Below the pieces are notes generated by a model. The model was not told where the DNA came from. It worked only from the letters and a program-made list of their open reading frames with translations, and did no database searches. Both the position numbers and the translations under genes were made by a program. From the NCBI GenBank assembly GCA_947034885.2, contig OX344754.2, positions 18,184,501-18,248,500 of the forward strand: a stretch of DNA of 64,000 nt. The letters run 5' to 3'. Numbering within the stretch: the stretch's first letter is position 1; each line of letters opens with the position of its first letter. This document shows, one piece after another, positions 1 to 64,000 of the stretch. The DNA is from Thuidium tamariscinum (lineage: Eukaryota; Streptophyta; Bryopsida; Hypnales; Thuidiaceae).

Positions 1-229
1 GCAACCAGGGATGGTAATGATGCTCATGGTCTCTGCGGAAGACTACGGGACACAAGCCTCCAGTCTTGCACTGGAGGCAGAAGTAGTTGTTGCAGTCTTT
101 GGACGATTTGCAAGTTGGGCACCGCGGGGTTTTGTATTGGGACGCTTCTTGCATGTACTTGCCATCGATGAGGGATTCCCAAATCTGAAGAATGAGGAGA
201 AAGGCAGCCGCTGTGTTTCTCCCCGCCAT
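1..229 (-). CDS. PLATZ gene, second copy (5' part only, cut by window edge)
   Basis: This is the 5' part of a second PLATZ-family gene, read leftwards from an ATG at 229. It mirrors 11918-12146 without any indel. The one difference I found changes the EHHHHPW stretch of the complete copy to EHHYHPW (codon CAC to TAC), in the metal-ligand-rich region. A good 3' splice site sequence (ATTTCAG) precedes the start, as in the complete copy, so the 5' UTR probably contains an intron. The rest of the gene lies outside the window, so I cannot say whether it is intact. Together with 11918-12991 it forms a divergent, head-to-head pair about 11.7 kb apart. Confidence 0.8.
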   Translation of the reverse strand, partial: MAGRNTAAAFLLILQIWESLIDGKYMQEASQYKTPRCPTCKSSKDCNNYFCLQCKTGGLCPVVFRRDHEHHYHPWL

Positions 230-1991
230 CCTGAAATTAAAGCCGGAGATAGCACACATTCAATTTAGGGAAAGTACATAAAAATTGTGGAGCTCGAACA
301 CAATCTGACAATTTAAACTATTGACACCAGCTGATGAAGAACTTTCACAAGAAAATATTAACTTATCATGGCCTCAAGGGGAGGGAAGCACTAGCGCAAA
401 CATGCGACAGATAAAAGCTAAAGTAGACAAAAAAGCTAAAGTTCTCTGTCTGTATCAGCACTTTTCTGATATTTCACTGGTAAGCAAATGCCAGATTAGG
501 GCTTGAGATTGGAAATCACTGGAAAACAGATTAGATGACTGAGGAAACCCAGGACTCCTTTCTACTAATGCCGCTTACAAACATCACCAGCTAATGAAAG
601 AAGCTTTACTCTTGTGGTTGTTCTTGAAAAATCAAGTACGTAACGGCTCTTGCAAACGACTGAAGGCACTTAACGGGACCAAAAGCATGTGAAAAGAATG
701 ACTAGCTGCTTTACTTTTTTGCCGTAGCATTGTCTTTCAAAAGGGAATCTTTACAATCTCACTTCATCGAATTTCAGTGTTCTTAAGTCCCTCTTGATCC
801 AATAGTAGCTAGATTGAACAAAAAGCAAGATAAGGAAACAAACAAGTGCAACTCAAGTCTGGCATAAGCTGGAAATGCAACTTTCCAAGCTGCGCAAACT
901 TAGTAGAATTTCTTTTTAGTTGAATTTAAATTAAAACATGATATTTAGATGATCCAAATAAGCAAGCACAAACAAATTGGTTTTAACTAAAAGAAGATTG
1001 TAAAAAGCTCTCTGTACAGACATGAGATCACTAAAAGCAAGCTCAGTCCTGGGAAATGTGCTTTACAAGCAACAAATCCCTAGGGAAAAAGAGCTGATTT
1101 AAACACACAAGAGATTGCAAATGACCTCCAAAAGAACTGATCTTATGTCTGGGAAAAAAAAAGAAAAAAAACTGAATAAAGAAAAAAAAAAGAGGTGGGG
1201 GAAAAAGATGAAATGCGGTGAAGAAAACATGAAAAAAACTCCAAGAACTACCAGCAAATGAAAAAGAAAGCTCTTTAAGAAGTTGTTCTTCAAAACAAAG
1301 TAAGAAATTCCTGCAAACAATCCTCGTAGTCATAGTAGCAGGACCTCAATCATGGGAAAAGAATGAACTTCTTGCATCCAAGGCAATATTTAATAGAAAT
1401 TCACTTGCTCCGGAAGAATGCTCCGAATCTCCCTCGATGAAGCTGTAGAATGAAAAGAAAGCTGAACCCTGCTGAAAAACAAACAATTGTGTGAAACCAA
1501 GCCAATATTATATATGATATTACAAAGCATTACAAAACAGAGATGCAGCATACAAAGTCTGTAAATTAAAAGAAAGCTGAATGCAAGGAGGATTAGTTTA
1601 TTACAAGCTTTACAAAGTCAGGAGAGTTGCTCTGTAGCTGTTAGAATTGAAACGAAATCATGACAATTACACACCGTTTGAATCCAAGCAAGAAGCTGCA
1701 GAAGAAAATTGCAGTAGACCCTAACCAGAGGAATTGAAAAAGCTCTCAATCGGAAGACACACCTGAGCTTGCAAATGGCAAGCTACTGTGAAACGACAAG
1801 CTTCTGGGATCATCTTTATAGACAATTGCATTGCCCAGTTTGGAGTACCCGTCGAGGCATCGACAGCACTACTGAAGCGACCTGCACGCCGACTTGACTT
1901 TAAAGTAACTTTGTCAAAAAAAGTGATTTTTTTAAGACGCTGACTTTGGGAAGAAGAAATCAACGGAAGACGGGGAACATACAACAGTTTA

Positions 1992-2383
1992 AGGTAGTCG
2001 GCTCTGTAATGGAGCATGTAAGGGCTGGTCCCCTTTTTTCATGTATTTTCTTGAATGGAAATATTTTTAGCCCGTTTTTCAGAGAAAGAGAAATTGATGA
2101 GGAATCTAACACAAGTGGTTTCATAATTTTTGAAGCATTTTTAGATTAGTTATGAATTTTCAAAGATGATGTGCCGTAGGTCCCTATTTTATGTCTCTAG
2201 GTCTTCTATGAATGGTTCACTTGCAATTCCTAAAAGAAAATGAAAAAGCAAAGAGTGTGATTGGCTCTCACTATTCCCAATGCATCTTTTGTTAATTCAT
2301 TCAACGAATGTGGTATTGTTCATTTTACAGCCTTTTATAGGGTCCATTCTTAATGCCCGCTCCATTTTAAAAGCCGACTACCT
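1992..2383. mobile_element. Short inverted-repeat element with TA target duplication (left arm only)
   Basis: The ends read AGGTAGTCGGC...GCCGACTACCT and are bounded by TA at 1990-1991 and 2384-2385. Subterminal bases also pair (TGGAGC near both ends). The matching place in the right arm, near 10450-10460, lacks the insertion and reads straight through (ACTTACCAACC on the reverse strand), so this is a filled/empty pair. A TA duplication and a 392-bp length without coding capacity fit a non-autonomous Tc1/mariner-type element. It arrived after the inverted duplication formed, or was lost cleanly from the other arm. Confidence 0.75.
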
Positions 2384-3290
2384 TACCAACCACCAAATCC
2401 TTTTTCATGGTCAAGGTATGCTAAGGGGAAATTAAAGTGAAGTACAATAATATATAAGGTAATACAACCTCTGTCCACAAATTTTTTTGTTCTTATGTTA
2501 TCAAGAGTCATATTAATTAGTTGTTTGTATTTATTAGCCTTTTGGAGAAAGAATTAGTGAAGAAAAGATTATCTTAATATAGTTTTGTTTGAATTTTTTA
2601 TGAGTATTTGAAGTGGAAAGTAGTAGGTATCTATTAGATTCTTAGGCACTTACTAAAAATTTTCTTCAAAAAGTGGAAATTTCAAGGGGTGAGAATCCAT
2701 TGATATCTAAAAAGGTGATTGAATTGCATTGTGAAGAGGTTGGTTTTGGGTGAAGAAGTAGGACTCAAAGAATGGGAATGCAAACAAGGAAAGGAATGGT
2801 GTATTCTACTTTTGAATAGTTGATGTTGAAAAATATTATGTAAGGATTTTGCAAGAAATGACTTTCTACAAGTATATTCGATTGTTGATAGGTTCTCAAA
2901 GAATTTCTTTTTTTCTCATGATAATAAAGAATCTTTTGGAAACTTAATCAAAACTAAAAATCAATGTCTAGTTTTGGCAAATCCTCATTATAAAAAAAAA
3001 ATAGGATTTCAAAAATAGACAATGAAAATTCTTTAGAAACTTTCAATATAAGAAGCATGTCATTGAGGATGTCAATCAAGTAATAATCCACAAAAAGTGA
3101 AAACTTTTCTTCATATAGAATTTTTTGATACTTTCATTGGTAATTGAGAACTTAATTAGAATTTGAGATGCAATTTTCTTCTTTCTATTTACAAATACAA
3201 ATGGAAATATACTGTCAAAGATTTACTTTCGAAGTATGATTAGCTCATATGCATGGTTGTTAAGAAGTTGAAGATACATTCTAAGGTTTC

Positions 3291-3862
3291 GTTGGGGGAT
3301 GCACTACATAGAAGGTGAATTGGTAAAGTGTGTTCAAGTGACATCTACAACTTCCTAATACTTTTTCATAAACTATAGTTTCAACCTATAATTTTGATCT
3401 TTATTTAATAATGTCTATAGGCTTCTGTTGCCAAAAACTTTCATCTTAAATAACATGTCATATGTTTTCTAGAAGAGGTTGAAAAATGAACTAAACTGGC
3501 ATGTTTTTGAACTCAAATATTTATAGAGATCATATTTAGAGGACTATTGTATCAAATATTCAAGAAAAATAAACTTTCAATAGGAAGCTAGTTTTTAGGA
3601 TTTTTTTTTCATTTATTTTTATTTTTTTAATATATAAAATAGGATTGTGAAAGTTATTCAAAGCTTTACAATGTATCTTTTTACTTCAAGAATTTATAAC
3701 TAATTATCATTAACAAGGAAAAACACCAATAATTCAAAACATAAACTTTGAAAGTAGGAAGATTTACTCATATCTTTTTATTTAAATTTTTGGACATAAA
3801 ATAGAGGTTGTAGGTTTTGAATGCATGTGATCTTCAAACATCTCAAGTAGTGCCCCCCTAGG
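3291..3862. mobile_element. hAT-like short element with 8-bp target duplication (left arm only)
   Basis: A 572-bp insertion with imperfect inverted ends (GTTGGGGGATGCACTAC and, on the other strand, CCTAGGGGGGCACTAC). It is flanked by the 8-bp direct repeat AAGGTTTC at 3283-3290 and 3863-3870. The equivalent position in the right arm, near 6295-6305, has one copy of the flanking bases and no insert. An 8-bp duplication is typical of hAT elements, but the termini are not a textbook hAT match, so the superfamily is an inference. No coding region is visible. Confidence 0.55.
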
Positions 3863-4170
3863 AAGGTTTCTTATGAAAAGATACCAAAAAAAGCCTCCCT
3901 CACCAAAAAAAGCATTCAAAAGATAATTTTACAATATTTTTAGAGTTTTTTTATACAATATTCTATAAATATGCATATCATTTCATATCTCCCAATATTA
4001 AATGGCATTTTTATGTGGTAATCAATTTATTTATGTATAGTGATTTCTTGAAGAACTTTATTCAAAAATATACTCTTATTGGGATGGCTTTATAATTCCT
4101 TCTTTGAAAATAAAAACAAGATGCAAGTTTTTTGTAATTTCCTTATTTTCAATGAGATTTTGAATATGGA

Positions 4171-5984
4171 TCATACAATAAATCCATTCTACTAATGACA
4201 AGTGTCTTTTTTGAGTACTATATAGTCTTAGTTGTATACACCATCATTGCATTCCAGTTTTTCAAAAAAAAAAGATTTGTCAAGTTTTTAATTTATAATA
4301 AATCTATAGTAGTAGAAAAAAAGTTGGTAATTTGTACAAAATTCATGGTAATGAGCTCATAACCATCTATAATATTCAGAAGAACTTGCACCCTTTTTGC
4401 ATAAAATAATGTAGGTGACATAAAATAATCTAGTTTTAGATTCTCCTAAGTACTAAGAATATGCATGCCTACTATGGAAATAGACTAAAGAAATTTCAGC
4501 TTTAGATGATTCATTTTGGATGCCCAATAGTATTAAAAAACCCTAAGCTTGTAAGTGTGACAAATCACCAAAATAAATTTTTAAACATAGCATGATTTTT
4601 TTTAATTTAAAAAAAATAAAAAATAAAATTTCAGTAGAAAAAATCCATGTCCAATGAAAAAAACTCAAGTTCAATAAGTTTATGCTTCAAAAGTTATAGT
4701 AGATGAAAAGTTTGTCATACTATGTACAATAGGAAAAAGGACTGTATTTTTTGCAATCACCAACTCTTTCATTATTGTGGTACATTGAATTAATTTTTTT
4801 TAGAAAACTTTCAACAATTAAAGAAACCTATAGAAAGTGGTTCTCCAAAGACTCATGCACAAAATCTCTTCGATGATTTTAAAATGAATCTTGCTTATCA
4901 TTGGTTGCCTAGATATTGTAAGGCACCAGTTGTTGTATTCTAAGGGAATGTTTGACCTAATGGACATAAATGATGAGATTCAATAGGATTTCACAATGAC
5001 AGGCTAAAACTAAGATATTGTAGTATAGGAATCTATTGTGTAGATTTCTTTTTGATGAATCCAAAAGTAATTCATATAAAATTTAGTCATCCACATGTTT
5101 AAATTGTAATGAAAAAAAAAATATTTTTCTATTCAAAGGTGCCTCACTAAGATTTAAAGATATTAGGAGTCCAATTTTTGACACATCATGGTATTTTTGG
5201 AGGTACTTGAGATAAATGATGCATAAATTGATGAAAACAATAATCACAAAAGTAGTATTTATGCTAAATAATTCAAATCCATTGGCACATAGTGCTTCCA
5301 AATTGGATCATTATTACACTTTTTAAAAAACTCAAAAGCTTTAAAATAGTCATGTGTATGTTGATGTAATACCATACAATAAGTTTTGTTGTTAAAGTGA
5401 CATCCAAATGAAACCCGTTAATTGTTGGGTTATCAATACAATGGCATATATAAGAGTATGAGTCCATGAGCCTAAAAAATTATATGCTTTTATTATAAGT
5501 ACCTACACTATAGAAATCTACTATAGTGATAGTGTAACTATGTTATAGGTGTTTACATTAGAAGCACCTTCAATAGTTAAAAGATATCTACTTATATACA
5601 TCCTCAATGCTCATATGCTTGCACTTTTGTACTCACACACTACTATTGTTGCATACCTTTAAGAATTAAGAAACATCATAAATGCAATATTTCCATTCTT
5701 CAAAAAATAAATCAAGATTCATAATGGATAATCTTTAATAATTCATAACCTATTAATACAAGACCTAAACAATATACACTTTTATATACAAAAATTAATC
5801 TCTTAAAAATGTAGACAATAACCACAGATAAATTTCTTTATTTTCAATGATGGAAAAAATTTATAAAGTATAAGAGATAAAAAGACATTTTTTTCCATAA
5901 TATGGATTTTCTATGAGACCGTGATTTTACATATAGCACTTAGCTACTTGACATCCCATCATATCTTAAAATCAGTATGTCTTC
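4171..5984. other. Spacer of the inverted repeat
   Basis: About 1.8 kb of AT-rich DNA between the two arms in which I see no convincing inverted match. It holds no recognisable gene. Short open frames here have no family resemblance that I can name. Weak residual symmetry near its edges may mean that the true arms once met closer to the centre. Confidence 0.5.
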
Positions 5985-6710
5985 TTTAATCTTGGAAGAA
6001 AGATTATTTAACTCTTTCAATCTCATTGGGAATAAAGACATTACAAAAAGTTTGCATGTTGCTTTTATTTTTAGAGAAGGAATTTTTAAGCCATCCCAAC
6101 AAGAGTGTATTTCTGAATAAAATTCTTTCAGAAGTTACTACGTATAAATAAATTGACCCCCACAAGAAAAATTCCATTTAATATTGGGAGATATGAAATA
6201 ATAAGCATATTTATAGAATATTGTATGAAAAAGAAGTCTAGAAATATTGTAAAATTATTTTTAAAATATTTTTTTAAAGGGACGGGGCTATCTTATCACA
6301 ACAAACCTTAGAATATATCCATGGCTTCTTAACATCTATGCATGTGAGCTAATCATACTCTGAATGTAAATCTTTGAAGTATATTTCCATTTATATTTGT
6401 AAATAGAAAAAAAACGAAATCTCAAATTCTATTTAAATTCTCTATTACCAATGAAAGTACCTAAAGATTTTATACCAAATTTTTGTTTTGTTTTTTGTAG
6501 ATTATTACTTGAGTGACATGCCTCTTCTAATATTGAAAAGTTTTAAAAGAATTTTCATTGTTTGTTTTTTAAATTTCCATTTTTTTTATGATGGAGATTT
6601 ATTAAAACTAGACATCAATGTTTGATTTTGATTAACCCATTAAGGACTGGTCAACCACTCCAATTCAGAGATCATTTGATTTCAAAAAATTTAGAGAAGA
6701 ATGCATTTAA

Positions 6711-7632
6711 CCCCTAAAGGACCAAGGCCTTTTTTCTGTCAAAAACCTCTCAAAACTGCCATTTCTGTTGCATTCATCCAAGAAAACAATTTTTTATTTA
6801 TTTTAAGAATCTAACCGTAGGATCTTGTACTTAACTAGATTGAGATCAAGTGGTAAAAATTTCATGAAGTTTGACCGTACAGATTGGAAGATATGAGCAT
6901 TCAAAGTTGGAAATACAAGTTTTTTTGAACTGTGGTTTGCAATTTCAGATGACTTTGACTGGAATTTGTATTAAAAAATTGTACTATAGACTTTGAATTT
7001 ATAATTTTTTGTGCTAAGAAATTGAGTTGAGAGTCTAGGATAAAAATTCACACAAAAAACACTTGATTTTCATTCTTTAAAAAATTGTTAAGTAGATGTA
7101 GGTCCAAGATTGAAAGAAAAATTAAATGGTTAATAACTCTAAGATGGGATTGAAATACAATAATCCCAATGGTGAGATTGTTCTAGAAAGTAAACATAAC
7201 CTTGTCCAACAATTTTTTTTGAAAAATTGTGAAAATTGCATTCAAAAATGAATCCTATAAGTTATTTTTTCAAGAAATTGTTTAGATTGCCCGAAAAACA
7301 AGATTGTCCATAACTTTCTCATTATAAGTCCAAATAGAGTGAATCAAAGCTTCACATGTAGGCAAAAATATATTATTTTAGAAAAATAAATTAAAAAATT
7401 AAATTTTGACTTTTTGCAAAAAAAAATTTCTGCCTGCTGAATGAAAATTTGGGCTTTTTGTGGTATAACTTTTGCTCCTAGTCACCAATTGAAATAAAAA
7501 TTATATTCCCATGAAGCTAATCAATTTTCCTATCTTATGAGAAAGTTTCAAAAATATTCATTAAAAATTGAGGTCTACGGAACCTGCCCGAACTCCAAAT
7601 TGTCCCCCGAGGGGACAATGGTCCTTTAGGGG
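6711..7632 (-). mobile_element. TTAA-flanked piggyBac-like short element, nested copy
   Basis: A 922-bp element with near-perfect ends CCCCTAAAGGACCA...TGGTCCTTTAGGGG, flanked by TTAA at 6707-6710 and 7633-7636. It is inserted in the outer element 6636-8938. The interior is AT-rich and aligns, in reversed orientation, with 53976-54921 and 9379-10312 over short stretches. No open frame is long enough for a transposase. This is the best-preserved termini pair of the family in the window. Confidence 0.85.
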
Positions 7633-7899
7633 TTAAAGTGTCTTCATATGTTTCTTAACAAAACCAATTTCAAGAGATTGTGTGCAAAAATGAATGAGTT
7701 GTGCTTGTCCAAAGTTGAAATGGCCTTGCCTTTCATATTGAAATTTTCAATGAGAAATGCATATTTAATGTATGTATATGTGTGAAGGAATTAGGTCAAA
7801 AGTTTTTGGTTGATTTCCGGACCATGTACTCAAATTTACATCCAATTGTAGTAAATCCTATGGAGCACTAGCGCCAAAGGGTGTTTACAACACATCAAT

Positions 7900-8523
7900 C
7901 CTAAAATTTTAGTTTGTGTGTAGGTATGGTTTTCAAAGACTTCATACCTACCCACAAACTAAAATTCCTCATAACTTTTGACTTATTAACCCTTAAGCGT
8001 CTCAATCCTTTTTTGAATTTTTGCACATTTTTGCTTATAGCTTTGTACAGATATATCATTTACTAGAATTTAATGAATTTGGTCATCAAGGAAGGTTTTC
8101 TTTTCTAGATTCAAGTATTACATTTGATAAATGAGAAGTTAATTGGATGAAACCGGGCCTTGAAGCCCTCTATTCATTGTCCAAAATATGGACGTCGGCG
8201 CGCTTTAGGGTTAATCCAAATAGAATGATTCAAAGCTTCCCATGTCTATATAAACCTAAATAATAAATTTTTAATTTTTAATTTAAAAAAAAATGTTTTT
8301 TGTAGAAGTTTTTTTGAATTGCCCAAGATGCCCAACAATTAAAGAAAACAACATATCATGCCATAACCATGTAATCAAAAGTTATGAAAATTGTGGGACC
8401 TAAGAGATACTCTTTGAGTACATATTGTATGAAAATTTTAAGGAAAAAAAATAAAAACTCCATTTGTAGTGAGCTGTCTAAAATTACTATATTGCCAAAA
8501 GACACAGTTTAAGGCTTTAGGGG
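7900..8523 (-). mobile_element. Partial TTAA-type piggyBac-like element, reversed and interrupted
   Basis: Its preserved end (GGCTTTAGGGG before TTAA at 8524-8527) lies inside the outer element 6636-8938. Reading from that end on the reverse strand, the sequence follows the left half of 53976-54921 (for example TTTTGGCAAC-type and AAAAGTTATG-type segments). The other end is not recognisable near 7900, so the copy is truncated or eroded. The small element 7990-8210 interrupts it at a TTAA. Confidence 0.6.
7990..8210. mobile_element. Small TTAA-flanked element (third nesting level)
   Basis: 221 bp with ends CCCTTAAGCG...CGCTTTAGGG and flanking TTAA at 7986-7989 and 8211-8214. Removing one TTAA and the insert restores the continuous family sequence of its host copy (…GACTTATTAA joined to TCCAAATAGAATGATTC…), which matches the uninterrupted version in sister copies. 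The termini resemble those of 60035-60568 more than the 0.9-kb copies, suggesting a subfamily. Confidence 0.75.
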
Positions 8524-9378
8524 TTAATAGTTTAGTTTTTTCTTCAATCTTAAACCAACCTCTACTTAACAATTTTTTGATAGGTGAAAAATTAAGTGTT
8601 TTTTTCTTGAATTTTTTTTCATGAATACTCAACTTGATTTTTCAGGATAAACAATTAGAAAATAGAAATCAATAGTGCAAAAATTTTAAACTAAAAAAAT
8701 TCAAAGCCAAAAAGTCGTGGCAAGTAAGTTGCAAAAAAACTTGTTTTCTTTAATTCAAATTTAAATATCTTACAATCTACATTGTCAAAGATTTTGAAAT
8801 TTCTTTTACACATTCATATACAAGTATAAAATCCTACATTTAGATGTGAAAAAAAATCTTAAAGTTTTTTTCTCTATGCAATAGAAATGACAATTTGGGA
8901 TGTTTTTAGATAGGAAAACTACCTTGGTCCCTTAGGGGTTAAGTTTTACACAACCTTTCATTTTCATGGAAACAAAAGAAAATTCTTTGAGAACCTATCA
9001 GACAATCAAATATACTTCTAGAAAGTGATTTTATACAAATCCTTGTCTACATATTTTTGGACATCAACTATTGAAAAGTAGAGCATACCATTCCTTTCTT
9101 TGTTAGTTGCATTTTCATTCTTGATTCCTATTGCTTCAGCCAAAACCAACCTCTTCATGATGCAATTCAATCACCTTTTGAGATATCAATGGACTTTCAC
9201 CCTTTCAAATTTCCACTTTTTGAAGAATTTTTTTTATAAATGCCTAGGAGTCTAATAAATACCTACTACTTTTTACTCCAAATTAATTCATAAAAAATTC
9301 AAACAAAATAATATCAAGCTGATCTTTCTTCCTCCAATTCTTTCTCCAAAAGGCTTATTTGCACAAACAACTACTTAG

Positions 9379-10312
9379 CCCCCTAAAAAGACCAAATTGT
9401 GTGTTTTGGCAACATGTCAATTTTTGCACCCCTTTATGAATGGAGTTTATATTTTATTTTTTGAATTTTTCACACAACATGTGTTCAAGGAGTATCTTTA
9501 AGGCCCAACAATTTTCATGACTTTTGATGACATAGTAAAAAAGCTATTGCATGATATGTGATTTTCTTTGATCTTTGAGCATCAAGGGCACCTCAAAAAA
9601 CTTCTTTAAAAAACACATTTGAAAAAATTAAAATATTAAATTTGTTAATTAAATTTATATCTATGTGGAAAGCTTTGAATCATTCCATTTTGATTAATGA
9701 GATGAAATTGGAGTAGTTTGTGAGTAGTTATGGAATCTCTACTCTACAAAAAAGTTTGAAATTTTTTTATTTAATTTGATTTCTAATATTTTTGAAAAAA
9801 TTCAGAATATTAGATGAAGATTGTTTATTAAAATATTACAACCATTGGGATTATCATTTTTCATTTCCATAATAATTTTTTTTTAATTTAGTATTTTGAA
9901 TCATTTTCTATTTTTTTCTACTTATTGTTTTTTTCCTATATGTTGTACAATTCCAAATGATTTGACATTTTTTTGAGCATATAACCAACTTGCATTGAAG
10001 AATAAATTCAAAGAGTAACCACCATTTTGAATTTTTTTTTCATACAAATGTGACCTTGTGAAACTATACTATTACTTGGGATTTTGTAGGGATAAACTGA
10101 AAAAAGAATTTTGTTTATTCAAATGTTACCACCTTGCAATCTATATAGTGGAAATTTCTGAAAGAAATTGCACGTCTTTTCAAACCACCTTACCACAAGA
10201 TCCTATGGTTATATGTGTCAAAAAATATTTAAAAAATAAATTTTGCACTTGTATTAGAAATTGTCGTTTGGGGAATGTTTTTGGTGAAAACATAGTCAAA
10301 AACCTTTAGGGG
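9379..10312 (+). mobile_element. TTAA-type piggyBac-like short element (right arm only)
   Basis: A 934-bp copy whose ends read CCCCCTAAAAAGACCAAA and AAAACCTTTAGGGG. The flanks are TTAG (9375-9378) and TTGA (10313-10316). The empty site in the left arm (around 2510-2520) reads ATTAAT on both strands, so the original target was TTAA and each flank has since changed by one base. This is direct evidence for a TTAA duplication and shows that the insertion is younger than, or selectively retained after, the inverted duplication. Confidence 0.8.
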
Positions 10313-11917
10313 TTGATATGACTTATGATAGCATAAAGACATAAATTTTTGTGGGAAGGTGAGGTAGTGTTATGTGATATATTATTGTACTTTCCTTTGA
10401 TTTCCCCTTGAGCATAACTTGACCGTGAAAATGGATTTGGTGGTTGGTAAGTTTTTCATGTTCCCCATCTTCCGTTGATTTCTTCTTCCCGAAGTCAGCG
10501 TCATCACTTTTTTTTGACAAAGTTACTTTAAAGTCAAGTCGGCATGCTATAAAGATGATCCCAGCAGCTTGTCGTTTCACAGTAGCTTGCCATTTGCAAG
10601 CTCAGGTGTGTCTTCCGATTGAGAGCTTTTTTCAATTCCTCTGGTTAGGGTCTACTGCAATTTTCTTGTGCAGTTTCTTGCTTGGATTCAAACGGTGTGT
10701 AATTGTCATGATTTCGTTTCAATTCTAACAGCTACAGAGCAACTCTCCTAACTTTGTAAAGCTTGTAATAAACTAATCCTCTTTGTATTCAGCTTTCTTT
10801 TAATTTTACAGACTTTGTATGCTGCATCTCTGTTTTGTAATGCTTTGTAATGCTGGCTTGGTTTTACAATTGTTTGTTTTTCAGCACGGTTTAGCTTTCT
10901 TTTCATTCTACAGCTTCATCGAGAGAGGTTCGGAGCATTCTTCCGGAGCAGGTGAATTTCTAAATAAGGCCTTGGATGCAAAAGTTAATTCTTTTCCCAT
11001 GATTGAGGTCTTGCTAAGTCTATGAGGACTGTTTGCAAGAATTTCTTCCTTCGCTTTGAAGAACAACTTCTTGTAGAGCTTTTTTCTTTTCATTTGCTGG
11101 TAGTACTTGGAGTTTTTTCAGTTTGTTTTCACCGCTTTTCATCTTTTTCCCCATCTCCGCCTTTTTTTCTTCTTTATTCAGTATTTGTTCTTCTTTTTTC
11201 CCAGGCATAAGACCAGTTCTTTTGGAGGTCATTTGCAATCTCTTGTGTGTTTAAATCAGCTCTTTTCCCCCAGCTCTTGGGAAGCTGCATTGACAGCTTA
11301 TGCCAGAGTTGGTTTGCAATTATTTGGTTTCCTTAGCTTGCTTTTTGTTCAATCTAGCTACAACTGGATCAACATGAACTTAAGAACACTGAAATTTGTT
11401 GAGGTAGGTTTCTAAAGATTCCCTTTTGAAAATGCTACATCAAATTAAAAAGTAAAGCAGCTAGTCATTCTTTTCACATACTTTTGGTCCTGTTAAGTGC
11501 CTTCGTTACGTACTTGATTTCTCAAGAACAACCTCAAGTAAAGCTTCTTTCATTAGCTGGTAATGTTTGTAAGCGGCATTAGTAGAAAGGAGTCCTGGGT
11601 TTCCTCGGTCGTCTAATCTTTTTTCCAGTGATTTCCAATCTCAAGCCCTAATCTGGCATTTGCTTACCAGTGAAATATCAGAAAAGTGCTGATACAGACA
11701 GAGAACTTTAGCTTTTTTGTCTACTTTAGCTTTTATCTGTCGCATGTTTGCGCTAGTGCTTCCCTCCCCTTGAGGCCATGATAAGTTAATATTTTCTTGT
11801 GAAAGTTCTTCATCAGCTGGTGTCAATAGTTTAAATTGTCAGATTGTGTTCGAGCTCCACAATTTTTATGTACTTTCCCTAAATTGAATGTGTGCTATCT
11901 CCGGCTTTAATTTCAGG

Positions 11918-12991
11918 ATGGCGGGGAGAAACACAGCGGCTGCCTTTCTCCTCATTCTTCAGATTTGGGAATCCCTCATCGATGGCAAGTACATGCAAGA
12001 AGCGTCCCAATACAAAACCCCGCGGTGCCCAACTTGCAAATCGTCCAAAGACTGCAACAACTACTTCTGCCTCCAGTGCAAGACTGGAGGCTTGTGTCCC
12101 GTAGTCTTCCGCAGAGACCATGAGCATCATCACCATCCCTGGTTGCAGGTGCGCCTCTTCACAAAACGATACTCTGTTCTCGCGAAGGATCTCGCGCACT
12201 TCATCAGCGAGGAGGGGTTGAAGCACATTCACACGATAGCAGACAAGCGGCATGGCGGGGAGAGGCATTGTAACCTGAGCAGCAAGAGCGGTGCGGAGTC
12301 CAGCAGTTCGTCCAACATCGCTCGAGCTCAGGCTCAAGTGCGGGCGGCGACAGGAAAGAAGCGTTGCCGAGGTTGTATGGCCAGCATCATCAGGTCACAG
12401 ATTCCAACAGGAACGTTTGCTGTGTGTTCGTTGCAGTGTTTGATAAAAGTTGCGATCGAGCGGAGGGAGTGGGATTTGTTGGCGATGAGAAGTGGTGTGA
12501 TGGAATTCATGAGCCCTCCACTCACGTACAGTGAGAAACTGTCAAGAGCACAACGCAAGCTCGACGTCACCCCAACAGCGAAACCCATAGACCGGCCTCC
12601 CCCATCGCCACAAGTTGCGACTGGAGATTCTCCAATGCTTGAAACTCATGAGATTGCAACAGCGACACCGGTAGTTGAGGCTCCCCCATTGCCGCAAGCG
12701 ACGGGAGATTTTTCGATGCTTGAATTCGACAAGGAGCTTTCAGAAGAAATCGAGGCTCTGACTCTCTCATTTGCACCGGTGAGCGACAGTGATCTAATGC
12801 TTGGTCCCCCTCTAGAACCATTCTTCGGTGAAGCTCTCCTGCTTCTACCAACGACCGAAGATTTCTCAGTGATTGAGCTCCCTGCGTGGCCTGCAGAGCC
12901 ACCCGAAGCTGAGACTCTCGCACTCCCACCGTCTGAATTTCAAGACTTCGACGACGACAGCAGTGAGTGGGCAGACATGTTATTTATTTAG
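11918..12991 (+). CDS. PLATZ-family zinc-binding transcription factor
   Basis: A plant-specific PLATZ protein of 357 residues in one coding exon; the family comprises zinc-dependent, A/T-rich-DNA-binding nuclear regulators. The start is the ATG right after ATTTCAG at 11911-11917, which looks like the acceptor of a 5' UTR intron; an in-frame ATG at 11888 lies before it. The first 170 residues hold the domain: CPTCKSS, NNYFCLQCKTGGLC, a His-rich DHEHHHHPWLQVR stretch and a distal CRGC...CSLQC pair. Compared with typical members, the first C..H ligand pair is C..C here and the usual C..C after FCL.C is degenerate (LCPVV). The C-terminal half is Pro/Glu/Leu-rich with a loose repeat (ATGDSPMLE, ATGDFSMLE, TTEDFSVIE) and an acidic tail (DFDDDSSEWADMLF) that could be an activation region (inference). 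A second copy begins at 229. Confidence 0.85.
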   Translation: MAGRNTAAAFLLILQIWESLIDGKYMQEASQYKTPRCPTCKSSKDCNNYFCLQCKTGGLCPVVFRRDHEHHHHPWLQVRLFTKRYSVLAKDLAHFISEEGLKHIHTIADKRHGGERHCNLSSKSGAESSSSSNIARAQAQVRAATGKKRCRGCMASIIRSQIPTGTFAVCSLQCLIKVAIERREWDLLAMRSGVMEFMSPPLTYSEKLSRAQRKLDVTPTAKPIDRPPPSPQVATGDSPMLETHEIATATPVVEAPPLPQATGDFSMLEFDKELSEEIEALTLSFAPVSDSDLMLGPPLEPFFGEALLLLPTTEDFSVIELPAWPAEPPEAETLALPPSEFQDFDDDSSEWADMLFI

Positions 12992-13183
12992 ATAGAGTCT
13001 GGTCCGTCGGAGGAGCCATGCATGCAGCCTTGGTGTCTGTAAATCTAAAAAGTGTTGTTTTAATAAGCATCTGAGCATGAGTCCTATGCTTGGACACCTT
13101 TGTGACTTGCTGGGTTTTGCTGGCAATATGACTGTCAGAAGATTGCAGTGCAACTTGGTGTGAAATGTTTTGGAAATCATATG

Positions 13184-13209
13184 AATAAACTATGAATCTT
13201 TGAAATAAA
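13184..13209 (+). terminator. Possible poly(A) signals of the PLATZ gene
   Basis: Two AATAAA hexamers (13184-13189 and 13204-13209) lie about 190-220 bp past the stop codon, a usual distance for a plant 3' UTR. This rests on the motif only. Confidence 0.4.
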
Positions 13210-13297
13210 CTTCAACCTCACGTAAGCAGTTGTTGACTTTTCATGGGCACCATCCCATTGGTAACCTGTCATTGTTGGCCATTCACAACTTGGGGCA

Positions 13298-13396
13298 TTT
13301 CTGAGTTTCCTGTTTCATTTTTCCCTCACACAATTGCAAGGAAAAGTCACAGAGTTCTTGCTCACAAGGAAAAGTGAAACAGGGAAACTCAGGAAA
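13298..13396. repeat. Hairpin-forming inverted repeat downstream of PLATZ
   Basis: The arms TTTCTGAGTTTCCTGTTTC and GAAACAGGGAAACTCAGGAAA pair almost perfectly across a loop of about 45 nt. It could be a short element remnant or a 3'-end structure. No target duplication is visible. Confidence 0.6.
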
Positions 13397-14094
13397 AACC
13401 CCTATGATTACAATTATAAGTTGCAACTCATAACCTTCTTTCCTTTCAACTTGCTTCCTATTCAATCATGAAAATCAAAGGTTGTGATTGAAAGATGTAC
13501 AACCAGTTATGTAGGATACATATTTGTACGATACATACCGCGGCTCATCAGTTATCTAATACATATATATAATTCGTCACATAAACCTTTTAGGTATATA
13601 TGTTTGTCTCTGTTTATAAGGGTTGCAATTATTTAGCTGTGGTTACATTCTTGACTACCGCAAGCATGTAGAGTTTGTTCCAAAAACTTTTCTATCGTTG
13701 AAGAAGGGATCAGTTGGGCAAGGAAACAAAGCCGCTCGTTACACTATTAGGAATCAACTTTTCATTTGCAGTTGGAAGTCTGTGCTTTTCAAGTGTCTTT
13801 GACAGATTTTGTATTCGGTTTTCATTTGCGTTGTTAGCAAGTCATATTTGACTCTGAATGTATTGACAAAATCCTGATGTTATTCATTGCTTCAAATGTT
13901 GGTGCATTTCAATGCTTGTTTATGTGGACTACCGACAGAGAGGGTTGCAACACAAGGTTCGTCGTGGTAAGAGTTTCAAAACTTTTTACAATGACTGGCT
14001 TCTGATGGCTTGTAGAATGGATGAACCATTTTCTACAGTGTGTAGTGATGTGTGTGTAATTACTTGAATTAAATCACCTCTTCATCAAATGTAG
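13397..14094. other. Intergenic DNA, nothing recognised
   Basis: Moderately AT-rich unique-looking sequence after the PLATZ 3' end. I see no gene, RNA gene or element termini in it. Confidence 0.4.
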
Positions 14095-14375
14095 TAAGGT
14101 GGGTACACCTAAAAGTGCCACTTATTCTTATTGTGCCTAGTTCCTGTTATCATGCTGTTTAGATTTTTTTTTATACAGTCTTGTTGGCAAGTGAAAGCAT
14201 GTTCCAATGCACCAAAGAACAAAGAATTTGGATACCATATGCAAAATTTATTAACAGTCAAAGTTTGTTTTTGAAAGCACCATCTACAGTCTGGGTACAT
14301 GACTGATTTTGAAAATGTATGCATATTGTAGATAGTGCTTTAAGGTCAAGTGCCATTTTGGGTGTACCTACCTTA
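14095..14375 (+). mobile_element. Short inverted-repeat element, TAAGGTAGGTACACC family, copy 1
   Basis: The ends read TAAGGTGGGTACACCTAAAA and TTTTGGGTGTACCTACCTTA, about 280 bp apart. A second inverted pair lies inside (CACCATCTACAGTCT and ATTGTAGATAGTGCT). Related copies are at 31920-32166, 40423-40699 and 49134-49414. The outer TA may be a Tc1/mariner-type target duplication. The element is non-coding. Confidence 0.75.
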
Positions 14376-15892
14376 ATGTCAACTGAAATGGGAAAGTTTC
14401 AAGAAAGCTTTAGACACTAGCTTGCCAAGAACTGGTCTCAAATCTCGAAATAGGGTACTAAGTTTAGGGCATCCATAATCCTATTGTGCGTATTTCTAAT
14501 TGATCTTCTTCTTCAAGCATGAAAATTCTTTGATATTCATGCTACTATCTGGTTGATGAATTTCTATGCATTTTCTAACATGTGTAAAATGCATGTGATT
14601 GTCTAGTTAAGCCTTTAGCATAATAGCAATCCTCATTCAATGTCCAATTTATGAACAACATTGATATTTTTTAATTTATTTCTCATTATTGGTAGAATGA
14701 AAGTCATCCTAATTTGTGAAGATACATTATCAAGTTGTTGTCCTATCTAATGGTTGGATTTGATGTTATTAGAGTGCATATTTTTCTAAAATTACAAAAT
14801 TAATGTGGAAGTATGTCAAGTGGTTGATGAAGCCAAATTGCATTGAATCTAAGTCAAAATTAGATTTGCAAAAAATAAGTCTTATATTTAAAGAACACAA
14901 AGATTTCAAAAATTCATTGTGTCAAACTCATTTCAAATCCATTTGAACAAATTTTATTCAAAAAATGATTATTTTTTTTTATAATCAAATTTTTAAGGAT
15001 TTAAAAAATTTTCCTTTCAAGATTTGTATGAAAATATTGCAAATAGCATTAATGAGTCTTACTATATGAATGGAATCTAAAACTGAAGATTTAATACTTT
15101 TATTTGTTTATTAATTTCAATTTATTCTTCCAAATAGTACTTTATGATATTTTTTCTCAAATCATCAATTCTAGATAACACTTTGTACTTTTAGGTATTA
15201 ATGAACTATTGTATACAATATAAATTGAATTTGAATCCACAATTCTAAAGTGATTATAAAGTATATTGAAGTAACAATTGTTTTGAAATCTTTTTGTCTA
15301 TCATTCATTTATTTTAAGTTTGGATTTGTTGTTCCAACTAATTAACTTTTTCTATTTAGAAAGTGTGGTTTTCATATACCAAGTGGCATGTAGCAACTAC
15401 ATTTGCTCCAATTCATGTGTCCATTGAACTTCTAATTAATATGCATTGATTTTAGCATTTCAAAATTCAAAAATCTTTAATTATTCTACATTGAGTATTG
15501 ATGATTAGTAGGAGGCTTATTCCAATATTAAATAGATTTTGAGATGAATAATATGAATATTAGAAGAGATAGCTTACTATTCAATTTTTGTCCTCGGATC
15601 TTCACCAAAATGGCCAAAGTAGACATTCAATTGAGTGAAGGTTAAAAATAGTAAACTAATTTTAAGAAAATTGAAAAAAATACTCAACATCTAAAACTTT
15701 TGTATGCACCTTCATTCCAAATTTCAAGCCAAACGAACAAATTATGCAAAAGTTATGTGCAAAAAATTATTTGTTGGAGGTCAAGGGGATAAAAAATAGG
15801 CCACAAGAGTTTCTCGCAATCACCCCTCTTTTTGACCATTTAGTAATCAATGACCAAAATGAAATTTTTTTTACTAATGTAATGATTAATCA
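14376..15892. other. AT-rich intergenic DNA
   Basis: No gene, RNA gene or paired termini recognised. The sequence is strongly AT-rich, with long A and T runs. Confidence 0.4.
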
Positions 15893-16034
15893 AGGGGTGT
15901 TTCACACTACAATTGTCTAAGTCAAGAGGCCATGGTTTTTTACAAATCTGATTGGTGAAAATCATGATTTCTAAAATCTTATTGGTGGAATCAACAGACT
16001 CTTGACTTGGACGGCCTTAGTGTGAAATGCCCCT
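15893..16034. mobile_element. Small inverted-repeat element (142 bp)
   Basis: The left end AGGGGTGTTTCACACTA and right end TAGTGTGAAATGCCCCT pair, as do the subterminal AAGTCAAGAG and CTCTTGACTT. The central part has a short direct repeat (TGATTGGTGAA, TTATTGGTGGAA). I cannot identify a target duplication, so the superfamily is open. Confidence 0.6.
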
Positions 16035-18417
16035 AACATTGTGAGCTTGCAATAACAAATATCAAGTTCAAGACTGTGGTGCCAAATATTTAATTTAAGT
16101 CCAAAATAATTTCAACACTTAGAATATCATTTTTTGAAAAATTTGGCAATATATTAAAAAAATAATCAAAATATATAAGGATAATCTCACATTGTTCCAA
16201 ACAGTCACCACCAAGTAAGGTGAATACAAAAAGTTGTAAATACAAAATATATGTACAAATGGGGTGGTAGGAGGTATAGCAACCTACGTAGGATATGTAA
16301 ATTAGGATTAATTGTAGCATCTCAATTATTTATAGTTAAGCCAAGAGTAGGAAGTTTTTTTAAAGTATATTTTTAGAATTCATTTAGACATAGTAGAATC
16401 ATTTTTTCTAATCACCTCTAAACTAAAAAAATTTAGTTAATCAAGGCAAATTTAATTTCTAAAAATTTAATTTGATATTTCAAGTCTCTATTCAAAAGTT
16501 ATGGAAAGAGTTATGGACAAAATTCAAAGATGGTTGGAAGGAACATTTTTTTTTACATTTTCAAACATCCTCTCTAAATTTTATCTATAAATTTTTATTA
16601 AAGGCTTGAAATATCAAATGGGCTTTTAGAGATGAAGGTTACTTTGATCTTTCAATTCTATTGAGTTCAAAGTTTTTAGAAAAAGTTATTCTCCTATGCC
16701 AAAATGAGGTCTAAAGATCCACATTGAACACAATTCTTGCATTTTGACAATAAATGGTCAAGCTATTATTGTCAAATTGTCCCATACCTTTTGAGGATTA
16801 ATGATGGACAATGGATTTCATTATAAAATTAACCTCTCTACCCACCATCATAACATTGTTAACCAAAATTGGAGGGCTTTTTTCCTTCCCAAGGAAAAGG
16901 GAGCCTAGTACTATTGAAACTTTTGTATTTATTGTTGAGTCAAATACCACACCTACTTACAATGTGACAAAAAGTGGCATACCACCTAAGTCAATTAATT
17001 AGCTCCCCCCCTCTTCTCTCAAAAAATTTACAAGCCATTGATTTAAAAAACAAACAAACAAACTTACCTTTGTAATCACCAGTGATTTCTCGAAAATTCC
17101 CAAGCCATTGATCATGTAAGATATAATTTGAACCGTTCATATATGGATACGAATACGGATACTCTACATGTGCTATACAATTATACGAATTTGGTCCAAA
17201 TACTATTCAGATACGAATACATGTTCAAGTACAAATATGAATACATATACGAATACATATACAGGAACACATATTCCATAACATTTGTCAATCAAGTTGG
17301 TTTCAAGAAATTATAAGAGGAGAGGGGGGAGGGAGGGAAATGAAGGCTTAAAAGTTAAAAAGTTAAAAAAAAATTTGGGTGCACATTGATTGTGCACCCA
17401 AAAAAAATTAAAATTTTTAAATTTAAAATTCTTTGGCCTGTAAGAACATGCCAAGTATATTAAATCCAATTAAAAATTTTAAGTTTCTTAGAAGTGGCAG
17501 TAACTGCCAATCCACAAATCTCCTATTCACAACACATATTGGCCAAATTTTACTTTGAGCCAACTATTAGTATTGATTATGTTATAATTAAATTCCTTTG
17601 AGACATCTAAGGAAGGATTATACCTTCTTGAAAGGGGAAGCTTTACAACCAATGAATGATAGTATGAATCTTTCTAAATGTCAATGAAGTATTCCTTTCA
17701 AACTTCCCATCAAATTATTTTTGACAATAAGTGGTCAAATGACTTATTAGCAAATAACTCAATAAATTCCTTCTTTTATTGAATTTTCTCAACTTTACTT
17801 TGGCAAAATATTTTTACATTTATTTGTAGATTTGGTTGTTTGGTCCCAAAATTAGAAGAAAAATTTGTCATCTTAGATAGAATTTAGTTTTTAGCTGAAC
17901 TTGTTATTTAAATATGGTTGAATCATTACATGTAAATTATTCACCATGAGTAATAAGTGACCAAAGAAGACAAGTTCATAGTAATGTAATGATTGATTAG
18001 TATTGTATGTTTGCAATATACTTATTATATGCAATTAACTTGACTATTTATTTGAATGTCTTAAAAACCCTTATAGTTGTCTTTTGGTGCACCCACACAA
18101 GCCCAATGGTTGGAGCAATAAATGCTTAGCGCTCTTGTACAATTCATCACCTCGTCAACAACTACAATCCTCCATTGCAAATCCCAACAATAGAGTTGTA
18201 ACAATACTATACAATATATATCAACTCTTCTTCTAATTAGTATTTTAAAGACTTTCTAATTATGTTGATTTTTGTCAAAGTTTAATTTGCAATGTTCTAT
18301 GTTGTCAAACTATCTCTTCTATGAAAAATTAGTCTTCTTCTAGAGAGTCAAATTGCCTTTTTTACATTGACTTGTATTCTCAAAGCACAAGCCTTGGATT
18401 GTCACTTCTAATATATA
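16035..18417. other. Intergenic DNA with degenerate repeats
   Basis: About 16430-16750 resembles the interior of the CACTA elements (compare 46750-46960 and 57660-57850: AAAAGTTATGG, CTTGAAATATC, TTAGAGATGAA), so it is probably an old fragment. At 17140-17280 there is a degenerate array of ATACGAATAC and ATACATATAC units. A perfect 12-bp hairpin (TTTGGGTGCACA, 5-nt loop) is at 17374-17402. No gene recognised. Confidence 0.45.
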
Positions 18418-18675
18418 GTAGGACCTAATTCATTTACAAATTGCCTATTGTGCAATTCAAAGAATTTTGCGTAGTATAGAATAGAATTGGTATTTTTTGT
18501 CTCATATAATTAGCATTCAATTTTGCTTTGGTGAAAGTGAAATTGGGTAGGCTTGATTGGAATTGCACTAAAATTGAGTATTTATTATGCAAGACAAAAA
18601 TTCCAAATATTTTCTTTACTATGTAAAAAATTTGAATGGCACAACAAGTAATTTTGTAAATGAATTAGACCCTAC
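18418..18675. mobile_element. Inverted-repeat element (258 bp)
   Basis: The ends GTAGGACCTAATTCATTTAC and GTAAATGAATTAGACCCTAC are inverted matches of about 24 bp. The interior is AT-rich and non-coding. A target duplication is not clear. It has the form of a MITE whose superfamily I cannot name. Confidence 0.6.
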
Positions 18676-19062
18676 CATACAATTTCCACACTTGGAATTG
18701 AACTTTATAGTACTTAGAGCACAAATCTTTCGGAATTTTGCTTGTAATCACTAAGAAATTTATAACTAAAATTGCTCTCTATAGATTATTACTCTCAATG
18801 TCACTTTTCAATATAATTCCACAATAGTGAAAAATCCTTGTGAATGTTTTTTAATCTTCAATTTACAAATACATAATATATAACAAGAACATACTTTTCC
18901 AACTTCTAGGGTAATAACCTATACAATATAGGGTCAAACTATGTTCAACAACATTCAAGAATGCAACCCTCCAATAGAGAGAATATTGGACGAAACCCAT
19001 GCAAGTTAAATGATAATGAACTAGCCATAAATAAATCATCATTTGCATCATCTCTAGTATAA

Positions 19063-19243
19063 CATTCAATAGGGTGCAATAGCACTACCTTGGCTTTTTA
19101 GTGATGGTGTGAAATATTCCACATCCAACAACCTTCAATAGTAGCTAATTGGATAGGTGAAAGATGCAAGGGATGTTGAGTATGCAATATTCCACACCAT
19201 CATTGTAGAGCCAAAAAGCAAAGCCCATGCTTGCTATTGAATG
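19063..19243. repeat. Foldback element downstream of the mannosidase gene
   Basis: A 181-bp imperfect foldback. CATTCAATAG...GGCTTTTTAGTGATGGTGTG on the left pairs with CACACCATCATTG...GCTATTGAATG on the right. It lies about 410 bp beyond the mannosidase stop codon, so it could be in or near the transcript's 3' end. Confidence 0.55.
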
Positions 19244-19653
19244 CTATGAGGTGCCCTCCTCTAAAAAATGAGTTTCAACCAGCGGAGAAATTTAACGAAT
19301 GCCAGCTCAAAGAAATCAAACACTCACACGCAAACTGAAGGACACCTTCACCTTCATCAATAGCAACCAGCAACCTCACTTCCACAGCACATCCATTTCA
19401 GGGAACGGATCATGGATCAATCCGAAGTCAGCCCAAGGGCCATCACAAGCCAGGCCATAGAATGTGACAACAAGTTTCAGTCGTATTGAATAGGAGTATG
19501 AAAATAAGTACATGGATACTCAACTTATTGTATTTAAAATTCAACACAAACCCAGTCACTGCTTCTTACAAAGTAGACAACTCCAGAGCCATAGGAGGAT
19601 TTCGGAGGCCTTTGCAAGACCGCAAATTCCCGGACTCTGGGCTATTCATGTAA

Positions 19654-22600
19654 TCAGTCCTGAGAATCAAGCAGAGTGTCAGCAACGTTCCAACCCCTCA
19701 AGAGGAGTTTCGGACGAACGTGCTTGTTACGCACCTTGAAGGAGATTTTTACATTGAAAGCTTCCTTGGGGACCAAGGAAAACCAGTTGTCGGAGTAGGT
19801 GACAGGCAGGATGCGATTCTCCAGAGCTTCAGAATCAGCAGCTGCGTCAATCACTGTGAAGTAGAGCCCAAACGCAACCACTGGATTCATGTTTGCAACT
19901 CGGACATTGAAGTTGTAGTTGCAGGAGTCGACACTGTTCGCACTACAAGTGATCACGGTCGTAATGGGAACCTTGGAGATTCGAAACTCCCTTGCCAGTT
20001 GGGTGTAGCTACCACCCACAGGATGCAACCAGTAGAAGTTTCTGGAAATTAATTTTCCAGATGAGCCGAGGCATTTTAGTAATAGGAAATACATGGGGTG
20101 ATCGTTGATGGACGTAAACAAAGGGACGTTACCAACTGTGCTGGTGGTCTTTGCAGGAACACCAAGGCCCTTGAATTTATGGGAATATGGATTCTCACCG
20201 TTTACATCAAACACTGAAGCCTCCACAACAGAATCAGGCAAGGATTCTCTCCTTGTGTTCACAATCTGCAAAAAGAAGACAGGTAACTTAAACCTCCATG
20301 GAACCCATATTTGTAATGGTGGCACGTACACATTGAAAGAGCATGGTTATATGAGCCGGTCATTTAATCCTTGTTTAGTGTTACATTTGACACGCTTAAT
20401 TGAGAGCGTGATTGAACAAGATTCAAGCATTAGGGTTATGTCCCGTAAGGTGAAAGTAGAGCTTAGTTATGGAAATAACATGCCAAGCCAAAGCAAAGTA
20501 GCATTGATAACAACTGAGTGTTTGACCTCAAAGAAATTGAATTGAATTTCCACAATTGCAGAGCACCAAAGCAAAGTAGCATTGATAACAACTGCAAGTT
20601 TGATCTCAAATGAATTGAATTGAACTCCCATAATTGCAGAGCACCGTCTGTACCTCAACATCATAGGTGAGAAGGTTCAACTGGACATGCACACTTTCGC
20701 AAGCACTCCGCAAGCCAAAAAAGGCTCCTGTCTGGTCAAGCAGGAAATCGTACATCTGGCCTCGCAGACCTGGCCAAGGGTTTTGAGTTTTCCATAGTAT
20801 CACCCCCGTGTACTTTGTCCACATCCAAGAATTCCAGCCCTCTATTAATGCTCGATACTGAACATAATTTACAAGCTGTGCCTGCAGGAAGTCAATTCCA
20901 CGATTAGAAAAAATGAAAGGGATTTCATTCGGTGCATTTGGATACTTCAAGAATTCATAGACATACCTTTTCACAAAAATCATCGAGGCCATTGTATACA
21001 CCAAATGCTTCAATTTGCCCCGGTACAAGTTTCTGCGCATCTGCGTAAGGGATGTATTTGTGATAATCCCACGTCTCATTTGGGTACTCTCCATTCAAGC
21101 AAATGGGAGGATCCCAAGCTTCAGGTGGCATGGTGGCACGAATAGTCTCAGCCTTTGGAACCCCAACGTTGCCAATCTCTGGGTTAAATGCATATGGATA
21201 ATAATCTTTTTCAAAGAACTTTTCTGGCACTTGAATCCCATAAGGGCCATCTCGGAACAAGCCATTCCCAGCCGCAATACCCTCCCACAACGAACCTTCA
21301 AAGCACGACATCATGATAATTATTAAATCTCATTAATGATGTGCAATGACAACCTAATTCAGACTAGAGAAGACGTAATTCACATACAAAACACATTTAT
21401 TTATAATAATTAGGCGGGGTGACCTGATTCGACTCCATGTGGGTAAATTTGACACTGCCAATCTGTGCTGGTCATGCAATTTATGAACTAAAATTGCAGA
21501 AAATGAAAAAACAGGTTTATTATTGGCATTAGTTCTGCTGCATTTGGAAGAAATACAACATCTCAATCTATCCAAAGGCTCATCTGAAAGATTAGAAACA
21601 TATATGCTTCTGAATAGAAACTACCTTTGATGTACAGTCGTGTGCCATCTAAATAAGTGCTTGGGTTTTCATTCTCGGGCGCGATTTTCAACTTCTTTTC
21701 AAGTGATTCGTTGATGTCTTCAGCTGGATGTTGCTCATTCCCTCCACACCAAAGGGCCAGACTTGCGTGGTTGCGTAAAAGCTTAATTGTGTCGTCTGCG
21801 CAAGTGAGAAAGAGGTTGTGGTCGAGTGGCCAATCTGGGTCAGAGGGTTCTACCCCTCGTCCATTGCAGTCACCTGTTACCCAGAATTCCTGCCACACCT
21901 ACAAGTATATAAAATGCAATTAAACCTTTTTACTTCAAAAATGCTGTTAGATTGCAAAAATTTCCAACAGAAGAATCGACAGAAAAATAAAGTTCAATAG
22001 TACCAAGACTCCACGCTTGTCACACGCAGTGTAGAATTCTGGCCGCTCAGCAAGGGCACCGCCCCATATACGTATCATATTCAAATTCATGTCTGCATGG
22101 AAATTCACTTCCGTCTCATACCGATCCTTCGAAAGGCGAAGTAAACCATCTGAGACTATCCAATTGCCCCCTCTGATATATACTGGCTCTCCATTGACCG
22201 TGAACTTCCTATATTCAGGACCACCAGTATTAGATAGCTGCAAATAGACAATCAAGATACAGATTTTGCCCACACGATATGCAGCATTCATTTCAAAACG
22301 AAAATTACAGAAACATAAAGCAAACTCATATCTTGCTCAAGTAGACTATATTTCTGTGCATTCACGTTGCATTCTGTTCAGATTACATGCCTTAAATGCA
22401 AAAAATTTCATTCCAAAAACCTCGATCCTGATCTATCTGTTTTTACTTCACCGCTAATATAGGATCTAATATAGGACATCTATATCTTTCTGCACGAAGT
22501 CCTCCCATAAGCAAAAGATTTGATCGAGGGGTTTAGGCCTTAAGAAAAATCTGTGATAACCACAGGTTGGCACCCTGATATGCTGAGATGTACATGCCAA

Positions 22601-24990
22601 AGACTTAGGGGACCTGAGACGTGAGTACCAAGCGTACCGTCCGTTGGTTTCTGGATCAATGTATGACTCTACATGACGGAAACCAAACAAGTGACTCCAA
22701 CAGTCAGCTTCTCCATATCCTTGCACATCTAGGGTGATATCCACTTTGTATAATGGTTGGTCGCCCAAGCCATTACACCACCATAGCGCTGGATTCTTGA
22801 ATAGAAGCTGTCAAGATGCACAGATGAGTCAGAGTATCCACGAAACTAAATAGAAAATTCATTTTCTCAGTTGATTTGGACAGCAATCGACAGAAATCAA
22901 CAGAAAAGTGAACCAAACCAATGCGACCATATCAACAGAAAAACTGAATTTTCAAGTAAAAGTCCAGAGGAACGAGAAGAAAGTAAACTCAAGTTTGCTA
23001 CTGCTACTGAGAATGGAAGACACACAACCATTCGACATAGAAGATTACCGGAGGCAGAGAGAATGGCGTGGTTGAGTTACCCTCGATTACAATGTCCTGA
23101 CTTGTATGCACATGGTCTACTATGCAGAAGTCATCCACATCATCAAGAGAAACGTGCAGCTTGATAGACACAGTCAATTGTTTAGAGCTTGTGTTGACAA
23201 GCTCCGTGGTGACCCATAAATCAGCTTCTGCGTAAGAGTGGTGAAACGTTGCCACCAAGTGGGGATCCACAAGTCGCACTGGCTGCGATGTCCACCAGAA
23301 ACAAAAATTACAAGATATAACCGTTTCAATCAAAGACAATTTCTCAGTGAGCACATTTGCAGAATCTATTGCATTCGTGCTCGTTCATGACGTGTAAGAT
23401 GATCACTGCGGTATATTTAAGAGTACAAGAGATTCGGCAATGTGAGGATTTTCAGACGATTCTGTAACTTGCAAAGGTACATAAAAGCTAGAATAAATTA
23501 CCCCAGTTTGATGAATAGATACTGCATCCCAAATGCCAGTGTTGCGATCTCTGCAATGAACAAATTCAGTATCAAGCTCTGATCGATATGTTAATTCCTA
23601 CAAAGCATTACTCACACTGATTGAGGTTCGGTACAAAAACTTTTGCATGAGATGAGATTCGTATTTCACGGTAAATAATCTTCAATTAAATGAAAAAAGG
23701 ACAAAAGCAAGTGATACCTGATGGGGCAGATCCAATCCCAGCCCTCGACATATTGAGCAGCTACATCCTTCGCAATCTGTCAAGAATGAAAAACTGTGAC
23801 AATTGTTATAAGCAAAACTCAGCAAGTTGTCCCTGAACCATCGGCAACTAAAAAGTTTAGGATCACTGATAAACCTTAGAAAATCAATCATTTATAAGTG
23901 GAACAGAATATGTGGCGACTAGCAAGTGGATCAGCCCAGGTTGACAGTACACGCTCATTTCACCATGTAAAATTCTCAACCTTTAATTGTCAGAGTTCTT
24001 AATAGATAAGAATGTAACAGTACATTGACGGCTTCAGATGAGCAAGCTTACGTCGTGATCTCCACCTTGACCACCTTCAAGAGGAATTCGCCCAGGATGG
24101 TCGGGAGGGTGCACCAAAACAGCCAAGAGGTTCTCTCCATCAATGTTCAGCCAATCAGTAATATCAATTGTGTGCCTCAAGAACATGCCTTTAGATAGCA
24201 ATTTGCTGAAGCCATTAAGGAACACCTCAGCTTGATAATTGATGGCTCGAAAGTTCAACCACACTTTCCCACCTTTAGGCTGCATTGAAAATCAACACTA
24301 TCATCGTGGTTGAAAACAAAAAAATTAATCTTTGCAATGCACAGTTTCACATACACCCGACGCAGGTGTTATTTTCCAAAACATGCAGTCCTGAAGCCTG
24401 CATTGTCAAGTAGACAACACAATGTTACATCTGAATGTGCGTCTAAGGTCACAGATAATCACAGCGAGACTCACCACGTCGGGAAGCTTGAACCGGTTGC
24501 AGAACCAGAATGTGTAGTACTCACGACCAACATCGGCTATGTCAGGCACTTCCAAATTGTTGAGACCATAAAATGGATCCGGTATGAGCTCATTCTCAAG
24601 TAGGGTGGTCAAAATTCTGCAACCACATAGAGCATGAGCGTTAAGATACCAGAATCCAAGAAACAGTCAAACAGTACATTAAACACGAAATACACCTTTA
24701 TTTAGGATTCAAACGGCCCCTGAACATAAGAAAATCTCGAACCTTGCATCCAAAAGAGCCACAACGAACGAATCAACTTGCACAGACTCTCAGAAACGCA
24801 TTCCATATAAGATTCAAAAACGAGCTCTACGAAATTGCGTGAATGTCACATACGTCCCAGGCACCACAGCTTTCATCCACGATCCAGTTTTCAGGGAAGG
24901 AAAGTGGGAAGTGGTAAGGTCTTGTCCACTCAGTTGGACATCTGGAGCCCTTGCCGCTATCCATCCTTCGTTTAGGTTTGTGAGCTGCAT
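19654..24990 (-). CDS. Mannosylglycoprotein endo-beta-mannosidase (GH2), 12 exons
   Basis: A plant glycoside hydrolase of family 2 that cleaves the Man-beta-1,4-GlcNAc bond during N-glycan breakdown. Exons: 24990-24854, 24616-24475, 24279-24052, 23776-23718, 23550-23502, 23282-23049, 22807-22638, 22208-22004, 21898-21625, 21295-20967, 20881-20654, 20265-19654. They sum to 2667 bp (888 residues) with consistent phases and GT-AG borders throughout. The start [16 protein letters not shown] follows an in-frame TGA. Landmarks: DPFYGLNN and YYTFWF (N-terminal jelly-roll), [58 protein letters not shown] with the likely acid/base Glu463, and FNPEIGNVG with the likely nucleophile Glu539. It is shorter than the roughly 940-residue Arabidopsis protein as I recall it, mainly through a shorter C-terminal domain. 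No signal peptide is evident. Confidence 0.92.
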
Positions 24991-25147
24991 TTCTGTTCAC
25001 AACCTTCACGTTGCAGTGCTTCGATATGACCGCTATCTACCATGAAGTTGCAGATATTGTAGACGAAGGTTTCACATCCACCGAATGACAATCGAGATCA
25101 CAATTCTTCTCACGGTGTAATCCAAATTCGTCTGTGCTGGAAAGAAT

Positions 25148-25915
25148 ATGCCTTCAACGCATTCCCCTGTTTTAGCAATCACGAATACAATCATTTAGAA
25201 CTATTGCCACCCAGTAAGAGTGCAGCTGGATTACGCAGCGTCTCCTCTCTTATAATTCCTCTAAAGCACAATCGACATACAATGAGAGAGATCGACTTGC
25301 TGATACACACACTTGACACGCGAAAACAAGAAAAGATGCTTGTTGCGAGCGTTCAAAATTTGACGAATCTGGGAGCAGCGAAATGTGCGCGACCTGAAAA
25401 TCTTACTCACGCATTGCGCACAATGACGATCTTAAATGTCGACGACCTTAAGCTTCGATAGAACTCATGTGTCCAAAAAGCACTGGAGCTTCCGATCCAT
25501 CCAGAACCCTAAGACGAGCAATGGAAGAATACGCCTTCACCGCATTCCCCTGTCCAGCAAATTTGGCACACAAAACAATCAATCAAAACAATTACATTCC
25601 AGAAAGAGTGCAGAGGGATGACTCAACGCCTCTTCTAGTTCCTCTAAAATAAAAAGCGGCGTCCGGCATACAGAGAGAGAGATCGACTTGCAATTGTACA
25701 AATTACACAAAAAAAAACAAAAAAAAAACACTTGTTCAAAGCGATCAAAATTCGACAAATCAAGGAAATGTGCTAAACCTTGACAATTTCACTCACGCAT
25801 TTCACAGAATAGCGATCGCGAAGACCTGGAACGTCGACAGCAAGCTTCGATGCAGCTCATGTGCTTGGAAATGCATCTTTCTAATACTCCGATCCAGCCA
25901 GGACCCTAGCTACAA
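25148..25915. repeat. Tandem duplication of about 0.38 kb upstream of the mannosidase gene
   Basis: Unit 1 (about 25148-25529) and unit 2 (about 25530-25915) share TATGCCTTCAACGCATTCCCC / TACGCCTTCACCGCATTCCCC, AGAGTGCAG, GAGAGATCGACTTGC, the AAGCTTCGAT segment and a TCCGATCCA...ACCCTA end, in the same order. They lie 160-920 bp upstream of the start codon, in the probable promoter or 5' UTR. The units are clearly diverged, so the duplication is not recent. Confidence 0.7.
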
Positions 25916-26045
25916 GGAAGTCGAATATGTAAATTCCTAGCGTAGAATGGATGTCGAAGGTTGAGAATTCGTTCGTGTAGACTGTGAAAGAGTCTGCTGG
26001 CCACTCTTTGCGAGCTTCCTGCTGAATTGAAAATTGCGCAAACTC

Positions 26046-26291
26046 TCAAGCTATCATCACCAATTCGCCATAGCTCCCACTCAATCCTTCAAAGCGATGT
26101 ATAATGGCAATTCCGCTCTCCTCGTCAAGATGCCGGTACCCGTAACACGTTATACCCGGGTTGGACGGAACTTTCTGTTCCCGATAAGGCAGGAAGCCAA
26201 GTGTAGGCCATTTGGTCGGTGCATAATTTGGCTGGGCCATTCCGATTGAGACTGATTGCACAATTTTCATTCTTACAGTGGAAACACCCAA
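26046..26291 (-). pseudogene. Coding-looking fragment, function uncertain
   Basis: An open frame of 81 residues with an ordinary protein-like composition: KWPTLGFLPYREQK, GITCYGYRHLDEESGIAI and a terminal GSYGELVMIA. The last part resembles the SPxGxYDELVxIxG strip of acetoacetate-decarboxylase-like proteins, which I offer only as a possibility. I could not find flanking exons or a clear start, so it may be one exon of an undetected gene or a broken remnant. It stands between the divergent mannosidase and NDUFS4 genes. Confidence 0.3.
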
Positions 26292-26354
26292 AACCGTGCA
26301 AATAAGGAATCCAGCATAGTTGGAGGCAACATTTTCTGAAAATGATATTTTTCT

Positions 26355-26967
26355 AGTATTAGCGAGTGAAAATCATGAATACTAAAAAAAAATTAGATTT
26401 TTCGGATACAATATGTAATTTCTACAAATTTTCAAAGTGTTGGCTTCCTAGACCTGTGAAACCATCTTATAGGTGCCCCAAAAACTGAACCCTGCGAAAA
26501 TCAACACTCAGCCAACCAAATTTCCCTATATGTCCTTCAATTGTGTCAGCAAATTACAATCATACATGTGGTGAACACATTAAGGGAAGTCTACTGACGC
26601 ATTTGGGTGAATCTACAATCCACTGCAAGGAACAGGTACGGGAATGGGTGTTTTGCCCTTAGCGAGTGAAAATCATGAGTATTAAAAAAACAAAAATAAA
26701 AAGATTTTTTGGATGTTGTGTGTAATTTCTATAATTATTCAAAGTATTGGTTCCCTAGACCACTAAAACTATTTAGTAGATGCCCCCAAATTTGGTCACT
26801 ACTAAAATCAACAATGAGCCAATTAGATTTTGGTATATATTCTTTAATTGCATCAGCAAATTACAATCAAACATTTAGAGAACACATTCATTGCTATTTA
26901 GGGATGGTTTGGATGAGTCTAGGGTCCATTGCAAAGTGCAGGTGTGGTATTGGGTGTTTTTCCCTTA
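26355..26967. repeat. Two tandem units of about 0.31 kb
   Basis: The units about 26355-26655 and 26661-26967 share AGCGAGTGAAAATCATGA, TGTAATTTCTA, CAGCAAATTACAATCA, GAACACATT and GGGTGTTTT(G)CCCTTA in order. Roughly three quarters of positions agree by eye. No coding content is seen. Confidence 0.7.
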
Positions 26968-28650
26968 CGTCCATTTTGTATAATGTACGCTTCATATCAT
27001 TCTTCAAATGGAATGGAAGGGGGGTTCTTCTACAATAGCATTGTAGAGAGAATATATTTGTACTATAGTGGACCACAATAAGGTAAAGTAGTCTATTTCG
27101 GATTAAATGGGGTTTTTGCCCTCATGTCACTATTGAAATTTCTAAAAAAAATTCAAATAAAGGAAGTGGTAGAAATGGTGATAGCAATTGAAACTATATT
27201 TTTTTTCAACAAAATGTGAATTTGTTATGAATTTTTGAAGTGTTTAGTCCATCATGGCCTAAACGAATCTATAGACTAGCCCAAAACCAACCAAAATTGT
27301 ATCCTTAACACTCAACTCACTCACCTTTTGTGGTCACAATATTTTCTAATATAGAAGAAGTGAAAAAATCACTTATTACAATGAATTAATACAACAAAGC
27401 TGTAAATTTCTATAGTGGTCACTAGCTACTTTATTCTAATCATCAAAGACATTGATTGTTGTGCCTAAATTTCATTCACTAGAAGAAAACCATGATGGAA
27501 TCATTCCTAGGAGCCGACAATGGGGAAAAAATCCATAATTGGTTGTTTTACCTTAAATAGATCAGATTGGCATTCAAGATGTCTTCAAGGGAGTTTTAAT
27601 TTATGGAAAGTAAAAGAATCCTTACCTTGAAGTTCAAGAATGTCGTATAGACCTTAAAGTGGCTGATGGATGACTTTTAAGAATACTATACCTATTAGTC
27701 TATTAATTGGATCATTGTTGGCTAAGCACCTTGGTGGTAGGTCTTCGAAAGTTAATCCTAAAACAATGTTGAAGATACCCTACTACTATAAAAATAGAAA
27801 ATACATCTATTTGTAAAGAAATTGAATCATATTTAAGTAAGTATCTATTACCAAGTTTAAATGTTTTGTAAGCTTGACTTTGTAAGGATACTAGCCTTGT
27901 AATCCTACTTAGTGCCCTATAGATGACAAAGAATTCTTCTATGTATGACATAAGTCCAATTTTTCATCCTTGAAATTTTGTGCAAGAAAGAAGAAGCCCT
28001 GCACAATAGTTTGACCTTCAATGAATACTTTTGATTTTTTGAAAGTAGATGATTTACATTATTTCAAAAAAAATGATTTTCATAGAGATTGGTCCATGCT
28101 TACAAAGTTATGGAAGGAGGCTCTAAAATTGAGTAGGTTCTGAAATTGATCACTTCTTTAAATGTACTCTATTTGTACATGTTGCTTTTTCATAGCCTTC
28201 AACAATGTGAAAACTATGTATATTTTAGGAAGTGCTCCATTTAAGAGCCCTATGCCACCTCAACTTCTAAAGTTTATAACTAATTCTACAAAGCTCCAAA
28301 AAATATGAAAGGACTTGGATTAGATGTCAAATCCGCTTGTCTTTTAAGAAAAATTTACAGAAAAGTATTTCAAGATGTTTCACCTCCCCAAAATTCAGTT
28401 GCAGCCCTGAGATGCTCCATTTATGGACCTCTTCCCTTAAATGCTGGGGCAACCAAATGATACCCTTCCTCGTTCACAAGATTGATAACGTTCCCACAAA
28501 TACCCGGGTTCGGAAGGGTGTCAATCAAGAAGGAAGCATTCGTTTTCCCGTCCTCTACGTCGTCGAGGTGTTTTCAGAGCTTTGGTCTGGTTCGGGATCG
28601 AATTACAAGCGAAGCTCGATCGGGTCTGTCTGTCCCTCAGCTTGCGAGCC
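26968..28650. other. Intergenic DNA before NDUFS4
   Basis: AT-rich to about 28400, then GC-rich and gene-like in composition, which probably marks the NDUFS4 promoter and 5' UTR. An open frame continues upstream of the chosen NDUFS4 start to 28582. Nothing else recognised. Confidence 0.4.
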
Positions 28651-31014
28651 ATGGCAATGCGCAGGTTGCTTGCCTCTTCGTTCCGCGGCCGGGGGTTCTC
28701 CACTCACCCTGCTCAATTATCGGGTGTTCAAGAGGTCGCCAACACCCATGGGGAGATTGGCGAAGTCTCCGGCATTCCTGAAAAGCAACTGAAGCGCAAG
28801 GTGAGTGATCGTCATGTTGTTCATCAGCTTCCCTTCATCTCTTTCCTTCCTTCTCCTTCTCACGGATGCGCATTTTTCTGCGTTTATGCATTTCGCATGG
28901 AATTGCGGAACCCTAATAGTGGGTACAATTGGAATTGTGTGACATTCATTTCTTTTGCGCTTTTATACAGGATATCTGATGAGTTAGGGTGTCTTTTTTG
29001 CTCGATTTGGCCTAAGTCTGAAGCGGAAGGTGCGATCATGTCGCTCGTCTGCTTCCGTATTTTCTGGCCTTTCACCTCACTGATTATCATTTTTCTGCTT
29101 TTGTTGATTTCTGCTGCAATTGAAAAACTCTAATGGTGAATATAGTTGAAGTGCTTTATCTTTCTTTCGCGTTTTTATACTGGATTTGTTTACCTGTATC
29201 AATTTATCAAGGGTTTGTTTTTAGGTCGATTTGGCTTATTGAGGCTGATTGTGAAATGAGATCATGTTACTCGTCAATTCACCCTATGTCTTTCCGATTC
29301 TCCTCCTCACGGATGAACATTTTCTGCTTTTGCTCATTCCGACTGAAATTGCAAAATCCTACCGGTGGATACAATTCGAAGAGCCTGAATTTTATTGCTT
29401 TATCATATTTGTATTGATTTGTGTAACCTGCATCGGTTTATTTAGGGTTCCGTTTTTTTTGGCCTAGATGAGGCCTGATTTGAAGCGAGGTTACATTCTT
29501 CTTACTGAACGTGAGTGGATGTTTCATTATCGGATTATTCCAGGTGGTTATCTACTCTCCTTCCCGGTGTACTACGCAATCAGGGCCGGCGTCGGGCAAC
29601 TGGAAGATAAACTTTGAATCTGTTAACAAGTAAGCTCGTTAGCGAGGGCATGTTTCTTGTTCTTTTGGCGGAATCAGTTGGACAATTGTCGTCATCCTAC
29701 ACGCTCAACCTCTCTAGGAAGTTCTCGAGTTTGTCCCAAGTTAGTTCAGGGGTGAGCGCTTTCACTTCGATAGTAGAGGCACGAATTCCACTAATATTTC
29801 ACTTTTCGGACAGATGGGAAAATCCTTTGATGGGCTGGACGTCAACGGGAGATCCCTACCAGAATGTGGGTGAGGCATCTCTCAATTTTGATACCAAGGA
29901 CAGTGCCGTTGAGTTTGCTGAGAAATACGGCTGGCAATATTCGGTGAGTCACTATACTTTTGTCATTCTTCAATTGTCTAGGATAAGCTATATGGAATGA
30001 TCTTGGAGGACCTGGGTTAAAGCTGAGGGGATATGGTTTGGGGGGAGTTTAATAGTCATTGCTGATTTCATGAGAGTTTTAAGCAAAAGTTACTAAAGAC
30101 AAGCCTACTAGTGCAGGCGCAAATTAGTGTCAACTGCAAAATTAAGGTCGCTGCTTTCTATTTTTTGGGTAGAGATTTGTGCAATACAGTAATATTTCAG
30201 CCTCCACTAAGTTTTACTAGTGTGATTATGGCAGATTAGTGTGACACGCACTAATAGGATAAATTAGTGTACTTGGCACTGTGAGATGTTTTATTATCTC
30301 TGCAGTCCAGATCTCTACGCCAAGGAGAGAGTCTAATCAATGCTTCAAAAAAGAAAAAAGGTTTGGTTTCCAATGGCGACAATTTTCTTAACAAACAGTA
30401 GCAGGTCATTCCAAATAATTAATTCCTTATGTCTAGCGTAATTGTGACATTTTATTGTGACATTTAATTAATGGAATATTGGCATTTTGAGGTTGTCGAT
30501 ATGATTTTGTAACTTTCAATCAGTGGGGCTGTACTGTGGATTGTTTTGAGGATAATACGGAAAGACAAAATATGAACATATCTATTTGGGTTAGAGAGAC
30601 ATGTCTATTAGGCGATTAAAATTTACTACTTTTGTACATATTGGTACAATATGTTAAATGAAATAGCTGTTGAAGTAAAGAATTTCAGAATTTCTGAGAA
30701 GATCAAGTTTGTCAACTCTTCTTACATTTAGTGTGGCTCGTTTTGTAGATCCGGGAACCTCATCAAGCATCACTAAAGGTTTGTGACGTGACATGAGATC
30801 ATTTCAAGTGGAAATGTTGTCTTAACTTAGCATCTGAAAGACTATTCACTGATGAGTTTCAATGCATTAATTAACCATATCCGTTTGTCGCCTCTGCTAT
30901 CAATTTAAATCTTTCATAAATACGAAGCTAACAAAGATTTTTTGCTTTGCTTTGCAGCCCAAGGCGTATGCAGACAATTTTAAATGGAAAGGTCCAGTTC
31001 CTGAGTACGATTAG
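28651..31014 (+). CDS. NADH dehydrogenase [ubiquinone] iron-sulfur protein 4 (complex I 18-kDa subunit), mitochondrial
   Basis: Accessory subunit of respiratory complex I, bound to the peripheral arm in the mitochondrial matrix; the Arabidopsis member is known as FRO1. Exons: 28651-28800, 29544-29629, 29814-29943, 30749-30778, 30958-31014, giving 150 residues. Residues 1 to about 25 ([20 protein letters not shown]) are a typical mitochondrial presequence. Then come [61 protein letters not shown] and the C-terminal [10 protein letters not shown]. The fourth exon is only 30 bp ([10 protein letters not shown]), and without it the conserved segment between YGW.Y and SDNFKWKG would be missing. All introns are GT-AG. 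The open frame extends upstream of 28651, but the presequence logic favours this ATG. Confidence 0.93.
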
Positions 31015-31919
31015 CTGATTTAGCTCTGAATATCTTAGATGTTGGAGTGTTATTGAAGCACCCCATGTTTGATGACGCAGAGAAGTGCACTTGGTTCTTG
31101 GTGGAGCCTCAACGATACGAATAATATTAACATCATTTATTGACAAGATTATTTTATGGACGATGTACCAGGCAATGGTATTTGTACAATGATTTCATGA
31201 AGAAGACCTGGGTACGAGCAGGACATGGAATGTCAATATTTTGAGCTTTTTTTGGTTGTCATTTACGATTGGGAAATTGGGAAGTTCTCAGGACTGCCTG
31301 GAAATGTTATGTGGAAGCATTGATTATGTAAGCTTAGATCGAAGAGATTCCGGGTGTTGAGATATTTGGTGTCCAGTTCATTCTAATTTACTTTTGTGCA
31401 CGTATCAATCCCAAGAGTTTGTTTCTAAAATTTTCAACCGTTTTTTGACGTGCATTCTCTGCACATTTCTGATATCATTTTCAATATATTGCCACTGTTC
31501 CGTGGAACTGGAGAGGAAAGGGATCCAAAATGACAGTTTAATTTGTTATAGTGAAGATGTTGGAACTACTTCTCTTTCCGTTCTTGTGATCATATTAAGA
31601 GAATCTTCTCCTCCATGAAGCTCCAAAAATGCACATGCATCAACTTGTTTAGTCAATGTTGATGTTATTCAGTTTGTTGTGTCTGTACTTGAACTCGTGA
31701 GAGTTCATTGTGATGTTCAGCTGTTGTCATTTCCGTAGAGTAAAGGATTCACCAGATGCACTGTCACCAAAAAAGTGTTAGGTTTTGTTAACCAAAAGAC
31801 ACGAGGGCCACATGAGCAGGCGAATAGTTTACCTCCTGGAGATTCCCATTACTGGAATTCATCAGCCTCTTAGAGACCCAGACTCGTAATATTAATCTCT
31901 AACAAACTACTTCTGTCAC
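31015..31919. other. 3' flank of NDUFS4
   Basis: Contains the presumed 3' UTR of NDUFS4 and unique-looking intergenic sequence. No further gene recognised. Confidence 0.4.
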
Positions 31920-32166
31920 TAAGTTGGGTACACCCAAAAGCGCCAAGGCTGTTCAGATTTTCATATAGGCTTGTTGGCAAGTGCAAGCACATTCCAATGC
32001 ACCAAAGAACACAACACTTGGATACAAAATGCAAAAGTTATTTAAGGGTCAAAGTTTGTTTCTGAAAGCGCCATCTACAGTCTCTGTACATAATTGATTT
32101 TGAAAGTGTACACAGACTGTAGATGGTGCTTTAAGGTCAGCTGCGCTTTTGGGTGTACCCACGATA
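31920..32166 (+). mobile_element. Short inverted-repeat element, TAAGGTAGGTACACC family, copy 2
   Basis: The ends TAAGTTGGGTACACCCAAAA and TTTTGGGTGTACCCACGATA pair; the interior follows copy 1 (TTGTTGGCAAGTG, CAATGCACCAAAGAAC, GCGCCATCTACAGTC). It lies about 0.9 kb past the NDUFS4 stop codon. Confidence 0.7.
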
Positions 32167-33479
32167 CTGATTAACGCAGCTACAGGAACTTAAATTCAGA
32201 CAAACAAAAATCCTCACCCCCTCCACCGTGGATCCGCTCCAACCGAATTGATTTCACGGCACCTTGGTTGTTATGCTTGCTTACCACCGTACAGTACACC
32301 CATTTTCACGGACGTTAAAAATCCATATTAGAGACACATCATTACAAACTGCATATGAGCATGGTTCCTACTATTAGGCTGACTTAATTTTCCTTGACCA
32401 TTGAAAGAGGATTGCAACGCAAATAAGCATGTACTTGCCGGACATTGTGTGAAAAAACTATGAATCTTCAAAGTGCTGATCATAGGAGTACCCAAAACCG
32501 ACCCCATGTTCAAGCGCAATACACTGTTGACAAGAATCTATTGCGGTCGGTTTTCAAGTAACTTAAGGTGTGCACTCAGTTAGGTGTACTTACCTGCACA
32601 AGGTGATTGGCTCCCACTCCATTGAACCGGGAATTGATCACACCAAGAAGATTGTCACACGGTATGGGTTACGTTAAGATAGCCAGTTACGGGCATACAT
32701 TTCATCCATTAGGTTTTCGTATCTTGACATGACCCTCCAAGGCCCTCCAGGGATCGTGTCGAGGAGCTCCTGTGTTCCTGCAAGAGAAATATTTGGAGTT
32801 TCACAGCGTGAGGAAGCTCTGCATTTAGTCATCAATACTCATCAGTGAACACAAGTTGCAGACAAACGTCCGAGTTCTCAAGGTCCAACATCTGGTGGAA
32901 TAAACATTGATTCAAAGAAGTCTTATCTCCTAAGAACTAGTTCCAGGACGTATCACGATTTCTCGCGCTCTCTCTCTGCCTGTCAAGAACGGTGGGCAGA
33001 TTGATCTAAAAGGTTTGAGCATCATTTGAAGAAGGGCTACTCTGAATAAGAGCCTGTGTATGTGCTAATGTTGCTTTCATCTGTGGACTCCATCAGAGTG
33101 AACGAACAGGGTAGGGTATGGCAAGGTACTATTCAAACGAGTGAATCTAATCCCTCGAACATCACCATTCGCGACAATTTCGACAATGATACCGATGCGT
33201 CACTTGCACGCCAAATCTTCTGGGTTCAATTCTGGATATCGGATCTGGAGTAACAGCTGTATGAAATTTGACATGAAAGTGCATAATTATCAGCCATTGC
33301 ATACATTCTCCAAATCATAAGCTACTATTCGGACAACGAGTCGATACAAGCAGCATTTGCGACAATGATGTGCCTCTCGGACGGTGAAGTTAAGTATCGA
33401 CATCTTTAGGGTATCAAATCTGGAGTGAGAGCTGTATGAAAATTTCCCATTACCAAAGTGCATATCAGCCATCGCAAAG
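32167..33479. other. Intergenic DNA and ABCG upstream region
   Basis: Just before the ABCG start a segment of about 0.12 kb is present twice (33171-33300 and 33358-33479), sharing GCGACAAT, a TCTGGAGT.A.AGCTGTATG block and ATCAGCCAT(T/C)GCA. This is probably promoter or 5' UTR. No separate gene recognised. Confidence 0.45.
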
Positions 33480-36400
33480 ATGGCAGAACAACCGCCTCGA
33501 AAGCCCAAAGTGCCGCGCAGGAAAGAGTTGGAAGAAAGTTACCGGTCCTTGGAAGCCGAAGCGGCCGCCCGGCATAGGAGGGAGGTAGAACTCTTCGAAG
33601 CTGCTGTACAGCAGTCCAAATCTGCACAGCAATCCAAATCTCAGGTTGCTGATGAGAAAAAACAGAGAGGCCCAATTTTGCATTCTTCACCAAGTGCCGA
33701 GTACCCTTTCGGATTCGACATGGAGGAGGACTTGTCACTTGTGAGGCCTCCGGATGCTGTCGGCATCAACGGCCTAAGCTCTGGAGTTACAAATTCAAGC
33801 TCCAGTGAACCTCCGAGGCCAACGTCACGGCGCTCTCTCTTTCAGGACGAGGAAAGTTTGAGTAATCCTGAGCTTTTCGCGCCACCGCCACCGGGATTGT
33901 TTTCTCCACTGCCATCTGAATTGTCACCACCACAGGAATTCTCAAAACCACAAGATTTCTCACAACTACAGGAACTGTTTACCCCCACCCCGACACAGGA
34001 ATTCTTTACTTCACAGCCACAGGAGTTCTTGACTCCATCCCCGACAGAGGAATTATTTCCCTCACAGTCACAGGAATTCTTGACTCCACCCTCGACGCAG
34101 GAATTGCTTACTTCACAGTCACAGGAATTCTTGAATCCACCCCCGACGCAGGGATTGTTTACTCCAAGGCCACAGGAATTCTTGAATCCATCCCCGACAC
34201 AGGAATTGTTTACTCCACGGCCACAGGAATTGCTCACTCCACCAGCGGAGAAAGTTATAGAAGTGGAACATTCCTCTTCACATGATGAGAAGCCTTCCTC
34301 CCAGAAGCTGTATCTGCTATTCAGTGGCCTGACCTACACTGTATGTAAAAAGCTTTCCCGATGGCAGAGGTTCAAACGAGCGGTGTTGCCAGGCAAATCT
34401 ACGCACCCGCTGCCAAAGCCGCTGCGGTTGCTGGGCGGAATCTCAGGGGAGGCCCGAGATGGTGAGATTCTGGCCATCATGGGACCCAGCGGCTCCGGTA
34501 AATCCACCCTCATTGATGCACTTGCGCAGCGGATCAATTCTGTGAAAGGCACCATGACGTTGAACGGCAGTCAGCTCAGCGAGAGATTGATGCGCAACAT
34601 CTCCGCTTACGTTATGCAGGCATGAATTAAACACAACAATGCATGATGTTTTGCAGACATGCTAGTTACTGCCCGAGGTTTCTAAAAAGCTCATTTGAAG
34701 GAAAAGCACTCCTGATTTAAACCCTAAAAAAATTATCACTCTGAATTAAATCCATGAAAATTCTCGTCAAGACCTAATTTGATCGAGAAAATTCCAGGAC
34801 GACTTAATTGATCCAAAAAATCCATGCGAAGTACAGTTGAGACTAATAAGTTGCACACTGAAATTGGTCTGACAGGACGATCTCCTCTACCCGATGCTTA
34901 CCGTGAAAGAGACTCTCATGTTCTCAGCCTTCTTTCGGCTGCCGCCATCTCAATCGAAGGCGTCCAAAGTGGCCAGGGTGAACAATTTGCTGGATCAACT
35001 CGGCCTGCTGCGCGTTGCGAATACCATCATCGGCAATGAAGGTCGTCGCGGCGTCTCAGGAGGTGAGAGACGCCGTGTCTCCATTGGCATCGACATTGTT
35101 CACGACCCGCTCATCTTGTTCCTGGACGAGCCGACATCGGGACTGGATTCAACTAGCGCGTATTTGGTCGTAAGTTGAAAATCTCTTCCACTTCCATTTC
35201 TTCGAAACTCTCATTCCAGCTACATTCGACACTTTATTCTTCTGATTGTTATTCTCGCACACTCCCTTCCCCTTCAATTCTTCAAAATTCCTTCCCAACA
35301 ATCATTCTAGCTACGAAACCCTAACTCTCTACAATTCTCATCACCCTCATTCTATAAAGTTCCGGTCACCCTCATTCATTAAAAATTCCGATCACCCTCA
35401 TTTTTTACAATTGTGATCAACCGTTCTTTTCAACTCTTATAACCAATCCGTTGCAATTATGATCACCCTCGTTCTTTACAATTCTGATCACCTTAGCTCA
35501 TTCTTAACAATTCTGATCATCCTCAATCACACTAATTCGTTGAAATTTTCCAATTCTGACGACCCAACCAGGTGCGCACCCTCCAAAAAATTGCGCAGAC
35601 AGGAAGCTTGGTGGTGCTGTCCATTCATCAACCGAGCTACCGTATCATGGGTCTGTTCGACCGCTTGATCATCCTGGCGTTCGGGGAGAAAGTGTACGGA
35701 GGCCCGGCCACCGAACTCAACCTGTTCTTCGAGGAATTCGGCCGCCCCGTTCCGAAACATGAGAACAGCACCGAACACGCCTTGGATCTCATCCAGGAGC
35801 TTCATGGATCACAAGTAATTTTCTCCATTTACCCACATCCTAACAACAATGCCCGTTTCCTCATCAGCCTAATTTAAACCCAAAGAAAACCTCAATTTTG
35901 TCATCAACCTTCATCAACCCTAATAGCAATCCTCATTTCCTCAAGCATCCAATTTCAACCCGATGGAAACTTCTCATCAACCTTCCTAATCAGCCAGTCT
36001 TCATAACAGTAAGCAATGCACTATTCATGTCTATGAAGCTCACGCATGTAGGCAGATTATTTCCCCTCAACCCAATTAATTCAATTTCTCAGCCCTGAAA
36101 TGTCACTCTTAGTCCTCTGGGGTGTCACAGGGTTAAGGTTGAAGGATCTCAAATTGTTGGCCTTCTAATTTTTCATGTGTTACTAATATGACCTTAAATT
36201 CTCATTATGGAATTGCGGGAGATTGCGAGAGATTTTCATGAATGCACAAAATTGTCCCTCTTTCTATTACCAATGGGAATTCTCCTCCGGAACGTGTGCA
36301 GGAAGGAATCAAGCCCCTGGTGGAGTTTTGCAAGGAGTGGGAGGCAAAATCAAAAACCCCGGCACCAATACAGGAAGAGTTTCGCGACACTGGAGCCACA

Positions 36401-38008
36401 ATGCCAAACATCTTATTGAACAAGAAATTGCACGCTACGAAGCCGGCAAACCCTGGGTGGCATCGGAAAACAGGCATGGATGCAGTGGGCAGCTTCGCAA
36501 ATCCGGGGTGGGCAGAGATCCTGGTATTGGTGCGGCGGTCGTGGAAGAACATCAAGCGCACTCCAGAGTTGTTTCTGATGCGCTTGTCAACGGTTATGAT
36601 CACGAGCTTCATTCTTGCCACCATTTTCTGGCACATCGACACCACTTACCAAGGCGTTCAGGTTGGCATTCCATTTCACTGATTCATGCTGTGCATTGAT
36701 TTGATTGAGGTTTAGGGTTTAGAGTTAGAGTTAGAGTTTTCAGGGTTATGCGGTTGTTGAAAGTGATCATCTCTAACCTCATTCTGGTCATTCTCATCAA
36801 GCACCTTAACATCACTTACTGAGACATTCAGGTTTGCATTTCACCTCAATTTGTGCGGCACTTCAATATGAGGTTTAGGGATTTAGGGTTTTAGGGTTTT
36901 AGGGTTTTGCATTCAAGGTTAGGAATTCTGAATGAAGTTGACATAATGTTATGATAGCAAAGCTGAGTGGTGCCAATTAGATTGTTTAAGTAATGGTTGA
37001 GATGGAAACGTTGGAATCTACTCATTTGTGCAAGAAGAAGTGAGATTCCAATTGCGTTGAAGATTTCATCAATTGCCTTGTTTTTGTTTAGATGATATTA
37101 GAAGTATAAATTCCATAGGTTTGACTAAAAGTAATTCATATTCACAAAATGAAATGGAAACTAGATATAGATGTGTATGATAAAGTAACATTTATAAGTT
37201 TGTGATTTTATTGCAGGAACGATTAGGATTTTTTGCCTTTGCAATGTCAACAACATATTATACATGTGCAGATGCTTTACCGGTTTTTTTACAAGAACGA
37301 TATATATTTATGAGGGAAACATCAACAAATGCATATCGTAAATCATCGTATGTTCTTGCTCATGCAATTATATATGTCCCATTCCTCGCAATGTTATCTA
37401 TGGCATTCTGTATCATCATGTGGTGGGCAGTGGGATTGGCAGGTGGAGGCTCTGGTTTCTTTTTCTTTTTTCTTATTGTTTGGGCATCCTTTTGGGCTGG
37501 TAATTCTTTTGTGACATTGCTATCTGCAATCATACCCAACGTAATGCTTGGATACACTATAGTTGTGGCCGTACTCGCCTATTTTTTACTATTGAGTGGG
37601 TTTTTCATATCAAGACTACGAATCCCTTGGTATTGGAGATGGTTTCATTATATTTCCATCATCAAATATCCATATGAAGCTGTTTTGATTAATGAATTTG
37701 AAAAGACAAAATCATGCTTTGAATTTGGACGACAATTACTACTTGGTACCCCACTAGCGCATTTGGATGAGAGCATTGTAGATGGAATCTTGTATTACAT
37801 TCGATCATGGCCTCAATTAAGAAATACCCAATATTCACTATTAAGTCCAACATCATGTCTACTAACAGGATGTGATATATTGGTGACAAAAGAAATCACA
37901 GAATTGAGCAAATGGAATTGCTTAGGAATTACAATAGCATTTGGTATTTTTTTTCGTTTTGCATTTTACATAGTTATTAGGATTTCTGGAAAGAACAAAA
38001 GAGATTGA
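33480..38008 (+). CDS. ABC transporter G family member (half-size, ABCG1/2/6/16/20 group)
   Basis: A plasma-membrane half-transporter of the group that exports lipid precursors of suberin and pollen wall in seed plants. Exons: 33480-34619, 34876-35169, 35572-35814, 36302-36661, 37217-38008 (942 residues). Landmarks: Walker [10 protein letters not shown] at 335-343, [14 protein letters not shown], signature [12 protein letters not shown] at 440-451, Walker B ILFLDEP at 460-466, H-loop His497, then a transmembrane domain from about residue 640 with [23 protein letters not shown] split off by an intron. The first intron needs a GC donor (CAG|GCATGA). Residues 1 to about 270 form an unusually long low-complexity N-terminus with five 17-residue repeats. 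The last exon is intronless and markedly richer in A/T-ending codons than exons 1-4. Substrate is not deducible. Confidence 0.9.
33990..34244 (+). repeat. Five tandem 51-bp units coding a Pro/Gln-rich repeat in the ABCG N-terminus
   Basis: The encoded units are [68 protein letters not shown] and [17 protein letters not shown]. Each is 17 residues and in frame. They follow a less regular region ([19 protein letters not shown]). The differences are mixed silent and replacement changes. A long N-terminal repeat array is not a usual feature of this transporter group. Confidence 0.9.
35205..35570. repeat. Degenerate minisatellite in ABCG intron 2
   Basis: Repeats of a loosely 30-40-bp unit around ACAATTCTGATCACCCTCATTC fill the intron almost to the acceptor (for example at 35335, 35360, 35392, 35455, 35480, 35510). 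The pyrimidine bias may help the 3' splice site. Unit boundaries are approximate. Confidence 0.65.
36709..36910. repeat. Telomere-like tracts and a ghost copy of the exon 4 end in ABCG intron 4
   Basis: Short TTTAGGG/TTTTAGGG runs lie at 36709-36748 and 36872-36910. Between them, 36764-36880 is a diverged repeat of 36598-36717, which covers the end of exon 4 and its splice donor (ACTTAC...TTCAGGTT and GAGGTTTAGGG shared). So the exon end and intron start were tandemly duplicated, and the second copy now decays in the intron. Confidence 0.65.
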
Positions 38009-40422
38009 TATTTACTTTTCTCAATCTTATGAAATGTATCATCTCCATTTTTATATTTGAAACACATAGAGTTTCATTTTGATGTACATTGTGTATTTAA
38101 AATTGTTGCATCTATTACTTACAATTCTCATGTATTTAAATGGAAACTATAGAATTAAATATTTGTAGACATTATGAAATTATTGTGATGTTGATCAAAT
38201 TTTAAGAAAATTGAAGTATGAAAACTTTTAACTCATAAATTGTCACAAATTATAAATGACCATATATTATATTAAGAATTATAATTCCAATGTCAAATCA
38301 AATATATATATATATGATTATTGACAATCAGAGATTTTAAAATAAGCAAAGGTTAGGAATAAACAAAAAATCTATTCCTCTATTCCTAAAAACTCTATAA
38401 ATTCATAAAATCATAATTTAGCCATTCTACCTCTATAAAACCTAGATGTCCTCTAAAGACAAAATTATATCTTTGAAATGTTTTTTTATTTTTAATACAA
38501 TTGAAGTATAGATTCAAAACTACTTGTAGAAGGTTTTATTGATCAATTAGAAAGAACAAAAAACTTTATTGTTTTAAACAATGGATACATTTAAAAGTAA
38601 GAGAATTTTGCAAAAAATACCCTATACGTTAATTCATCATTATATGCAATTGGGAATGCACATAAGTGTTGCATGCAATTATATTTCCTAGATGTGATCA
38701 TTCTAATTTATTCAAATGAAATGAAATGGTAACCTCCATTTCTACAACATTTTTGAACTTCAAGACAACAATTGCACTTTGCTATCTAAAATTCAAGGTT
38801 CTTTTTATTGTAGAACATAATAAATGCAAGCTTGTCTGTATATTGTAGGCCACTATAATACAAATAAATTCTTGTTATAATGTAAGGTAATTACATCTAA
38901 TTTTGAGTTATTTTTTAAACTGACCTATTCTAGATTCTTGTCTACTATCTACAAGAGTCTATAGTTGATTATCCTAAAAGTCTATTTTCAATACTTTGAA
39001 AATTTGTAGTTTTTCATATGGTGTCTAAAAATTACATCCTAAGAAAATCTAGAATCTCCTTTTAACTACTAATAAGATTCAACAAGAAGTTTATCAATGT
39101 AATAATGAGAACTATGTTGAATTGCTTATTTATGCAATTTTAGGTGTTATTACTTTACTCCAAAAGGACTCCCCTCCTTTACCACTCAAAATTGTTATCA
39201 TACATTTCTCATTCCTAATTCATTTTAAACTAAGAGTTTTTTGTTTTGCATACTATGGGAAATTAGTATTGATTCCTTTGGAAGGTTGGGTTTGAAAACA
39301 CTACCATGCTTTGAATACCTTACATGGTTTAAAGTATATATGTTCACACTTAGTGCTAAAGATTGTTGTTACTAAGGATCTTTGGAATGAATTTAGACCT
39401 ACCTTTAGACTAGATTCACATTGCAAACATCACCACTAACACCAAGTGCAAACATACTTATAACCCTTCATTATCTAGCTAAGGCCCAAACTTGTCTAAA
39501 AGCATCTTTGCTTTTCAAGCCTTATAAGTCTAATGTCACTCAAGTATAAAAATCTCAATCGTATAGTCTTGTAGTGCGTATGATGTAGATGACATTGATC
39601 AAATTTGGAGTCATTTGGCTACATAAATTGCAAAATCATAATGCTTTAGTAATAAAAAAAGATGCTAAAATTTTACTAAAAACACATTTGGAGGTGAAAT
39701 TTGATTACTAAACCTACTCGAATGAAAAAAAATTTAAACTAAAAAGTGATTTAAAATTAACATACAAAGACATTGATAAAAAAATGTCATTCAATTGACT
39801 CATGAAGCTTACAAAATGACTTTGAAATGTCAAAAAAATAGCAAAAAAGGATGCCAAAAATACATCTATAACTAAACCTCCTTCTACTAAAATGCCTCTC
39901 AATCATTCACAACTTATTAGATTGATATGAAAATTTAGCCATACAAACTAGACTAAAATGCACAACTTTTTTCAAAATTTTTATTAGAAATGAACACCAT
40001 ATGAAGAATAAATAAGGTGCCAAAGTTCATTGTCATCGAAAAATGTCTAATTTTGCACTTTGAATTGCTTCCAAACATTCCAAACAACTTAGATTGCCAT
40101 AAAAATTTGACTACAGTAAATAGACTTCTAGAGGAACATGACTCAAAAAAATTGATTGAAATCAAACATTGGATGAAGGAGATACAAGCCTTCAAAGTTG
40201 CATCCACCAATTGCATTTTGATTAACTCAAATTGAAACTGTGAACTTCAATTGGCTACCACAACATCTATACATCTTCGATTGATTTGAAAATTTTGCCT
40301 CACAAAGTAGACTAATATGCGCAACTTTTCCAACAAGCTTTATTGAGTTTGAACATTGAATGCAAAAGTTACAGCACTCTGAAATGGACTGCCAAATTTT
40401 GTAAGGACACTTTTTGTTCCCT
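38009..40422. other. AT-rich intergenic DNA
   Basis: No gene recognised. A short (TA)n tract is at about 38303-38315. Around 39920-40000 and 40250-40340 there is a diverged repeat pair sharing GAAAATTT.GCC..ACAAA.TAGACTAA.ATGC.CAAC, perhaps an old element. Confidence 0.4.
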
Positions 40423-40699
40423 TAAGGTAGGTACACCCAAAAGCGCCCTGTTCCTAAAAGCGCCATCTATAGTGCACATACATTTCCAAAATCAGTCATG
40501 TTCACAGATTGTAGATGGCGCTTTCAGAAACAAACTTTGACTGTTAATAACTTTTGCATACAGTATCCAAATCCTGCATTCTTTGGTGCGTTGGAACATG
40601 CTTTCACTTGCCAACAAGACTACATAAAAATTTGAACTAATTAATAGCAGGAACTAGGCTCAGTATGAATAAGTGGCGCTTTTGGGTGTACCTACCTTA
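40423..40699 (-). mobile_element. Short inverted-repeat element, TAAGGTAGGTACACC family, copy 3
   Basis: The ends TAAGGTAGGTACACCCAAAA and TTTTGGGTGTACCTACCTTA are perfect inverted repeats, the best preserved of the four copies. The interior is in the opposite orientation to copies 1 and 2 (TTGGAACATGCTTTCACTTGCC). It lies about 350 bp upstream of the threonine synthase start, so it may sit in that promoter. Confidence 0.85.
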
Positions 40700-43520
<2,821 letters not shown>

Positions 43521-44643
43521 AGTATCTCGCATGTAGGTCAAAATGAGTGGCTTACTTAGGGTAGCTTTTCATCTCTGTAGTGTAGTTTTCGAATGAGCAG
43601 CAGGTATTTGTGTGCGGCGTCGAGGTCAATCTTGTTTCTGGGGAAGGAAGATGAGCATACTATCTTGTAGGTTGTTGGGGTTAAGTTTTGACACGCCATA
43701 GCGATGTGAATGTATCGTGGGACTTGGGTGGAATGTAAGTGTTGCCTACTGCGGTTGGGGCAACCAGAATCGCTACTTTTGTTCTTGCGGCTAATCTTAG
43801 TTCTTATTGGGCTGGTCTTTTTCTTACATGTTCTTGTTGGTAAGCGGATTCCAGTGGACCAAGAAATGCGTCTTTTGAATCCTGGACCTTAAAAACTAAG
43901 GTGAAATGGATTTTTGGGTAAATGATGAAATTCGCCATTCATATCAGATTTTGATTTGGTCTGTGTCCTTTCTAGAAGTATAATACTACTGTAAAATATA
44001 TACCCTGAAAAATTGCACATGCAAATGGTAGCCAATGGATGACTTTCAAGATCACTATAGAAATGAAGAAAGAACCTATGGGAGGTAGCAACACCTCAAC
44101 CCTTGAAGGATTTTGGAGACCTAAGTGTTTGATGGATGATATCTATCTAAATCTTTAATTTTTTTTTTTCTTCTAAACTTCATATCCTAGGTTTGGGCCT
44201 CTAGTATGGAGATAAGATTAAAAGAGTCTCTTGAAATTCCAAGTTTCATAGTAAATTTGTAAAGTGACATCTTGATCATGTTTTGTTTTAATCTTGGAAT
44301 GTTGTGGTGGGTTAGTGAGGAAATCATGAATTTGAAATCGTAGGAATCATTGGTATTAAAAAAACCCTAAAGAATTAATTTGAAGTCAAACTATAGTAAT
44401 AGGTTAATCTTTTCCATCCTTAGGTGAATAGTTGTAATTGTGTCCTATATAGAAGAATGCCTTGGTATTAAAAAAAAGACTATACAATAATGTAAGAAAA
44501 ATGAATTGTGCTCCTTCTAGGAAATACTATTGATTTATATTGCTTGTATAGGTCAGTTTCAAGAGTTTGTACCAAAATAGTTTACTTTTTGCATTTCAAC
44601 CATTTGGTAGACATATAGGAATTTTTCTATTTTCGACTCTTTA
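43521..44643. other. Threonine synthase 3' flank and intergenic DNA
   Basis: Presumed 3' UTR in the first few hundred bases, then AT-rich sequence without a recognised gene. Confidence 0.4.
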
Positions 44644-47455
44644 CACTACTAGAATTGGGGGGTATATATGATTGCAATGAATGACTGATGTATGATTGAT
44701 TATCCAGTTTGACTCAAAAAATGATTAATACTTCTATAATTGCACCAATGTTTGTTTTACAGTATTTTCAAGTCATTTTCAAGTCATTTTTTGCTACTCA
44801 AGGATGAAGACCTTATAGAGAGGGATAGTCACAATGGACATTCATTGAAATTGGAATGCAAGGAACGGGGGAGAACCTTCTTGGATGCCCTAGTCATGAA
44901 TTAGTCATTGATTGCAACTGATCTTTACTATTTTGCATCTTAAATACTCCCTCCGTCCCAAAATGATCTTCTTGTTGGCCTTAATTTTTTGTCCCAAAAT
45001 GATCTTCTTGTCGCCTTTCGTAACATGAAAATTTGTCAAATTTGGATTTTAATTCTTCTCCAAGACTAGCAAAACAACTTTAAGCAATAATTTCCCTTCC
45101 ATTCATAAAATCATCAATCAAAAGACAAAAGAAATGACTAAAGGGGTTAATCAACACTTTTTGTTTGTATTTTTTGCATCTCTTTGAGTGTTGCCTACTT
45201 GAAGGAGGTGAAGCTTTGGTAGGTGGAACAAAGGTTCACACATGGTCTTAGGCCCATACTAATCACCCACAAAACAACAACCTCAAATTCAAAATTTAAG
45301 TGTCCATTGGTGCTTTTTGAAAATGCCTCTTAAATTCTACTTTTCTATATTCTAAAATTACACTTTGGAGAAGGCTTTTAAAACTCAAAGTTTCAAAGAT
45401 ACTAAGAGTGAACCAAGCTTTGCTTACAAATCCAAAGAGGACTTTAAAATGTTATTTTTGACCTTAATTCATAATATTTTGTTAAATAGAAAGATCATTT
45501 TGGGACGGAGGTAGTATAACTTTAGGATCTTTGGGTGGCCCCATTGCAATTTTTTTTAAAAGATGGATAGGGCAACATGCTGACATGGATGGCAGTTGTA
45601 CTAATATTACTAGAATGTCACTGCATATTACTAATTTACTATAGCATGACTTCAAAATGACTGCAACATCTTTTTTGTTTGGAAAGTAAGTTTTAGAGTT
45701 TGAATTGGTGAAGCTTTTTGCTAAATTGGAGGTTAGTCATTGTAGGGTGACTAAACTGCAACTACCACAATTTAAGAAAATGATACAAAGCAATGGGACC
45801 TCACAAGCGGATTTAAAGTGGCTTCAAAGCATTGTTTCTTCATTGCAATTACTGATTTGGAGGGATCATCTTCTCACCTCAACAACAATATGCTGAGGTA
45901 TTTTCAATATAGTTTTAAACATCATAATTTACATTAGATATGCTTGGTTATGAATCAACTCGTGAGTGTGCTAAATTAGAAGATGTAAGACAACTAAAAC
46001 ATCTCATACAAAGTACAATTCTATTGCATTTATGCTAACTAATAATCTTCTAGTTGACAACTACAATTGCATATGCAATTTAGGATTTTCTAACACTTAC
46101 ACTCTAATATCATTCTTGATTTAATAAGTTCTTTCTAATTTTTCTACTCTTTATTTATCTTTTTCACTTAAAAAAAATATTTTTTTCAATTGCATACTTC
46201 TTTTGTCTTTTAAAAAAAAATGATGCATTGCTAGTGGGCTTTCTTTTTGTTGGTGTATATTATTTTTTTCCTTGGGGTCCATTTGTATGATTTATTTAAA
46301 CTTCCATTGGCATGCCAACAATGAATTTAAGAAGTTTGCACCATTGTCATTGCACTATTTTTTATTACTTCATTTGATTCACATTTGAATTACTAAGGAT
46401 CTTAATAAATTTACATTAAAGTATTCAAATAGACCTAATGCTCAATCTAATGGTAGTTGTTGAATCCCATTTCTCCCTTATACAAATGATAACATTGCTA
46501 CTCTAGTTTCATTAAAGAATGACTTCCTGTGACTACTAAATGACTTCTTATGACTACTAAATGAGTGCTCAAAAGTTTCAAACTATTGCACAACTACTCC
46601 ACTACTACTTTGGCATGTTGTGCATTATCATTCATTGTGCTATTTGCAAACATCTTATACATCAATTGTTGCACTTTTCTTGCAGGAAGTGAGGAAACTT
46701 GACACAACTATATATATATTTGTTTGGAAGAAATCAACTATAGATGATCTTTGTATTCTTCTTGTACCAATCATTTTTTAAACCTTTTAACAAATTTGTT
46801 TATAATCTTGATGAGAGGCTTGAAATCTAAAATGAATTTTTGGAGATGAAAGTGAGTTTGATTTCCCAACTTTCATAAGTTGAAAGTTTTTTGCAAAAAA
46901 TTAATCTACTATACCTTAATTAGATCTAAAATTTTACTTAAAATACAATTCCTGGGTTTTATATATCCCACATGGTTTGTTTTGTTTTTCCTTCTACTAT
47001 TCCACTCCTATAAAGAGCTTCTAATTTCATCTCTTGATACTTACACATTAAATGCTTTTGAAAGCAATGTGACACTTGTGTCAAATATGATGTATAGTGT
47101 ATGTTATATTGTATATAGTGTTTAATTATGTATGGTATATTGTGTATGGTATTTAATTATGTATGGCATATGATTTATTGTATATGGTAAATCATTGTGA
47201 CACTTTGAATGTGCTTATATAACTTTAGGATGACTAAAGAGTTACTTGCCACATGTCAATCCATTTAGAGAATGCAAAGATTCCATCATGACTAAAAAAT
47301 AACTCTTTAAGTGCACTTACATGTTAGATTGATCAAATTGCTCCTAACAATATGGCAACTACAAAGTGACTTCAAAATGACTCTGTAAATGCACTTATAT
47401 ATTAGACTTGTTAGATTGTGGCATTGTGCACTGATAGTATTGCAACTACTAGAGT
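44644..47455 (+). mobile_element. CACTA (En/Spm-like) non-autonomous element, right end missing
   Basis: Begins CACTACTAGAATTGGGGGG after TTA. It matches the reverse strand of 56763-59499 over most of its length: terminal region, the 45550-45650 block, and 46560-47450 against 57090-58250. Many AATGACT/AGTCATT motifs near the end are typical CACTA subterminal repeats. Homology stops near 47455 without the expected opposite terminus. A Stowaway element (44947-45514) is inserted in it. Open frames at 45705 and 46880 are not recognisable as transposase. Confidence 0.7.
44947..45514. mobile_element. Stowaway-type MITE
   Basis: The termini CTCCCTCCGTCCCAAAAT and ATTTTGGGACGGAGGTAG are the classical plant Stowaway ends and are flanked by TA at 44945-44946 and 45515-45516. 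It is 568 bp. The left end holds a second, direct copy of TCCCAAAATGATCTTCTTGT about 36 bp inward. It is mobilised in trans by Tc1/mariner transposases in the plants studied. Confidence 0.92.
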
Positions 47456-49133
47456 GTGAGCAATTCTAACTCCACCCTTGAGTTTAAAATCTATCACACG
47501 GGTTCTATGTCTAATCAAGTGCTTTCTCTAATTGGGTGTTTAAAGAGTGCCTTCCAAGCAATGAACTCTTTTAATCACGTCTTCTAATCGCTAATTTTCC
47601 TTAATAAGTTTCAATAGTTGATAATTCAAATCCTTCTTTGAAAATGTTTTTAATTTAATTCTATTCTAAAAATTAACTACTCTATTCTATCCTATCCTAA
47701 TTTATAATGTAAAATTTTATCTAACCCTAATTCCAAGCATTTGATAAAAAGAAACTTAGTAACAAAACAATGAGAATAAAAATCAAGTGGGATTGATTTA
47801 CCTCCTCAGCATAAATCTCCATCGTCCCATCGTCCCATCGTCAAACATCATCATATGGATGTAGTCTCCCGCGATCTTGCCATTGAAATCATCGCAGCTC
47901 TCCACCTAATCCATGATACCTAAATGGGGAATAACACCAAGGAACAATCCAAGGTCTTTTGGATCTGATTGAGCTTCAAAAGGTACTTAGAACTACCCCT
48001 ACTTTAGGTACCATTGACAAGTTGAAAGCAATTTGTTCAAGAAATTTAAAACCATGACCAAAAAACACATTTTAGTACACTATAGGGTACCTAAATGGGG
48101 AGTTACACCAAGGAACAGCCCAAGGTCCATTGGATCCAACTAAGCCTCCAAAGGTACTTATTGCTACTTTTATTTCATGTACATTTGAAGATTAAATATA
48201 CACCTTTGATTATAAGTCAATTGGAAATAATTCACAACTTGCACAATAAATAATTTGAAATTGAACATTGGTATGAAGAGGAAATATAGGGCCACAACTT
48301 TATATGGCATGAGAAGCATTTGAAGTTGACGCAACTAAAATGAATATCCCTCAATATCTTCTTTATATTTGATAAAAGGAATAAAATTCTACTCATTCAT
48401 AAAGGTGATTATAGTGGGGTAGCTTGAGCTACCTACAAGATCTTAGCTAGATCAGATTAGGATCATGGAGCTAGTTTAAGCTACCTTTCTTTTGGATGTG
48501 CATATAGTTTTTGCAAAAAAACTTTGTTACGTCCAACCAAACATTGAAATAGTGTCTTTTTTGCAATTTGCTTCATTATGCGAAGGTTGTTGTGAGGAGA
48601 AAAAAGAAGGCTTTAAATTCTTCTTACATGAGATGAGAAGTATTTGAAGACAGTTGAAAAGATGCAAAACACCCCTAAATCCCTCCATTTGTGATACCTA
48701 ATTGTTGTTGTATTTTTATTTTTTTTAATAAATTATAACCAATTTACTACATAGACTACAATTTTTTTGGCATAGTATTGTAGAATTTGTTTTTGTTTAA
48801 GGTCAAGTTTTGTAAGAAGAAGAGGACTAGTTCTTTAAGCTTGTTTTTTTCTTTTCTTTTTTATAATTTCTTATAGTCATTTAAGGAAGTGGAAATTTTG
48901 ATTTGACGAATTGGGATCTTCATGGCATTGGCTTTTTGAAGGTACTAAAATGAAGTACTCTTGGAAGGCCAAATGGATCTAGCTAGCCCTTTAGGAGTAG
49001 TTTATGTTAGTATTCCCATTCTAGTCTTTTTTATAGAATGTTAAAAAAAATTTAGCCACTTTGGCATTATGATTATAAAAATAAGATGGATGAGGCATCC
49101 ATCCACATCCCTTTTTTCCTAATGTAAGGTGTG
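47456..49133. other. Intergenic DNA with a short direct repeat
   Basis: The stretches 47928-48000 and 48088-48165 share GGTACCTAAATGGGGA, ACACCAAGGAACA, CCCAAGGTC and CAAAGGTACTTA, with a weaker relative near 50860-50930. No gene recognised; open frames are short. Confidence 0.5.
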
Positions 49134-49414
49134 TACATCCAAAATTACCACAAATTGGTGTTGTACCTAGTTACTATTATTAGGCTATTCAAATTTTCAT
49201 ATAGTCTAGCTTGTTGGCAAATAAAGGGCATTCGAATGTATTAAAAATCGGAGTATGTAGATACAATTTGCAAAAGTTAGTAAGGGTCAAAATTTGTTTT
49301 TGATAGTACCATCTATAATCTTTGTAGTATATATATATATATATAACTTTGGAAATGTTCACATTTTATAGATGGAAATTTAAGGTCAATTGTGCTTTTG
49401 AGTGTACCTTCTAT
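49134..49414 (+). mobile_element. Short inverted-repeat element, TAAGGTAGGTACACC family, copy 4 (eroded)
   Basis: The ends TAAGGTGTGTACATCCAAAA and TTTTGAGTGTACCTTCTATA are recognisable but mutated. The interior keeps TTGTTGGCAA, AAAGTTAGTAAGGGTCAAA and CATCTATAATC. A (TA)n tract has grown inside at 49328-49345. Confidence 0.65.
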
Positions 49415-49574
49415 AATAGATTACTTTGTATTCATGAAAGCAAGTCTTTTGGTAGTTGCACATATATGTAAAGTGTATTTAAAGTTAGAACCATTGATAT
49501 TGAATTGTATGCCTTGAACGCAACATTACATCATCTTTGTCAAATATATCTTTTATAACACTATTTTGGACAAT

Positions 49575-49762
49575 TTATAGATGCCAATGAAGGAAGTCAA
49601 ATTTATTTGATGTCTTCATTAGTAAGGATGTCTTCCTTCATTGGCATCTATAAAAGGTTTTCTAATATCTTCAATTTGCTCAACTAAAGGTGACAATTAG
49701 ATTTGATGTCTTCATTAGTAAAACCACCTTTAGTTGAGCAAATTGAAGATATTAGAAAACCT
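49575..49762. repeat. Two adjacent perfect hairpins with different stems and a shared loop sequence
   Basis: Hairpin 1: arms 49575-49596 and 49632-49653, a perfect 22-bp stem with a 35-nt loop. Hairpin 2: arms 49655-49692 and 49725-49762, a perfect 38-bp stem with a 32-nt loop. The stems are unrelated, yet both loops contain TTTGATGTCTTCATTAGTAA. One base separates the two hairpins. No element termini or gene surround them. Confidence 0.9.
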
Positions 49763-52090
49763 CTTAAACTTTGACTTTTGCAACTAAAAAAATTGGACTA
49801 TCAAGTAATATTATAGCATCAAAAGCTTAAGATGTTGACTTAGTAAACCTAAGTGACATATTAAAGTAATTGAACTCACATGATTGTACTTGTGATCAAG
49901 TTGAACAATCACATCTAAGTAGTGCTTAGTGCCTAAAAGAACTGTACATGGAAGCAATTTGTATTTTCATTGAGAATTTCAATACTAAGTATAATTTTTT
50001 GAATTATTCTTGAATCTATATTTCTAGCCTTTGGTTTGAGGAATATTGTGGTTGCTTTTGTAGTAATACTTTAGGCAGGTACAAGGTGATTTTCATTCAC
50101 TTCAATTTTTACTAAAATTGTTCGCTTGATATAGATTGATTGAAGTTGAGAGTTTCTATCTTCTTTCACCTATTAGATTCATATATCTAATATATAGCCA
50201 TATTAAGGTTGATGTTGATTTTGTATACATTTCAATCCTTGCATCATTATAGTTTTGCATTAGAATCCTCCACTTCCAATCAATGTTCTATTTTTAATTT
50301 ATTAATTTATGTCATTTAGAGTATATAGTGTATTAAAATTTCATTTTCAGATCAACATATTGTGCTTGATTCATATATTGGAAGATTAAATTGTGTAGAG
50401 TGAAGTAGCCAATGACACAATTAGGCCTAAGATGAAACATTGTAGGCGTTGATGTTGAAGTGGATACCAATTCTATTGTTCTTAGAAATTGAAGATGTAG
50501 CTATTGAGTACTTCAAAGGGGTGGTTAGGTAAGACAACATCATGATTATCTACAAAATCCCATGGTAGTTGAAGTACATAGAAAACTATATATAAAGATG
50601 GAGGAGAAAGATTTAGAATCAAGGGTTTTGATCTTATTTCATAAGATTAAATTACTTCAAGAAAGTGGCCTTTATAATTTTCAAGAGATCAAATTTGGTA
50701 GTTTGAAGAGTACTTTTTGTATATGTTCATATGTCTTAGCATTAGTGAATTTCTATGTGTACATATATGTCTTATAAGTGTGAAATATATTTTGTAATTA
50801 GATTTATTAATGCACTCACAACATTTTATTAAATGAATTGTTAGACTAAAGGGTGGGTACATTGAGGTACCTTTAGAAACCCAACTAGATTTGGCTAAGC
50901 TTCTAGAGGTATTTCAATTTACCTTTACTTTTGATTCTCATTGTCTTCTTATTTTTTTGGGTTTCAAAGATGTTATGGTTTTTGGAGACTATTATCATGG
51001 TATTTTAATATGTAGTAGTTTCCATTGTTGTTGGATTTATATTTGTTTCTTAACATGTATTATAATATAGATGCTCATCAAAGGCACAACCAATGTAGGT
51101 AATATAGTTTTCAACTATACGGCATCTATATGTCAATAGTCAATTTAAAATTATTGTATATTTGAATTCTAATTTGCAAAATAGGTCACTGAATTAATAT
51201 ATTTGATTTTGTTGATTTCAAGTGCACTGATTTTCAACTAATTGCTTGTCGTGGCACAAGTTGCTACATTGTGATTTTACAGGTAGACAAAAACATCTTC
51301 AACACTCTCCTCAAACCCATGAAGAAGGCTACTCTAAGTATGGTGACACTACAACTAATTGAACTAATGTTGGCAATTGTTGCATCACAAAATCTAAACG
51401 TTGTACTTGTGGTGACAAAGAAGTTTTCTTAGAAGTAACTTTGCCTAAATTTTATTTGTTTGCATGATGTTTTCTTATATTTCAAAAATATAACATTGTA
51501 TCATATCTTCTTGTAGCCATAGAAGATTGATGTCAACAAATACAATGATGAAAAAACAAAATTTTCTCTTTAGTTTAGAGAAGTCTTTTTATCTTCTAGT
51601 ATATGCCAAACAAATGGCATTGATGTTTGCAAAATTTAATTTCTCTAAACCAAAACACTAAAAAGGTATATATGTTTTTAAAGTTATATGTTTTGTATTC
51701 AATGGATCAACATGTGAGGGTGTAGAGACCTCAAAATTAGATATGATTGAAGATTTTACAATGGAGTCTATAGCAACTTTAACTCACTAAGATTGACAAA
51801 TAATCCAAACAAACTATTATGTGTGGATTTTTTATTATTATCAAATTTGTGAGTCTTATAGCTACATCTTAGGCAAAGTTTAGACTTTCCTTTACATTTT
51901 TGCATCATGTAATTTCTATCCAAATCAACTAGATTTGGTTGTTATAAAAATTATTTTCAAGAAATACTTGCAAATGCCTCAAAATTTTCAAAAATAAATT
52001 CAAATATATAGAACTTTACAATGTCCTAAGCTCATGGTCATAGGTCCTTCATTCATTTTTTTTGCAGAAATATTATCGTGCTTACAAGCT
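49763..52090. other. AT-rich intergenic DNA
   Basis: No gene, RNA gene or element with paired ends recognised. Confidence 0.4.
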
Positions 52091-52099
52091 TATGCTCAT

Positions 52100-55000
52100 A
52101 GGCTTGCCAAATAGCAACCCTAGTATAGACACTTTGAAAAAATGCCATGCCATTTGGTCTTAGCAATGCCCTAGCCATCTTTCAACATTTGATGAATGAC
52201 ATATTTTAAGAATTTTAGGATGATTTTATTGTATGTTACTTAGACAATATTTTGATCTTTTTAAAGAATGAAGAAGATCACAAAAAACATATTCGATTGG
52301 TTTTGGAGAAGCTATGGAATGTTGGATTATATGTCAAATTAGAAAAATGCATGTTCTACCAATTCCAAGTTGAATTCCTAGGTTACATCATTTCGGAAGA
52401 GGGTCTATCGATGGACTTGAAGAAGATCTAGACAATTACCGATTGGAAAAACCAGCAACTATTCGAGACATTCAATGTTTCCTCAGTTTTGCAAATTTCT
52501 ATCAAATTTTTATCAATAATTATTCCAAGATTGTTGCTCTATTGACAAGATTCACTTGCAAGGATAAGCTCGAGTAGAGTGCAGAAGCAGATCATGCGTT
52601 TGAGCCCTCAAAAAGGTGTTTACAATAGTGCCAATCTTGACACATTCAGATTTTGAGAAGCCATTCTTCCTCAAAAGCAATGGTTCTGATTTTGCCCTTG
52701 GAGCAATTCTCTTACAATTTAATGAAGACAAACATCTCCATCCTATCGTATGTCATTTGCAAAAATTCACAATTGCGAAAATCAACTATGAAATTCACGA
52801 TGAAGAGTTGCTTGCCATTGTCGACTCATTCCAAGAGTGGTGACATTTCTTAGAATGAGTTCAACATTCAATAATGGTCTATACAAACCTCAAGAACCTT
52901 GAGTATTTTATATCTACAAAGATTTTTGAATCGATGACAAGTTAGGTGGAGTATATCATTGTTGCACTTCAACTTTGTCACCACCTATCATCTTGAGACT
53001 CAACAAATCTGGTCTGATGCTCTATCTAGAAGAGCATGTACCTTGCACCAAACAAGGGAGATGCAACTTATGATCAGCAACGGTCTACCCTACTCAAACT
53101 TGAGCAAATTGAATACAAGACTATGCACAATCACACATTATAACTTTGATGAATGTAGCGTTTTTCTAAGAAATTCATGTAAGTCTTCAATATGATCCTT
53201 TGGTTTTGAAATTCAAAAGCCATTCTATTATTCACAATTATAGAGGGATCCAAACTTTGAACCCTCAAGTCCCTGATTCAATGATTGTAGATTCGGAATC
53301 CCCGAATCAAACCATTCCTAGTTTACAAATCCATAGATCATGAAGAGGTGAAATGCTCTAAGATGATACTGATCCAAGATTTGAGTTTCTTGATGGGCTC
53401 TTGTATTATGAAGGACTACTTTATGCCCTAGAAGGCCCATATCAACTTTGAGTGCTCTAGTCTTGACACGATTTTCCATCGGCGGGACATTTCGGCTTCA
53501 ACAAAAAGATTGAGCTTATATCAAGAAATTTATGGTGGATATAAATGTAGAAGTCTATAAAAGAATACATCACAACATGTGATACCTACTTAAGATTCAA
53601 GATTCCTTGACATAAGTCGTATGGATTACTACAACCACATCCAATTCCAAAAAAGCCATGATCTTCAATTTCTATGAACTTCATTATTAATCTACCTATT
53701 TTTGAAGACTTTGACTCTACCTTTATAGTGGTTGATCAATTGACCAAAATGATAAATTTTATGCCATGCAACAAGACAGTGACTAGCAAAGAAACTACAC
53801 GATTGTTTATCAACAATGTGTACAAATATCATGGACTTTCTAACGACATCATCTCTAATCATGGTATACAATTTACTTTCAAGGTTTGGCAATTATTATT
53901 CAAGATTTTACAAGTAGAGATCAAATTGTCTTTGGTATATCATCGTCAAATAGATGGTCAAATAGAAAGAGTTAACCCCTAAAGGACCAAACTGCATTTT
54001 TTGGCAACATAGCGATTTTAGGCAGTTCACTATGGATGGATTTTTTATTTTTTTTCTTTGAAATTTTCACACCACATGTGCCCAAGGAGTAGCTTTAAGG
54101 CCTAACAATTTTCATGACTTTTGACTACATGGTCAAAAAGTTATGACATGATATATTGTTTCCTTTGTTTGGCAGGTAACCTAGGCAGAAAAAAAAACTT
54201 CTTCAAAAATTATTTTCTTAAGAAATTAAAATTTGAAATTTATTTCTTTGATTTATATCTAAGTGGGAAGCTTTGAATCATTCCATTTTGATTAATGAGT
54301 CAAAAGTTATGAAGACTTTTAGTTTGAGGTAGTCTGTGACTAGTTATAGAATCTCTATACTACAAAAAAAAGTTTGAAATTCATTAATTAATTTAATTTT
54401 TAATATTTTTGAAAAAAACAAAAGCATTGGGTGTATATTATTATTCACAAGAGTACAACCATTGGGATTGTCCTCTTTCAACTCTATAAATAAATTGTTA
54501 ATAATTTAGTATTTTGGCTTATTTTCTATTTCTAACTATTTACTATTTTTTTCCTATATGTTGTACAATTCCAAATGATCTAAAAATTTTCAAGCATGTA
54601 GCCAACTTTTCTTGAAGAATGAATCCAAAGAGTTACAATAATTTTGAACATTTTTCCATACAAATATGATCTTCTGAAGTGCAGTTGCCCGGATTTTTGC
54701 AGTGGTAAAAATTTGATTTTTGTCACTTCAAACATTGATATCTTGCAATCTACATGGCGGAAATTTCTGAAATTTTTTCCACATCTTTTTAAGCTTGTGT
54801 TCTAAAATATCCTATGGTTAATTTTGTCTAAAATTGTTTTTTTCTTAAAATTTGGTAGTTGTCTAAGAAATGACAGTTTTGAAGCAATTTTGGTGAAAAC
54901 ATTGTCAAAAACCTTTAGGGGTTAAGCAAGTGTTGGAGCAATATTTTTTATTCTTTATCAACTATGGCTACCATCTAAGATTGAACCAATTCAATTTCAA

Positions 55001-55110
55001 TATTGCAAACAATCCAGCAGCAGAAAACCTAGCTAATTAACTTTTGGAAATATACGAAGAGATGAAAGTAAAGATTTCTAAAGCTCAAAAGAGACAAAAA
55101 AAAATCACTA
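52100..55110 (+). mobile_element. Broken Ty3/gypsy LTR retrotransposon fossil (pol region)
   Basis: Recognisable parts in normal order are reverse transcriptase (about 52140-52560), RNase H (about 52600-52990) and integrase (about 53200-53980, resuming at 54926-55110). gag, protease and both LTRs were not identified. The copy is broken in many places and looks old. A TTAA-flanked piggyBac-like element (53976-54921) is inserted in the integrase region. Confidence 0.85.
53976..54921 (+). mobile_element. TTAA-flanked piggyBac-like short element inserted in the gypsy fossil
   Basis: A 946-bp copy with ends CCCCTAAAGGACCAAAC and AAAAACCTTTAGGGG and perfect TTAA flanks at 53972-53975 and 54922-54925. 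Retrotransposon sequence lies directly on both sides, so the borders are unambiguous. It aligns in order with 9379-10312 and 62386-63301 (TTTTTGGCAACAT near the left end, GTTGTACAATTCCAAATGAT in the middle, GGTGAAAACAT near the right end). No transposase frame. Confidence 0.9.
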
Positions 55111-56762
55111 CATAAAAATGAGTGTCCACAATGACTACAAGATTACTATTTTTTCATGGAAATCTAATTGTTAGCTTGTAGGATTGGAAAATATGGCAAC
55201 AGAACAAGAATGAAAATCTATGGCCGAAGGATGATGGTTTGGGGTCAAATTCATACTAAGAGCTCAATAGTGAAATTGCTTTGCCAAGATTCTTCTCCAT
55301 GTGAAAGATTATCTAAATCCCAATAATTAAAGAATGACATGGGATTTTACTCTCCTTCGACAATTGTATAGAGCTTAGATTTAGGCTTATACATCTTTTG
55401 TGGGATTCTATTGGAGATTCCCCAAAAAATTTCAGTATTTTCTAACACCTAAAAAATGCCTCTCTGAATGGTCAATTGCTTTAACCTTCAATGGAAAATT
55501 TTCATAAAATATTCAAGTTCCAGTAAAATTCCATTAAAAATTGAGGTAAATTTTTTTATGTTAATAAAAATCTCCAACAAGTTTCAAGACATTTTGACAA
55601 CCAAAAGTGTCTAAACTAAAGGGATCTTTACCAAATTGATAAAATTAAGGATTACGGTGGGGGTTGACCGATGTTTCAAATGCCCAATTTAGATTTTTTA
55701 TTACTCCTTTGTACCTACTAAAGACCCTAAGTTAGTTACTTTTTATAAGAAGTCAAACTTCAAAAGTTGAATTTTTACCTTTTTTGGTAGGTAAGTTGGT
55801 ACTAGGATTCATTAAGTTTTGGCGGATGAAAAAAGGATGGAGGTTGTTTTTGATTTAAAATGTCCTTCTGAAGCCAATGACATAATCCGTTTGTAATTTG
55901 AAGTGAATCTCCAAAAGTTAAAAAATGGTTTAGCGTAGAAAGTCAAAATTGGTTAAACTAGAATGAAAGTTTTAGGTGATAAGATTACTGCATGAAAATG
56001 AGAGGAGGTGGGTGTCCTTAAAAGAGTATAAATGGGCACCCATTTCTCCCTCAACTCACCTTCTTGTAGCTATTTTTTTGGCATACCAACACATTGGTCT
56101 ATTAAGTTAGATTCTTTAACCAAATTTTAGCCAAGATTTTAAAACGTGTGTATTTTGGAACATTTCAAGCTCCTATTTTGTATCTTTGTTGAAACTTCAA
56201 AGGCTTTTGGAGTCACTTTAAGTTTTGCTAACCTTTCGTGTGTTTTGTTGAAGTTTTTGGCATACTTGTTAGTATTTCTTTTGAGTTTTGTTGAGTTTTC
56301 AAACCTTGTACTAATTTTAGAGGATTTTTTTCCTTATGACTAGCAACGTTGCTTAGAGAAAGTTTATACTTTGTAGTGCTTATTTTTAAGTGTTTGTTGA
56401 TTTTTTTTGAAGGTTTTATAACACCTTGTACTAATCTTAGAAGATTTTTTCCTTATGACTGGCGATGCCGTTTAAAAAAGACCTCTAGTATTGTTTTTTC
56501 ATATTTTTTTAACTAACTCTTGTTAGATTAATGAATTAAAGTATTTATAAGTTATACCAACCTTTGTACTTACTTGTGTAGGGATTGATGTTGTATTAAT
56601 CCGTTTATCGTTTTGTATTTTGGTTGTCCCATTTGGGACAACAAAGCTTTGATCTTGTCTAGTTTGAGTTGTGTAGAATTTTTTCCATATTCAAAAATAC
56701 GGGAAAGCTTATCCCCCCCCCCCCCCCTATTCATTTTTATGTGATTAGGCCATTTGAACTTA
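55111..56762. other. AT-rich intergenic DNA
   Basis: No gene recognised. A direct repeat of about 60 bp (CTTGTACTAAT(C)TTAGA.GATTTTTTCCTTATGACT) occurs at about 56308 and 56425. A run of about 15 C lies at 56713-56727, just before the CACTA element. Confidence 0.45.
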
Positions 56763-57991
56763 CACTATTAGAAATGGGGGGTATAAATGACTTCAAAGAA
56801 TGACTGCAGCAGAGTCATTTAGGACAAAAATGACGTGACTTGGGCCCCTAGAGTCATTGTGGACAAATCATTCTTTAAATGACTCTAATCTTATTATTAC
56901 TAATGACTTCAGACTTGGATGAAAGAGTCTACGTGGCACATGAAGTTTTAATTAAAAAATTCTTAAAAGTTTGGGCTGCTGCCCTTTTTTAGTAGAATTT
57001 TCTGGTGACCCTTCCACGTCACCTAATTTTGTAGTTGTGGGGCAATCAACCAAGCCTAACGTCATTGTCCATGTCAGAGTCATTTAGTAGTTGTATAGTA
57101 GTTGCAATACTGTCAGTGACAGTCTGACAAGTCTAACATGTAAGTGCATTTACAAAGTCATTGTGAAGTCACTATGTAGTTGTGATAATGTTAGTGAATA
57201 GTTTGACTAGTCTGACATGTCAGTACATTTACAAAGTCATTTTTAAGTCACTGGGCAATTGTGATAATGTCAATGAGTAATCTGACTAGTCTAACATGTC
57301 AATACATTTAAGAAGTTCTTTTTTAATCATGATGGAGTCTTTGCATTTTGTGAATGGATTGACATGACTATGGCAAGTCATTTTATAGTCATCCTAAAGT
57401 TACATATAAGCACATTCAAAGTAGTACAATGATTTACCATATACAATATGCCATACACAACAAATCATATGCCATACATAATTATACACCATACACAATA
57501 TGCCATACATAATAAAAAATCATACAATACACTATACACCATACATCATACTTGATACATGTGTCACATGACTTCTTAAAGCATTTAGTGTGTGAGTATC
57601 AAGAGATGAATTGAGAAGCTCTTTAAATAGGATTGAGATAGTAGAAGGCAAGACAAACCATTTGGGATATGTAAAATGCAGGAATTGTATTTCAAGTAAA
57701 ATTTCAGACCTAATTAAGGCATAGTAGATTAACTTTTTGCAAAAAAATTTCAACTAATGAAAGTTGGTAAATTAGTCTCACTTTCATCTCCAAAAATACG
57801 TTTTAGATTTTAAGCCTCTAATCAAAAGTTATAAACAAATTTGCTAAAAGGTTTAAAAAAGGATTGGTATAGGAAGAATGCAAGGGTCACCTATAGTTGA
57901 CTTCCTCCAAACAAGGATATACATAGTTGTATTAAATTTCCTTACTTCATGCAAGAAAAGTGCAACAATTGATGTATAAAATGTTTGCAAG

Positions 57992-58153
57992 CACTAGAAG
58001 AAAGTTTGAAGCCTTTAACGTGACTTCAACACAATCTAGATGATGTTTTGCGTTGACTGCAATACAAAATTTGCAAATTTGCGTTGTAGTCAACACAAAA
58101 TATCATCTTGATTGTGTTGAAGTTATGTTAAAGGCTTCAACCTTTTTTTAGTG
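57992..58153. mobile_element. CACTA-ended foldback MITE nested in the larger CACTA element
   Basis: 162 bp from CACTAGAAGAAAG to CTTTTTTTAGTG, flanked by the 3-bp repeat AAG (57989-57991, 58154-58156). Nearly the whole element folds back on itself (AAGCCTTTAACGTGACTTCA pairs with TGAAGTTATGTTAAAGGCTT) around a short loop. The sister element at about 46640-46655 lacks it. Confidence 0.8.
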
Positions 58154-58465
58154 AAGTAAGACAATGAAATGATGAATTATAATGCACAACATGCCAAAGT
58201 AATAGTGGAGTAGTTGTGCAATAGTTCGAACTTTTGAGAAGTCATTTAGTAGTCATAGAAAGTCATTCTTTAGTGAAACTTGAGTAGCAATGTTGTCATT
58301 TATATAAGGGAAAAATAGAACTTAATAAGTGTCATTAGGTTGAGTACTAGATCCATCTGAATACTTTAGTGTAACTTTATTGAGACCCTTTAGTTAGTAA
58401 TTCAAATGTGAATCAAATGAAGTGTTCAAAAGTAGTGCAATGATAATGATACAAATTTTTACAAT

Positions 58466-58696
58466 TCATTGTTGGCAAATCAATAGGAGTTTAAATAAAC
58501 CATACTGATGTATCCAACATGTCAAAGTATCCAACAAATAAAAAAAAACCTTGTGCCACCACTTGTGACTTCTCATTTGATAAGAATAGTTTCTTCTCAA
58601 TTGATCAACGATGTCCACACCTCTCATAAATTCCGTGTAGCCTTTGGAAATTGGTAACATTTCCAACTCTACAACCTCTTTGTTGATTCTTCACGG
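58466..58696 (-). pseudogene. piggyBac-type DDE transposase fragment
   Basis: An open stretch of about 77 codons on the minus strand, preceded by an in-frame TGA. It reads INKEVVELEMLPISKGYTEF, then MRGVDIVDQLRRNYSYQ and HKWWHKVFFYLLD. This is the hallmark end of the DDE_Tnp_1_7 (piggyBac) catalytic domain, including the GVDxxDQ aspartates and the KWW..FF.LLD helix. The first two catalytic regions and the Cys-rich C-terminus are not found nearby, so it is a remnant. It lies within the CACTA-ended element, and the sister copy at 46260 shares the flanking bases but not this block. Confidence 0.85.
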
Positions 58697-59502
58697 CACA
58701 GTAGGTTAAGGTGCTCTTGCAAGAGCGCACACCAAAAATGTGTCACTTTGATCATTTTAGAAAGCCTGAGGTCTTATTTTAAAAACATAATTTTTTGTAG
58801 ACCCTATATATATATAATTGCATGCAAAAGAAGGTGAGCACTAAGAGTTGCTAGAATGTGGTTGTCCCATGAAGTCTAAGGTTTGGATGACATGAATATA
58901 GATTGCCTTGAAGCCATCCTAAGGTAATGTGGAAGGTTCCACAGTTTGAAGAAGAACCTCTTCCTCAGAAGTCGCTTCATAGTCACCGTTCAATGGTAGA
59001 AGTCCACAGCAACAAATGCCGTAGCCCAAAAAAAGGCAAAATATTAAACCCTTATCGATTAAAAATAAAGCCGTCTAGTGACTTTGTAGTCCTCTGTTAG
59101 TCGCAGCGCAGTCACAACAACTGAACAGAAATGACTATCGCGACATGTCAGCACGTTGCCTTGCCCCATCATTCTCCAAAAAATGTAATTATAGTGCCCT
59201 ACCGTGGCACTTGAAGTCATTTTTTAGTCACAAAGGAGTCAAGAAGAGACGTCGTTAATGACTCGCACTTCATTAATGTTAGTAGAGCCCATCTCATTGT
59301 TGAAGTAACCGAATGTCCACTACGATAGTCCCTATCCATTGTGTCTTCATCCAAGAGACACGAAAAATGATTGGAAAATGACTTTGATGCTCTCTTTAAC
59401 ACAGCCATGGTACAATTATAGAAGTACTAGTCATTTTTGAATTGAATCGGACAAGAAGTCATTCTTTGGAGTCATTTATACCCCCCATTTCTAGTAGTAT
59501 TA

Positions 59503-60034
59503 GTTAGTGGAAGTTTGGTTCAAATATCATCTCTTTATATTAGTATTTACTTAGAGTCGAGGCCAAGAGTGTATTTAAATCTTCAAAAAGAGATGGCAAT
59601 ATAGATTTGAATTTATAATCTTATAAGAGAGGATAAGAACTTTCTAGAAATATAAAATACAAAAAATTAGAGTTCAAATGAGTAAGATATGAGCAAATGA
59701 AGTTTTGAATTCTAATTAGCAAATAAAACTTCATCCATACATAACTTTTATTAAGAAGGTTCATATTGCAAGTGACACATCAATTTAAAAAGGTCATTTT
59801 AGCCTCTACAAAAAAAATCCATTATAAATCCTAAAATAGTAATTTATCAAAATTCAATTTAAGAGCTAAAATATGTATAGGCCAAGGCTAAGAGCATAGT
59901 TAGACCATTAGAAGAAGGTTGTAGAATATATGTGAGTTTAAAATCTAATAGAAGAGATTGAGAGCTTTTCAAAAACATAAAATACAAAGAATTTTGAGTT
60001 GATTTGAGTAAGCTATAAGTTGATGAAGTTTTAA
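59503..60034. other. Old internally repeated AT-rich sequence
   Basis: The stretches about 59550-59780 and about 59870-60031 plus 60573-60680 are diverged copies of one another (GAGTAAG.TAT.AG.TGATGAAGTTTT, AAAACTTCATCCAT.CATAACTT). The first copy serves as an empty-site reference for the insertion at 60035. Confidence 0.5.
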
Positions 60035-60568
60035 CCCCTAAGCACTCAGACGACCACTTTTTGGTTGCTACCCAACTTCGGGCAGAATTTTCAGGCAAAA
60101 AAAACTTTTTTCAAATTTTTTTTTTCAGTTTTGAAAAAATTGGGTTTTTTTTCAATATTTATATTCAAAACTAAGATCAGTACGGTCAAACAAAAATTAT
60201 AAAAGATATAGCACAAAAGGTTTAGAATTGCATAGTGTTGAAAAACTTACTATTTTGGAAAAGTGTTGATGGTCTCATTACTAGATCATTTGCATTTTTT
60301 CATAAATCAATAGAAACCACAATTTTGACCAATAAAAAAAGAATTCATACACTAAATAAAAAAATTGTATTTTTGGTGAATTTTGAAGTTATATCTTTGA
60401 AATTCATTTGAAGAGAATCTAAAAATAATTTCAAAATTTTGACCATACAAATATTTTTTACATTTTGTGCTTCACATTATCTTCTTTGATACTAACTTCA
60501 AAAAGGTTACATAACTTACATTTTATAATACATTTGTGTTTTGTCCTAACCCCTTGGGCTTTTAGGGG
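60035..60568. mobile_element. TTAA-flanked piggyBac-like element, divergent subfamily
   Basis: 534 bp, ends CCCCTAAGCACTCAGACG and GGGCTTTTAGGGG, flanked by TTAA at 60031-60034 and 60569-60572. A paralogous stretch at about 59700-59725 (AAGTTTTGAATTCTAATTAGC) has no insert at the same place. The interior does not follow the 0.9-kb copies beyond the ends. Confidence 0.75.
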
Positions 60569-60572
60569 TTAA

Positions 60573-62385
60573 ACACTAATTAGCAATTAAAACTTCATCC
60601 ATGCATAACTTCTACTAGGAAGCTTCAATTTGCAAGATTTTCATTAATTTGAAAAATTAAGCTTAGCCTCTAAAAGTAAATCATACTAAAAATTTAAAAG
60701 TAGTAATATGTCACAAGGCAAACCGAGAGCTAAAGCACATTGAAGAAGAATTAAAAATAAAAATTAACAATCCTAAGTGTAAAAATTAACAATTTTTATC
60801 TCATAACTCTTTCTTTCATTAGCCTACACTACAATAAAAGAAGCAATTGAGTTCAAGAACTTAGACTATAAAATAATAGAATTGGAGTTGAAGGTTTTAG
60901 TAAGAGTTATAGAAATTGGCTAAGGAAAAAGGAGAAAAAAATCTTAGAGATTTCTTTTAAATCATGGTACCATATAATATACACTTTAGAATATGATAAA
61001 TTAGGATAGGAAAATGAATCTAGTCCTTTCTAATCTATGTGTAAAGTTCAAAAAAGAATAGTTTCAATAGTGTAGAAAGAAAAAGAAAAAGTGTTAAATA
61101 AAAGATAGATTAAAAAAAAAAAGCTATAAGAATTTTCATTTTAGCGGTGAACAAAAATTCTACAAGTATGCAACCATGAAAAACAAGGAAGGGTAGAAAA
61201 ACATATACCACAATACTCAAGAAGAACCACAAAACAAGGTAAGTTTTTGAATTCTTTAAGAATCATTGAATTTGAAAGTAGACTAATCATAGATTGGGAC
61301 CCGAATTAGAAGGGTGATTCATGGTAGAAAGATAGAATTTTTTTTAGTTACAAAATGAAATTAGTCTAGAGATACCTCTTACCTTTCTAAAAACATCTTA
61401 CACTTAAAATTTGAATTTAAAATGAGTAAGATAGGACTAAATGAAGTTTAATTAGCAAAATGGATGAAAAGTAGTTAAAAAAAGTGAAAGTGAAACAAAT
61501 TGAATGAAATTGGGAGAATTAAAAATAACTAAGTTTTGATTGAAAATAATCTCAATTTGGAATTACTAAGTGGTAGAAAATCATGAATGAAGTTTTTAGT
61601 ACTAATTAGTGGTCAAATTTCATTCACTCATAACTTTTGATAGGAAACTATATTATTTAAGGAATAACTCAAAATGAAAAATCGTCTACATTATTGTCTT
61701 CAGAAGACCCAATTAATCTACATGGTCCTTTGCCCCTCATTCTTAGGCCATTCGTAAGCATGGATTTTAATTATGATAACTCTAAATAAAAGTCAAAATC
61801 CAAACTTTTGGAGTTTGCGTTTTTTGCTGAATTTGTCAAGCCAAAGTCATTAGGAATGTCTATGAGAGCAAGAATTGTCTCCTCATTTTCTCCAATTGGA
61901 CACCGTTAGCTCCTGATACGTTGATCAATTCGCTGCCAAATTATAAATTCTCATGAAACTCGATGTCAATGTCGGTATTGGTAGTTAGGAATGTTGGAAT
62001 GTCTTCAAACTTAACTTGGCACTTATTTAGTATATAAAATTTTAATTTAAGTTTTAGAGGGATTTTATCACAACATATATAACTTCTAAGAATTTACAAA
62101 TATATTTATTTACAGTTGATCTCTATTGAAATCAACATGGTATTTCAAAAAAAATCCAAAACAAATTAGGTAACATCTAGGACACTCATGGATTCTAAGT
62201 GTAAGTACCACATTCATTTTGCACTTGTTTAAAAATAATAATTTGGAATCACTCCTACCAATTGGAAGAAATTACTTCAATGCTAGGAAATCTTGGACAA
62301 TTGGCTCCTATGCTATGCTCTTGGCATGCCTCTACCCTGGAAACACCTCATTGTATGTTCTAATTTCCAATTCCATCATCTTTAT
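60573..62385. other. AT-rich intergenic DNA
   Basis: No gene recognised. A lone CACTACAATAAAAGA near 60827 resembles one CACTA terminus but I found no partner. Confidence 0.4.
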
Positions 62386-63301
62386 CCCCTAAAGGACCAA
62401 CATGCCTTTTTTGGCAACATAACTATTTCGGGCAGGTACGTGTGGCTAGAGATTTCCATATTTTGGGACCAAATTTTAATAGAAGGTGTGGACGAGGAAT
62501 ATCTTCAAAGCCCAATAATTTTCGTGACTTTTGACTACATGGTTAAAAAGTTATCGCATGATATGTTGTTTATTTCTCAACTCGGGCAGTTTGGGCAGAT
62601 TAGAAAAAATCATTTTTTTAGAAAATAAAAATTTGAAATTGGTTTAATAGATTTATATATACATGGAAAGCTTTGAATCATTCCATTTGGACTAATGAGT
62701 CAAAAGTTATAGAGAGTTTTAGTTTGCGGGTAGTTATAGATTCCCTACTCTAAAATAAACTTTGAAGTCCTTTATTTTACTCAATTTTCAATATTTTTGG
62801 AAAAAAATAAAAACATTGGATGTAGGTTGTTTATTACAACATTTGAACCGTTGGGATTGGCAAGTTTCAATTTCACAAATTTTTTTAAAACTATTTTGAA
62901 TCATTCTCTACTTCTTTTTACTTACTATTTTTTTTCTATATGTTGTCCAATTCCAAATGATTTGAAATTTTTTGAGCATGTAGCCAACTTGCCTTGGAGA
63001 ATGAATCCAAAGAAGCACTACCATTTGGACTCTTTTCATGCAAATGTGAGCTTATAAAGTGCAGCTGCCCGTATTTTTACAGTGATAAAAAAAGGATTTT
63101 TGTAACTTCAAACACTAATATCTTGTAATTCACGCGGTAAAAAATTTTGAAATTTTTTCCTTGTCTTTTCAAACCTAAATACTACAAGATCCTATGGTTA
63201 TATGTGTCCAAAAACAATATTTTCCGAATATTTGATACTTGTGTTAGAAATGGCTGTTTTGGAGGGGTTTTGGTGAAAACATAGTCAAAGAACTTTAGGG
63301 G
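62386..63301 (+). mobile_element. piggyBac-like short element with TTAT flanks
   Basis: A 916-bp copy with ends CCCCTAAAGGACCAACATG and AAGAACTTTAGGGG. It has the same order of internal blocks as 53976-54921. The flanks are TTAT on both sides (62382-62385 and 63302-63305) instead of TTAA, so the duplication seems to have used a variant target. Confidence 0.85.
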
Positions 63302-63305
63302 TTAT

Positions 63306-64000
63306 TGTTCTGCTATTCCAAATCTCAAAGTTACTTGCATGATTTTTTACCTTTAAATCCAATTCTTATCAAAATTGAATTTAGACTCTTATAGATTTTT
63401 TACCTACAATAAATTCTGTTGGCTTAGTCTATATGTCATATGCATGTTTATAAGGTTGATTTTGCATAGACATTAGGACTAACTAACTCTCATATCCTTG
63501 CATCTCTCAGAACTACTAACTAATCACTTACACTCACTACTATGACTTAGACTTTAAAAAAAAACATTTAATTTTATGCTTTTCTATCCTCTTATATGAT
63601 TCCTCACTATATTGATAGAGAATGTGTAGTGTAAACTTAAGCTATTCGACAAAACCCAAGGCAAATAGTATATGGGGGTAATTCCACAAGAAAAGGCAAA
63701 TAAGTCTATTGTATTATGACTAAGGTCACTTGTTTTGTGTTTTAGATACTTATCTAAGTCGTTTTATGTGCTAATTTTGGGTGTAAATAAACAAATCCAC
63801 TCTTATGTCAATTTTCCATAGTCCATTACCAAATGCTATTATATAAGACACAATGAATGCTGTCACACTCCTGTCTAGTGGTTGGCTCGTGTCAAATATT
63901 CCGGTCAATTCGTCTTAGGGTAGCTAATTTGCCAATGCATGCTCTATCAACTTAATCAAAATGCCAAGATATATATTTCAAATACAATTAAACTTTTAGG
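63306..64000. other. AT-rich intergenic DNA to the window end
   Basis: I see no gene or element ends here. Confidence 0.4.

Follow-up and report, generated by a model that had tools for sequence, protein, structure and literature searches.

The piggyBac superfamily is known chiefly from animals and some other eukaryotes. One of its members, piggyBat, is a recently active family with non-autonomous copies, but its host is an animal, a bat, and the element is smaller than those described below. In land plants, PiggyBac is among the seven angiosperm MITE superfamilies in a passage of a 2023 review (PMC10004981), and the part of a study of the fern Ceratopteris that holds its repeat table gives 1,230 PiggyBac copies totaling 122 kb (PMC6890710). 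These repeats share a superfamily label and a land-plant setting with the elements reported here. Those two passages contain neither a transposase frame nor target-site evidence, whereas the present genome shows open transposase frames, empty sites, and autonomous copies for which 100% identity is reported. According to a passage of a 2008 paper, descriptions of cut-and-paste transposons in plants had been limited to five other superfamilies (PMC2528002), and the animal piggyBac is mentioned in part of another paper as an imported tool in plants such as rice (PMC5505980). A candidate record of piggyBac in moss, PMC10619864, was discarded, as it concerns the word 'piggybacking'. The statement in the initial annotation that piggyBac is seldom described in land plants therefore needs qualifying, given the repeats already listed for angiosperms and a fern, although the host is indeed unusual. 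The moss elements add new members to the piggyBac superfamily from this unusual host.

We analyzed 64,000 nucleotides of the Thuidium tamariscinum assembly (the window). Matches to TTAACCCCTAAAGG with up to three mismatches number 20 in the window compared to 6.3 expected, and none of 100 shuffles reaches 20. We counted eight elements: five have TTAA on both flanks, one has TTAT on both flanks, one has TTAG and TTGA, and one is interrupted and single-ended. The annotation had proposed at least eight TTAA-flanked elements of one family; the count of eight stands, but TTAA lies on both sides of only five and one duplicates TTAT; in addition, two are members of other families whose ends are related.

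The most complex arrangement is a nest. The outer non-autonomous element spans 6636-8938, with TTAA at 6632-6635 and 8939-8942; we take it as a single element because of its outer ends and its empty site. The stretch 8528-8938 on its right shares 72% identity with the full element L013; no significant match to full elements was obtained for 6636-6706 on its left or for most of 7637-7934. Within it lies a 922-bp non-autonomous element at 6711-7632, flanked by TTAA on both sides and 96% identical to a copy on contig C1 (L022), whose right end carries the palindrome ATTGTCCCCTCGGGGGACAAT directly internal to the terminal repeat. Next to it, at 7935-8523 (the left limit is approximate; TTAA at 8524-8527), is an interrupted copy of the type found at 53976, recognizable only in its terminal ~354 bp. 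This copy is split by a 221-bp MITE of a second family at 7990-8210, with ends CCCTTAAGCG and CCCTAAAGCG and TTAA on both sides; a pattern for one end of this family has 163 matches genome-wide and none in the reversed control.

Outside the nest, an old copy of 934 bp at 9379-10312 is flanked by TTAG (9375-9378) and TTGA (10313-10316), which we read as decayed TTAA because the matching empty site has TTAA. The 946-bp element at 53976-54921 (TTAA on both sides) has at least 39 other matches that cover most of it and are 86-90% identical, with 40 of 10,540 first-look candidates scored. The 534-bp element at 60035-60568, with ends CCCCTAAGCA and CCCCTAAAAG and TTAA on both sides, is weakly related to the main family (best similarity 74% over 54 bases), and the 916-bp element at 62386-63301 has the non-canonical target TTAT on both sides. 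We left 44100-45146 (TCAA/TTAA) uncounted as a ninth element; its similarity extends over at most 22 bases.

The window contains a palindrome whose left arm preserves the unoccupied state of two of these insertions. Opposite 9375-10316 the left arm reads ACTAATTAATATGACT, with a single TTAA at 2513-2516, and opposite 6632-8942 it reads TTTTGATTAAGTTT, again with a single TTAA, at 2944-2947 (both positions hand-counted from the printed sequence). The unoccupied single-TTAA sites annotated for 9379-10312 and 6636-8938 are thus both present.

The same target preference is seen across the genome. The exact 14-mer end CCCCTAAAGGACCA occurs 5,028 times, compared to a single occurrence of the reversed-pattern control, and the genome-wide search suggested in the annotation gave the predicted outcome: TTAA precedes 4,488 of these ends (89%). 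Among the 11% without TTAA are TTAT duplications, as at 62386-63301 and in L011; target duplications other than TTAA, named at the outset as evidence against the family, therefore exist, but in a minority. In 15 sampled element pairs, including two probable composites, the same 4-mer stands on both sides in 13 and is TTAA in 12. The terminal inverted repeats of the sampled MITEs are short and start with CCC. Fifteen of the 17 elements in the set examined measure 916-946 bp, which is long for a MITE.

The genome also encodes transposases of the expected kind. At least 116 DDE_Tnp_1_7 matches were scored among 658 candidates (best E 5.7e-80). At all six loci selected by frame length, the transposase frame lies between convergent TTAACCC ends in an element of 4.9-5.6 kb. 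Convergent TTAACCC ends also enclose the frame at two further loci, which were picked on the strength of one known end; all eight complete elements, these two included, have terminal repeats starting with CCC. TTAACCC was found in the expected orientation in 27 of 40 transposase 3' windows and in the wrong orientation in 2; in a second set the numbers were 14 and 4 of 20. No TTAACCC end was found in 13 of the 40 and 6 of the 20.

All six transposase frames match PF13843. They are open over 969-1214 codons and have long N-terminal parts; L039 carries a frame of 1023 codons. Among solved structures, the closest in sequence to P0001 is piggyBat (PDB 9c0f; E 1.6e-32, query residues 91-483), followed by piggyBac of T. 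ni (E 9.2e-25). In alignments of P0001 to 9c0f and 6x67, three aspartate motifs fall in aligned positions; these aspartates are presumably the catalytic ones. A motif script detected all three in five of the six frames and missed the first in L041, where it is visible as CDEIM. Cys/His-rich C-terminal tails can be seen by eye in the six frames; Pfam reports no separate domain there, and phmmer gives no significant match for the tail.

These elements share with T. ni piggyBac (PDB 6x67/6x68) a DDE_Tnp_1_7-type core with aligned aspartate motifs, the TTAA target, CCC-starting repeats, an apparent Cys/His-rich C-terminal tail, and, in some elements, a candidate palindromic repeat just inside one end. 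They differ in their land-plant host, in their divergent sequence and long N-terminal parts, and in length, since T. ni piggyBac measures about 2.5 kb (2472 bp in a passage of PMC10813416). The palindrome lies at bp 14-36 of one end in some autonomous elements and MITEs, where animal piggyBac carries its internal repeat; in T. ni piggyBac, bp 17-33 are bound by a CRD dimer, according to a passage of PMC7351741. At the 5' end of three of eight autonomous elements, the palindrome is matched by only 1 of 200 shuffles in each; in a fourth it is matched by 7 of 200, and in the other four it is at chance level. In six of 17 MITEs, one end has a palindrome that no more than 3 of 200 shuffles equal, and most MITE ends are at chance level.

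With TTAA targets, CCC ends, and full-length elements encoding DDE_Tnp_1_7 proteins, the proposed superfamily assignment is upheld. Autonomous partners from a different superfamily, the other result named in the annotation as a refutation, did not turn up in these searches, which were directed at DDE_Tnp_1_7. We consider it very probable that the MITEs are nuclear, non-autonomous land-plant members of the piggyBac superfamily, most likely copied in trans by the transposases of the ~5-kb autonomous elements. By homology, the transposase would synapse both ends, cut via TTAA hairpin intermediates, and insert the element into a new TTAA, and its cysteine-rich C-terminal tail may read the palindrome at bp 14-36 of those ends that have one.

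The search for the specific partner gave a mixed answer. The annotation had called for a full-length DDE_Tnp_1_7 element with the MITE ends; elements ending in TTAACCC were found, but 60 transposase 3' windows and eight full loci yielded no autonomous element whose end is identical to that of the MITEs, and CCCCTAAAGGACC is absent from the ends found there, although a P0001 protein search had listed the nearest transposase clade. The closest autonomous element, L110, has one end that agrees with the MITE end at 12 of 13 bases and a second that agrees at 11 of 13. The main MITE family may have been mobilized by the transposase clade whose ends mostly read CCCC(T/A)(A/G)AA(T/C)GACC, or else by a relative that has died out or escaped the search. 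MITE interiors show no detectable similarity to the six transposase frames (best E 0.30), so that an origin as deletion derivatives of the transposase gene is unsupported, and they share nothing with the complete elements except matches to neighboring MITEs, judging by position. Accordingly, the matches of L042, L082, and L095 to MITEs are read as neighboring or interrupted MITEs rather than as shared subterminal sequence. Two pairs of convergent MITE ends ~7 kb apart (L085 and L086) were rejected as autonomous partners: they contain MITEs, and have no 200-codon frame and no tblastn match to the six transposases. The MITE-end pattern with a last base other than A occurs in 292 places, 100 of which were listed; each of three compared by eye has a listed partner end at the distance expected of a MITE, and these were likewise rejected.

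Could the elements belong elsewhere? TTAA contains both TTA and TAA, so a superfamily such as PIF/Harbinger, with 3-bp TWA duplications, might mimic the pattern if part of the TTAA were the element end, and a MITE survey of 207 plant genomes, whose main text contains 'piggybac' 0 times, classifies its elements without this superfamily (PMC12550479). We regard this as highly improbable given the single TTAA at the empty sites, the DDE_Tnp_1_7 proteins encoded in complete elements whose ends are of this type, and the TTAA flanks of all 11 copies in one autonomous family. A contaminant of the assembly, whether animal, fungal, or oomycete, is hardly conceivable as the source of the elements, even though animals and some other eukaryotes are the main known hosts of piggyBac: each of the ten contigs (C1-C10) has listed element matches, an autonomous copy (L128) adjoins an apparent MITE end, and C1 and C2 carry autonomous copies as well as chalcone synthase genes. 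A single-exon chalcone-synthase-like gene had no hit at a strict cut-off of 1e-150. A second gene scores 694 bits against the chalcone synthases PDB 9jl6/6dx7/9kah, with 309 of 333 residues identical to 9jl6, and the next kind of protein scores 550 bits; 6dx7 is from the moss Physcomitrium patens, and the match suggests a moss host.

The nuclear piggyBac elements of this moss include one autonomous family of particular uniformity. Counting the query itself, a 5,088-bp element has 11 full-length matches for which 100% identity is reported, and TTAA flanks all 11 copies at different sites. This identity together with TTAA duplications at different sites points to very recent transposition. Segmental duplication, gene conversion, or an assembly artifact could instead underlie the identity: the copies are known from one assembly alone, gene conversion can homogenize copies, and no empty allele of the 11 sites was found among the loci examined. 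This explanation is improbable, however, because the 250-bp flanks show no resemblance between sites (blastn, E up to 1e-3), TTAA stands on both sides of all 11 copies, and the copies are spread over C1, C2, C5, C8, and C9 in both orientations. With 11 autonomous copies of reported 100% identity, an open transposase frame, and thousands of non-autonomous copies, we lean toward the view that the moss hosts a still-jumping endogenous piggyBac.

If it is still jumping, it would provide the first well-documented case of an active piggyBac endogenous to a plant. A native, recently active plant piggyBac would provide an endogenous source of TTAA-specific insertion and would raise the question of inheritance versus horizontal transfer. 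It would also suggest that elements of this kind may be overlooked or misassigned in plant MITE surveys that recognize five superfamilies.

The window holds 20 occurrences of TTAACCCCTAAAGG at no more than three mismatches, against 6.3 expected, and 20 was reached in none of 100 shuffles. The initial annotation had put the number of TTAA-flanked elements with inverted ends of the CCCCTAAAGG type at eight or more. We count eight with such ends, leaving 44100-45146 out of the count, but only five are bordered by TTAA at each end: the outer nest element (6636-8938), an element inside it (6711-7632), the element at 53976-54921, and two members of other families, one of 221 bp (7990-8210) and one of 534 bp (60035-60568). 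The element at 9379-10312 is flanked by TTAG and TTGA, an interrupted copy ending at 8523 retains a single recognisable end, and 62386-63301 has TTAT on both sides. A duplicated TTAT is also found at L011, a locus fetched from elsewhere in the genome, suggesting that a non-TTAA target is used occasionally; rare non-TTAA targets exist for animal piggyBacs (PMC10813416).

Two empty sites had been proposed in the opposite arm of the large palindrome, and both are present with a single TTAA each: the site opposite 9375-10316 reads ACTAATTAATATGACT and the site opposite 6632-8942 reads TTTTGATTAAGTTT. Because the opposite arm holds these sites, the nest is bounded at 6636-8938, as first proposed. 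In a similarity comparison with full elements, nest part 8528-8938 is a 72% match to the end of one, and the stretch up to 8523 matches the end of another, which the 221-bp insertion interrupts. No significant match emerged in that comparison for 6636-6706 or for most of 7637-7934. The window has a large inverted duplication (1-2768 versus 9121-12146) whose outer 610-bp arms (1-610 and 11537-12146) are 99% complementary, with other listed blocks at 82-99%. Its right arm enters a frame of 367 codons (11888-12991) for which Pfam gave no match. A second large inverted repeat, 46275-47419 versus 57075-58515, is 74-88% complementary; the roughly 10 kb between its arms contains the element at 53976-54921.

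We searched the 363-Mb assembly of 19 contigs, in which the window lies on contig C6. CCCCTAAAGGACCA occurs at 5,028 places (2,564 + 2,464), compared with one for the reversed-pattern control, and TTAA directly precedes 4,488 of these exact ends (89%). Ends were paired by script in the first 30 places, all on C1 and some of them the two ends of one element: the same 4-mer stands on both sides in 13 of 15 distinct pairs (12 TTAA, one TTAT), or in 11 of 13 without two TTAA/TTAA pairs longer than 960 bp that are probably composite. The similarity comparison, which omitted both of these and one composite window pair, covered 17 elements, one window element being measured from its third base; 15 are 916-946 bp long, the other two measuring 696 and 785 bp, and identity ranges from 71 to 96% over the 60 best pairwise pieces. 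For 53976-54921, the best 39 other copies are 86-90% identical. The second family (221 bp) gave 163 genome-wide matches to a one-end pattern, with none for its control. L085 carries two elements of about 925 bp that share a subtype, are oppositely oriented and lie some 5 kb from each other; in L086, some 5.6 kb separates two elements that differ in subtype.

The search for full-length, transposase-encoding elements with TTAACCC ends was successful. PF13843 (DDE_Tnp_1_7) gave 116 scored genome matches among 658 candidates, and in all six loci fetched for long frames, convergent TTAACCC ends spaced 4.9-5.6 kb apart enclose the frame, which measures 969-1214 codons from stop to stop. Two further loci, chosen with one end already known, have the same arrangement. 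In the stretches expected to hold the 3' end for 40 of the 116 matches, TTAACCC occurs in the expected orientation in 27 and in the wrong orientation in two, and a reversed motif occurs in four; in 20 further such stretches, from a protein search with 85 matches, the expected orientation occurs in 14 and the wrong one in four. At E <= 0.001, PF13843 was the sole Pfam family matched by any of the six frames, and all six matched it. One transposase of this genome, P0001, aligns with the solved piggyBat transposase at E 1.6e-32 and with piggyBac at E 9.2e-25, the aspartate motifs falling in aligned positions. For one transposase subgroup, the match falls into two pieces separated by about 200-290 bp, an arrangement that could reflect an intron in the transposase gene (G000:C1:29087748-29089343, C1:35248188-35249783, C6:27519561-27521219 and C2:20164864-20166435).

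The exact CCCCTAAAGGACC end is in none of the autonomous elements examined, and MITE interiors have no coding similarity to the six transposase frames. The nearest among them is the L110 element, whose 3' end agrees at 12 of 13 bases and whose 5' end agrees at 11 of 13; the L110 protein shares 71% identity with P0001, and ends in this clade are mostly of the CCCC(T/A)(A/G)AA(T/C)GACC type. The likely route is that the MITEs were moved in trans, either by the L110/P0001 clade or by a relative that is extinct or unscored.

One end of T. ni piggyBac carries, at bp 17-33, a palindromic repeat to which a CRD dimer binds (PMC7351741). The 5' ends of three autonomous elements (L043, L044, L110) carry palindromes at bp 14-36, each equalled by one of 200 shuffles preserving base composition only, and that of L111 by seven; palindromes at the 5' ends of L039 (33 of 200), L040, L041 and L042 are not clearly above chance, and the 3' ends of the examined autonomous elements have none better than chance. 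A GTCCC-GGGAC-type palindrome lies at one end only in six of 17 MITEs (L011, L013, the second copy in L022, L024, L029 and 6711-7632; equalled by 0-3 of 200 shuffles) and in a seventh, the first copy in L022, at 14 of 200. In the other MITE group, including 53976-54921, the palindrome does not stand out against shuffles. The parallel with the T. ni internal repeat is suggestive at most.

The 5,088-bp L039 element has 11 full-length matches, itself included, at a reported, rounded 100% identity on C1, C2, C5, C8 and C9 (bit scores of 9176 in eight, and 9172, 9172 and 9167 in three); after these comes a partial match at 70%. All 11 copies have TTAA on both sides, with no similarity between the 250-bp flanks of different sites. 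At L130, the left and right flanks are 84% alike, so a local repeat surrounds that site. Among the fetched loci, none showed an empty allele of the 11 sites. This pattern is the trace expected of very recent cut-and-paste amplification. At a plant substitution rate near 7e-9 per site per year, the identity of the copies would put their age on a scale of ten thousand years. The L128 copy sits at a TTAA bordering an apparent MITE end. Different piggyBac-type elements seem to adjoin at one shared TTAA at L128 (G000:C2:19453299-19453578), L090 and L106, in a GGG(G)-TTAA-CCC arrangement, as if an element-edge TTAA had been reused as target.

Among host genes, four of six window frames tested have Pfam matches (PLP-dependent enzyme; ABC transporter ATPase; ABC-2 membrane part; mannosidase/glucosaminidase Ig-like) and two have none. 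A 51-bp tandem repeat (33959-34264) lies within the Pro/Gln/Ser-rich N-terminal part of an ABC-transporter-like gene frame. Elsewhere in the genome, a chalcone synthase gene is identical to PDB 9jl6 at 309 of 333 positions and scores 694 bits also with 6dx7, which we take to be a moss protein, and 9kah; the next enzyme is far lower, at 550 bits.

Among published accounts, plants were described in 2008 with only five other superfamilies (PMC2528002), piggyBac is absent from the main text of a 2025 MITE survey of 207 plant genomes (PMC12550479), and the available portions of two liverwort genome papers leave it unmentioned (PMC9985172, PMC12885004). Animal piggyBac has been used in rice, and in P. 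patens was yet to be tested as of 2017 (PMC5505980). Other sources list PiggyBac as one of seven superfamilies of angiosperm MITEs (PMC10004981), 1,230 PiggyBac copies covering 122 kb in the fern Ceratopteris (PMC6890710), and PiggyBac in a table of superfamilies present across all taxonomic groups studied (PMC4438587). Among the matches listed from the open-licence literature, we found no publication on native moss piggyBac elements; a prior description is possible.

The initial observation is confirmed at its core, and its reading as a land-plant MITE family of piggyBac type is supported and strengthened by the TTAA flanks and the full-length DDE_Tnp_1_7 elements. These elements are new members of the known superfamily piggyBac in an unusual host, whose genome carries a large piggyBac population that has apparently been mobile recently.
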